From: an archaeon
GTDB lineage: Archaea; Micrarchaeota; Micrarchaeia; Anstonellales; Anstonellaceae
Assembly: GCA_020056635.1 (NCBI GenBank)
Contig: JAGVHI010000017.1
Location: 1-43,874, forward strand
Direction of reading: 5' to 3'
DNA length: 43,874 nucleotides
In this document: positions 1-43,874 of the stretch, piece by piece
How the letters are laid out: every line of letters starts with the position of its first letter
Numbering within the stretch: position 1 is the first letter of the stretch
Translations under genes and position numbers: made by a program
Notes under the pieces: generated by a model
Database searches by the model: none
What the model was told of the DNA's origin: nothing
What the model saw: only the letters and a program-made list of their open reading frames with translations

Positions 1-192
1 ATCGACAAGGCGCCTGTAATCGACATGTCAAAGCCGGATCCGGAAAAGGGGAACCTGCTCTCCGTGTTCTTGGGCAATGACACTGGAAAATATATCGAGA
101 TCGTGTATGACATTTTCAGAGCCGGGATAATCGATTTGTTCGACCGGGTTGAAATGCACCTCCTCCAGGCCCAAGAAGTCAGGGGCAAATAG
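1..192 (+). CDS. C-terminal end of an unknown protein (partial)
   Basis: The first frame is open from the window edge to a TAG at 190-192 and gives 63 residues, ending in a helical, charged segment (YIEIVYDIFRAGIIDLFDRV). The 5' part lies outside the window. The composition looks coding and matches the neighbours' codon use, but I recognise no family in this tail. It is followed by an AT-rich gap with runs of T at about 223-240, where transcription could end. Confidence 0.6.
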   Translation: MDKAPVIDMSKPDPEKGNLLSVFLGNDTGKYIEIVYDIFRAGIIDLFDRVEMHLLQAQEVRGK

Positions 193-255
193 CGCCCAAT
201 TCATTGTTCATAATAAATGATTTTTTATGGTTTTTCATGTATGATGGGTGAAGCC

Positions 256-264
256 TTTAATATA
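256..264 (+). promoter_or_regulatory. TATA box for the 400-aa unknown gene
   Basis: TTTAATATA lies 61 nt before the ATG at 325, so the transcript should have a 5' leader of about 35-40 nt. The leader ends in a small hairpin-capable stretch (AACCC-TAG-GGGGTT, about 306-320) whose G-run also serves as a Shine-Dalgarno site 5-10 nt before the ATG. Confidence 0.5.
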
Positions 265-324
265 CATCCCAGGACCTAATTTCCCATGCAAGGCTGAACG
301 TTTGAAACCCTAGGGGGGTTCATA

Positions 325-1527
325 ATGCACATCTCTAACCTAAAGAAAGGGCTGCCATTTACCGATCGCGCGCTCGTCAGGCGCAGGTCTATCCCATTCC
401 ATTTAACGGACGAATCGGGCCTCATTGCTGTTGACGGGCAGCCAAGAAGCAGAATGGTTATGGGCAGCTCAGCGATGCCCTTGTCCGAGTCCCCGAAAGG
501 TGGCAGGGATGAAAAAACCTTAATCCAGCCCTATCAAGACAGGCGCATGGCGGCCGGAGCCATAACCTCCAATGTTCTTGCAGTCTTGACGGACCGGAAC
601 TTCTGCCAGGTGCGCAGGGAAGACTGGGGGCAGGGGCCTGCAAAAAGACTCTACAAACAGCTGTTTGATACTATCAAGGCAAGAGTCGAAAACGACGAAC
701 CCATACTTTTTGCAACGCTCTACGGAGTTTCATCAAAAGGGCATCCAGATGAGCGGGATGAGAAATTCCTGGATGTTATTCATGAGAACACTGTGGAGAG
801 AGTTAAGCACTTTTACCCCACAGGTTCAAAAGTCACATTCATAATAGCCACGCCACACGCCGCCATGAACGGGGTGGACAGGGAGCTTCGCGACAACTAT
901 GCATCGGAGCTCAAGGGGCTGATGGAATCGGGCAGGTACGGGGACGATTTCAGGGTGGATTTCCTGCGCCCGCTTTGGAACCAGCACGGCGTAAGCGAAG
1001 AAATGTTCCTAAGGATTGGGAAAATGGTGTATGAGGCAGGCGACGACCCGTCTGCAATAAAAAAGCACCGCGGGGAAATAATCGCGGAAGTGCTATCAAA
1101 CATAGAGCGGCTGTGGCCTTCAGCTTCCCAAGGCGTCGTCAGCCATGCGGCAACTCCGGCACAGCTTGCAGAAGAGCACGTTAAGCGATATTTCACCAAC
1201 ATCAGGTCGCTAATCCTGAAGTTCAAGCAGTACCGGGAAACGGTACTGAGGCAAAGCCAGCACAACAACCCAGAGGGCCTGGTGGGCGAGGACGCAGAGA
1301 TAAAGGCGCGCGCATACTGGCTGATGCGCAACTGTGAAACCAACATCCTCTCATCTGCATACCCGAGCAGCATATTCCTGACGACCAGCCGCCTCCCGCT
1401 TAAGATTTACCCCCCGCTCACGCTCCGCTTCTGGCCTGAACGCTACAGGATTTGGCACCCGTGGGCTGCAAATGCCCCCCAAATTGAAGCGCCAATCCAA
1501 GCGCAGCCTAAAACGAACCCCAGTTAG
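325..1527 (+). CDS. Unknown 400-aa protein
   Basis: This is a complete frame with its own TATA box and a G-rich ribosome-binding site just before the ATG. No signal peptide or membrane helix is visible, so the product is probably cytoplasmic. The best structured part is about residues 125-220, where two hydrophobic strands (EPILFATLYG and SKVTFIIATP) flank a charged helix. The alternation of a YPTG turn, a strand and an N-G-V-D segment vaguely recalls isocyanide synthases of the PvcA/DIT1 type, but I see no diagnostic active-site pattern and do not assign it. The C-terminus is Pro/Gln-rich. Its stop overlaps the convergent Lrp gene's stop by 3 nt, leaving no room for an intergenic terminator. 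Confidence 0.7.
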   Translation: MHISNLKKGLPFTDRALVRRRSIPFHLTDESGLIAVDGQPRSRMVMGSSAMPLSESPKGGRDEKTLIQPYQDRRMAAGAITSNVLAVLTDRNFCQVRREDWGQGPAKRLYKQLFDTIKARVENDEPILFATLYGVSSKGHPDERDEKFLDVIHENTVERVKHFYPTGSKVTFIIATPHAAMNGVDRELRDNYASELKGLMESGRYGDDFRVDFLRPLWNQHGVSEEMFLRIGKMVYEAGDDPSAIKKHRGEIIAEVLSNIERLWPSASQGVVSHAATPAQLAEEHVKRYFTNIRSLILKFKQYRETVLRQSQHNNPEGLVGEDAEIKARAYWLMRNCETNILSSAYPSSIFLTTSRLPLKIYPPLTLRFWPERYRIWHPWAANAPQIEAPIQAQPKTNPS

Positions 1528-2546
1528 GGGGTAAAGAAGTAGTTGCTCCTCCAAATCCGCCTTATCCTCATCGTTTCGCGCTCGACAATGGCATCCGGGA
1601 AGCTGTCAATCAAGTCGTCAAGCAGCTGCCTTAGCTCATCATCGTGCGTGACAAGGACGTCCATGAGCATCTCATACCTCCCAACCATGGATATTATCCT
1701 GAATACCGGATACTTGTGGAGGAAAGATCGTATCTCATCCCTTTTCGCCTTGGTGTGGAAGTGAAGCCGGATAAAAATGCGGACAAGGCTGTAGCCGGTT
1801 TTTCCCGGGTCCAAAAGGACGGTGAATTTCTTGAGCAGCCCGCTTTTTATCAGGTTCTTTATCCTGTAGCGCACTATGTCCGGGGTGGACTTTATCCTCT
1901 TTGCAAGCTCGATTGTCGAAATCCTGCTGTTGGAACTGAGCCACTGCAGTATTTTCATATCGGTTACGTCAGTCTTGGCCTTTGATATCTGCTGCCCGTA
2001 GGAAACCTCCTTGAACTCAGTGTCCCATTTGGCATCCCTTGCAGCATCCCCATATGCGCCCTCAAAATCTGCCGGGTCGTAGAGGTACTTCCTTCCATAG
2101 TAATATGCCCCGGTATGGATAAGCAAGTGGGATTCCATCACATAATCCTTTAGGAGCTCATGCACCTGCGATATGGACGCATCAGCAATGACCACATCGG
2201 TGGCAAGGGTCCCGTAATAGAAGTTCCACCTCCCTTCCCCTTCGAAAAACGTAAGGGTGTTGGGGTTTGCCAATATTTTGGAAATGATTTCGGCCTTTTT
2301 CCTAGTCGGGATGGGGCGCGTCTTGATCACAAGCGCATACCAGCTGTACCCTAGCTTCTTGTAATCTATTATCGCCGGATAGCCGAGTATGACGCCTTTC
2401 TTCTCAAGCTGCCCGATGCGGTATTCAGCCTTCTGTGAAGAAATCCGAAGCTTTCTTGCAATCTTGGTTACTGCCTGCCTCGAGTCCCGGTCAAGCTCGT
2501 AAATCAGCCGCCTGTCAAGTAAGTCAAGCTCCTTTTCCTCATGCAT
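1524..2546 (-). CDS. Lrp/AsnC-family regulator with two HTH units
   Basis: The 340-aa protein is made of two Lrp/AsnC-like halves. Residues about 8-55 form the first winged/helix-turn-helix unit (LLDRRLIYELDRDSRQ, then KIARKLRISSQKAEYRIGQLEKKG). Residues about 193-240 form the second (DMKILQWLSSNSRIS, then ELAKRIKSTPDIVRYRIKNL). Each is followed by an alpha/beta part like the ligand-binding RAM domain (for example VRIFIRLHFHTK near 260). Lrp proteins bind DNA as multimers and often sense amino acids; single-HTH forms are about 150 aa, so this is a tandem form known from archaea. The TATA box at 2565-2573 is only 19-27 nt from the ATG, which supports this start and a leaderless mRNA. Target genes cannot be read from the sequence. 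Confidence 0.85.
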   Translation of the reverse strand: MHEEKELDLLDRRLIYELDRDSRQAVTKIARKLRISSQKAEYRIGQLEKKGVILGYPAIIDYKKLGYSWYALVIKTRPIPTRKKAEIISKILANPNTLTFFEGEGRWNFYYGTLATDVVIADASISQVHELLKDYVMESHLLIHTGAYYYGRKYLYDPADFEGAYGDAARDAKWDTEFKEVSYGQQISKAKTDVTDMKILQWLSSNSRISTIELAKRIKSTPDIVRYRIKNLIKSGLLKKFTVLLDPGKTGYSLVRIFIRLHFHTKAKRDEIRSFLHKYPVFRIISMVGRYEMLMDVLVTHDDELRQLLDDLIDSFPDAIVERETMRIRRIWRSNYFFTP

Positions 2547-2564
2547 GCATTTTTTCCACAGTTC

Positions 2565-2573
2565 TTATATAAA
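2565..2573 (-). promoter_or_regulatory. TATA box for the Lrp-like regulator
   Basis: Read on the minus strand this is TTTATATAA, 19-27 nt before the ATG at 2546. That is the spacing expected for a leaderless archaeal transcript. Confidence 0.65.
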
Positions 2574-2602
2574 GGCTTTTCCGAAAAAAATCAGTCAATT
2601 GT

Positions 2603-2719
2603 CTAATCGTACTCCGCGTTCCTCTCGATTGCGTGCCCGAGGTCCGAATACACATCGTAAATGTAGTGGTCGCAGTCGGAATGCTTCTTCTTCTCATGCC
2701 TGTGCTCGTGCTTCTCCAT
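2603..2719 (-). CDS. 38-residue His-rich microprotein
   Basis: A short frame starts with ATG at 2719 and ends with TAG at 2603. It encodes 38 residues with a His/Lys/Glu-rich first half (MEKHEHRHEKKKHSDCDHY) and an acidic, helical second half (DVYSDLGHAIERNAEYD). A good Shine-Dalgarno site (GGGAG) lies 6 nt before the ATG, and a TATA-like element (ATAATATAT, minus strand) lies about 40 nt upstream, so the frame has its own expression signals. Five His and one Cys within 19 residues suggest metal binding; that is inference. It stands alone between the Lrp regulator and the methyltransferase. I recognise no family. Confidence 0.5.
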   Translation of the reverse strand: MEKHEHRHEKKKHSDCDHYIYDVYSDLGHAIERNAEYD

Positions 2720-2758
2720 TTCAATCTCCCTCTATGGGAAATATGTGCAAAAGCCGGG

Positions 2759-2767
2759 ATATATTAT
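2759..2767 (-). promoter_or_regulatory. TATA box for the microprotein gene
   Basis: ATAATATAT on the minus strand, 40-48 nt before the ATG at 2719. It predicts a leader of about 15 nt that contains the GGGAG ribosome-binding site. Confidence 0.45.
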
Positions 2768-2857
2768 CTGCGAGCGCCAATTTCATGCGCAAGCCCAAAA
2801 TAAGGCTGGAAATGCGGAATTTGAAAAATTCGGTGCCACTCGATGGATAATCAGGGC

Positions 2858-3559
2858 TTAATTTCTTCCCCTAGACTCCCTAATCTCCCTCCGGGCCCTT
2901 CTTAGGATCCCAAGCACGCACCGCGCCTCGAGCCCGGTTGGCGCGCTTCTTCCCAGCATCCGCTTCCAGCCCATCTTCACCTTGTGCGGCTCGTTCAGGA
3001 AATCCGAATAGAGCTCAACAAGGGAGGAAAACTGAATCTCAAGCTGCTTTCTCTCAGCATCGGATGCGTTCTCTGCGGGCGCAACCTCCATTCTTGAGAG
3101 CCCATATAGCACAATCCCCATTGCATGCGTGATGTTCAGGATTGGGTAACCTCTTGAGCTCTCAATAGTCACCAGCATGCCGCACCGGTCTATTTCCTCC
3201 TGCCGTAAGCCAATTCCTTCCCTGCCAAACAGTATTGCAACATGCTTCGGGAGCTTCATCTGCGAAAATTTGCGCAAGGGCACGCAATTCCTAATGGTTT
3301 TCCTATGCCTGCGCAGCACCCCTGTGGTTCCCACCACAAGGCCGCACCCTTCTACTGCCTCGTCGAGAGTGCTGCAAATTACCGATTTTTCAAGCACATC
3401 CACTGCGTGCTTTGCGTACATCCTTGCATTAAACCCGATTTTGCACCTAGGCTTCACCAAATAGAGCTTCGAATAGCCGAAATTCTTCGCAATGCGGGCC
3501 GCATGCCCCAAATTCACCTGGTACTCGGGGCCTACAAGGACGATACGGATATCAGCCAT
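2858..3559 (-). CDS. trmJ: SPOUT 2'-O-methyltransferase, TrmJ-like
   Basis: A SpoU/TrmJ-type RNA ribose methyltransferase of 233 aa. The frame is open for 31 further codons upstream, but the family N-terminus begins at MADIRIVLVGPEY, so the ATG at 3559 is preferred; the longer version would overlap the end of folD. Visible motifs are motif 1 with N-L-G-H-A-A-R (about residues 16-22), motif 2 LFGREGIGL (about 107-115), and motif 3 with Y-P-I-L-N-I-T-H-A (about 138-146), which build the knotted SAM site. TrmJ methylates position 32 in tRNA; the exact target here is inferred from the family. A basic C-terminal tail could bind RNA. It lies 13 nt downstream of folD and is probably co-transcribed with it. 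Confidence 0.82.
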   Translation of the reverse strand: MADIRIVLVGPEYQVNLGHAARIAKNFGYSKLYLVKPRCKIGFNARMYAKHAVDVLEKSVICSTLDEAVEGCGLVVGTTGVLRRHRKTIRNCVPLRKFSQMKLPKHVAILFGREGIGLRQEEIDRCGMLVTIESSRGYPILNITHAMGIVLYGLSRMEVAPAENASDAERKQLEIQFSSLVELYSDFLNEPHKVKMGWKRMLGRSAPTGLEARCVLGILRRARREIRESRGRN

Positions 3560-3572
3560 GAAAATCAGCAAT

Positions 3573-4538
3573 TCACTTTTTCTTTCCAATCTCGTCGTCT
3601 TCAGCATACGCTGCGGACGAAATCTTCCCCCTCGCGCCCTCTCTGTTTCCAATCATGACGGCTCGCGAGCCTCTCCGTATGCCCGTAAGCCTTCGGCTTC
3701 CGGTGCAGTTTTCGTAGCACTCAAGGGTGTTTTTCATGAGCATCGCAACCGTGAGCGGGCCGACCCCTCCGGGAACCGGGGAAATAAGGGAAGCTTTCAT
3801 GCTCGCGCCCTCGAAATCCACATCCCCAACCAATTTTCCATCTGCGCCTCTCGTGGTGCCTACATCAATCACTGCCGCGCCCTCCTTCACCATCTCCGCC
3901 TTCACGAGCTTGGGTTTGCCGGCGGCGGCAACAAGAATATCGGCAGTTCTGGTTATTTCGGCAAGGTTTTTCGTGCAGGAGTGGCATATGGTTACTGTGG
4001 CATTCTCCTGCAGCAAGAGCATCGCAAGCGGCTTTCCCACTATGTTGCTTCTCCCGATAACTACCGCATGCTTCCCTGCGATCCGAACTCCGCTCTCTTT
4101 TAGCATGTGGATTATGCCACGCGGGGTGCATGGCGCAATTGTCGGCACCCCTGCAAAAAGCTTCCCTGAATTCACGAATGAAAATCCGTCCACGTCCTTT
4201 TTTGCATTCACCCTCTCAAGCACATCTGGCTCGTTCACATGGGGCGGGAGCGGGAGCTGCACAAGAATTGCGTGCACTCTGGGGTCTGAATTTAGCATTT
4301 CAACCTGCTTTTCAATCTCCGCCTGCGCCGCATTTTCCGGCAAAAACACGTTCCTTGAAACTATCCCGACTTTTTCGCACATCTCGCCCTTCTTTTTCAC
4401 GTACGACTGCGAAGCTGGGTTGTTCCCTACAAGAACGATTGCAAGGCACGGCTTGGGCGAGAGCGATTTTACGCCTGCCGCCACCTCATCCAGTATCTTT
4501 TGCGCAATCGCCTTCCCGTCAATCACCCTGGCTGCCAT
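3573..4538 (-). CDS. folD: Bifunctional methylene-THF dehydrogenase/cyclohydrolase FolD
   Basis: FolD interconverts 5,10-methylene-, methenyl- and 10-formyl-tetrahydrofolate in cytosolic one-carbon metabolism, using NAD(P). All family signatures are present: SYVKKK with the catalytic lysine (about residues 45-50), LVQLPLPPHV, DVDGF, PCTPRGI, the nucleotide-binding GRSNIVGKPLAMLLL (about 163-177) and PVPGGVGPLTVAML near 255-268. The start is supported by a TATA-like TTTTAAAG 22-29 nt upstream. The protein is 321 aa, roughly 35-40 residues longer than usual, because of a basic tail after the normal end (about residue 280 onward, with RRLTGIRRGSR and a KKK end). The tail might be a lineage extension or read-through of a lost stop. 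Confidence 0.93.
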   Translation of the reverse strand: MAARVIDGKAIAQKILDEVAAGVKSLSPKPCLAIVLVGNNPASQSYVKKKGEMCEKVGIVSRNVFLPENAAQAEIEKQVEMLNSDPRVHAILVQLPLPPHVNEPDVLERVNAKKDVDGFSFVNSGKLFAGVPTIAPCTPRGIIHMLKESGVRIAGKHAVVIGRSNIVGKPLAMLLLQENATVTICHSCTKNLAEITRTADILVAAAGKPKLVKAEMVKEGAAVIDVGTTRGADGKLVGDVDFEGASMKASLISPVPGGVGPLTVAMLMKNTLECYENCTGSRRLTGIRRGSRAVMIGNREGARGKISSAAYAEDDEIGKKK

Positions 4539-4559
4539 AAATAAGGTTCCTCAATCAAA

Positions 4560-4567
4560 CTTTAAAA
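4560..4567 (-). promoter_or_regulatory. TATA box for folD-trmJ
   Basis: TTTTAAAG on the minus strand, 22-29 nt before the folD ATG. The spacing predicts a leaderless or nearly leaderless mRNA for the two-gene unit. Confidence 0.5.
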
Positions 4568-4607
4568 CAGCAGCATCACCCAGGGCGCAAGCGAATGCAA
4601 TAATTGA

Positions 4608-5372
4608 TTACAACTGGAACTTGCATTGGTTTTGGTAGCATATATAGCCGCCCCCGGCGCAGCAATCAGCATCAGTCTCGCAAGGGTCATTATTAATGCC
4701 GCAATAAGCGCACATACTGTTCGATTGGAAGGGGTTTTCGCAATATACTCCTATATCGAAACAGCAGTCGCTATGATAGTTGCAGTGCTGCCCATAAGTC
4801 GGGCAGTACTCACATTGCATGGTATCGGTGTTGCATCCAAGCCCGTTTTCGCAGCAATAAGGGCCACCATCTGGGTCGCAGGCCTGCCCGGAGCCGGCGC
4901 AAGAGGGGTCCGCACATTCTGGGGCACAATTTGGGCAGCTTACTGCCAAGGCACTCGCGCCTTGCTGCACAAGCCCCGAAAACGAAGAAGTGTCGTATGT
5001 GAATGAAACGTCGCCTTCGCACAATCCGCCGGATGAGGTGAATGCGGATTGGATGGAAACTGAGCCTAGGGAACCGGGCCCTACATATGTATTTACAATG
5101 CTTGTCGCCCCGCCAATCCTGACGGATTTGAGCACCACAGATTCAGCCAGGTTGTTCTGCACTATCATTTCAAGCGTCCCTGTGTCCGCCACTTTTGCCC
5201 CGACTATTGCAAAAGGCTGCGCAGCCCTCCAGTAAGTTTCGCTCTGTTTCACCTTCACACCAGAACTCACTCCAGAATTCCAGGTGAGCAGCGCGGTTGC
5301 AGAGAGCGCCACCATGAGCACTGTCGCAAGCAAAATGAGGTATTCGGTTGCAGCCTGCCCGCGCAAAGCCAT
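4608..5372 (-). CDS. Class III signal-peptide (pilin-like) Cys-rich surface protein
   Basis: The 254-aa protein begins MALRGQAATEYLILLATV. The G-Q-A-A-T-E-Y pattern followed by a hydrophobic helix is the class III signal peptide of archaeal type IV pilin-like proteins, cut before the Q by an EppA-type peptidase. After the N-terminal helix comes a beta-rich region (about 35-140), then a cysteine-rich C-terminal half (about 145-254). That half contains three knottin-like units of pattern C-x(5-8)-CC-x(4-6)-C-x(6-9)-C. The same unit recurs in two proteins of the large membrane operon at 15312-30684, which suggests a shared structure or assembly. It has its own TATA box, so it is probably transcribed alone. 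It could be a minor pilin, an adhesin or a structural surface protein. Confidence 0.8.
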   Translation of the reverse strand: MALRGQAATEYLILLATVLMVALSATALLTWNSGVSSGVKVKQSETYWRAAQPFAIVGAKVADTGTLEMIVQNNLAESVVLKSVRIGGATSIVNTYVGPGSLGSVSIQSAFTSSGGLCEGDVSFTYDTSSFSGLVQQGASALAVSCPNCAPECADPSCAGSGQACDPDGGPYCCENGLGCNTDTMQCEYCPTYGQHCNYHSDCCFDIGVYCENPFQSNSMCAYCGINNDPCETDADCCAGGGYICYQNQCKFQL

Positions 5373-5393
5373 ATGGGCAGATAGCAGCTACGG

Positions 5394-5402
5394 AGTATAT
5401 GT
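5394..5402 (-). promoter_or_regulatory. TATA box for the pilin-like gene
   Basis: ACATATACT on the minus strand, 22-30 nt before the ATG at 5372, within the 40-nt gap behind the antiporter gene. Confidence 0.5.
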
Positions 5403-5412
5403 TTCTTTCGGC

Positions 5413-7128
5413 TCACCTAAACTTGCCCCTCATGTGAGGCAAATGCCTTGTTATGTCCCAGAGGAACAGGAACGAGAGCAGCATGAACGGGATGCTCCCA
5501 AGCTGGAACACCCAGGGGAGCCTAAGCGCATACACCAAAAACTGTATTGAAAGCGCAAGCCCGAAGAGCAGCGCGGCAAGGAGCGCGTTTCGCACTATCG
5601 TTTTGAGCGAGTGCTCGCCAGTAGCCGCAAACGTGTTCACGGAAGAGGAAAGCGTGTCTAAGATGCGCATGAGCGCGCGGAGTATCGAGAGAAGCGGGTA
5701 GAGCAGTATCACAAGCGAGACCATGAATATAAGCGCCCTGCCCTTCAGTGGGAACGGCCCGATGTTCAGCATCACCCCGCCCACAAGCGAATCAAGCCCC
5801 AAATCCAAAAGCCCGACCACCCCGACCCAGACTATCTCGTGCGAAATGCTGCTTGTTTCGGAAAGCAGCCTCATTGAGAACCTGCCGCCAGGCTCGAAAT
5901 CCTGTATCACCCTCCCGAAATAGGAGGAGAACAGCCTAAACGCGCGAAGCACGCTTCTTGGGAACGCGCTCTCAAACAGCTGCAGTATCGCACTCGTCTT
6001 ATCAAGCGCGAAAGAGGAGGCAATCGCAGTCACAAGCACTCCGACGCTTGCAAGCGAGAGCATGTCAAACCCGTGCGCTTTTGGCGCGCCGGAAGCAATA
6101 AGCAATGAGAACTCCCCGAGCACGAGCATCGCGCACCCGGAGAACACAGCAGAATTCCCCCTAAAGCCTGTGAAATACGCGAGCAGCGTCACTATCACGA
6201 AGCTCACCACAAGGAACCCCACTATGAGCGGGATGTAAAGCCCAATCAGGTTTGCAAGCGAAGGTATCTGCACAAGCATCCCGACTGAGAGGAAGAAGAG
6301 CGCGGAGAACGCGAGTATGAACGGCCGCACCGCCCTGTTTAGCGCAGGGCTGTTTGGCATGGACGCAATCACCGAGCCTGCGATGAACGCCCCAATTGCA
6401 GGCGTAAGCCCGATTGTCGCGGCAAAAAGCGAGAACAGGGTTGCAAGCCCTATTCCCAGGAAAATCATCGTGTCCTCGGTCTGGTATTTTGTAATGAACG
6501 TGGAGGAGACGCGCAGGATTTCCTTCACCACCTTGTACGAGAGCCCGAGCAGAGCAAGCGCAAGGAATATCGAACGCACCGCGTGCTCGACTGTGACCTC
6601 CTGCTGCGAGGAAAGCGCGGACAGGAACGTGATCATCATCACAGCAACAATATCCTCAATCACAAGCATCGAGAAGAGCAGGTTGAACTCGCTCTTCATT
6701 ATCATGCCCTTCTGCTCGAGCATCTTCACCATTATCGTTGTGCTGGTGATTGAGAAGACCGCGCCCAAGTAAAGCGCAAGCACGGGCCCAAGCCCGATTA
6801 TCACGGCTGCCTGGTAACCGAACAGGAAGAGCGCGCCCATCTTCATGCTAGTGATTATCACGGCGCGGAAGCCCGAGGACATGAGCTTTGCAATCGAGAA
6901 TTCCACCCCGATTGCGAAAAGCAGGAACACCGCGCCGATATTCAGGAAAAAGCTGATAAGGTCGCCAGAGCTCACAAGCCCAAGCGCATTGGGCCCTATT
7001 ATCGCGCCTATTATGAGGAGCATCACTACGGCGGGCTGCTTCACCCGAGCCGATATTATTCCCCCTACTGCCGCAAGCACGAAGAAAATCACGAATTGCG
7101 ATACTATTCCAGGGTCTAGGAACTCCAT
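5413..7128 (-). CDS. CPA2-family cation/proton antiporter
   Basis: A polytopic membrane protein of 571 aa related to the KefB/GerN/NapA type of monovalent cation:proton antiporters. The frame is open far upstream, but MEFLDPGIVSQF is the family-like start, and a TATA box (GTTATATAAA) sits 25-34 nt before that ATG. Residues 1-380 hold about twelve hydrophobic helices. These include the FAIGVEFS segment (71-78), SITSTTIMVKMLEQKG (126-141) and LVIEDIVAV with an Glu-Asp pair (E158-D159) at the expected ion-site position. KefB/C have Gln-Asp there, and the electrogenic NapA/NhaA group has Asp-Asp, so ion choice cannot be assigned. Residues about 410-571 add a charged linker and four more hydrophobic helices instead of the usual soluble TrkA domain, which is unusual. 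Confidence 0.85.
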   Translation of the reverse strand: MEFLDPGIVSQFVIFFVLAAVGGIISARVKQPAVVMLLIIGAIIGPNALGLVSSGDLISFFLNIGAVFLLFAIGVEFSIAKLMSSGFRAVIITSMKMGALFLFGYQAAVIIGLGPVLALYLGAVFSITSTTIMVKMLEQKGMIMKSEFNLLFSMLVIEDIVAVMMITFLSALSSQQEVTVEHAVRSIFLALALLGLSYKVVKEILRVSSTFITKYQTEDTMIFLGIGLATLFSLFAATIGLTPAIGAFIAGSVIASMPNSPALNRAVRPFILAFSALFFLSVGMLVQIPSLANLIGLYIPLIVGFLVVSFVIVTLLAYFTGFRGNSAVFSGCAMLVLGEFSLLIASGAPKAHGFDMLSLASVGVLVTAIASSFALDKTSAILQLFESAFPRSVLRAFRLFSSYFGRVIQDFEPGGRFSMRLLSETSSISHEIVWVGVVGLLDLGLDSLVGGVMLNIGPFPLKGRALIFMVSLVILLYPLLSILRALMRILDTLSSSVNTFAATGEHSLKTIVRNALLAALLFGLALSIQFLVYALRLPWVFQLGSIPFMLLSFLFLWDITRHLPHMRGKFR

Positions 7129-7152
7129 CGATTCGCAGTTTGGGCGGGATTG

Positions 7153-7162
7153 TTTATATAAC
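7153..7162 (-). promoter_or_regulatory. TATA box for the antiporter
   Basis: GTTATATAAA on the minus strand, 25-34 nt before the ATG at 7128. It overlaps the stop codon of the interrupted frame upstream and supports the shorter antiporter start. Confidence 0.65.
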
Positions 7163-7648
7163 TCGCATTTTCTGCAAAGAGCCAACCATCCATCTGCCCA
7201 AGTCCCTCCTCGCACTCTTTTCTCCGCGCTCAAAATGCTCCATGAATTCCGAGGATTCGTCAACCCCGCCAAGCGCCCATTTCCCCCGCACTTCCCGCAT
7301 TCCAACTAGGAACCATTCGGACTGCGCCCTATGCTCCCTTGCAAGCCCGATGCTCTGTTCCTCGCCGAAAAAAAGCAGCCACTACAAAATCCGTTGCCCC
7401 TCATCGCTCAATCCAAGCCTATCGCCTATTTTCCATGCCTCCTCCAGCCGCTCCCCGAGCGAAAGCGCGTTCCAATCATCCCTTACTTTCACTCCTCTCC
7501 TGAAGACCTTCCCAACATCCGCCCTGAGCCGCTCGCCCTCCCTTTTCTCAAAAATGAATTCCCGCGCCACCCTTGCAAAAGAATTGGCAAGATGGCAATT
7601 GGCGCCTTGCTCCCGGACCGCCCTGTTTGCAGTTGATGTGCTTGCCAC
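7154..7648 (-). pseudogene. Unknown gene interrupted by one in-frame TAG
   Basis: Directly behind SRP54 a frame opens at GTG 7648 (or GTG 7654), with a GAGGTG ribosome site overlapping the SRP54 stop, which suggests translational coupling. It gives 88 residues rich in Arg/Glu/Ala helices (ending SDEGQRIL), then a single TAG at 7382-7384. It continues in the same frame for 75 coding-like residues (WLLFFGEEQSIGLAREHRAQ onward) to TAA at 7154. Both halves have the same GC-rich codon use and helical character, so this looks like one gene of about 164 codons broken by an amber codon. TAG is an ordinary stop for many genes in this window, so genome-wide recoding is unlikely. A pseudogene, a sequencing error or local read-through are the options. 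I recognise no family. Confidence 0.55.
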
Positions 7649-7657
7649 TCCCACACC

Positions 7658-8980
7658 TCAAGTAAGCTTGCTCAAATCAATGTCCTTGCCTCCCATCATC
7701 TTCTCAATCCTTTTGCGGAAGCCCCTGTTTTTCTTGAACTGGTTCATCATCCCGTCCATTTTCTCAAATTGCGATAGGAATTCCTTAACATCCTCCTGCT
7801 TGCACCCGGCCCCTTTTGCAATCCGCTCAAGCCTGTTCTTGCTTTTGCGCAAAAGCGGCGCATCCTCCCGCTCCTCCTTTGTCATGGAATTGATTATCGC
7901 CTCGTATTGCGCCATCTTTTTTTCCGACTGGCGCACCACATCCTGCGGCACGTCCGCAGCGCCAAGCATCGAGAAAATCCCGCCCAATGGGCCCATTTTC
8001 TTTGCAGCCTTTAGCTGCTCATAAAACACCTTGATTGTGAATTTCTCCGGAATATCCTGCGGCAGCGATGCCTCCTCGCTCACAGTTTTCACTTTCTCAA
8101 GCAATGCCTCAATGTCCGGGAACCCGAGCAATCTCCCAACAAACTTTTGCGCGTCGAATATTGCAAAATCCTCAATCTTCTCGCCTGTTGAAATAAATGC
8201 CACTTTCGCATTCGAGCTTGCAACAGCAGAAAGCGCCCCGCCCCCCTTTCCGCTTCCATCCAGTTTTGTTACAATTACGCCAGTCAATCCAACTGCCTCG
8301 TGGAACTCTGCAGCCTGCTTTCCCGCAACCTGTCCTATATCCGCTGAAATCACAAGGAATTTCTCTTCCGCCCCAAGCGCTGAGCTAATCTCCTTTAGCT
8401 GTTTCACCAATTGCTCATCAAAAGCGCTCCGTCCAGCAGAATCGACAATTATGATATCCTCCTTTGCAACCTTCAATCCTTCCCGCACTATTTTTGCGGC
8501 ATCCCTCTCCCCTTTAATCCCAAAAAATCTTGCGCCCGCTTTCTCGCATACTTGTTCCAATTGCTCATACGCAGCCGGCCTGTCCACATCAGCGCAAATA
8601 AGCAGGACAGAGAGCCCTTTTGATTTGTAAAATCTGGCTAATTTTCCGGCAGCCGTGGTTTTACCGCTCCCAAACAGCCCGAGCAATAGGATTTTGTGCC
8701 TTGCAAGCTTGGGTTCATACTTTTCCCCCAGCATTCCGGCAAGCTCATCATACACTACTTTCACAATATGCTCACGAACCCCGATTCCCTTGAGCATTTT
8801 CGTGTCCAGCGCTTTCTGCTCAATCCTCTTTGAGAGCTCGAACACGAGCTTCACATTCACATCGTTGGAAATGAGCGTGCGCTGAAGCTCCTTCACCATC
8901 TCCTTTACGGCCTTCTCGTCAACTATCGCCGCGCCTGTGATTTTCGCAAGCGCGGAGCGCAGGCCTCTCCCTAAATCCAT
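7658..8980 (-). CDS. srp54: Signal recognition particle protein SRP54
   Basis: The GTPase subunit of the signal recognition particle, which binds 7S RNA and signal peptides and docks on FtsY for co-translational membrane targeting. The 440-aa protein has the N domain (1-90), the G domain with P-loop GLFGSGKTT (101-109; most relatives have GLQGSGKTT, so F replaces Q), the D-S-A-G-R switch near 180 and TKLDG near 238. A C-terminal M domain (about 297-440) follows, with GPLGGIFSMLG and a methionine-rich, basic end (MDGMMNQFKKNRGFRKRIEK). Length is normal. A TATA-like CCTTTTTATC lies 24-33 nt before the ATG, supporting this start. The FtsY receptor gene lies 4 kb away on the other strand. Confidence 0.96.
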   Translation of the reverse strand: MDLGRGLRSALAKITGAAIVDEKAVKEMVKELQRTLISNDVNVKLVFELSKRIEQKALDTKMLKGIGVREHIVKVVYDELAGMLGEKYEPKLARHKILLLGLFGSGKTTAAGKLARFYKSKGLSVLLICADVDRPAAYEQLEQVCEKAGARFFGIKGERDAAKIVREGLKVAKEDIIIVDSAGRSAFDEQLVKQLKEISSALGAEEKFLVISADIGQVAGKQAAEFHEAVGLTGVIVTKLDGSGKGGGALSAVASSNAKVAFISTGEKIEDFAIFDAQKFVGRLLGFPDIEALLEKVKTVSEEASLPQDIPEKFTIKVFYEQLKAAKKMGPLGGIFSMLGAADVPQDVVRQSEKKMAQYEAIINSMTKEEREDAPLLRKSKNRLERIAKGAGCKQEDVKEFLSQFEKMDGMMNQFKKNRGFRKRIEKMMGGKDIDLSKLT

Positions 8981-9003
8981 AGGGTAAGATAGGGCTAGAA
9001 CGG

Positions 9004-9013
9004 GATAAAAAGG
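9004..9013 (-). promoter_or_regulatory. TATA box for SRP54
   Basis: CCTTTTTATC on the minus strand, 24-33 nt before the SRP54 ATG, which predicts a leaderless transcript. Confidence 0.5.
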
Positions 9014-9036
9014 TACGTTATCGGGAGTCCCTAACC

Positions 9037-9045
9037 CTTTTATTT
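9037..9045 (+). promoter_or_regulatory. TATA box for the tRNA gene
   Basis: CTTTTATTT, 24-32 nt before the first base of the tRNA at 9069, the usual spacing for an archaeal tRNA promoter. It lies back to back with the SRP54 promoter. Confidence 0.5.
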
Positions 9046-9068
9046 CCTTTCTGAGAATACAAATACAC

Positions 9069-9210
9069 GGGCCAGTAGCTCAGCCTGGTTAGAGCGGCAT
9101 GGATTCCAATTCCGAGAGGAAATGGTTTTCACGCACGTCTTATACGGCACGCTCTTGCACAAAGTGCTTAGGAAAGCTGTAGGTCAGGAGTTCGAATCTC
9201 CTCTGGCCCA
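9069..9210 (+). tRNA. tRNA gene with an intron of about 67 nt, isotype unresolved
   Basis: The 5' acceptor strand GGGCCAG (9069-9075) pairs perfectly with CTGGCCC (9203-9209), followed by discriminator A at 9210; CCA is not encoded. The D arm is GCTC/GAGC with loop AGCCTGGTTA (9078-9095). The T arm is AGGAG-TTCGAAT-CTCCT (9186-9202), preceded by a normal variable loop AGGTC. Between G26 (9096) and the variable loop there are 84 nt where a mature tRNA has 17, so about 67 nt must be intron. The only contiguous anticodon-like arm I find is 9099-9115, with loop TTCCAAT and anticodon CCA (Trp). It is offset by 2 nt and does not fit the 3' side, so the isotype stays open. The position appears non-canonical or there are two introns. 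Confidence 0.75.
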
Positions 9211-9212
9211 TC

Positions 9213-9245
9213 GGAACCCAGGGGGGATTCTCCCCCCTAGGTTTC
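9213..9245 (+). terminator. Strong G/C stem-loop behind the tRNA
   Basis: The arms 9213-9226 and 9232-9245 pair in 13 of 14 positions, including six consecutive G-C pairs, around a 5-nt loop (ATTCT). It starts three bases after the tRNA. It may stop transcription or mark the precursor for 3' processing. No U-tract follows, so a bacterial-type terminator is not claimed. Confidence 0.5.
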
Positions 9246-9366
9246 ACGCTCCTCCGTAACCCCTCTTCTTGATTTCCCCTCCACCCCTACCCTAAGGGTT
9301 TCACCCCCCCAATTTTCATCTGCTCCTCTATTTCCCCTCCAACCCGCCCAAATCCGCCACTCCCCA
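9246..9366 (+). other. Pyrimidine-rich intergenic tract with a 12-nt direct repeat
   Basis: The non-coding stretch between the tRNA hairpin and the eS19 promoter is almost purely C and T on the plus strand. It contains ATTTCCCCTCCA twice (9272-9283 and 9330-9341). Such strand-biased tracts can affect termination or DNA structure. I see no convincing gene in it. Confidence 0.4.
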
Positions 9367-9370
9367 AAAG

Positions 9371-9380
9371 CCTTTTAAAC
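9371..9380 (+). promoter_or_regulatory. TATA box of the ribosomal-protein operon
   Basis: CCTTTTAAAC, 77-86 nt before the eS19 ATG. This leaves a leader of about 50 nt, with GAGGTG as Shine-Dalgarno site 8 nt before the ATG, in contrast to the leaderless pattern of most first genes here. The leader could hold translational control of the operon. Confidence 0.5.
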
Positions 9381-9456
9381 CATCGAAGAGAATTAAAGTA
9401 GCCTTTTTCTTAGAGAAGGTACTCACATTAGTTTTGAGTCATTTGAGGTGTAAAGT

Positions 9457-9873
9457 ATGGTTACAGCATTCGATGTGGACCCAAACCGCCTTATCGGCGC
9501 GGCAGCTGAAAAGCTAAAAGGCATGAACATAAAGGAGCCCTCCTACATCCCGTTCGTAAAAAGCGGCTCTGACCGGCAGAGGAGGCCGACGCAGGATGAT
9601 TTCTGGTACCTCCGCTGCGCAGCCGTGCTGCGGCAGGCGTACACGAAGGGGCGCATCGGGGTTTCAAGCCTAAGGACACATTTCGGGAGCAGGTTAAAGC
9701 GCGGGGTGAAGCCGGAGAAGCACCGCAAATCAGGCGGCTCAATCATACGCGACGCGTTCATCGAGCTTGAAAAGGCCGGATTGCTCGAGAAGAAGAAGGA
9801 CGGGCGGCACATAAGCGCGAAAGGCAGGTCGCTTTTGGATTCAGTTGCAAAGGAAGTTTCAAAGGGAAGTTAA
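9457..9873 (+). CDS. rps19e: 30S ribosomal protein eS19
   Basis: The archaeal/eukaryotic small-subunit protein eS19, which sits in the head of the 30S subunit and is needed for its maturation. The 138-aa sequence shows the typical winged-helix core: DDFWYLRCAAVLRQAY (about residues 46-61), the G-x-G-V-x-x-L-R-x-x-F-G-S strand-helix, and a basic HRKSGGSIIRDAF followed by LEKAGLLEK. Length is slightly below the usual 145-150. It is the first gene of a classical euryarchaeal-type gene order (eS19, PDCD5, eL39, eL31, aIF6, LX, prefoldin, FtsY). A GAGGTG site 8 nt before the ATG supports the start. Confidence 0.95.
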   Translation: MVTAFDVDPNRLIGAAAEKLKGMNIKEPSYIPFVKSGSDRQRRPTQDDFWYLRCAAVLRQAYTKGRIGVSSLRTHFGSRLKRGVKPEKHRKSGGSIIRDAFIELEKAGLLEKKKDGRHISAKGRSLLDSVAKEVSKGS

Positions 9874-10197
9874 ATGCCTGAAGATGACGGCGAAGAGGAT
9901 TTGGCTGCTACCCGGCAGAAAAAGATGGCTTCGCGAATGGCTGCGATGCAGAAGCAGCAGGAGGCAGAGGACCAGAAGCGCTCTATTGCGCAGGGGCTTC
10001 TTGCCCCGGATGCGTATGAGCGCATCATGAACGTGCGGATTGCGAACCCGGAACTGTACGAAAAAGTGCTTGGGATAATCGCATACCTCGCGCAGAACAG
10101 GCAGCTCAAATCAAAAGTGACCGACGGGGATTTGAAGAAGATACTCGCAAAGCTGACAGAGCGGCGGGAAACGTCGATTGAATTCAAATCGAAATGA
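9874..10197 (+). CDS. PDCD5/TFAR19-family DNA-binding protein
   Basis: A 107-aa helical protein whose ATG follows the eS19 stop without a gap, so translation is coupled. The N-terminus is acidic (PEDDGEEDLAATRQKK). The core has the PDCD5 pattern: a Gln/Lys-rich helix, then a R-S-I-A-x-x-L-L-x-P-D-A-Y-E-R motif (about 44-58), then an N-P-E-L-Y-E-K-V helix and a helix like YLAQNRQLKSKVTDGDLKKI. Archaeal members bind DNA or RNA weakly, and the molecular role is uncertain. It almost always sits beside eS19 in archaeal operons, which suggests a link to translation or ribosome assembly. Confidence 0.9.
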   Translation: MPEDDGEEDLAATRQKKMASRMAAMQKQQEAEDQKRSIAQGLLAPDAYERIMNVRIANPELYEKVLGIIAYLAQNRQLKSKVTDGDLKKILAKLTERRETSIEFKSK

Positions 10198-10248
10198 AGC
10201 GGAATGAAATAGGAATGCTGGAAAACCAAATGCAAGCGGCTGATAACC

Positions 10249-10599
10249 ATGTACCACCCTGGAAAAGTAATCAAGCTGATCCGCGCAAAGGAGCCGGATG
10301 TGATTTCATCTGACGGGGCGACCCAGGCGATGCTGCGGATGTGGGACGAGAACCTGCTCACGTTGTTCGTGGACCCGAAGCTTGCGATGAGGATAAAGGA
10401 AGGGGACACAGTGCTTGTGGACTACAGGCCGCTCCCAGATATGCGCGTGCCGGTCCCGCGCCAGGTGGTAAGCAAAGTGATCAAGGGCGCGAAGGCAGAG
10501 GCTGTATGGAAGGAATACCAACTGGTGTTCGAGAGGATAAGAAGGTCCCAGCAGGCAGCTGCGCACCAGGCAGCGCAGCAGCAGGCTTACATTCAATAG
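10249..10599 (+). CDS. Unknown 116-aa protein in the ribosomal operon
   Basis: A complete small frame between the PDCD5 gene and eL39, in the operon direction, 51 nt after the previous stop. The N-terminal 75 residues alternate short strands and turns (GKVIKLIRAKEPDVIS, DENLLTLFVDP, KEGDTVLVDYRP). This looks like a small beta-barrel of the SH3 or OB kind, with the I-K-E-G-D-x-V-L-V-D-Y strand typical of such folds. The rest is a helix ending in an Ala/Gln-rich tail (AAAHQAAQQQAYIQ). I do not recognise a named family. Its neighbours suggest a role near the ribosome or RNA, by association only. The ribosome site is weak (GGCTGAT). Confidence 0.75.
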   Translation: MYHPGKVIKLIRAKEPDVISSDGATQAMLRMWDENLLTLFVDPKLAMRIKEGDTVLVDYRPLPDMRVPVPRQVVSKVIKGAKAEAVWKEYQLVFERIRRSQQAAAHQAAQQQAYIQ

Positions 10600-10608
10600 G
10601 TGATTTCA

Positions 10609-10773
10609 ATGTCAAGAGTAAAAACGCCGGACCGCAAGGCAAAACTGGGAAAGGCGCTAAAGCAGAACAGGCGCATCCCGATTTTCGTGATTGCAAAGAC
10701 CAACCGACGCATCGTGGCAAACCGCGAGCGGAGGAACTGGAGAAGCCAGAAGCTGAAAATGAGGTACGAGTGA
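10609..10773 (+). CDS. rpl39e: 50S ribosomal protein eL39
   Basis: A 54-residue basic protein, starting at ATG 10609 and ending at TGA 10773. It begins MSRVKTPDRKAKLGKALKQN and ends with the signature R-R-N-W-R-x-x-K-L-K-M (R-N-W-R at about 42-45). eL39 lines the peptide exit tunnel of the archaeal and eukaryotic large subunit and replaces part of the bacterial uL23 loop. A GGTGAT Shine-Dalgarno site overlapping the previous stop sits 5 nt before the ATG. Length and charge are exactly those of the family. Confidence 0.95.
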   Translation: MSRVKTPDRKAKLGKALKQNRRIPIFVIAKTNRRIVANRERRNWRSQKLKMRYE

Positions 10774-10782
10774 GGTAGTAGC

Positions 10783-11232
10783 ATGGCAGAGGAAAGAATC
10801 TACACAATACCATTGCAGGACGCATACACCAAGCCGAGCACAAAGCGCGCCAAGCGCGCAGTCGTGATTTTGCGCTCGTTTGTCTCACGCCACATGAAAG
10901 TTCCCGAGGATTCGGTATCGATTTCCTCGGACACGAACTCGCTTATCTGGCGCGACGGGATGAAAAAGCCGCCCCGCAGGATAAAGGTCAAGGTGTCCAA
11001 GGACAAGGAAACCGTGAAAGTGACCCTGCTCGACGAGAAGGAGCGCGCTGACAAGATAAAGGCAAGGGGCGAGCGCAAAAGCGCAGAGAAAAAGGCAAGG
11101 GCTGACAAGCGGGCAAAGGAGAAGAAGGACGCCCCAAAACCAGCCAATGCGCCTCACGCTGCAAATGACAAGGCAAAAGCCGCTGCATCCGCGTCAAAGG
11201 CTCCGGCGGCTATCGCAGCAGATAAAAAATGA
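10783..11232 (+). CDS. rpl31e: 50S ribosomal protein eL31 with long basic tail
   Basis: Residues 1-87 are eL31, a protein near the exit tunnel of the large subunit. They include ERIYTIPLQDAY (4-15), a basic helix KRAKRAVVILRSFVSRHMK, and the I-x-x-D-x-N-S-L-I-W-R-D-G strand-turn with PPRRIKVKV. Typical archaeal eL31 stops at about 80-95 residues. Here an extra 60 residues follow, made almost only of Ala, Lys, Asp and Arg (like KKARADKRAKEKKDAPKPAN), probably disordered and able to bind rRNA. It starts 9 nt after eL39. Confidence 0.93.
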   Translation: MAEERIYTIPLQDAYTKPSTKRAKRAVVILRSFVSRHMKVPEDSVSISSDTNSLIWRDGMKKPPRRIKVKVSKDKETVKVTLLDEKERADKIKARGERKSAEKKARADKRAKEKKDAPKPANAPHAANDKAKAAASASKAPAAIAADKK

Positions 11233-11259
11233 GCAGGAGCCTTTCTTGCAATTAAAGGG

Positions 11260-11934
11260 TTGGTTAGATTGGTTTCTGTTTCAAAAGCATCCAACTTCGG
11301 GAACTCCTACATAGGCATGTTCGCAAAATCGGGCGAGCAAATAACCCTTATCGGGGCGGGAAGCTCCCCGAAATTCGAGTCCGCACTTGCATCGCTTGGC
11401 ACTACGCTTGTCCGCGCCACTTTTGCAAACTCCAACCTTGCCGGAATTTACTGCGCGCTTAACTCAAATGGGATTGTCGCAAGCGCGCAGCTGGAGCCCT
11501 CTGAGCGCAAGATACTAAAGAAGCTCGGCATGAATTTCTACGCGTGCAAGGACAAGAAGAGCTCGATGGGCAACAACCTGTGCGCAAACGATAAGGGGGC
11601 GATTGCAAACCCGTACATCCACCGCGTGGAGATTGCAAAAATTTCCGAATGCCTCGGGGTCGAGGTGGCACAGATGATGGTTGCAGGGTTCGAAACCGTG
11701 GGAATGGCATGCGTTGCGACTAACAAGGGGTTCGTTGCGCACAACAGCTGCACTGAAGAGGGGCTTAGGGGGATTGAATCTGTGCTCAAGGTGAAAGGGC
11801 TCAACGCCACGGTGAACATGGGGACCGCGCACGTGGGGCTGGGGTTGCTTGCAACAAGCAAGGGGTGCGTGGTAGGGGATCTCACATCCGGATTTGAAAT
11901 TTCCAGGGTCCAGGAGGGATTGGACCTGATTTGA
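11260..11934 (+). CDS. eif6: Translation initiation factor aIF6
   Basis: aIF6 binds the 50S subunit (uL14 region) and prevents early joining with 30S. The 224-aa protein has the pentein fold of five repeated units. Family segments visible are N-S-Y-I-G-M-F-A (15-22), NNLCANDKGAIANP (near 106-119), TVNMGTAHVGLGLLATSKG near 187-205 and GDLTSGFEISRVQEGL at the end. The start is a TTG at 11260. A second TTG at 11269 is possible, but the M-x-R-L beginning fits relatives better. There is no clear Shine-Dalgarno site apart from AAAGGG just upstream. Confidence 0.94.
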   Translation: MVRLVSVSKASNFGNSYIGMFAKSGEQITLIGAGSSPKFESALASLGTTLVRATFANSNLAGIYCALNSNGIVASAQLEPSERKILKKLGMNFYACKDKKSSMGNNLCANDKGAIANPYIHRVEIAKISECLGVEVAQMMVAGFETVGMACVATNKGFVAHNSCTEEGLRGIESVLKVKGLNATVNMGTAHVGLGLLATSKGCVVGDLTSGFEISRVQEGLDLI

Positions 11935-11950
11935 GCCTTGGGGGATGCAA

Positions 11951-12280
11951 ATGGTATCATACGACGAATTTTCAAAAATCGAACTGAAGGTCGGAATCGT
12001 GAAAATCGCGGAGCTTGTGCCGAACTCAGAAAAGCTGCTTAGGCTCGAACTTGATGTCGGGGAGGAAAAGCCCAGGCAGCTTGTGGCGGGAATCGCGCAA
12101 CATTATAAACCCGAGGAGCTAATAGGTAAGAGCATAATCGTCGTGGCAAACCTTGACATAAGGACAATCCGCGGGCTTGAGTCGCAGGGGATGCTGCTTG
12201 CCGCGGATTTGGAATCTGAGGGGCGGGTGGCGCTTCTCACAACCGATTCCAATGTTCCCGCTGGCACGAGGATAAAGTAA
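11951..12280 (+). CDS. tRNA-binding-domain protein (Trbp111/MetRS-C type)
   Basis: A 109-aa OB-fold protein of the tRNA_bind family, as found in the C-terminus of MetRS and in free Trbp111-like proteins. The start ATG at 11951 (MVSYDEFSKIEL) has a GGGGG site 7 nt upstream; the ATG at 11945 is too close to that site. Motifs are the F-x-K-I-E-L-K-V-G-I-V entry strand, H-x-x-K-P-E-E-L-I-G-K near 55-63, V-V-A-N-L (about 68-72) and G-L-E-S-Q-G-M-L-L-A-A (about 80-90). It could bind tRNA as a dimer or work in trans with MetRS. It is part of the ribosomal operon. Confidence 0.88.
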   Translation: MVSYDEFSKIELKVGIVKIAELVPNSEKLLRLELDVGEEKPRQLVAGIAQHYKPEELIGKSIIVVANLDIRTIRGLESQGMLLAADLESEGRVALLTTDSNVPAGTRIK

Positions 12281-12298
12281 CAGGATTTGGTGGTTTGG

Positions 12299-12469
12299 AT
12301 GAAGTTTTTGGTTTCTGGGATGATAAAAATCGGGAGCAGGAAGTTCAAGAAAGAGATTGAGGCTGCATCCGAGAGGCGCGCGCGCGAGCTTGCGTACACG
12401 CTGCTTGGCGCGCAGCAGGGGCTTTCCCGCACCCAAATCGCAATCGACTCAGTTTCGAAGGTGGTGTAG
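12299..12469 (+). CDS. rplX: 50S ribosomal protein LX (eL20-like)
   Basis: The 56-aa archaeal LX protein, homologous to half of eukaryotic eL20 (L18a). The sequence MKFLVSGMIKIGSRKFKKEI is the family start, so the ATG at 12299 is used rather than the upstream one at 12287. It is followed by A-S-E-R-R-A-R-E-L-A-Y and a closing I-x-I-D-S-V-S-K-V-V. A GGTGG element lies 8 nt before the ATG. The stop codon directly abuts the prefoldin ATG. Confidence 0.92.
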   Translation: MKFLVSGMIKIGSRKFKKEIEAASERRARELAYTLLGAQQGLSRTQIAIDSVSKVV

Positions 12470-12907
12470 ATGGCAGGCAAGGAGGATGAGCTTCGCGACC
12501 TTGCGGCGCAGGCCCAGGCGCACCAGCAGCAAATGGCCGCGATTTCAAACCAGCTCAACAGCATCTCGACAACAATGGAGGAGATAGCTGCCGCCATGGA
12601 CACGCTCCAGAACATTGCGGCCGCAAAAGAGGAGGTGCTCCTGCCTATAGGCGCGGGCACTTACATGCGCGCAAAGGGCGCGGACATCGAGCATGTAGTG
12701 GTCAATGTGGGCGCAAACATAATGAGCGAAAAGACAATTCCAGAGGCAACCGAATTTTTGGACAAGCGGATGAAGACATTGAACGGCCTTCAGGTTCGGC
12801 TCCAGAGGGCGGCTGACGAGGTCTCAAAAAAGCTAGCCGACATAGACCTGCAGGCGCGCACTCTTGCAGGGGGGATGGACCGCAATGTTCGGCCTTCTCA
12901 AGAATAA
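12470..12907 (+). CDS. pfdA: Prefoldin alpha subunit
   Basis: Prefoldin alpha forms the core of the hexameric jellyfish-shaped cochaperone that hands unfolded proteins to the group II chaperonin. The 145-aa sequence is coiled coil, then beta hairpins, then coiled coil: residues 1-50 rich in Gln/Ala heptads, L-L-P-I-G-A-G-T-Y and V-V-V-N-V-G-A-N-I strands in the middle, then a second helix from about 90. The ATG follows the LX stop directly. The end overlaps the start of FtsY by 23 nt. Confidence 0.93.
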   Translation: MAGKEDELRDLAAQAQAHQQQMAAISNQLNSISTTMEEIAAAMDTLQNIAAAKEEVLLPIGAGTYMRAKGADIEHVVVNVGANIMSEKTIPEATEFLDKRMKTLNGLQVRLQRAADEVSKKLADIDLQARTLAGGMDRNVRPSQE

Positions 12908-14435
12908 GCTTTCAAGCTTCATCTCAAGCCTTACCGGGCGCGAGCAGAAGAAAGCCGAGGAAGAGTCGAGGCGTGCGGATATTTTTTCATCCGCACCCGA
13001 GAGCGAACAAAAGCTAGCGCAAGCTGCGGAAAAAGAAAAACTAATTGCTAAGCCGGAAGAGGCAAAGCCGCAGCAAAAGGAGAAAATTGAAGCTAAATCC
13101 GAAGTAAAGAACATCGAACCAAAAAAATCCGAGACGCCTGAAATAAAAGCGGAAATTTCAAAAGCGGCTCCGAAAAAAGAGGAAAATGCGCCCGAAGCTA
13201 AAGCGGAACCGAAAACTGAAGCAAAAGCCGAAATGAAAAAATTAGAACAGGCTGCAGAACCCGCACCAGCAGTGCAAATCCCAATCGAAGCAAAACCATC
13301 TGCACAAAAACCGGCTGAAAAAACTGAACCAATACCAATCGAGCCTAAGCAAAAAGGAATCGAATTGCGAGTACCCCGCCCGCCGGAGCCTGAAAAGAAA
13401 AAAGGTATTTTCGAATCACTGACTGGCGTATTTTCAAAAAAGGAGGAGAAAAAATTCGAGCCCTCGCTTGAGAGGCTCTCAAAAGCATCAGCGAGCGAGC
13501 GGCGGATTGAGGCAAAGCCGGGCATAATCTCCCAGCTCAAATCAGCGTTCTCAAGCACTGTTGAGATTTCGGAGGGCGATGTTGCGGACCTGCTGGATGG
13601 GTTGGAGCTCTCGCTGCTCGAATCGGACGTAGCTTACGAGGTCTCGGTTTCCCTTGCGCAGGACTTGAGGAAAAAACTGGTGGGCAAGCGGATTGAGAAA
13701 GGGAAATTGCAGGAGGAAGTGCAGTCCACAGTGCGCTCTGTGCTGGTTGATGCGATGACCTCGCAAAAGGCGTTCGTGCTTGCCAAGCGGCTCGCGACAT
13801 TTGAGAAACCGGCAAAAATCCTGTTCATAGGCCCGAACGGCGCAGGGAAGACTACTACGATGGCAAAGCTTGCGCACCAGCTCATGGGAGGCGGGCTTAG
13901 GGTTGTGTTCTCCGCATCAGACACCTTCCGCGCCGCCGCAATCGAACAGACAGAGGAGCATGCAGGCAGGCTCGGGATAAAGGTCATTAAGGGGAAATAC
14001 GGGCAGGACCCCGCATCTGTCGGGTTCGAGGCAATCTCCTATGCAAAGGCGCATGGGGTGGATGTTGTGATGATTGATTCTGCAGGCAGGCAGGACACAA
14101 ACCAGAACCTGCTTGATGAACTCAAAAAGATTGTGCGGGTTTGCAAGCCTGATTTGAAAATCTACATAGGCGAGAGCATAGGCGGTAACGCGGTGATTGA
14201 GCAGATTAGGGCGTTCGATTTGGCGGCTGGCCTCGACGGCGTGATACTCACCAAATTGGATTGCGACGCGAAGGGCGGGACTGCAATCTCCGTGACTCGG
14301 GCAACAGGCATTCCAGTCCTTTTCGTGGGGACAGGGCAGCGCTATGAGGACCTAATCCCCTTTTCCCCTTCAGGCATTGCAGAAGATATTTTAAGCGAGG
14401 GGCAGAAACCGTCTCATGGGCTCGCCAATACTTGA
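12885..14435 (+). CDS. ftsY: SRP receptor GTPase FtsY
   Basis: FtsY is the membrane-side receptor for SRP-ribosome complexes. MFGLLKNKLSSFISSL is the family-like start (ATG 12885); an upstream in-frame ATG at 12864 would lie deeper in prefoldin. Residues 1-20 form an amphipathic membrane-contact helix. Residues about 25-180 are a Lys/Glu/Ala-rich low-complexity linker, longer than usual and probably disordered. The N and G domains fill the rest: P-loop GPNGAGKTTT (about 316-325), D-T-F-R-A-A-A (near 345), DSAGR near 400, TKLDCDAKGG (near 460) and G-T-G-Q-R-Y-E-D-L near the end. Length is 516 aa against about 300-380 in most archaea. The stop overlaps the next start by 20 nt. Confidence 0.95.
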   Translation: MFGLLKNKLSSFISSLTGREQKKAEEESRRADIFSSAPESEQKLAQAAEKEKLIAKPEEAKPQQKEKIEAKSEVKNIEPKKSETPEIKAEISKAAPKKEENAPEAKAEPKTEAKAEMKKLEQAAEPAPAVQIPIEAKPSAQKPAEKTEPIPIEPKQKGIELRVPRPPEPEKKKGIFESLTGVFSKKEEKKFEPSLERLSKASASERRIEAKPGIISQLKSAFSSTVEISEGDVADLLDGLELSLLESDVAYEVSVSLAQDLRKKLVGKRIEKGKLQEEVQSTVRSVLVDAMTSQKAFVLAKRLATFEKPAKILFIGPNGAGKTTTMAKLAHQLMGGGLRVVFSASDTFRAAAIEQTEEHAGRLGIKVIKGKYGQDPASVGFEAISYAKAHGVDVVMIDSAGRQDTNQNLLDELKKIVRVCKPDLKIYIGESIGGNAVIEQIRAFDLAAGLDGVILTKLDCDAKGGTAISVTRATGIPVLFVGTGQRYEDLIPFSPSGIAEDILSEGQKPSHGLANT

Positions 14436-15246
14436 GCTTTCCTCTGCGCAGCCGCTCTACCTTTACAGCTCGGGCTCGGTCTGGGGCCCGATTTACTTCT
14501 CAATCAACCCTTCTGGTCCCCCAAAATTCATGCAAACTGGGAAGGAAAAGGAGCAGTTCATCCGCCTTCTTGAATACCTTTGCGGCGTAAAAACCGATTT
14601 CGGGGCGGTGGAATACAGCAGGATGCCCCAGGAGGCGGTGTATGCGGGGTATGCTCTTGCAACCGAAATCAACTCGGTGAGCAACAGCCAAAAAGTGCGA
14701 AGCTCTATGATTGAGCGCTTCGTGTTCGAGATGAGGAAGGGGGAGTGGAGCAGGGACATGATGTCTGTTGTGCTCTCCATAGTCGAGGAGATGGGGCTTT
14801 CAGAGGGAATCGGGGTTGCGCAGGGCACGCCCCTCGCAAAAGCCGCGCTGCTCGAGGAGAAAAAGCTCGCAACACAGCTCCCGAAAATAATCCCTGCAGG
14901 CGAAAAGGTCGCGCAAAAAATGGACGGGCTGCAGCCCATCTCAGTGCGCGAGCTCGTGGTGGAATATTTCAACCGCAACCCCGCTGATTTTGCCCTGGTT
15001 GTCGCGCCCCTCGTAGGGGCCAAGGAAACAGCAACCGTTTCCGCAATCTCCCCGCTCGTGCTTCGCAGGGTGGCATCGGAGGGGCCGGATTCGTTTGCAA
15101 GGCGGATGCTTGAGGAGATAAAAAGGAAAAGGAAAGCGAAATACGAGGCTTTCCTGCTTGAGCTCTTCGGCAAGAGGCGCTCCTTTAGGCCCGATTTGGG
15201 AAGGATACTCTCGCTTGTGGTGAAGAAGACGGTTGCAAGGAAATAA
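14416..15246 (+). CDS. Unknown 276-aa basic protein behind FtsY
   Basis: A complete frame whose ATG lies inside the last codons of ftsY, so it is translated as part of the same operon. The N-terminal third mixes short strands (PLYLYSSGSVWGPIYFS) with helices. The middle is helical (RSSMIERFVFEMRKGEW; SRDMMSVVLSIVEEMGL). The C-terminal 50 residues are strongly basic (EEIKRKRKAKYEAFLLELFG, then KRRSFRPDL), which would suit nucleic-acid or ribosome contact. I see no membrane helix and recognise no family. Position suggests a link with SRP-dependent targeting, by association only. Confidence 0.75.
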   Translation: MGSPILELSSAQPLYLYSSGSVWGPIYFSINPSGPPKFMQTGKEKEQFIRLLEYLCGVKTDFGAVEYSRMPQEAVYAGYALATEINSVSNSQKVRSSMIERFVFEMRKGEWSRDMMSVVLSIVEEMGLSEGIGVAQGTPLAKAALLEEKKLATQLPKIIPAGEKVAQKMDGLQPISVRELVVEYFNRNPADFALVVAPLVGAKETATVSAISPLVLRRVASEGPDSFARRMLEEIKRKRKAKYEAFLLELFGKRRSFRPDLGRILSLVVKKTVARK

Positions 15247-15280
15247 GTTTTTTGGGAAATTCGGGGTGCAAAGAAGCAAC

Positions 15281-15290
15281 GTATATATAC
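15281..15290 (+). promoter_or_regulatory. TATA box of the large membrane-protein operon
   Basis: GTATATATAC lies 22-31 nt before the ATG at 15312. This supports that start over the upstream in-frame ATG at 15252, which would precede the TATA box. It predicts a leaderless mRNA covering the eight genes to 30684. Confidence 0.65.
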
Positions 15291-15311
15291 TACGCGGGAG
15301 TTTCATATCCG

Positions 15312-16517
15312 ATGGAGTGGCTGAAGCCCGCGCTGTTGCTCATTGCCATAGCTTCGCTGTCATACGCCGCCCTACCTGGGGAAACAATAGCATTTACCAT
15401 CTGCCTCCCGCTTGCAGTCGGGCTGGCAGCTGCGATAATCGGGCTTGCGTACATGGCAGGCCAGCTTTTCCATCTTCCGGGGCTCGATGCATGGGTCAAG
15501 GTCGAATTGCAGGAGCTGATTTTGTCCATAGTGCTGGTTGTTCTGATTGCAGCAGCAGCCTCGGGCTCCGCGTTTTTCGTAGGCGTCCTGTCCGGCCGGG
15601 CGCTTGCGCCATCATACTCCTCGCTTTCCTCTGAAGCCAACGTTGCCCTCACAAACATGACTTCCGACCTCGAAGCAACATACAGGCACTCCACCCGCGT
15701 CCTATACAACCTGAACAAGGTGGTGGGCTTCTCCTATTCGGTCTCCTTATCTGTATTCGCGGTATCCGGCACCTATTCATGGGCTCCGCGCTCAGGCCTC
15801 GGGCCGCTTGCAGGTGCGATGATAAATGGTATGAACTCGATTTCCAATACCCTGCTTCTGATGGAGGCGCAGCGCATCTTCCTCCAGCTCCTTGCGGTGG
15901 TCATACCGGGGTTCGTGCTCCCTGCCGCGGTGGTGCTGCGCACCCTTCCGCAAACAAGGAAGATGGGAAGCACGCTGATAGCAGTTTCCATAGCGGGCTG
16001 GCTGGTCTACCCTGCAGCCGTCCTTTTCACAAGCGAAATATACAACCAGATAAAAGTTTCGGCAGGCGGCAATTTCCCGAACCTGGGGTGGGACGTGCGC
16101 GACATCGGGTCCCCGCCTGCGCAGGGCCTGCTCTGCAGCAAGTATGTGACTGTTTTTGCAATTGTCGGGGAGGAGGGGTGGTCGCACATAATCTGCGACC
16201 CGCTTCTTGCAACGGTGATACTCGCCCCTGCCTACCCCGCCTGCGTAGTCATAGTGAAATACACTTACATGGCAATAGTCGCCGGCCTGCCGTTCTATTT
16301 CGGGCACGTGCTTAACGCCTACATGCAGGAGGGCATAAGCACTGCCGAATTCTTCGACCCGATTTTCAAGGTCGCGCTGCCGGAAATCACAAAGCTAATC
16401 GTGCTTGACATATCGCTGTCGATTGCCTCGATGGCAATCACGCTGTCCGCGCTGCGAAGCATCGCAGGCGCGCTTGGCGGCGAAGTGCAGCTCTACGGGC
16501 TGACAAAAATAATCTGA
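15312..16517 (+). CDS. Polytopic membrane protein A of the envelope operon (VirB6/TrbL-like layout)
   Basis: The 401-aa protein is highly hydrophobic: an N-terminal signal/anchor helix (MEWLKPALLLIAIASLSYAA), then about seven more helices. It shows the three motifs shared by the paralogues of this operon. Motif 1 is LAYMAGQ followed by L-D-A-W-V-K-V-E-L (about residues 42-60). Motif 2 is V-V-L-R-T-L-P-Q-T-R-K-M-G-S (about 205-218), then an alanine-rich helix ending in Y-P. Motif 3 is a C-terminal tail L-G-G-E-V-Q-L-Y-G-L-T-K-I-I. The layout recalls VirB6/TrbL inner-membrane channels of type IV secretion, but I can show no direct homology. It is first in the operon and its stop is followed by a 14-nt gap. 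Confidence 0.8.
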   Translation: MEWLKPALLLIAIASLSYAALPGETIAFTICLPLAVGLAAAIIGLAYMAGQLFHLPGLDAWVKVELQELILSIVLVVLIAAAASGSAFFVGVLSGRALAPSYSSLSSEANVALTNMTSDLEATYRHSTRVLYNLNKVVGFSYSVSLSVFAVSGTYSWAPRSGLGPLAGAMINGMNSISNTLLLMEAQRIFLQLLAVVIPGFVLPAAVVLRTLPQTRKMGSTLIAVSIAGWLVYPAAVLFTSEIYNQIKVSAGGNFPNLGWDVRDIGSPPAQGLLCSKYVTVFAIVGEEGWSHIICDPLLATVILAPAYPACVVIVKYTYMAIVAGLPFYFGHVLNAYMQEGISTAEFFDPIFKVALPEITKLIVLDISLSIASMAITLSALRSIAGALGGEVQLYGLTKII

Positions 16518-16531
16518 TGCGGGGCATTGAA

Positions 16532-17491
16532 ATGGGCAAACCATGGAATGCGGCGCTTGCGCTGCTGCTATTGTCGCCCCTGCTTTTCGCAGGAGTGTGG
16601 GACCAGTGCACCCCCGCGGAAATAGTCTCGAACCCAAGCTCGCCCTACAACCAGTCGCTGGGGCTCATAGCAATCGCAGTAGTGCTTGTGCTCTTCCTTG
16701 TTTCGCTTGCATACATGTTCGGGCAGAGCACGCACAATGAAAAGCTATTGGTCTGGTCCAAGGACGAGGCTGCGAACCTAGTGGTTTCAGTTGTGCTTGC
16801 CGCTGCAGTTGTGGGCTTTTTTTCCGTATCCTGCGCAGTCGCGCTCGGGTACACGAACGAGAACCCGTATGAGATTTCCTACGATTACCTAAACGACATG
16901 GTCCATAACGGGCTGAACCTGGTCTCAAGGCTGACCAAGGCCGGGCTCAAGGACCAGATAAAGTCCACTTCGTTCCTCTACATCGGCGGGATACCGTTCT
17001 TCGGGGGGATAGGCTGGGCGTACAATGCGAATGCGCGCACGCTCTCCGCGCAGAAGGACATAGTGATGGACATGGTCCTGCCGTCTATTGTGAGCCTGCG
17101 GGTGCAGCGCTTTGCGCTCGAGGCGGCGCAGTCGTTCGGCCTCATGCTGCTCGCGCTTGCGATATTCCTGCGCGCAATACCACTCACGCGCGACATCGGC
17201 AACCTTTTCATAGCGCTAGCCTTCGCGGTTTACGTGGTGTTCCCCTTCACATATGCGATAAATGCGATGGCGGTGGCGAAATACCCGCCAGCACTTGGAG
17301 TGTCCGCATCCGGGTCGCACGATTTTGCGCTTGACGGCGCAGGGACCGGCTGCGAGGGGACCGACAGGTGCGCACTCATGATTGCAGGGTACATGCTGCC
17401 GCAGGCAATCCTGTTCCCGAACATAAGCATAATATTGGTAACCGCGTCAACAACCGCGGTGTGGAAATTCCTGCGCGCGTTCACTGCATGA
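16532..17491 (+). CDS. Polytopic membrane protein B of the envelope operon
   Basis: A 319-aa paralogue of the preceding protein. The start ATG at 16532 has a GGGGC site upstream; the ATG at 16517 overlaps the previous stop and lacks one. A signal-like helix (1-20) precedes a short Cys-containing loop. Motif 1 is LAYMFGQ with L-L-V-W-S-K-D-E-A. Motif 2 is F-L-R-A-I-P-L-T-R-D-I-G-N followed by a long hydrophobic stretch. The C-terminal L-G-G-E-type tail is degenerate (VWKFLRAFTA). A loop with C-E-G-T-D-R-C before the last helix could hold a disulfide outside the cell. Six or seven membrane helices are likely. Confidence 0.78.
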   Translation: MGKPWNAALALLLLSPLLFAGVWDQCTPAEIVSNPSSPYNQSLGLIAIAVVLVLFLVSLAYMFGQSTHNEKLLVWSKDEAANLVVSVVLAAAVVGFFSVSCAVALGYTNENPYEISYDYLNDMVHNGLNLVSRLTKAGLKDQIKSTSFLYIGGIPFFGGIGWAYNANARTLSAQKDIVMDMVLPSIVSLRVQRFALEAAQSFGLMLLALAIFLRAIPLTRDIGNLFIALAFAVYVVFPFTYAINAMAVAKYPPALGVSASGSHDFALDGAGTGCEGTDRCALMIAGYMLPQAILFPNISIILVTASTTAVWKFLRAFTA

Positions 17492-17504
17492 GCGAAGTGG
17501 TAAG

Positions 17505-20500
17505 ATGGAAAATCCAAGGCATATCGCCGGGCGGTTCGCGCTCCTTGCCGCAATTGCCACCATTCTTCTTGCAGGAATCCCAGCTGCGCAGCCGTACAAC
17601 AATTCGACCGGGGCGTACATACATGGCCTGGAGAGCGCGGCGCCGCAGATAGGCACGTTCGGGGGCTCGGGCTGGTTTGCGGACTGGCGCGCCCTCTCCG
17701 CGATAGCGATTGCAATCTCCCTTTCGATAATCGCGCTTGCGTACATGGCATCAAACTTCTTGGGCATGCAGGAGCTCAAGGTATGGGCGAGCATTGAGTT
17801 CGTGCAGGTGGTTGGCTCGGCAATCATCATAATGGCGCTTATCGGCACGATACAGTTCACTGACACATTGTCCAGGCAGGTGGTTGAAAACAATTTTGGG
17901 TCCGTGATAGGCACATGCCCACAGGATAAGCTCTGCACAGTCGTGGCAGCCAATTTCTACCTCGAGCAGCTCAAGAACGTGTCGGACAAGGCGGCATTCG
18001 ACGTGCTTTCGCGCAACGTGGATTACGCGCGTGTCACGCGCTACGGAATACAGGCTAACATACAGTGGCTGCTCTGGAGCGGATTCTCCATGGTTCCGGG
18101 GGCAGGAATCACAATGCTTACGGACAAGATGGCATACCTGTTCGATTCGTATGCGAAAATCAGCGCATCGCTCTCAGCGCAGCAGGCTTTTGTCAACGAG
18201 GTGGCATTCAACATCGGGCCCGCGTTCATACTGCTTGGGGTGGTGCTGCGCACGTTCTTTTTCACTAGGAAGTTAGGCGGCCTGCTGCTTGCAATTGCAG
18301 TCGGGCTGATGCTCGTGCTCCCGCTTCTCTACGCGTTTGCATGGTGGACTATGAAAATCACTGTTTTTGGCCCTCAGGCAGTCGGCCCAGACCCAAACTG
18401 CCCGGATGAGTGCAAATACTCGCCGCCCTACGCATACCTGGGCTCGAATCCGGATGTCAAATTCACACGCGCGAATTTCACCATGAACCGGTGGAACGAA
18501 ACCCACCACCCACGCGGCATAATGCTCTGCGACAAGGCGATTGGGAGCATGAACAACCTTGGCGCGCTGGACGGGGCAGGGTGTGATGAGTGCCCTGAGG
18601 CGTGCAGGGACTACCCGTTCCCTTCGCAGCTTGACGGGTGCAACGAGGAGGCATGCACGAAAGAGTGCTCTCAGTTCTGCAAAGTGAGGAGGATACGCAC
18701 TGATTGCAGCCTAAATGAGGTGTGCCCCACCTCATGCACAGAATCCTGCAAATTCACCCTGCCGCGAGGGCTTGAACCCATAATCCCGCCTTACATCCCG
18801 CCTTACACAACGATTTCTCCCTACCCTGGCATGCCAAGCCCGGGCTGCGAGCAATGCCTGGGCTATGATGCGGATGGCAACGGCACAATCGACCAGTCAA
18901 AACCGGATGAGCAGGGGTGCCCGTACTATTGCAGAGTATATACCGAGGATGCATCCGGCAACCCGGTCGCATCAGACAAGGAGAGCTGCAACATAGAATC
19001 ATGCACCAGCTTCACAAGGTGCCAAAAGGACTGCAGGACCCTGCTCCCGCAAGTCACGCAAAAAATATGCGATGACTCATGCGACGGGTGCCCGGAATAC
19101 TGCAGGATAAACGTGGGCCCGCAATACATAATCGGGACTGATTTTGACGAGTGCGATACTACCGAATGCCGGGACGACTGCCCGGTTGAATGCAAATCGA
19201 CTCCTCCCGCCCCATCAGCATTCCCTGATGGCGCCTGTGCCGCATTCCCTGATATTGCAGGCGATTACATGCACGATTGCAAGGGATGCCCGTATATATG
19301 CCGCGCCACCTCTGACAGCGCGCCAGAGGAGTGCGCAGCGGATGCGATTATAGAAGCGTGCTACAACGATGCGAACTGCGCGAGCACTTGCCGCACGAAC
19401 TACACAATACTTCCGTGCGATGTGGCATGCGGGTGCAAGATTGAGAATAGGACTGCAGGGCTCTACGGTGGTTCGGATTATTGGTTCCCGCACGGCTCGG
19501 ACTGCAACAATGTCCCCGCATGCACAAACCCGGACTGCGTGCCGCGCATCGTGGACATGTATGGGGCAACCTACACTCCATTTAGTTGGGTCCCCTGGGG
19601 CATGCCTGCCGGAAGCTGCGGTAACTGCCGGTACGAGTGCAGGTTCACGAACCTCAATTCCACGAATGAGGCTTGGTGCATAAATGATGCTTACTATGCG
19701 GAATACTTCCCGAGCTCGAGCACAAAACTTATTGCGGTACACATGGCGTGCAATGGGCTGTGGGTGAATGCAAGCCATCAAAATGTTTCCGGCCCGCCGT
19801 ACTACTATCACCTGCCGAGCACCGGGCCTCCGATACCAGGGATAAGTGCAAACCCACTATATACCCATGATTACTGCCCGGACTCAATGAAGGCAAATAA
19901 CGATGGCGAGAACGTGCCGTACTACTATTGCGACGAGGCGATGCAGACAGGCACGACTGCGGATGGCGTGGTGCAGCCAATCGGAAATTACACAAACCCG
20001 CTGCTGGGCGACTGGACTCCGCGTGCAGGAAACCATGAACAGAGGCGGGGAGTGGGGTTCCCATCGAATATCACAATCCATAATTACACATTGGACGCAA
20101 GCGGCTTGCCTGTGGAAGTGCCGGGCTTCCCCCAAACTATAAATTACAATCGCCCAGACACCACCGGCTGCGGGTTCTGCTACACAGGGTGCAGGTACGA
20201 CGACCCTGCGAACTCGAACTGCGGCAACCAGGACGCGTTCTACTCTGCGTGCCTGCAGCAGGGCTATTCGCATGACAACGGAGCGGGGGTAATATCGCTT
20301 CCGCCAGAGCCGCGCTTTGGCTCCGAGCCAATAGGCGAATGCCCGAAGTATTGCAGGCACTACGCCCCGCCAACCCCGGACCCGTTCTCCTCATGCAAGC
20401 CCTATGACAACCGCTCGTGCATGTTCTGCCCTGCCTACTGCAGGGCGGATGTCACCTATCCTGGCGGCATGTGCCCGCAATACTGCAACTCCGGGAGCTG

Positions 20501-20834
20501 CCTGGATTCGTGCAAGGCATCGCCGCCCCCGTTCCAGCCCTGCCAGGAGTGCGCGGAGTGCGAGGAGGACTGCCTTGCGAAAAACTCTGTGCGTACCGAC
20601 TGTTCGCTAACATGCAATGCTCCATCAGGTGATGTTGCATATTTCACTCCAGCGGATTTCATAAACAAAATCGGCGCGGAGGGCGACCCGGACACCAAGA
20701 ACCTCGGGATACTTTCCATACCCGCGCTCGTGCTGCCGCTGTTCAATTTCGTGATGCTGCTTGCGTTCATACGCGTGCTCTCGCCTGTGATGGGCGGGGA
20801 CATTGAGATTCCTGGGCTGACAAAGCTGATATGA
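17505..20834 (+). CDS. Membrane protein C with a 745-residue Cys-rich extracellular insert
   Basis: This 1109-aa paralogue has the same membrane frame as its neighbours. It has a signal helix, motif 1 (LAYMASNFLGMQELKVWASIE, about 85-105), motif 2 (V-V-L-R-T-F-F-F-T-R-K-L-G-G, about 245-258) and motif 3 at the very end (MGGDIEIPGLTKLI). Between motif 2 and the last helices it carries about 745 residues (roughly 296-1040) very rich in Cys, Pro and Asn. Inside are at least eight copies of a C-x-x-C-[P/R/Y]-x-x-C-R motif (for example CDGCPEYCR, CKGCPYICR, CMFCPAYCR). Most are followed by further Cys clusters, so a chain of small disulfide-bonded domains outside the cell is likely. Many N-x-S/T sites suggest glycosylation. 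I know no family with this build. Confidence 0.8.
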   Translation: MENPRHIAGRFALLAAIATILLAGIPAAQPYNNSTGAYIHGLESAAPQIGTFGGSGWFADWRALSAIAIAISLSIIALAYMASNFLGMQELKVWASIEFVQVVGSAIIIMALIGTIQFTDTLSRQVVENNFGSVIGTCPQDKLCTVVAANFYLEQLKNVSDKAAFDVLSRNVDYARVTRYGIQANIQWLLWSGFSMVPGAGITMLTDKMAYLFDSYAKISASLSAQQAFVNEVAFNIGPAFILLGVVLRTFFFTRKLGGLLLAIAVGLMLVLPLLYAFAWWTMKITVFGPQAVGPDPNCPDECKYSPPYAYLGSNPDVKFTRANFTMNRWNETHHPRGIMLCDKAIGSMNNLGALDGAGCDECPEACRDYPFPSQLDGCNEEACTKECSQFCKVRRIRTDCSLNEVCPTSCTESCKFTLPRGLEPIIPPYIPPYTTISPYPGMPSPGCEQCLGYDADGNGTIDQSKPDEQGCPYYCRVYTEDASGNPVASDKESCNIESCTSFTRCQKDCRTLLPQVTQKICDDSCDGCPEYCRINVGPQYIIGTDFDECDTTECRDDCPVECKSTPPAPSAFPDGACAAFPDIAGDYMHDCKGCPYICRATSDSAPEECAADAIIEACYNDANCASTCRTNYTILPCDVACGCKIENRTAGLYGGSDYWFPHGSDCNNVPACTNPDCVPRIVDMYGATYTPFSWVPWGMPAGSCGNCRYECRFTNLNSTNEAWCINDAYYAEYFPSSSTKLIAVHMACNGLWVNASHQNVSGPPYYYHLPSTGPPIPGISANPLYTHDYCPDSMKANNDGENVPYYYCDEAMQTGTTADGVVQPIGNYTNPLLGDWTPRAGNHEQRRGVGFPSNITIHNYTLDASGLPVEVPGFPQTINYNRPDTTGCGFCYTGCRYDDPANSNCGNQDAFYSACLQQGYSHDNGAGVISLPPEPRFGSEPIGECPKYCRHYAPPTPDPFSSCKPYDNRSCMFCPAYCRADVTYPGGMCPQYCNSGSCLDSCKASPPPFQPCQECAECEEDCLAKNSVRTDCSLTCNAPSGDVAYFTPADFINKIGAEGDPDTKNLGILSIPALVLPLFNFVMLLAFIRVLSPVMGGDIEIPGLTKLI

Positions 20835-20844
20835 GGAATAGGGA

Positions 20845-22491
20845 ATGGGAAAAGCATTGCTGCAGTTATGGCTGTTCGCTGCGCTACTGCTGTTGCTGCC
20901 GCAGCTCGTGCAGGCATGCGTTCCTGCAGGCACTTCATGCAGTTCAGACGTATGCTGCGGCAGTTTTTTTTGCAATGTGACAGAGTTCAACATATGCAGA
21001 CCGCGCGAAATATGCACCCCTGGCCAGTGTGTCACGGACGGCTGCTTATATGATTTCTCCTGCCATTCTGACATGTGCATAGATGGGCAATGCGCATGCA
21101 GGCCAAACTCACTAACATGCACCCGCAACATGGTATGCTGCTCAGGATTCTGCGATGCTGGGGCATGCCAGGAGCCGCCCCCATCCTTTGTCCAATGCGG
21201 AGATGTGCGACCTGCAGCAACCTATACAGTGGCCGCTAACTCCAATCTACACCTCACTGTATTCGAGCCTACGGAGTGCGTGCCATCAAATGCGGGCACT
21301 GAGCCTGCATGCAGGGAATTCACCCTGACAAACAACGGGCATATGGGGGGCGTGAACATAACGATGCTATATTTCGATGACACCGGATTTTTGCAGGTGA
21401 ATGGCCACACCATATTCTACAAGCCGCCAGTATCGACCCCTCCTCCGCACATGGGGCTGAATCTGGACCTCTCCCCATACATAAACACTGCGGACGGGCA
21501 GACAAACACATTCAAGCTGTATGCAGGTGATGTATACGGGTCGTGCTATGGCGCATCGATGGATATATTGATGGAGCCACTGCGCCCGGATTTGGTTGCG
21601 GCCGTTTCCCCGGACCCGGTCCCGCAGCAGACTGTCACAGTCCCGTTTGGCCTAGCGCTGCGCACTTCAAACCCTGGATGGGCAGACAGCCCGCCTACAG
21701 TGACTAGGGTTCTTTTCAATGGCGCGCCAGTAGGCAATTTCAACATTCCGGCGCTTGCCCACAATGGCTACGTCGATACAAACCTCCCTCTTGACTGCCC
21801 GCATAATGGCAGCATCTCTCTCCAGCTGTATGCGGATTATGGAAATGCCGCTGTAGAAGGGTCTGGCGAATCCAATAACTACCGGGAAATCATGGTGGAG
21901 TGCATAGCGCGCCCGGACCTTGTCCCTTCCGCAGCCCCGTCGGTGCAGACTTTCGGAACCCCATTCTCTGTCGGTGTCATCACCACAAACGCAGGGCAAG
22001 CGGCAACAGGCTCGCCATCGGTTACGCACGTGGAGTTCAACGGGCATCCTGCAGGGGACCTTTCGGTTTCAGCGCTTGCGGTCGGCGCATCGAGCAGTAG
22101 CCCAACTCCTCAGCTTTCCTGCCCGCACAATGGGCTCATCCCGCTACAATTATATGCCGATTCCGGCGGCGCAGTGAATGAGGGGCCGTTCGAGGCGAAC
22201 AATTATGTGGAATACATGGTGGAGTGCAAGCCCTCGCAGCTGATCTGCGGCACCATAGATATTATGCAAACGCAGACCATTGCGCTAATCGGGATAATCG
22301 GGGCGATTATGATTATTGCAATGGTCTATGCAGCTGGGGTTATCTGGACCAATGCAAGGCTTCTGATGTGGGCAAAAGCCGAGGTAGTGCAGGCGATTGT
22401 TTCAATATTGCTCCTGGTGATGATTGTATGGATACTCGAGCGGGCGTGCCTTACCACGCCGGGCGAGATAATAAAAATATTCTTCGGATGA
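20845..22491 (+). CDS. Secreted Cys-rich and CARDB-like protein D with C-terminal membrane anchor
   Basis: A 548-aa protein with a signal peptide (1-24, ending V-Q-A). Residues 25-110 are a Cys-rich region of knottin-like units (GTSCSSDVCC; LTCTRNMVCCSGFC), then a beta domain follows. Two CARDB-like immunoglobulin-type repeats begin R-P-D-L-V near 247 and 355; each ends with E-x-N-N-Y-x-E-x-M-V-E-C. Near 478 starts a two-helix membrane module with motif 1 of the operon family (VYAAGVIW, then L-L-M-W-A-K-A-E-V-V-Q). Motifs 2 and 3 are absent, so this is only the first half of the paralogous membrane unit fused to an adhesin-like outer part. CARDB domains usually mediate protein or cell contact. 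Confidence 0.78.
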   Translation: MGKALLQLWLFAALLLLLPQLVQACVPAGTSCSSDVCCGSFFCNVTEFNICRPREICTPGQCVTDGCLYDFSCHSDMCIDGQCACRPNSLTCTRNMVCCSGFCDAGACQEPPPSFVQCGDVRPAATYTVAANSNLHLTVFEPTECVPSNAGTEPACREFTLTNNGHMGGVNITMLYFDDTGFLQVNGHTIFYKPPVSTPPPHMGLNLDLSPYINTADGQTNTFKLYAGDVYGSCYGASMDILMEPLRPDLVAAVSPDPVPQQTVTVPFGLALRTSNPGWADSPPTVTRVLFNGAPVGNFNIPALAHNGYVDTNLPLDCPHNGSISLQLYADYGNAAVEGSGESNNYREIMVECIARPDLVPSAAPSVQTFGTPFSVGVITTNAGQAATGSPSVTHVEFNGHPAGDLSVSALAVGASSSSPTPQLSCPHNGLIPLQLYADSGGAVNEGPFEANNYVEYMVECKPSQLICGTIDIMQTQTIALIGIIGAIMIIAMVYAAGVIWTNARLLMWAKAEVVQAIVSILLLVMIVWILERACLTTPGEIIKIFFG

Positions 22492-22502
22492 GGGGGACTG
22501 AG

Positions 22503-24788
22503 ATGGGAAAGAATTGGATTCCAATGGCGCTCCTGTGCATGGCGTTTTCCCTATTGCTAATCAGCTCCAGCCATGCGGAAGTATGCAGGGCTATATTCAT
22601 AGGCCAATGCAACAGCCATGCGACTAGAATCCCCTGCCAAGCAGACCTGCATTGCACATGGGATGAGGACCCCCCTCCTCCAATCGACGTATGCGTTGCG
22701 CGCCGTTCCGCAGACTGCGCGGCTGCAACCACGAATGCCGCATGCTCTGTTATCATGGTGGACGGCCACCGCGCATGCGCGTGGAGGCAGTGCTGCGAAG
22801 ATGGCTGGGCAGGCGAACAGAGCTGTCTTGTCCTGACACACAATCCAGCCAGCTGCACCGCAGGCTGCGTTATGGGTGGGGATGGGCTTTGCCATGGGAT
22901 GTATCGCGGCACGTGCATGCCTTATCAATCGTCTCAAGCAGTATGCGAACCAGGGGCAGGGGCGCCGGGAACTGCTTGTGATTGGTTCAGCCTGGCTGTT
23001 CCATGCGCCGGCCCCCCCGCACCCCCGGCAGATCTGACCCCATTGGTCACCCCGGCATCCATCGGAACGCACTCGATTGGTGAAACGTTCTCAATAGCAG
23101 TTGTTACGCGCAACATAGGCACAGGCACTCCGCAGAACAATTCCATTACCAGAGTAACTACGAGCCCGTCACCCGGCGGGATGGACATAAGCGTGCCGGG
23201 CACTCTTGCTCCAGGCGCATCCACACCTCCACAGAACGTGGACCTGACATGCACAGTGATGGGCATCAATACGCTTACTGTGCGGGCAGATGCACCACCC
23301 CCTCGAGTAGGGGAATCCAATGAAAACAACAACCTATTCACAGTTAATTTCACCTGCACGTGCATAGAAGGCGGGCAGGCATGCGACCCAAATGCCCCCG
23401 TGAATGCCTGCTGTTCCCCCTACTCCTGCACAAACGCTGACGGGGTTGGCGCGTGCGTGCAGGCAACCGACGTGAACCTGGTCCCAATACTTGAGGACCC
23501 ATCAGCCTCGGGCCACCGCAACGGCTCTGAAATATTCATAATCGCAAAAATCAGGAACAACGGGACCGCGGATGCGCTCAACAATTCAACTGCGGCGCTA
23601 AACTGGCTCGGGGTGGATTATCCAATCGGGCCGATACCGCCGATAGAGGCAGGCGCAGAATATGTGATTGCCCCGTATGACCCTGCAAACCCAACAAACC
23701 CTGCAAACCTGCCAAGGATATTTGCCCCAAGCGCACCGAACAGCTACCCTCTCATGCTGCGCGCCGATTCAGATGACGTGCTTGACGAGCTGAGCGGGGA
23801 AGGGGATGACCTGACCATACAGATACTGAGCGGGCAGGCGCAGCCGCTTTCAACCCCATGGACAAGGTTTGCCGCAATCGGGCTGATACTTGCTTTTTCG
23901 CTTGTCGCGCTCATGTACATGATTGGCATGTTCCTTAACAGGCCCGAGCTTCTTGCAAGCGCGCGCGAGGAATTCTACCAGCTGTTGTTCGTAGGTGTAA
24001 TAATCGCGCTTTTCGCGGTCCTGCTTACCGACGTTTCCTCAAACTACCTGCCCTCGGCAACGCTTGCACTCACAAACGGGACCTCAACAGACCTTATGGG
24101 GAGCGCAAGGCAGGTCACAAGCGCGAACGCAGGCGACATATACTGGCTTTTTGCAAACATCGAGCAGGGGATTAAAAAAGTCGGGCAGGAGGCCTCAAAG
24201 TCCGCATACTGCAGCTTCCTTGGGGCAGGCTACAACGTGGTGACGTGCACCACACTTAATGCTGCGCGCGGGCCGCTTGGCACAGCCTACTCCGCGCTCG
24301 GGCTTGCGCTTGCCGACCTTTCTGCGCAGGATTTGATGCTCAAGCTAAGCGACTCTTTCCTGCTTACGCTGCTCCTCCCGATAGGCATAGTGATGCGCAC
24401 ATTTAGGGTGATGAGGCAGGCAGGGGGGGCGCTCATGGCAATCTCGCTCGGGTTCTATTTCATATTCCCTGCAGCGGTCCTTTTCACAAAATACTACATT
24501 GTCGACCCTTCGCAGGATACAATACTTGCAGGCACATCGGTTGGGACTGCTGCTGCGCATGTCACCCATCTGGAATGCACCCCAACCGAGATGAACCGCA
24601 ACGAGGTGACCGATTACATGGACGGGCTCGCAAGCCCGGGTTTCTACCGGCCAATACTATTCATAGTGCTTGTGAAGGCGGTGTTCTCGACCATACTTGC
24701 GGTGTTCATCACCCTTGGGTCAATACGCTACCTTGCATCATTGCTCGGTGCGGAAATAGACGTGAGCGCGCTTGGCAGGATTTCGTGA
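22503..24788 (+). CDS. Membrane protein E with Cys-rich and CARDB-like outer domains
   Basis: A 761-aa protein starting at the ATG with a GGGGG site 8-12 nt upstream; in-frame upstream codons fall inside the previous gene. A signal peptide (1-25, ending S-H-A) is followed by a Cys-rich region (25-150). A first CARDB-like repeat, a knottin-like unit starting GQACDPN near 295 and a second CARDB-like repeat follow. From about 452 the full membrane unit begins: motif 1 (LMYMIGMFLNRPELLASAREE), motif 2 (I-V-M-R-T-F-R-V-M-R-Q-A-G-G near 627, with M in place of T) and motif 3 (LGAEIDVSALGRIS). It combines the outer part of protein D with the inner part of proteins A-C. Confidence 0.78.
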   Translation: MGKNWIPMALLCMAFSLLLISSSHAEVCRAIFIGQCNSHATRIPCQADLHCTWDEDPPPPIDVCVARRSADCAAATTNAACSVIMVDGHRACAWRQCCEDGWAGEQSCLVLTHNPASCTAGCVMGGDGLCHGMYRGTCMPYQSSQAVCEPGAGAPGTACDWFSLAVPCAGPPAPPADLTPLVTPASIGTHSIGETFSIAVVTRNIGTGTPQNNSITRVTTSPSPGGMDISVPGTLAPGASTPPQNVDLTCTVMGINTLTVRADAPPPRVGESNENNNLFTVNFTCTCIEGGQACDPNAPVNACCSPYSCTNADGVGACVQATDVNLVPILEDPSASGHRNGSEIFIIAKIRNNGTADALNNSTAALNWLGVDYPIGPIPPIEAGAEYVIAPYDPANPTNPANLPRIFAPSAPNSYPLMLRADSDDVLDELSGEGDDLTIQILSGQAQPLSTPWTRFAAIGLILAFSLVALMYMIGMFLNRPELLASAREEFYQLLFVGVIIALFAVLLTDVSSNYLPSATLALTNGTSTDLMGSARQVTSANAGDIYWLFANIEQGIKKVGQEASKSAYCSFLGAGYNVVTCTTLNAARGPLGTAYSALGLALADLSAQDLMLKLSDSFLLTLLLPIGIVMRTFRVMRQAGGALMAISLGFYFIFPAAVLFTKYYIVDPSQDTILAGTSVGTAAAHVTHLECTPTEMNRNEVTDYMDGLASPGFYRPILFIVLVKAVFSTILAVFITLGSIRYLASLLGAEIDVSALGRIS

Positions 24789-24807
24789 TTGGATGGGATT
24801 GGGCATA

Positions 24808-25608
24808 ATGAAAGGCGCATTGCTTGTTGCGTTTGCCGCAGCAGTGCTCCTGGCGCTCGCGCATCCTGCCCATGCATACACTACTGCGGATTACGAATCA
24901 TATGGCGGGCTTGACGCGGACGACACAGTCTACGTCTCTGCTGAGAAATACCTCCTGTTCCTGCGGGGCTACTGCCACGAGACCATGAAAGGGCTTAGGA
25001 TTGCTATGGGCGCAGGCGAGATAAAGGCGGGCAAGACACGATGGAAATGCACAGGGGTGATTTCCTGCATACTTGGCGGGCCTGGCTATTCGGTTTCGCC
25101 GGGCGCAGGCTACACATCGGTGATTGAGGTTGCAGGCATTTTCCTGAACTCCGCGACAGTTTCCACAGTAAGCGCGTTTTTCATGCACTTCGTGCTCCGC
25201 TACATATCCGGGGGGTTCCTGCTATTCTACCTGCCGCTCGGGCTTGCGCTGCGCTCGGTCTCAATCACGCGGCCCCTGGGAAGCACGCTTGTGGCAATTT
25301 CCCTCACGCTCTACATATTTTACCCATTAATGCTCGTGCTAAACAGCATGATATTCCCCTCGATTGCAGGCAACATACCCGACCTTGGCCCGTACTCAAA
25401 CGAGCAGTACATGGGCGGGCTTGAGGTGATATACAGGTCATATGACGCGCCCAGCATGGATTCGCTTGTGAGATGGACTGCCTATTCGTTCTTCGGAGCT
25501 ATTTTTCTGCCTGCGGTTGATTTTGTAATCATAGTGGCGCTTGCGCGCGAGACTGGGCACCTGCTTGGCGAGGAAATAGATATAAGCAGGCTCTCGCAGA
25601 TGGTGTGA
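24808..25608 (+). CDS. Membrane protein F, C-terminal half of the paralogous unit
   Basis: The 266-aa protein starts at ATG 24808, with GGATGGGATTGGG upstream; an earlier ATG at 24772 would overlap the previous gene. A signal peptide (1-24, ending A-H-A) leads to a short outer domain with two Cys near 75-95. Motif 1 with its helix is missing. Motif 2 (L-A-L-R-S-V-S-I-T-R-P-L-G-S, about 145-160) and motif 3 (L-G-E-E-I-D-I-S-R-L-S-Q-M-V at the end) are well kept. It is thus complementary to protein D, which has only motif 1. Whether the two form one complete unit together is inference. The next ATG follows 5 nt after the stop. Confidence 0.78.
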   Translation: MKGALLVAFAAAVLLALAHPAHAYTTADYESYGGLDADDTVYVSAEKYLLFLRGYCHETMKGLRIAMGAGEIKAGKTRWKCTGVISCILGGPGYSVSPGAGYTSVIEVAGIFLNSATVSTVSAFFMHFVLRYISGGFLLFYLPLGLALRSVSITRPLGSTLVAISLTLYIFYPLMLVLNSMIFPSIAGNIPDLGPYSNEQYMGGLEVIYRSYDAPSMDSLVRWTAYSFFGAIFLPAVDFVIIVALARETGHLLGEEIDISRLSQMV

Positions 25609-25613
25609 TCATA

Positions 25614-26756
25614 ATGGACGCAAAAAGAATCCAAAGGCTGCACCTATATGCGCTTTTCGCGCTCCTGCTGCTGCAGCCGTTCGTGCACGCGGATGAGGAT
25701 TACGGCGGGTCAGAGATCCATGACATATTTGACCGCACGTGGTGCGGCAACCCGTCAAGCCCGCTTGCGCTCCCGAGCTGCGGGGCGGGGAACTACGGCT
25801 GGGGCGTGATGGCGCTTCTTGCGGTGCTCGCAGTTTTTTTTGCCCTAACCATAATCTACATGTTCGGGCACGGGTTCGGGCTTGAGAATGTGAAGCGCTT
25901 TGCGAAAGCCGAGTTTTACGAGTTCGGCGCCTCCACATTCATCATCCTATTCGTGGCATACCTGCTCTGGGCAGGGGGCAATATTTTCGGCTTCATAAAC
26001 GAGAAGGTGATTGGGACAGGGAGCACCGTGATATGCAACGGCAGGGTCCAAAATGTGGTGAATGTGGGCGGGCCTATCGCAATCGCGAAATGCAACATAC
26101 AGGACAAGATAATCCAGCTTGACAAGCTATATGACAGGGTGTACAAGAACAACATGAAAATCGAAACTTGGGCATCTGCCTGCTTCATCCTGTTCGGGGT
26201 GCAGATATTCTGCGGGGACTGGGTCGTGCACAGCGTGGTCGAGCAGGCGCACCTAATAGGGGAGAAAATTGTCCCGCTCCAAGTCTCGCTGCACGCGCAG
26301 TACGTATTGCTTGAATACATATCAAAGAACATGCTTGGGGTGTTCCTGCCGCTTGGCATATTGCTTAGAGTATTCCCGCTCACGCGGGGCATGGGCGGGT
26401 TGCTGATTGCAACCGCTCTTGGGTTCTATTTCGTTTTCCCGATAATATTCGTGCTGACCGACCCGACTTTCGTGAAGGCGGATTCAACTTTCACCCCGCC
26501 TCTAACGCAGGGGGAGGCGTGCTTCGATTCGTTCAAAGGGGCGACCGCGGTTTACAACAGCTTCCTCATGCCCTCTCTGGATTCTGTTGAGATGTCGTAC
26601 GGCAGCGTCACTGACCTGCTCTCGCGCCTGACTGTGTCCATGATGTTCTACCCGTTCGTGGCGTTTGCAGTAACCATAATATTCATACGCTCGCTTACCC
26701 CTGTGCTTGGCGGGGATACTGGGGACCTTGCAAGGATGGTGGCAAAGCTCGTGTAA
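25614..26756 (+). CDS. Polytopic membrane protein G of the envelope operon
   Basis: A complete paralogue of 380 aa, starting at ATG 25614 just behind protein F. It has a signal helix (about 8-26, ending V-H-A), a short outer segment with two Cys, motif 1 (I-I-Y-M-F-G-H with V-K-R-F-A-K-A-E-F, about 80-105), and a loop with paired Cys (VICNGRV; IAKCNIQ). A helix with C-F-I-L-F-G-V-Q-I-F-C-G, motif 2 (I-L-L-R-V-F-P-L-T-R-G-M-G-G, about 250-264) and motif 3 (V-L-G-G-D-T-G-D-L) follow. It has the best-kept motif 2 of the set and would make a good search query for the family. Confidence 0.8.
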   Translation: MDAKRIQRLHLYALFALLLLQPFVHADEDYGGSEIHDIFDRTWCGNPSSPLALPSCGAGNYGWGVMALLAVLAVFFALTIIYMFGHGFGLENVKRFAKAEFYEFGASTFIILFVAYLLWAGGNIFGFINEKVIGTGSTVICNGRVQNVVNVGGPIAIAKCNIQDKIIQLDKLYDRVYKNNMKIETWASACFILFGVQIFCGDWVVHSVVEQAHLIGEKIVPLQVSLHAQYVLLEYISKNMLGVFLPLGILLRVFPLTRGMGGLLIATALGFYFVFPIIFVLTDPTFVKADSTFTPPLTQGEACFDSFKGATAVYNSFLMPSLDSVEMSYGSVTDLLSRLTVSMMFYPFVAFAVTIIFIRSLTPVLGGDTGDLARMVAKLV

Positions 26757-26766
26757 GGTGGATGGG

Positions 26767-29700
26767 ATGGCTGGAATTAACAGGAAGCTCGCCCTTCTGG
26801 CGCTCGCGCTAGCGGTCACGCTGTTCCTTTCCGGCTGCGCGGACAACACGTTCAACACATGCTGCCTTCGCGAATTCGTCCCAACCGGCATATGCAAAGT
26901 GAGGGACGGGGCATCATACATCGATTACACTATCACTCGCTGCCCGTATGACATAACATCCGTGGCAGGGAACAACACGTGCGAAATAAACTATGTGCTC
27001 AACAATGGCACTACCATAGTTACGAATTTCACAATCTGCGCGCGCCCCTCGCCTGACCCGTGCGAGAAGAAGAACTGCACCGCGATGATATGCGGGGTGG
27101 GCAAGTACAACCCGCAGCCCACCATGAGCGCAAAAGACGCCCAGAGTGCGGATACTGGAAAGACCAGCTACGATTCCTCATTCGGCAAGCCTTCGCTTGA
27201 GGAGGAAACGATGCTTTACCAGACCACGTGCAGCTTCCTGCCACTAAACACAAAAGTGGTGCAGAAAATCAAGCGCTCGCGAGGCAGGCTCTGGATAAAC
27301 ACGCTGCGGTTCGGGGTGGGGAAAACCTTCTCGGAGTTCGAGGAGGCGCGGAACTACTTCCCTATGTCTGATGAGCTCTGCTACGGCAAGAAGGTGGGGC
27401 TGCTAAAGGAGCGGTACATGAACTATTACAATTACACGGATGCATACTGCACACCGTACGCGCCTGCGCAGCCGCGCTCGTTCTGCCCGATGTTTGGCCT
27501 GTACTTCAGCGACACGCCCTCGTGCGAGGCATATTGCGGAACTGGCGCATGCACTGACCTCCCTTCCGAGGACAAGTTCAAGTGCAGCACGCGGTTCCTG
27601 ACTGAGAGTGCATGCACTTCTGTGTGCGGGCAGGCGTGCAAATTTTTCGCAATGAGGTACCTGTGCAAGGATTCAGCCACGGGTACAGTGTTTGGCAGGT
27701 ACAACAACATAACCGGGTGCCAGTATGAATGCCGCGCACCCAATGTTCCTGCAGGCTACTCGTGCCAGCCCGAATACACTTCTCCTGCTGGACCTGGATA
27801 TTACATCTGCCCTGCGGAATTCGACAATCCAGCATGCACCGGCGCCTGCAGCGCCGCGGACTGCACTCCGCTCACAAGGTATTACTGCTATGCGGATGGA
27901 GGGCTGCACCCATCGCGCGTTGCATGCACGCAGCAGTGCAGGCTGTATGACAACACCGAGTGCACGAATACCAACCCCCCGTTCTTCACAGGGCCTGACG
28001 GGAAATATGAATATTCAGTTGACAGTGCGTGGGGGGCAAGAAAATGCGACCGCGACGGGGACAACAGGTGCGAATCAACCTGCACCGGATACGAGGGCCG
28101 GCCCTATAACTCGGGAGACCCGGAATTCTCCGGTCCATACTGCAACAAAATATCGAATTCAGTTGAAGTGAATGCGGCATACTACCGCAATGACCTCGTG
28201 CGCCAGTACAACCGCACCTACTGGTCGGGATTCGAGGATTCGGAAGGCAACTGGGTGCAGGGAGCGCCTTTCGAATGCGCCTCCGGCTCGCAGTGCTACT
28301 CGGGCTACTGCAACAAGGAGGGGGGGCATGTGCGCGACACGTGCGTCCCGCGCTACGATGAGGGCGGGTACGAGATAGACTGCGCGTGCCATCCCACGAG
28401 CAGCGGAGGGACGAAGTGCGACCTGCCAGTCCCGTTCAGCTACCTCAAGCTCAAGGAAGTCTGCATCTGGGGCTCGTGGTGCACAGGCATCTGGGCGGAC
28501 AAGGGGGTGCAAAGGGTGGATTCGGTCACGTTTGACCGGGATGGGACCGAAGTAGTGGGTTACCACCCAATATATGAATCCTCAAACAACCCGAACAACT
28601 ATCCTACATCAGAAGGCTATCTTCTCGACCCGAGCAGCCCCTACCGCTGGAAGCTTGCGACAGACTGCGGCATTTCAAGCTACGTAGTCGACCCAAACCC
28701 CAACAGCGGCCCGGCAGGCTACAGCGAATATGACCCGACAGTTTTCATCTATCACGGGATGAAGCGGTGCAAGCATCTTATCTGCTCATTTATCATGCCA
28801 TGCGGCTTCTATCCGCCATGCATTTTGATACTATATGTTCCATACGGCATGTACTATCCCTCATTTGACTTGGCATCCGGGCAGGTCCTTGAAACAGACC
28901 CGCGGCGAGTTATGTTCATGCGCGATACATCCTACCTTGCGAACAATGCCCCGCACGTGCACAGGTTCACGCTCGACCCGACGACCGCGTTCAGTGACCC
29001 AGCTGCCACATGCAAGTCCGATGACAACCAGCCTATGGTCGCAACGCACGGCTGGTGCGAGCCATGCACGTACTCCACACTTGCGTACCAGAAAATAGAG
29101 AACCATCCGGGCGGCACATACTGTCCGTGGTACCGCCAGCGCCGCTCGAACGAGGACCACCTTGATTACGGGTGGCTTGACCGCACGAGCAGCTGCCCGA
29201 GTGCATCGTTTTTCAATGAGCGCGGGATGCGCTGCAACTCAAACTCGCTTCCAGGGCTTACTGGCGGGCAGTGCAGGGGCTACCTGACATGGCCCAACAT
29301 GTATCCGGATTACGCATACCTGAACCAGAAGCTTGACAATTACCTCAAAAGCGGCGTGATGCCAGTAGTGGATACGCGGCAGCTTGCGCTCTACTGCCCG
29401 CACTGGAGAATAAACTGGGCATCATTCACAATGGAAACCTACTACTCGCCTGATTGCAACAATGCGGTGCCAGGCACTGAACTGGACGAGTTCGTAGGGT
29501 GGTTCGACAACAAGGGAGCAATGATAAACCTGCTCGGCGATTTGGGCGATACTGGCAAAGCGAGCACAAAGCTTGTCATGTCTTCTGGAGTATGCCCGCG
29601 CTGCATAAACGCGTTCTCTGTCAGTAACATCGCAGGCGACCCTGCGACGCGCGAAACAAGGTGGGGAAACATACAGAGCCAGCTTGATTTGTTCTTCGGG

Positions 29701-30684
29701 AGGCAGGACCCGCCAACGCTTTACAGCGACCCCACATTCACCGAACCGGCCGGGGAGCTGGCAGAAATCATCGCAGTGGAATATGCTGACCCGCCCTCAT
29801 CGCAGTGCGGGAATTACAGCGCCGCAGTCACCGACATCGCGGATTTCGCACGGCTGATGAACCGGCGCTACAGAAAGCCCATACTGGTATTCAACTTCCA
29901 GGTGAACCGCAATTGCGCGATTGGGGACATACGCAACCAGCTTGGCTACCTGTTCAACAATACAAACGAGCTCTCAAACTCCGGAACCATCGGGGTGATA
30001 TACCAGAACTGGGCTCCAATCGACGGTCCGAACAGCGTGCTTGAGCCTTCGGGTGCACAGGGCGAACTGTTCTGCTCATTGCAGCAGAACTCGCAGAAGA
30101 TGGTCGGGGTGACGCAGGCATCGGTCTACCTCAAAACGCATGCGGAGCAGCAGTGCATGTGCGAGCCATGCACGGATTACGAGGTGGTGCACGGGCTGTG
30201 CACACGGACGTGCGAGGCGGGCGGGGTGTGCCAGATTCCGCACGGCGGCACCATTGCTGCATCATGGAGGTGCCCTGGCCAGTGCATACGCGCGCAAACG
30301 TGCAGGCTGTGCACTGACCTTCCGGACACCAAGCTCGTATCATGCATCATAACCACAAAGTTCGAGACCATCGCCACCCCGCCGCAGAGGATAAAAGATC
30401 TCAACCCCCGCCTTGACAAGGACATAATCGCATCGCTCCCGCCGGATGAGAAATGCTGCTTTGAGGAGGCGGACCCAGAGGGCAACCCGCCTCCAGGCGG
30501 AGCGCCTGCCCCTGAAACGAAGTACACATACATAAAGAAGGAGGGCACACGGCAGGATTTGGAGCAGCTCATATACTCACGCACAGGCAACCCGACTCAG
30601 GTGTGCTCTGACAAGCCCATGCCTTCATCCGTGCCGCAGAACACTCTTGAGGACAAGCTAATCGAGTGCGCTGTGAGCGGCTAG
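26767..30684 (+). CDS. Giant 1305-aa Cys-rich surface lipoprotein
   Basis: Last gene of the operon, 10 nt after protein G, with GGTGGATGGG before the ATG. The N-terminus MAGINRKLALLALALA ends in F-L-S-G-C (Cys24), a lipobox, so it is probably lipid-anchored outside the cell. Residues about 30-850 are rich in Cys, Tyr, Pro and N-x-S/T, with Cys clusters resembling those of protein C (for example T-G-C-Q-Y-E-C-R). Residues about 858-1088 look different: alternating hydrophobic strands and helices (LVMSSGVC, EIIAVEYAD, KPILVFNFQV, TIGVIYQNW). This could be a TIM-barrel, glycosidase-like domain; I see no catalytic pair I would name. The C-terminus again has Cys clusters, with no final membrane helix. 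Confidence 0.75.
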   Translation: MAGINRKLALLALALAVTLFLSGCADNTFNTCCLREFVPTGICKVRDGASYIDYTITRCPYDITSVAGNNTCEINYVLNNGTTIVTNFTICARPSPDPCEKKNCTAMICGVGKYNPQPTMSAKDAQSADTGKTSYDSSFGKPSLEEETMLYQTTCSFLPLNTKVVQKIKRSRGRLWINTLRFGVGKTFSEFEEARNYFPMSDELCYGKKVGLLKERYMNYYNYTDAYCTPYAPAQPRSFCPMFGLYFSDTPSCEAYCGTGACTDLPSEDKFKCSTRFLTESACTSVCGQACKFFAMRYLCKDSATGTVFGRYNNITGCQYECRAPNVPAGYSCQPEYTSPAGPGYYICPAEFDNPACTGACSAADCTPLTRYYCYADGGLHPSRVACTQQCRLYDNTECTNTNPPFFTGPDGKYEYSVDSAWGARKCDRDGDNRCESTCTGYEGRPYNSGDPEFSGPYCNKISNSVEVNAAYYRNDLVRQYNRTYWSGFEDSEGNWVQGAPFECASGSQCYSGYCNKEGGHVRDTCVPRYDEGGYEIDCACHPTSSGGTKCDLPVPFSYLKLKEVCIWGSWCTGIWADKGVQRVDSVTFDRDGTEVVGYHPIYESSNNPNNYPTSEGYLLDPSSPYRWKLATDCGISSYVVDPNPNSGPAGYSEYDPTVFIYHGMKRCKHLICSFIMPCGFYPPCILILYVPYGMYYPSFDLASGQVLETDPRRVMFMRDTSYLANNAPHVHRFTLDPTTAFSDPAATCKSDDNQPMVATHGWCEPCTYSTLAYQKIENHPGGTYCPWYRQRRSNEDHLDYGWLDRTSSCPSASFFNERGMRCNSNSLPGLTGGQCRGYLTWPNMYPDYAYLNQKLDNYLKSGVMPVVDTRQLALYCPHWRINWASFTMETYYSPDCNNAVPGTELDEFVGWFDNKGAMINLLGDLGDTGKASTKLVMSSGVCPRCINAFSVSNIAGDPATRETRWGNIQSQLDLFFGRQDPPTLYSDPTFTEPAGELAEIIAVEYADPPSSQCGNYSAAVTDIADFARLMNRRYRKPILVFNFQVNRNCAIGDIRNQLGYLFNNTNELSNSGTIGVIYQNWAPIDGPNSVLEPSGAQGELFCSLQQNSQKMVGVTQASVYLKTHAEQQCMCEPCTDYEVVHGLCTRTCEAGGVCQIPHGGTIAASWRCPGQCIRAQTCRLCTDLPDTKLVSCIITTKFETIATPPQRIKDLNPRLDKDIIASLPPDEKCCFEEADPEGNPPPGGAPAPETKYTYIKKEGTRQDLEQLIYSRTGNPTQVCSDKPMPSSVPQNTLEDKLIECAVSG

Positions 30685-30701
30685 CATTGGCGGTGGGTAA
30701 G

Positions 30702-30710
30702 GTTTATTAG
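30702..30710 (+). promoter_or_regulatory. TATA box for the 2128-aa gene
   Basis: GTTTATTAG, 22-30 nt before the ATG at 30732, in the only gap of the cluster large enough for a promoter (47 nt). The giant coiled-coil gene can therefore be expressed separately from the operon. Confidence 0.5.
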
Positions 30711-30731
30711 GTATCGGAGCGCGATTTTTCC

Positions 30732-33700
30732 ATGAATGCACGGCGCTATATCCCAACCGCCCTGCTGCTCCTTATGCTCATCCTTCCGCTCCACTCTGTG
30801 TACTATACCACCTACATCGAGCCTGCGATGGACCGCGGGAACGCGACAGTGCCTTCCGTAATAGAGGGTGTGGTGTACTATTACAACCAGAGCGGCTACC
30901 GCGCCGGGCTCCCGTCCGCGCGCGTGTTCATGGTCGCATCAAACGGAAGCTCGATTCCAAGCCTTTATACCAGCCCGGAACTGTTCTGCAAGCTTACTGC
31001 AAGCGCGGTCACAAACCACGAGGGGGAATTTGAAATAACCCTGCCTATCGGGGCGGACTCATGCCTGCGCTACTCCTTCTATTTCTGCGGGAACCTGACT
31101 GAAAGCGGAATGACCCCTGAAAAAGAGGAGGCTTACGCCAGGTGCATACCTGTGATGGTTGGCGGGGGGTACGCAAACCAAATCAACCCGAACAATGTTC
31201 CCTGCTGCGACGGGTCTCCAACATGCTTCTCAGCCCCGCTCCTGAATTACACAGAATCGATGGGCGAGTTCTATGACTGCCCGCCTGCTGTGCACGACCC
31301 AACCATTGAGCTGTGCTGGCCCATACTTTTCATACTCGGTCTGCTGATGGTCGCATCCTACGCTTCTGGGAAGAACCCATTCTCGTTTTTGGACCTCACC
31401 TCCCCGCGCCCGTCGCGCGGCAGGCCATATCAGATGAAAGTGAAGAACATGTCCCTTGATGCGATGGCGCTTGTGGCATTTGCTGACAAGGCTTCAGGCG
31501 GGTTCAACAAGACTGGGACCGGCTGGCTCACAGCCAAATTCTCAAAGCTCATGGGAAAAATCACTGCGCCGCTGGGATTCGGGAAGGCAAAGGAAAAGCT
31601 GCTTGGGAAAGGAAATGCCAAGGCGGACAAAAAGGCCGATGACCTGATGACAAAGACGCAGTCCGATACTAGCGGCCAGAAAAGCGGGTACACTCAGGAC
31701 CAGGGGCGCGCAATAGCAGGGCTCGGCAGCCTTGCCGTCTTTTTAGTCCGCATGGTCGTAAGGGTCGCTCCCAAAGTTGCAAAAGCCGCAGTGAAAGTGA
31801 CAAAGCTTGCTGCAAAGGCGGTTGCAAAAGGCGCAGCCGCGGCATGGAAAGGGGTGAAAAGCGCATTCACGAAGGAAGGGTTCAACAAAATCATGGCAGC
31901 GCTCAAGCACACGTTTTCATTGAATTCATTGAAAGGGTTCGGCAAAATGTTCGGGAAATTCCTTGTGCGATTGACGCTTACGGAAGCGCAAACGCTCGCC
32001 AGGGTCGGGCTTGAGAGCGCTGGGCGTGCGTTCCTTTACCAGCTGCCATTCTTCATGTACAATGGCATGGAGCGCGCGTGGGGCAACCTGTCAGGCCTGA
32101 CCGAAAAGCAGATAAAAGAGCAGGCAAACAGCTATGCGGTCCAGGACAGGAACGGGCAGACGCACTACGTAAAAATCGAGAATCTTGATGACAAGACCCG
32201 CGAAGCGATAAATACTGGGAAAGTAAAGCTGGAGTTCGATAATGCAACTGGGCGCGTTTACGTAGTCGACAGCTCGCCTGAAGGGTCCATCATCGCATTC
32301 ATTGCAACACCGCTAAAAGAAGTCTGGTACCAAACCCAGGTTTCAGGGCTGAATGCATATACTGCCCGTCTTGAGCTTGCCTTCTCAAGCATTATGAGGC
32401 TTGACTCGGAGCGCCAGCGCGACCTTATGGACCTGCTCGGCGGCCAGGCAAAAAATGCTGGCGCCAGGCTTGAGGTAGACGGGAAGTTCCAGGCTGCCAT
32501 GCGAAAGGAGATTTACGATGCCGCGCTGCATTCCATGGGCAAGGAGGAGGCGGAGAGGCAGGCAGCAACGTTCGACTCGCTGGTGCAAAAGGGCAAGTAC
32601 GACCAGGCAGCCATGCTCATGCTGCAAACAATGGCGCTGGATGCAGGCTCGGACTCGAGGTTTAGGGCGATTGCGGCTGGGGTATTGGGCCAGCTGCGCG
32701 ACGGGGTATTGGTGGACAAGCTCAGTGAGAAGGAACACAAGGCGCTTTTAACGGCGCTTTCTGACATTTTAGGCAACTACGAGACAAGCAAGAGCGACCT
32801 GTCCGCAGCGGACAAGGCGCAAATCATGGATATCCTGTCCAAGGTTTCTGCACGAGGGGTGATGCTTGCATTTGTCGCTGAACGAGCTGCAAAAGCGCCG
32901 ATAGCGCTTCGGCAGGATACCCAACATGCGCTTGAGGCACTGCAGGAAACGCGAAGCGACCTTGCCAATATCTCAAGCAGGCAAAACATATACTCAATGC
33001 TGATTGAAAATATCAAGATTCTATCCGATCCAATAGAGCAGAAGAAACTAGAGAAGAAAATGGAGCAGATGAATGCGCAGATAGGCGAACTTGGCTCTAG
33101 CATAGGGGCTAAGGAAAGCAAGCTTGATGGCATCAATGCGGAAATTTCCCAGCTGAATCAGGCACTGGCAAGCGGGGAGCTGCCGCGCAAGGAGCAGGAG
33201 CGGCTTGATATGCTTGAGCGCCAGTCTGCATCGCTCTCGCGCGAGGTCGCCCAACAGAAAACTGAATTATACACGCTTCAAACTCGCTCGCAGCAAATGG
33301 CCACTGCGGCAGTAGCGGTCCCGCAGGCATTGAACCAGGCTGCCTCAATGACAGGCATTCTGGCTTCCAACGAGCCGAACCGGCGCGAAGAGGCGAAGCT
33401 GGGAAGATACCTAAATGATGCAAACGACCTTCGCGCAGATGCGCACAACCTCGAGAATGGCCTTGTCCGCTCGCTTGGAGGCAGCCATGACTTGCAGGTC
33501 GCTGCGTATTTTGCCGCAGCCGGGGCAGCAAACTCATATGATGCGAAAATCACCAAATGCGAGCAGGAGATTGCGGCTGCGCAGAATTCCAACAATGCCA
33601 GGCTGGTTTCAGAAAAGCAGGCTGAGCTTGCGCACCTGAATGCAAGCCAGGGCGATGCAAAAGCGCTTGCGGAAAGGATAAAGGTAACATACTCATTGGC

Positions 33701-36700
33701 ACCGCCACAGGAAGCGCCAGCTGAACTCAAAGCCTATATTGATAAAATGGGCGACAAGGTCCAGAAAATACGGAGCCACCTTGACAGGGCGTTCTCCGCA
33801 GAATGCGAGTTCAAGGAGAAGCTTGAGCGCAAGATGGTTTCCGATGCGAAAGACTCGCCTGCAGTCGCGTACGCAGGCGCGCTGCAAATCCAGGCTGAGA
33901 ACCAGGCAAAATTCGAAGGCCTAATGGGCGAGGCTGCCGCCTTAAGGGCGCAGGCAGATGAAAAAAGGCGCGAGGCAGTCAAGCAGCAGGATGCGCAAAA
34001 GAATGATTTGGATGCTAGCAAGCTGCATCCAGAGGCAGATGCGCTTGAGGCGCAGGCTAAGCAGCTTGAAGACAAGGCGAACGCGTACAAGGCCAGGGCT
34101 GACGTAGCGGGCGCGCAGGCGGATTCGATAAAGGAAGCGCTGAACAAGCCCTCACTTGCGCTCTCAACCCTCACGCAGCTCTCAGAGCACTACTCAGCCC
34201 AGTCCAAAATATTGCAAGTGCAGGCAGGGTTGCAAGACGTCAAAGTGGAGGAGCTTGGAAAGCAGGCTGACTCATTGGCTGCCGAGGCTGTAAATCTGCG
34301 CGAGCAGGCAAAAGAGCCAGGCAACGCGCAGGCCGCGGATGATCTTAATAACAAGGCGCAGGCACTTGAGAGCCGGTCACAGGCTGCAAGGCAGGCTTCG
34401 GATTATGCTGGCATGGGCAAGGTTGTTGTAGCTGAAATAAGCGAACTGCAGCAGGCAAGGACGCTAAAGCCGCCTTCAGAAGATGCGATTAAGGGCGGAG
34501 GGGCGGCAAAAGATGTCCTTGCATACTCGCCTCCACACATGAGGGATGCGCCGCAATCGCCGACCGATGCGGCGGTTGCAAGGGCGGCAGAGGCTCTTGG
34601 GCCCGGGGCTTTTGTCTCCTCCTACATTTCAGCAAAACAGTTCTTTGCGGAGTCAGCAAACGCTCCCAAGGTTACCAAATGCGAACAGGAGCTTGCGGAT
34701 GCGCAGAATTCAAATGATGCCAAGCTGGTTTCAGAAAAGCAAGCCGAGCTTGCGCGCCTGCGCGCACCAGCTGCAACTTCATCAGGAACACTTTACGAAT
34801 ACCACCTAATGTCGCTGGCCTCGGCGCTGCCTGCGGATGCACCCGGCGGCAGGCTTGGGGCAATGCATTCCCTCATGCGCGCGGACAACAATGCGGTTGA
34901 TGCATGGGCTGACGCCAGCCTTGCATCTGCGCTGCGCACCGTGGTTCTTGCTAAAGCAGGCTCAAGCGACCCTGCGGGGAACCTTGAGACCACTCCTGTT
35001 CCGCTCCAGCCGACGACCCTGGTCAAAAGGGACGGACTTGTGCTGGGGATTGGGCAATTCGACGAGGCTACCGGGACATATTCCCGGGTAGTTGCATATG
35101 ATCAAACGAGCGGGCAGTATGTCCGTAGTGGAGGATACGACCAAACAAGCGGGCAGTATGTCCCTAGTGGAGGGCAGATGTCAGGCGCTGATTTCGACAA
35201 CATGCTGCGTGACCAAAACAACCAAGCATATATCAATAAGCTTCAGGCACAGCTTGGGCTGTTGCATGCACAGGAAATAAACAACACACTTGGACCAATC
35301 AGCAGGGAGGCGCAGGAAGTCCTGGTGCCTGTCAATTTCCGGGTAGGGCGTGAATACAACGAGGTACGCGCGCAGTACGAAGCGCTTTCACCGGGAATGC
35401 AGGGGGCATTTGACTGGGACCCGCGAAAAGAAGGGATCCAAAACAATTACGATTGGCAGGGAGCGATCCAGGCAGCGCTTCGGTCAATGTTCCCGGGGAT
35501 AAAGAGCAGCGTCGCGGCCGAGCTTGACAACCGCGCTGCGCATCCGGCTGCGAATTTTTTGGAGACAATTGCGATGATTGAGCGCGAGGGGCACGACTTG
35601 ACTGCAAATTCTGCGGCAATTGGCAAGCTTTATTCCGGGCGGCAGCTGGAATCGGTCACCCTTCTGAATATGGTGCAGTTTGAGCACGGGGTCGCAGCCC
35701 ACATGAACAGCCTCCAGGACAATTATGATGAAGCTAAGGCCGAGCTTGACCGGGCGAAAGAGCGGTATGATGAAGCAAAGCGCAAGCAAGCAGAAGCCAC
35801 TTCAGATGAAGGGAAAAAGGATGCTTCGCAGGAGCTTGCGCGCGCGCAGAAAGTGCTTGAGAAGGAGACAGGCGACTTCAGCCGCGTGGAGCACAATTAT
35901 CGCATTGCAACCCAATACAACCAGGAAGCTGGCACCAACACCGAAACGATGCTAGACCTCATGCGGCAAGGCGACATCGGGGACCCAAGCGCGCTGCAAA
36001 TTGCTGCAAACAGGGTTAAGTTCAATTCGTATGCAGCGCAAATGGCAGGCCTTTCGTTTGCCGCGGAAAAAAATGCCACGAGCCCGCCCGGCTATTCGGC
36101 GGATACCGGGTCATCGGAGTCGCTTCGTACTGCATCGGACAACTTGGTTAAACAGGCGCAACAAATACTGGAAGGGGTTGGGCCAATGCCACAGGGCGCA
36201 ACCATCCCGCTGCACTACCAAGTGCAGGAGGCCGCGGCTCTCTCTGCCCTTGACTACCTGGCAGGCGATGGGCAGCGGCTTTACGAAGGGACTGTCAAGT
36301 TCACGCAAACGACCCCGATGAGCTTGGAGCAGTTCCTTACAAACCTCCACGACGCCCCGTTCCTGACAAATGCGCCGGTTGAGCAGATTCAGGAGTTGCT
36401 TAGGCGCAAGAAGGAGGCCGGGGAGGCAGGAGGGAAACTGGAAGAAGTAGTGACGGATACTTCCGGAAGGGTTTTGGCAGCAGATGCTACCGATTCTTTC
36501 ATCAAAAAAGAATCGCAGCGTATTGCAGAAGTGTTTGGGCAGTATCCGGACCAGGATGCGGCTTCGCAGCAGGCGCAGGCATTTGCAAGGGCATACATCG
36601 ATTCCAGCATGCGCGGAAATCCTGATGCAAGGGATGCAATGAACAAATTCATGGCCGATTTGCAGACGCAAGGTCCGACTCCGCAAAATCAGGCCATATC

Positions 36701-37118
36701 GCAGGGCTTTGAGAGGCTTGATGGTCTTAAGAAGCCCCATAGCTCAGATGAATCAAAAGATGCAGTAACCGACGCGACAATGCAGTTCTGCGAGCGGCTG
36801 CCACAGATTCGTGCTTCAGGCAGCACGGCACTCGCCCAGGCATATGCGGACACGTTCTCATCCGCATACGCTGGCGGGGGGCAGAGCGAATTCTCAGAAG
36901 TTGTTTCTCGGCTTGACAGGCTGAGTTCAGACCTTGCTTCAGGAAAAGGGGGCGAGGAGCCGAAAAAGGCGCTCTCGGAGCTTGAGGGAATATACAAGCT
37001 GCCCGAAGGCCAGCGCATGGGGGCGCTTAAGCAGTTCTCGCTTGGCCACAAGCCTGTTGCGAAAGCAAGCCAAGTGCAGACTGGCTCGGACGACACATAT
37101 CCGCTTGCCGACCAGTAG
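30732..37118 (+). CDS. Giant 2128-aa membrane-anchored coiled-coil protein
   Basis: The N-terminus has a signal/anchor helix (about 6-24). An outer domain (30-190) opens with a beta-sandwich reminiscent of carboxypeptidase-regulatory-like folds (VIEGVVYYY; H-E-G-E-F-E-I-T-L). A membrane helix (about 194-214, CWPILFILGLLMVASYASG) follows. The remaining 1900 residues are probably cytoplasmic. They comprise an Ala/Lys amphipathic stretch near 343-376 (KVAKAAVKVTKLAAKAVAKG), then long Ala/Glu/Gln/Lys coiled coils (about 750-1260 and 1650-1725) without Cys clusters. A 29-residue segment beginning T-K-C-E-Q-E is repeated at about 940 and 1314, and a 13-residue unit occurs twice in tandem near 1456-1481. 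It could be a scaffold or ruler for the membrane proteins encoded upstream. No family is recognised. Confidence 0.8.
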   Translation: MNARRYIPTALLLLMLILPLHSVYYTTYIEPAMDRGNATVPSVIEGVVYYYNQSGYRAGLPSARVFMVASNGSSIPSLYTSPELFCKLTASAVTNHEGEFEITLPIGADSCLRYSFYFCGNLTESGMTPEKEEAYARCIPVMVGGGYANQINPNNVPCCDGSPTCFSAPLLNYTESMGEFYDCPPAVHDPTIELCWPILFILGLLMVASYASGKNPFSFLDLTSPRPSRGRPYQMKVKNMSLDAMALVAFADKASGGFNKTGTGWLTAKFSKLMGKITAPLGFGKAKEKLLGKGNAKADKKADDLMTKTQSDTSGQKSGYTQDQGRAIAGLGSLAVFLVRMVVRVAPKVAKAAVKVTKLAAKAVAKGAAAAWKGVKSAFTKEGFNKIMAALKHTFSLNSLKGFGKMFGKFLVRLTLTEAQTLARVGLESAGRAFLYQLPFFMYNGMERAWGNLSGLTEKQIKEQANSYAVQDRNGQTHYVKIENLDDKTREAINTGKVKLEFDNATGRVYVVDSSPEGSIIAFIATPLKEVWYQTQVSGLNAYTARLELAFSSIMRLDSERQRDLMDLLGGQAKNAGARLEVDGKFQAAMRKEIYDAALHSMGKEEAERQAATFDSLVQKGKYDQAAMLMLQTMALDAGSDSRFRAIAAGVLGQLRDGVLVDKLSEKEHKALLTALSDILGNYETSKSDLSAADKAQIMDILSKVSARGVMLAFVAERAAKAPIALRQDTQHALEALQETRSDLANISSRQNIYSMLIENIKILSDPIEQKKLEKKMEQMNAQIGELGSSIGAKESKLDGINAEISQLNQALASGELPRKEQERLDMLERQSASLSREVAQQKTELYTLQTRSQQMATAAVAVPQALNQAASMTGILASNEPNRREEAKLGRYLNDANDLRADAHNLENGLVRSLGGSHDLQVAAYFAAAGAANSYDAKITKCEQEIAAAQNSNNARLVSEKQAELAHLNASQGDAKALAERIKVTYSLAPPQEAPAELKAYIDKMGDKVQKIRSHLDRAFSAECEFKEKLERKMVSDAKDSPAVAYAGALQIQAENQAKFEGLMGEAAALRAQADEKRREAVKQQDAQKNDLDASKLHPEADALEAQAKQLEDKANAYKARADVAGAQADSIKEALNKPSLALSTLTQLSEHYSAQSKILQVQAGLQDVKVEELGKQADSLAAEAVNLREQAKEPGNAQAADDLNNKAQALESRSQAARQASDYAGMGKVVVAEISELQQARTLKPPSEDAIKGGGAAKDVLAYSPPHMRDAPQSPTDAAVARAAEALGPGAFVSSYISAKQFFAESANAPKVTKCEQELADAQNSNDAKLVSEKQAELARLRAPAATSSGTLYEYHLMSLASALPADAPGGRLGAMHSLMRADNNAVDAWADASLASALRTVVLAKAGSSDPAGNLETTPVPLQPTTLVKRDGLVLGIGQFDEATGTYSRVVAYDQTSGQYVRSGGYDQTSGQYVPSGGQMSGADFDNMLRDQNNQAYINKLQAQLGLLHAQEINNTLGPISREAQEVLVPVNFRVGREYNEVRAQYEALSPGMQGAFDWDPRKEGIQNNYDWQGAIQAALRSMFPGIKSSVAAELDNRAAHPAANFLETIAMIEREGHDLTANSAAIGKLYSGRQLESVTLLNMVQFEHGVAAHMNSLQDNYDEAKAELDRAKERYDEAKRKQAEATSDEGKKDASQELARAQKVLEKETGDFSRVEHNYRIATQYNQEAGTNTETMLDLMRQGDIGDPSALQIAANRVKFNSYAAQMAGLSFAAEKNATSPPGYSADTGSSESLRTASDNLVKQAQQILEGVGPMPQGATIPLHYQVQEAAALSALDYLAGDGQRLYEGTVKFTQTTPMSLEQFLTNLHDAPFLTNAPVEQIQELLRRKKEAGEAGGKLEEVVTDTSGRVLAADATDSFIKKESQRIAEVFGQYPDQDAASQQAQAFARAYIDSSMRGNPDARDAMNKFMADLQTQGPTPQNQAISQGFERLDGLKKPHSSDESKDAVTDATMQFCERLPQIRASGSTALAQAYADTFSSAYAGGGQSEFSEVVSRLDRLSSDLASGKGGEEPKKALSELEGIYKLPEGQRMGALKQFSLGHKPVAKASQVQTGSDDTYPLADQ
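33551..33638 (+). repeat. 88-nt coding repeat, copy 1
   Basis: This segment of the giant gene and copy 2 at 34673-34760 are about 85% identical at the DNA level and encode nearly the same coiled-coil stretch (copy 1 starts KCEQEIAAAQNSNNARLVSE). DNA similarity this high within a divergent coiled coil points to a recent internal duplication or gene conversion. Confidence 0.75.
34673..34760 (+). repeat. 88-nt coding repeat, copy 2
   Basis: The second copy encodes KCEQELADAQNSNDAKLVSE and further residues, 374 codons after copy 1 and in the same frame. Flanking protein sequence is only loosely similar (both preceded by an Ala/Phe/Tyr-rich helix), so the conserved core stands out. Confidence 0.75.
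35097..35174 (+). repeat. Tandem 39-nt coding repeat (two units)
   Basis: Two adjacent 39-nt units (35097-35135 and 35136-35174) encode YDQTSGQYVRSGG and YDQTSGQYVPSGG. A weaker, older unit (F-D-E-A-T-G-T-Y-S-R) precedes them. It is probably a flexible linker growing by unit slippage inside the giant protein. Confidence 0.8.
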
Positions 37119-37140
37119 CTTTCCGCTTCTATTTTAAACT

Positions 37141-37147
37141 TTTATAA
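37141..37147 (+). promoter_or_regulatory. TATA box for the inositol-lipid operon
   Basis: TTTATAA, 43-49 nt before the ino1 ATG. Transcription should start near 37168-37172, leaving a leader of about 20 nt with a GGGGCG ribosome site. Confidence 0.5.
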
Positions 37148-37170
37148 CTATTTAATATTCCATTAAATAG
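37148..37170 (+). promoter_or_regulatory. Perfect 9-bp inverted repeat, candidate operator
   Basis: CTATTTAAT-ATTCC-ATTAAATAG is a perfect palindrome with a 5-nt centre. It sits directly downstream of the TATA box and overlaps the predicted start of transcription of ino1, which is where archaeal repressors usually bind. The binding protein is unknown. Two regulators are encoded in this window (Lrp-like and membrane wHTH), but no link can be shown. Confidence 0.5.
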
Positions 37171-37189
37171 TCATTCAGGGGCGATTGCA

Positions 37190-38275
37190 ATGGAAAAAAT
37201 AAGGATTGGAATTATCGGCGTGGGAAACTGCTTTGCAGGCCTGATACAGGGGATAGAATACTACAGGCAGAACCCAAAAGAGCAAGTTGTAGGGCTGATG
37301 CACAAGAGCCTAGCTGGGTACTCGTGGGATGATTTGGAATTCACCTGCGCGTTTGATGTGGGGAAGAGCAAGGTCGGAAAGCCATTGCACGACGCTGTGT
37401 ATGCAGAGCCGAACATGGTGAATTGGGTGAAATCCCTTCCAGTTTCAAGTGTGATTGTGCGCGAGGCGCCTGTTTCCGACGGGGTCGGCATCTGGGTCCA
37501 GAACAAGGTGGACCCGGTTGTGCAGACGAAAACAGAGGCGCAGCTCAAAAAGGAAATAATTGATGAAATAAAAAGCACGAAAACCGAAATCCTCGTAAAT
37601 TATTTGCCAGTGGGCTCGCAAAAAGCTACCGAGTTCTGGGCGAATGTGGCGCTTGAGACTGGCTGCGCATTCGTGAATTGCATCCCCGTATTCATTGCAA
37701 GCGACCCAGTTTGGGAAAAGAAATTCGCGTCTGCAAAGCTGCCGATAATCGGCGATGACATAAAGGCGCAGGTCGGCGCAACGATTGTGCACCGGACACT
37801 TGCAAAGCTGTGCGACGACAGGGGCGCAATCATCAGCAAAACCTACCAAATCAACGTGGGGGGCAACACGGATTTCCTTAACATGAAGGAGCAGGAGCGC
37901 CTTGCCTCAAAGCGCATAAGCAAAACAGAGTCGGTTCAGAGCCAGCTCACAATCAGGCTGCCGCCCGATAACATATACATCGGGCCTTCAGATTTCATTC
38001 CATTCCTTGGCAACACGAAACTGATGTTCATGCGCATTGAGGGCAGAATGTGGGCAGGCATTCCATTCAACATGGAAGTGCGCCTCGAGGTGGACGACAA
38101 AGCTAACTCTGGCGGAGTGGTGGTGGATGCCGTGCGCGTTGCAAAGCTTGCCCTTGACCGCAAAATTGGGGGAGCAATAATTCCGACTTCCGCATATTTC
38201 ATGAAACACCCGCCGCTGCAGATGAGCGACCATGATGCAAGGGAGAAAACCGAGGAGTTCATCACAGGGAAATAA
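37190..38275 (+). CDS. ino1: Myo-inositol-1-phosphate synthase
   Basis: Converts glucose 6-phosphate to myo-inositol 1-phosphate (L-myo-inositol-1-phosphate synthase, NAD-dependent). The 361-aa length is that of the short prokaryotic/archaeal form. The Rossmann motif is GIIGVGNCFAGLIQG (about 8-22). Other family segments are Y-L-P-V-G-S (about 143-148), A-F-V-N-C-I-P-V-F-I-A near 160-170, G-D-D-I-K-A-Q-V-G-A-T near 186-196 and Y-Q-I-N-V-G-G-N-T-D-F near 217-227. A GGGGCG site precedes the ATG. The next gene is a CDP-alcohol transferase, so the product very likely feeds inositol phospholipid synthesis. Confidence 0.93.
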   Translation: MEKIRIGIIGVGNCFAGLIQGIEYYRQNPKEQVVGLMHKSLAGYSWDDLEFTCAFDVGKSKVGKPLHDAVYAEPNMVNWVKSLPVSSVIVREAPVSDGVGIWVQNKVDPVVQTKTEAQLKKEIIDEIKSTKTEILVNYLPVGSQKATEFWANVALETGCAFVNCIPVFIASDPVWEKKFASAKLPIIGDDIKAQVGATIVHRTLAKLCDDRGAIISKTYQINVGGNTDFLNMKEQERLASKRISKTESVQSQLTIRLPPDNIYIGPSDFIPFLGNTKLMFMRIEGRMWAGIPFNMEVRLEVDDKANSGGVVVDAVRVAKLALDRKIGGAIIPTSAYFMKHPPLQMSDHDAREKTEEFITGK

Positions 38276-38298
38276 AACTCTTCGAAGGAGCGGACCAA

Positions 38299-38895
38299 AT
38301 GCTTAAACATTCAAAAAAAATAGCCGCAATGCAGCGGGCTGTAGGGGTGTTTTTTTCAAAAATCGACCCCAACCCGGACCACTGGACAGTGCTTGCAATC
38401 CCTGCATCTGCTGTTGGGTTCCTGCTGTTCATTTCAGGCCAGCCGCTTCTTGCGCTTGCCGCATTCGCCATCTCGATTGGGACCGATGCGGTGGACGGGG
38501 CGGTCGCAAGGCAGATGGGCAAGGCCTCAAAAGCAGGGGCTTTTCTTGATGGCATAAGCGACCGTTTTGCGGAATTTTTCATGATTGCGGGGTTCTTTTT
38601 CGTGCCCCTCCCAAGCGTATTGCTTGAAGGCGCAGTTTGGGCGTTATTGTGCATTTTCCTCGGGACTTGCATGACTTCATTTGTAAAAGCCTACTCCGAG
38701 CACACCGGGGTGCTTTCGCATAAATCTGCACTTGGCATGGGCGGCATACTTGAGCGGGCGGAGAGAACCGTGCTCATACTGCTTTCAATCGCAGCATTTG
38801 CCTACAATCCTCTTATCTCAACCGCGATTCTTGTCCTTGTTGCCGTTCTGGCAGCGGTCACGGTAGTGCAAAGAATAATGGGGACTATTTCCTAG
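38299..38895 (+). CDS. CDP-alcohol phosphatidyltransferase, probable archaetidylinositol-phosphate synthase
   Basis: A 198-aa membrane enzyme with the complete family motif D-x2-D-G-x2-A-R-x8-G-x3-D-x3-D: D63, D66, G67, A70, R71, G80, D84, D88. These residues bind the metal and the CDP-activated lipid. About six hydrophobic helices surround it. The family joins a CDP-lipid to an alcohol. Co-transcription with ino1 (23-nt gap, GGAG site at 38286-38289) makes CDP-archaeol plus inositol 1-phosphate, giving archaetidylinositol phosphate, the likely reaction. That substrate is inferred from context. The last bases overlap the convergent regulator gene. Confidence 0.87.
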   Translation: MLKHSKKIAAMQRAVGVFFSKIDPNPDHWTVLAIPASAVGFLLFISGQPLLALAAFAISIGTDAVDGAVARQMGKASKAGAFLDGISDRFAEFFMIAGFFFVPLPSVLLEGAVWALLCIFLGTCMTSFVKAYSEHTGVLSHKSALGMGGILERAERTVLILLSIAAFAYNPLISTAILVLVAVLAAVTVVQRIMGTIS

Positions 38896-40079
38896 GCTGC
38901 GGTTTTTCCGCGCAGCGCCTCTTTCCCGGAACGGGTAATCCTGTAGAACACGAACTTCTTGCCCGGCGTTTCGACGCGCTCGATCAGCCCTGCCTCAACC
39001 AGCTTGTCAAGGTGCTCAAGCGTGGTGGCCTTGCTCCTGCCGACCTTTTCCGACAGGTCCGTGAGTATTTTTTCAGTGTCCGAAAGCTCAGAGAGCAATT
39101 CCGCCCTCACTTCATTTGAGAGCGCGCGGTGCACGGTCAAATCCTGCGGCTTTAGCATGATTGCAATCGCGCCTGCCGCAAGCACGAGCGCAACAATAAC
39201 GCCGAATGCGACTGTTGCAATGCCCGCCAAATCAAGCGCCCATGGCAGAGTCTCCCTCTTTCCGCTGCCATCTGCTTCTGCGCCTGACTTTTGCTGCGCT
39301 CCTACATACATGGCAGGTGCGGTAAGCGGCTCAATATTTGCATCCTGCGACTGCTCAAGCGCAGGCTGCGGGAGTGCTGGCCTTTCAGGCACCATGGTGC
39401 GAATCCCGCTGTCTGAAAAAAGCACAGAGCCGTCAGTTGCATCTATCACCACAAACGCATCAATCATCCTCGGGCGGAACTCAAGTGAAGCGTTCCTCCC
39501 GAACACATATGCAAGCTTAAACGAATCCGATTCCGGGACGTACCAATACGCAAGCACCAAATCCATGCCTGCAACATCAAGCGCCTCTCCGAATTCTGAG
39601 GCGGCTGAGGTTGCGCGAATCCTTGCCTGCTGCTCTGGAATCGAAGCTTGTGCCCTAATGGATGAAAAATCAAAATATTTGGTCCCATCACATGCTCCTC
39701 CTCCAAGCTCATTGGAAGAGACAAGCAGGCAGTTCCCCTCGAGCCTCCCGTCCCTAAAATGCGCCATGCCCTCATAGTTTTGAATCGGAATCCCCCTATA
39801 GCCCTGCCTGAAATATGCATTGACCACATCCCCTCCAGGGCAGGTTTCTCGCCTGACCGCATATACTTCGGTCACAAGCCCGTTCCCTGAAAAATCCGAG
39901 AAAGAAAGGGAATTTTTTTCAAATAGCGATTCGATGAACGCTGCCTTGTCGATAGGGGCTTCTGCCTGCGTGCAAGTGGCAAAATCAGCTTTTGTTGGCT
40001 CCTGCGCGAATGCAGGCGCAAGAAGCGCTGCTAGTGCGATTGAGAAGAGCGCCAATGCCCCAAGCCTGTTTTTTGCCAT
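38892..40079 (-). CDS. Membrane-bound winged-helix regulator with secreted sensor domain
   Basis: The 395-aa protein has a signal peptide (1-25, ending A-F-A), an outer domain of about 250 residues and a hydrophobic helix (about 283-308, VAFGVIVALVLAAGAIAIML). A cytoplasmic winged helix-turn-helix of ArsR/MarR type (about 312-392) follows: LSNEVRAELLSELSDTEKIL, then L-S-E-K-V-G-R-S-K-A-T-T-L-E-H-L-D-K-L, a wing V-E-T-P-G-K-K-F-V-F-Y-R-I. The outer part contains a few Cys and beta strands and a Q/P-rich stretch near the membrane. This is a one-component transmembrane regulator: a signal outside would control DNA binding inside. A TATA box 22-31 nt upstream supports the start. Its targets are unknown. 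Confidence 0.82.
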   Translation of the reverse strand: MAKNRLGALALFSIALAALLAPAFAQEPTKADFATCTQAEAPIDKAAFIESLFEKNSLSFSDFSGNGLVTEVYAVRRETCPGGDVVNAYFRQGYRGIPIQNYEGMAHFRDGRLEGNCLLVSSNELGGGACDGTKYFDFSSIRAQASIPEQQARIRATSAASEFGEALDVAGMDLVLAYWYVPESDSFKLAYVFGRNASLEFRPRMIDAFVVIDATDGSVLFSDSGIRTMVPERPALPQPALEQSQDANIEPLTAPAMYVGAQQKSGAEADGSGKRETLPWALDLAGIATVAFGVIVALVLAAGAIAIMLKPQDLTVHRALSNEVRAELLSELSDTEKILTDLSEKVGRSKATTLEHLDKLVEAGLIERVETPGKKFVFYRITRSGKEALRGKTAA

Positions 40080-40100
40080 GCTAAGAGAAGCGAATTGGGC

Positions 40101-40110
40101 GGATATAAAT
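40101..40110 (-). promoter_or_regulatory. TATA box for the membrane regulator
   Basis: ATTTATATCC on the minus strand, 22-31 nt before the ATG at 40079, in the gap behind the histone gene. It predicts a leaderless mRNA. Confidence 0.6.
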
Positions 40111-40130
40111 CGTTCGGTTTTTGTTTGGCT

Positions 40131-40328
40131 TTATCTCGCCAATTTGATGTCTTCCGCAGTTACTGTTTTCCTGCCCGCGTGCTTGGCGAACTTTATCGCC
40201 TTTGCGGCTATCTCGACTCCTATTTTCTCAAGCACTTCTGCAAGCTCGCGCGCGGCGTCGTCGCTCACCCTCTCGCCGCCAGCCTCCCGGATAAGGCGCT
40301 CCACAGGGGCAATTGGAAGTATTCTCAT
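40131..40328 (-). CDS. Archaeal histone
   Basis: A 65-aa HMf-type histone-fold protein that wraps DNA as dimers and longer polymers. Visible features are the short N-terminal helix with [10 protein letters not shown] (6-15), the G-G-E-R-V-S turn (17-22), the long central helix (about 24-50) with [14 protein letters not shown], and the closing [11 protein letters not shown]. The K-H-A-G-R-K and T-V-T loop are the DNA-contact signature. There is no tail. It is transcribed divergently from the Hef helicase, and the two share an intergenic region of only 38-60 nt. Confidence 0.95.
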
Positions 40329-40355
40329 TTGTACCAGGGGAGAATTCTCTTGCTA

Positions 40356-40365
40356 CCTTAAAAAA
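40356..40365. promoter_or_regulatory. Shared T/A-rich promoter element between histone and helicase
   Basis: CCTTAAAAAA lies 28-37 nt before the histone ATG (reading minus). On the plus strand it lies 23-32 nt before the helicase ATG at 40388. One element may thus serve both directions, which would make the 40388 start of the helicase a leaderless alternative to 40367. Confidence 0.4.
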
Positions 40366-40366
40366 C

Positions 40367-41917
40367 ATGAACCTCGCATCTTTTTGCATGACAAAAACCG
40401 CCCCTCGCGCATTCCAGTCCGCAATAGCCGATTCCGCAATTTCGCGGGGGAACACGCTTGCTGTGCTGCCTACTGGGATAGGCAAAACGCTGATTGCCAT
40501 ACTCGTGATTGAGCGCATGATGGGCAAGGGAAGGGTGCTGTTCTTGGCCCCTACAAAGCCCCTGTGCGAGCAGCATGCGAAAACCATTGAATACGAGCTG
40601 GGGCTGGAACTGGAATCGGAATCCCTCAGGCTTGTCACTGGCGCAATCGGGGCTAAGAAAAGGGCGGAGCTTTGGAATGCAACTATTTGCGTTTCCACCC
40701 CGCAGACGGTGCGCAACGACATTGAGAAAGGGAGGATGGCAATAAACCATTCGCTCTGCGTTTTTGACGAGGCGCACCGCGCGGTTGGCAATTACGCATA
40801 TACTGGGGTGGCAGAGGCGTGCCACAAGGCAGGCACCATGGTGCTTGCGCTTACCGCATCGCCAGGCGGGAACCGGGAGCGGATCCAGGAAATAGTCGAT
40901 GCGCTAGGGGTTGCGAACATAGAAATCCGCACAACCGAGGATGAGGATGTTCGGCCCTATGTGAAGCGCACGGACATAAAATGGCTCGAGGTAAGCCTGC
41001 CAAAAGGGCATGCAGAGGCAGTTTCAATGCTTCGCGAGCTTGTGGCGCAGAGCGCGCTTGCCCTGCGCGAAATGGGCTTCTTTGCCCCTTTCAACTCAAA
41101 GAAGCACCTTGTTGCGCTGCGGGCGAAAATACTTGCGACCAAAAGCGGGGTGAAGTATGCGGCCCTTTCGCAGCATGCCACGCTATTTGGCCTGATCCAC
41201 CTGCTTGAATTGCTTGAAACGCAGGGGACTGGCGCGTTTCTTGCTTATGTGAAAAAAATGCGCGGGAAGGAGACTGTCACAAAGGCGGCAAAACGGATAC
41301 TATACGATTACCGGTTTGCGAAAATCTTGGAAATGGTCTCAAACTCGGAAGAGCACCCCAAGCTTGCGCTTCTTGTGTCCGAGATAAAAAAACTGCCAGG
41401 GAAGAAAATAATAGTGTTTGCGCAGTACCGCGACTCGGTTGCAAGGATTGTGGAGGAGCTCTCGCGCAACGGGATATCCGCAAAGCGGTTCGTCGGCAAA
41501 AAGGAGGGGGTGACTCTTGCGGAGCAGCAGGAAACAATCGGGCAGTTTAGGCGGGGTGATTTCCAGGCAATGGTCGCATCTTCCATTGGCGAGGAGGGGC
41601 TTGACATACCTCAGGTGGACACCGTGTTTTTCTTCGAGCCAGTGCCCTCGGAAATCCGCTCCATACAAAGGAGGGGCAGGACAGGGCGCGGAGAGGCTGG
41701 AAGCGTGGTGGTGCTATTCACAAAAGGCACAAGGGATGAGGCTTTCCTGCATGCGTCGCGAAGAAGGGAGCAGAAAATGGGTGCAATTGTTGGCAGGATG
41801 CAAAGCCAGCTCTCGCTGCAGAACTTGAAAAACTCTCAAGCTGAGCAGAACGCGCCAAAAACCGCACCAAAGAAGCGGACCCAGAGCAAAATAAGCGATT
41901 TCATGCGCGGCGGATGA
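40367..41917 (+). CDS. hef: Hef/FANCM-type superfamily 2 helicase lacking the nuclease domain
   Basis: The 516-aa protein covers only the helicase half of archaeal Hef, which remodels stalled replication forks. Motif I is PTGIGKT (35-41). FLAPTKPLCEQH (about 60-71), motif II DEAH (about 134-137), T-A-S-P-G near 162, the FANCM-type helical insert between the two RecA domains, and motif VI QRRGRTGRG (about 432-440) follow. Full-length euryarchaeal Hef adds an XPF-type nuclease of about 200 residues, which is absent. The C-terminus QSKISDFM resembles a PCNA-interaction (PIP) box, fitting Hef's known link to PCNA. ATG 40388 is an alternative start. Confidence 0.9.
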   Translation: MNLASFCMTKTAPRAFQSAIADSAISRGNTLAVLPTGIGKTLIAILVIERMMGKGRVLFLAPTKPLCEQHAKTIEYELGLELESESLRLVTGAIGAKKRAELWNATICVSTPQTVRNDIEKGRMAINHSLCVFDEAHRAVGNYAYTGVAEACHKAGTMVLALTASPGGNRERIQEIVDALGVANIEIRTTEDEDVRPYVKRTDIKWLEVSLPKGHAEAVSMLRELVAQSALALREMGFFAPFNSKKHLVALRAKILATKSGVKYAALSQHATLFGLIHLLELLETQGTGAFLAYVKKMRGKETVTKAAKRILYDYRFAKILEMVSNSEEHPKLALLVSEIKKLPGKKIIVFAQYRDSVARIVEELSRNGISAKRFVGKKEGVTLAEQQETIGQFRRGDFQAMVASSIGEEGLDIPQVDTVFFFEPVPSEIRSIQRRGRTGRGEAGSVVVLFTKGTRDEAFLHASRRREQKMGAIVGRMQSQLSLQNLKNSQAEQNAPKTAPKKRTQSKISDFMRGG

Positions 41918-41921
41918 ACTC

Positions 41922-41930
41922 TTTTTTATT
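41922..41930 (+). promoter_or_regulatory. TATA box for the P-type ATPase
   Basis: TTTTTTATT-type element 23-31 nt before the ATG at 41953, just behind the helicase stop. It predicts a leaderless transcript. Confidence 0.5.
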
Positions 41931-41952
41931 CTTGCCTCCCGATTCTTCCCTT

Positions 41953-43874
41953 ATGGCGCACGAATTCCATTCCATGGCTGCAAAGGACGCGCTTTCTGCT
42001 CTTAGGACTTCACCAGAAGGGCTCTCGCAGGAGGAGGCATTGCGCAGGCTTGTGGAGTTCGGGCCCAACCATGTTGAGCCAAAACAGCGGGCAACCTGGC
42101 TCTCCATCCTTTCGCGCCAGTTCAAGAGCATTCCAATTTTGCTTCTTATTGCGGCTGCGGCAATTTCGTTTGCAATCTCGCACACCCTTGACGCAATCGC
42201 GATAACGTTTGCGGTGGCGCTCTCAATCTCGTTCGGGTTTTTGCAGGAGCACAAGGCGGAGCGCGCGCTTGAGGCACTGGCAAAGCTCACAGTGCACAAG
42301 GCGCTTGCAATACGCGGCGGAAAGGACATGCTGATTGATTCAAAGGAGCTGCTGCCAGGTGACATCGTAATTGTGAAGGAGGGCGACCGCGTCCCTGCAG
42401 ACTCAAGGATAATCGAATGCGCGAACCTGCTCACTGACGAGGCGTCGCTCACCGGGGAATCGCGCAGGCAGGCAAAAGGCGTTTTGCCAGTGAAGGCAGG
42501 CACGCCGCTTGCGGAGCGCACCTCCATGGTCTATGCAGGCACAGTGGTGCTTGCAGGCGCTGCAACCTGCGTTGTTGTCAGGACAGGGGCGCGCACTGAG
42601 TTTGGGAAAATACAAAAAAGCATCTCAGCCCCGCAGGAAGGCCTAACCCCTCTCCAAAAAAAGCTTGACGATTTCGGCAAGCAAATCGGGATTGCGGGCA
42701 TACTGCTCTCAATAATATTCTTTGCAGGCGGTGTGCTCACAGGCCAGCCAATCTCATCTGTATTTGTCCTTGCGGTTGCGCTAGCGGTCGCTGCAATCCC
42801 GGAAGGGCTCCCAACAATAGTCACGCTCACGCTTGCAATCGGGATGCAGAAAATGGCAAAGCGCCACGCTGTGGTCCGAAAACTGCCTGCAGTTGAAACG
42901 CTGGGTTCCGCAACTGTGGTCTGCACAGACAAGACAGGCACGCTCACCGAGAACAAGATGTGCATCACTCGGGCGTGGGCCGCAGGGTGCACAGTCAAAT
43001 TCACCGGAACAGGGTATGATACGCGCGGGTCAGTGGCATTTGAGGGCAAGGCACAAGGCGCAGGCTGCAGGCACGACCTGGACGCGCTCTTTAGGGCAGG
43101 CTCGCTCTGCAACAGCGCGCACCTCGTGTTTGAAGGCGGCTCAGCAGTCCCTGAAATTTCCGGCGACCCGACAGAGGGTGCGATACTCGTTGCCGCGGAG
43201 AAGCTTGGAATAAGGACGCACGAACTCCATTCCTCGCAGCAGCTTGTTGCGGAAAACCCGTTTGACCCGGGCAGAAAGATGATGACTTCAATCCGAAAAG
43301 AGGGCGGGGGGTTCTTTGCATATTCGAAAGGGGCGGTCGAGTCCATCCTGCCAAAGTGCAAATTCATATTCAAGGGCGGGAAAAAATCAGCCCTCACAAT
43401 TCCCGAGCGGCGGGAAATCGAGCGGGTTTCGCGCGAGTTCTCGCGCTCTGCGCTGCGCGTGATGGCATTCTCCTGCAAGGGGCTCTCGCGCAAGCAATCA
43501 GGGAAAGTGCATGATTCTGACGAGGAAGGAATGGTCTTCCTCGGGCTTGTTGGGATGCAGGACCCTCCTCGGGGCGAGGCGGTTTCGGCGATTGCAAGGT
43601 GCAAGGAAGCCGGCATCCGAGTTGTAATGATCACCGGGGACGCGCACCCGACTGCGATGGCGATTGCAAGGCAGCTTGGGATGGTGAGCCAAGATTCCGA
43701 AGGGATGGAAGGCAAGGATGTCGATTCTCTGTCAGATGCCCAGCTTGCGCAGGCCGTTGGCAGGGTGCGCGTCTTTTCGCGCGTCAGCCCGGAGCACAAG
43801 CGGCGCATAGTCGAAGCTTTTTTGAAGAAGGGCGAAGTGGTTGCGGTCACAGGGGACGGGATAAACGATGCGCC
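41953..43874 (+). CDS. P2-type cation-transporting ATPase (partial, cut by window end)
   Basis: The frame is open from ATG 41953 to the last base (about 640 codons) and carries the landmarks of a P-type ATPase of the Ca2+/H+ group. They are an N-terminal cation-ATPase domain (EEALRRLVEFGPNHV), the actuator motif LTGES (about 166-170), the membrane site I-P-E-G-L-P (282-287), the phosphorylated Asp in DKTGT (D326), KGA near 460 and the hinge TGDGIND at the very end. P-E-G-L is typical of P2 Ca2+/Na+/K+ pumps, so a cytoplasmic-membrane Ca2+ export role is likely, but ion choice is inference. The C-terminal membrane helices lie beyond the window. Confidence 0.92.
   Translation, partial: MAHEFHSMAAKDALSALRTSPEGLSQEEALRRLVEFGPNHVEPKQRATWLSILSRQFKSIPILLLIAAAAISFAISHTLDAIAITFAVALSISFGFLQEHKAERALEALAKLTVHKALAIRGGKDMLIDSKELLPGDIVIVKEGDRVPADSRIIECANLLTDEASLTGESRRQAKGVLPVKAGTPLAERTSMVYAGTVVLAGAATCVVVRTGARTEFGKIQKSISAPQEGLTPLQKKLDDFGKQIGIAGILLSIIFFAGGVLTGQPISSVFVLAVALAVAAIPEGLPTIVTLTLAIGMQKMAKRHAVVRKLPAVETLGSATVVCTDKTGTLTENKMCITRAWAAGCTVKFTGTGYDTRGSVAFEGKAQGAGCRHDLDALFRAGSLCNSAHLVFEGGSAVPEISGDPTEGAILVAAEKLGIRTHELHSSQQLVAENPFDPGRKMMTSIRKEGGGFFAYSKGAVESILPKCKFIFKGGKKSALTIPERREIERVSREFSRSALRVMAFSCKGLSRKQSGKVHDSDEEGMVFLGLVGMQDPPRGEAVSAIARCKEAGIRVVMITGDAHPTAMAIARQLGMVSQDSEGMEGKDVDSLSDAQLAQAVGRVRVFSRVSPEHKRRIVEAFLKKGEVVAVTGDGINDA

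Follow-up and report, generated by a model that had tools for sequence, protein, structure and literature searches.

The operon at 15312-26756 of the window, by which we mean the whole stretch of 43,874 nucleotides analysed here, encodes a family of paralogous membrane proteins that recurs as a set of six genes across most sampled genomes of the phylum, together with a VirB4-type motor. The explanation that we favour, and hold to be rather probable, is a translocator resembling the Ced system and other type IV secretion systems (T4SS), in which the six different paralogues make up one channel on a split VirB4-type motor and carry large extracellular domains. The window corresponds to contig C13 in a genome of 1.1 Mb (27 contigs, 78.8% complete), whose source is probably a small, host-dependent archaeon. 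It is an open question how material passes between such archaea and their hosts, and a conserved translocation machine in 92% of the sampled genomes of a phylum would be a direct candidate.

Six paralogues in one operon

The operon is preceded by ftsY (12864-14435) and a gene for a 276-aa protein. All of its genes are on the forward strand and, as described in the earlier note, they form one tightly spaced unit with intergenic gaps of about 10-20 bases or small overlaps. The first paralogue position is occupied by A (15312-16517, 401 aa), which matches E, F and G by BLASTP and falls in the position A line of the tree discussed below, and the second by B (16532-17491, 319 aa), which matches G at 2e-12 and belongs to one tree group with a support of 98. 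C (17505-20834, 1109 aa), assigned to the third position by BLASTP and the tree, contains 74 Cys and has a Cys-rich insert in the predicted extracellular loop preceding the last helix. It is followed by D (20845-22491, 548 aa), with a CARDB ectodomain (1e-15) and a hairpin bearing motif 1, and by E (22503-24788, 761 aa), the paralogue of position 4, which has an N-terminal CARDB ectodomain (8e-8) and matches C at 3e-12. F (24808-25608, 266 aa) corresponds to the C-terminal half of the position 5 paralogue, with motif 2 and the tail, and matches G at 5e-11. The sixth position is held by G (25605-26756, 383 aa), the query with which the family was traced across the genomes of the phylum.

A, B, C, E, F and G are paralogues according to BLASTP, profile and motif tests. 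BLASTP interlinks all six, the best E-value being 2e-12 and the alignments spanning about 200-340 residues. Motif 2 ([LIVM]Rx4[TM]Rx2G[GSN]), which the earlier note had proposed as common to these six proteins, indeed occurs exactly once in each of them and was not found in D, H or I; in composition-preserving shuffles its frequency per protein is 5e-5 to 2e-4, or about 1 in 10,000. The two other shared motifs of that proposal hold in part. Motif 1, ascribed to A, B, C, D, E and G, has its strict form (Lx2WxKxE) in A, B and D and only a relaxed form in C, E and G, and the C-terminal tail, ascribed to most of the proteins, fits A, C, E and F strictly and G loosely, but not B. A profile of the seven proteins gave 22 matches in the 1.1 Mb genome, all of them in the operon or in a second region (G000:C2, about 19.0-26.0 kb); this confinement to two loci serves as a specificity control, since it means that the profile does not pick up ordinary membrane proteins. 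Repeated duplication of one ancestral unit, also suggested previously, is backed by BLASTP, the family profile and a tree of 118 proteins.

The count of six arises because D and F are, on sequence comparison, the two halves of one paralogue, D being the N-terminal half of this split sixth member, with E lying between the halves in the window. For the C-terminal hairpin of D, each of the five best matches is an F-position protein of a relative, so that the operon has six units and seven separate paralogues A-G could be ruled out. In relatives, D and F are one gene with both motifs, and the copy at locus L033 matches both.

The family was detected in 107 of the 116 sampled genomes of the phylum (92%), many of which have 4-16 matches. 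Every fully covered operon has exactly six core genes; operons with four genes are truncated, at L001 by contig ends and at L112 by the limits of the stretch analysed, or are incompletely resolved (L044, L118). Gene order was assessed with profiles for each position of operon 1, the operon of the window, which served to score each gene in operon 2 and in operons of distant families. Among the 720 permutations, the collinear order A-B-C-E-F-G scored best in 7 of the 12 test operons and second best in one more; in the other four (families f9/f10), the assignments of A, E and F were ambiguous and those of C and G were kept. In a quick maximum-likelihood tree of the 118 proteins, whose many weakly supported forks and long branches do not fix the branching order of the six lines or the ancestry of the single-gene version, the six positions and that version correspond to 7 label changes, compared with a minimum of 6 and a shuffled mean of 78. 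Judged by this grouping, the six positions are six orthologous lines, which makes the six-gene set ancient. The source genome has a second six-gene operon, and since members of operons 1 and 2 nest within the line of each position, a later duplication copied the six-gene operon in its entirety.

A split VirB4-type motor

The earlier note had raised the question of whether a VirB4-type ATPase is encoded in the same genome, and the answer is positive. The source genome has one VirB4/HerA-type ATPase (C25:6987-8552), which is 65% identical to the copy at locus L043 and has X, a 161-aa protein, Z and W as neighbours. Its contig is not one of those that carry the paralogue operons, and a search for PF12846 elsewhere in the source genome gave no match beyond it. 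The ATPase matches DUF87, AAA_10 and the TraG P-loop above their cut-offs, and the VirB4 structure 4ag5 along with HerA structures. Its scores against the NCBIfam models of CedD (70.6 bits) and CedB (69.9 bits), at about 1e-19, are below the cut-offs of 600 and 700.

The association of this motor with the paralogues is evident from other genomes. In families f9, f10 and f14, X and Y (about 277 aa each) and an ATPase of about 505 aa come directly after the six genes, with Z and W slightly further away. Paralogues followed by X, Y and the ATPase are found at loci L043, L045, L047, L048 and L049, and a single stretch with six paralogues, X, Y, the ATPase and Z at L043, L045, L047 and L049. There is also a one-paralogue version with its own X and/or ATPase (L104, L113, L114, L115, L119, L046). 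By comparison of the match tables by eye, a paralogue and an ATPase lie within a few kilobases of each other in at least 30 genomes. Relatives of X are present in 107 of the 116 genomes, and the nine genomes without X, which belong to four families and hence represent fewer than nine independent events, are the same nine that have no paralogues. Strong ATPase matches (E<1e-100) share this pattern of presence with one exception, G072.

X is a two-helix membrane protein with a predicted structure of pLDDT 87. The five best Foldseek matches of this model are all R388 VirB4 chains (probability 0.99-1.00, E 7e-3 to 2e-2), after which the probability drops to 0.33; a profile search of the PDB with X returned coiled-coil-type matches only. 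In view of these five fold matches, X is best read as the VirB4 N-terminal domain, carried by a separate membrane anchor. The N-terminal part of VirB4 (X) and the ATPase are thus separate genes here and not one chain.

Membrane layout and the relation to VirB6

A five-helix model of VirB6 is cited in PMC2653234. For G, the AlphaFold model (pLDDT 80, pTM 0.74) and the positive-inside counts, with K+R values per 100 of 12.4 in loop 1, 21.6 in loop 3 and 10.6 in the tail, and of 3.7-4.9 in the other loops, point to a signal peptide and five helices with the N terminus outside and the C terminus inside, and to a large external loop between helices 2 and 3. The conserved residues E103 of motif 1 and R255/R261 of motif 2 are predicted on the cytoplasmic side. 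By this topology, C would expose its Cys-rich insert, and D and E their CARDB domains, on the outside of the cell, and the Pfam annotation of the window proteins shows that the extracellular domains differ between paralogues. The model of G supports the view that the predicted five-helix, N-out/C-in layout of the paralogues fits the five-helix VirB6 model, including its orientation.

To this extent the VirB6/TrbL-like layout put forward in the earlier note is supported. Searches of A-G against Pfam and NCBIfam gave nothing except CARDB, TrbL (PF04610) had no match in the source genome, the window proteins or 32 relatives of G, and a sequence profile search of the PDB with the relatives of G gave no match. 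In the hhalign comparison with VirB6/TrbL, for which 16 plasmid sequences were gathered, the E-values were 0.26 and 0.25; the profile of the 118-sequence family scored 17.2, within the range of block-shuffled controls (mean 14.4, sd 2.3, maximum 20.5). The best local profile alignment sets motif 2 opposite the P-T-H-R segment of VirB6, GPLFILALIWQPTHRFF, with a score inside the range of the shuffled controls, and in a lenient full-length alignment motif 1 is collinear at the start too. This putative correspondence between motif 2 and the VirB6 segment is to be regarded as a lead only. In the best alignment, THRFFDQW of R388 VirB6, whose W we take to be the essential Trp of the VirB6 domain, is aligned with TRGMGGLLI, and no conserved Trp is found opposite. 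Foldseek with the G model, the structural comparison with VirB6/TrbL envisaged previously, gave nothing at E<=0.001, with a chain of the R388 T4SS (8rtd_H) at rank 20 (E 3.1). Homology with VirB6 is unproven because a Pfam match, a significant profile match and a significant fold match are all absent. That the paralogues act as the VirB6 partner of the VirB4 motor is nevertheless well supported by gene context, family membership being a separate matter.

Proposed translocator, known relatives and accessory genes

The operon would provide a type IV secretion (Ced/VirB-like) translocator with its membrane channel. Six paralogues (A, B, C, E, D/F and G) would take the place of the single VirB6-type protein, one of each around the pore. 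This channel would dock on a hexameric VirB4-type motor composed of two polypeptides, namely X (the two-helix anchor with the VirB4 N-terminal domain) and the HerA/VirB4-type ATPase, whose gene is found with Z and W at the separate locus on C25. The Cys-rich and CARDB domains on C, D, E and probably H would point outwards and make contact with a partner cell, and the substrate would be driven through the channel by ATP hydrolysis. The presence of six position-conserved paralogues beside a VirB4-type motor suggests a one-of-each channel matched to that motor. VirB4 motors form hexamers and VirB6 of R388 forms pentamers (PMC9259494); onto such a pentamer six different subunits do not map simply, which counts against the model. 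Other points against it are the lack of a sequence or fold match to VirB6/TrbL, the Trp region of VirB6 that is not reproduced, the lack of a VirD4-type match in the 79% complete source genome, and the position of the motor, which in the taxonomic order of the window is on another contig than the paralogue operons. The earlier note had viewed the paralogues as a hetero-oligomeric ring rather than as redundant copies: non-redundancy is supported by the six orthologous lines and the fixed order, and we infer the one-of-each ring, its docking on the motor, the contact with a host cell and the substrate, either DNA as in Ced or proteins.

The nature of the substrate separates the favoured translocator from a machine that would act on the host cell by protein delivery or adhesion, as a parallel to the T4SS of Patescibacteria and Rickettsiales. 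Both share the same channel model, so that the confidence placed in them overlaps, and delivery of proteins instead of DNA is a possibility of some weight, although we lean against it. By analogy, the likeness of the ATPase to CedB and CedD suggests DNA transfer; these DNA-import proteins are its nearest named relatives, and no effector has been identified. Delivery to the host is suggested, in turn, by the large Cys-rich and CARDB ectodomains, by the T4SS-linked giant surface proteins of nanohaloarchaea (PMC10266531) and by the essential virB6 of an epibiont bacterium (PMC12102498), and it would agree with the lack of a match to a VirD4-type coupling protein (PF02534) in the source genome (79% complete).

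Two further alternatives, both of which we consider unlikely, depart from the channel model itself. Each paralogue may form its own homo-oligomeric VirB6-like channel or adhesin platform, the copies being alternatives for different partners or substrates that share one motor. A homomeric channel can probably work, given the one-paralogue version with its own X and/or ATPase (L113, L114, L115, L119, L046), and the extracellular domains do differ among paralogues, but alternatives that can stand in for one another should vary in both number and order, whereas the same six orthologous lines are kept together in every complete operon. The lack of a significant match to VirB6 by sequence or fold would also suit a non-T4SS membrane complex with a VirB4/HerA-like ATPase, such as a surface assembly or export platform of a new fold. 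This is countered by a motor with both VirB4 halves, including the VirB4-type N-terminal domain, which is a feature of T4SS motors, and by VirB6 being the usual polytopic partner of VirB4. The topology, too, agrees with the five-helix VirB6 model (PMC2653234).

Among known systems, the proposed translocator resembles Ced of the Sulfolobales (CedA, CedA1, CedA2, CedB, CedD and CedE), which is archaeal, derived from a T4SS and based on a polytopic VirB6-type protein and a HerA/VirB4-type ATPase. In both, VirB4 parts are on separate proteins, the N-terminal parts being spread over two proteins in CedB/CedD (PMC11868833), and the CedB and CedD models are the best NCBIfam matches of the motor ATPase. 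Ced differs in having one or two CedA-type proteins instead of six paralogues, its ATPase models are matched here at only about 70 bits against cut-offs of 600-700, and X stands on its own as a membrane-anchored protein that has no ATPase domain. The rvh T4SS of Rickettsiales likewise has a VirB6 paralogue set (five, RvhB6a-e), with large divergent extra domains, in a host-dependent organism (PMC2653234), but it has recognisable VirB6/TrbL domains in a diderm T4SS, in contrast to the six archaeal paralogues with no TrbL match, a split VirB4 and a whole-operon duplication. With the VirB3/VirB4/VirB6 inner-membrane complex of the R388 Trw T4SS there is the resemblance of X to the VirB4 N-terminal domain and of the ATPase to the VirB4/TraG P-loop, whereas in R388 VirB4 is one chain and VirB6 one gene that yields a homopentamer (PMC9259494). 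The T4SS of Patescibacteria and the T4SS-like giant proteins of nanohaloarchaea are comparable as reduced T4SS of small host-dependent cells, and a six-paralogue channel is not reported in the parts consulted of the respective papers (PMC12102498, PMC10266531). VirB6 paralogue sets (PMC2653234) and distributed VirB4 N-terminal parts (PMC11868833) are therefore already known; no description of six fixed paralogues, a fully separate VirB4 N-terminal protein, archaeal phylum-wide conservation or whole-operon duplication was found in the open-access papers searched.

A broader evolutionary reading, on which our judgement is nearly balanced with a slight tilt towards doubt, is that of a phylum-wide translocator of Micrarchaeota in which six VirB6-like paralogues would form the channel as an obligate hetero-hexamer and would match a split VirB4 motor that is six-fold as well. 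The ancestor of this channel would have been homomeric, encoded by a single gene and related to the one-paralogue version, and duplication of whole operons would have led to two channel isoforms per cell. If the ring of six fixed paralogues is real, a homo-oligomeric secretion channel would clearly have become an obligate hetero-oligomer; the phylum contains the one-gene, the six-gene and the duplicated six-gene state side by side, which makes this transition testable.

The transcription unit probably extends past G through H (26767-30684) and I (30732-37118), to 37118. H (1305 aa) contains 80 Cys and a lipobox-like signal (LSGC), lies downstream of G in operon 1 of relatives and is a probable extracellular accessory protein of that operon. 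I (2128 aa) has a signal peptide, a short ectodomain, about two helices and a very long polar tail, and weakly similar proteins adjoin both operon types (phmmer 3e-17 in L001, 4e-12 in L112 and 2e-6 in L032).

Related operons and the motor module

A second complete operon of the six membrane paralogues is present in the same genome (L032, G000:C2:13000-32999, at 5937-13014, + strand). Behind it come genes for DUF1405 and CARDB proteins and for a DNA polymerase of family B. In the relative G009, genes for SecD and SecF (L036, 3907-6761) lie directly downstream of an operon of the second type, a placement that may be due to chance. A version with one paralogue, accompanied by its own X (the anchor protein resembling the VirB4 N-terminal domain) and/or ATPase, occurs at L113 (6615-11038), L114 (8652-12888) and L119 (6899-10121) and is possibly a homomeric relative of the six-part channel. 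On contig C25 of the window's own genome, X, the HerA/VirB4-type ATPase, a 161-aa Cys protein, Z and W form a conserved module (L102, 6123-12451, + strand), in which Z is a coiled coil with a winged-helix-like C-terminus and W has a large ectodomain with a conserved C-terminal part.

H, I and the surface-protein repertoire

Neither H nor I, the genes after G (window 26767-37118), has a Pfam match. H carries a lipobox-like signal and 80 Cys, and I (2128 aa) is polar for the most part; relatives adjoin the six-gene operons. A divergent 1947-aa protein weakly resembling I accompanies the L032 operon. The many large open frames that resemble D in its CARDB or Cys-rich portions (contigs C12, C14, C15, C20 and C23) indicate that this genome has a rich surface-protein repertoire.

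Pilin candidates

D (window 20845-22491), half of a split paralogue, is left with a free two-helix hairpin. For CedA, the Ced membrane protein of Sulfolobales, homology between its N-terminal part and the pilin CedA1 has been reported (PMC9905601), so D could be considered for a pilin-like role. The Cys-rich protein encoded at window 4608-5372 (- strand) weakly matches a class III signal peptide (E 0.041) and is possibly pilin-like.
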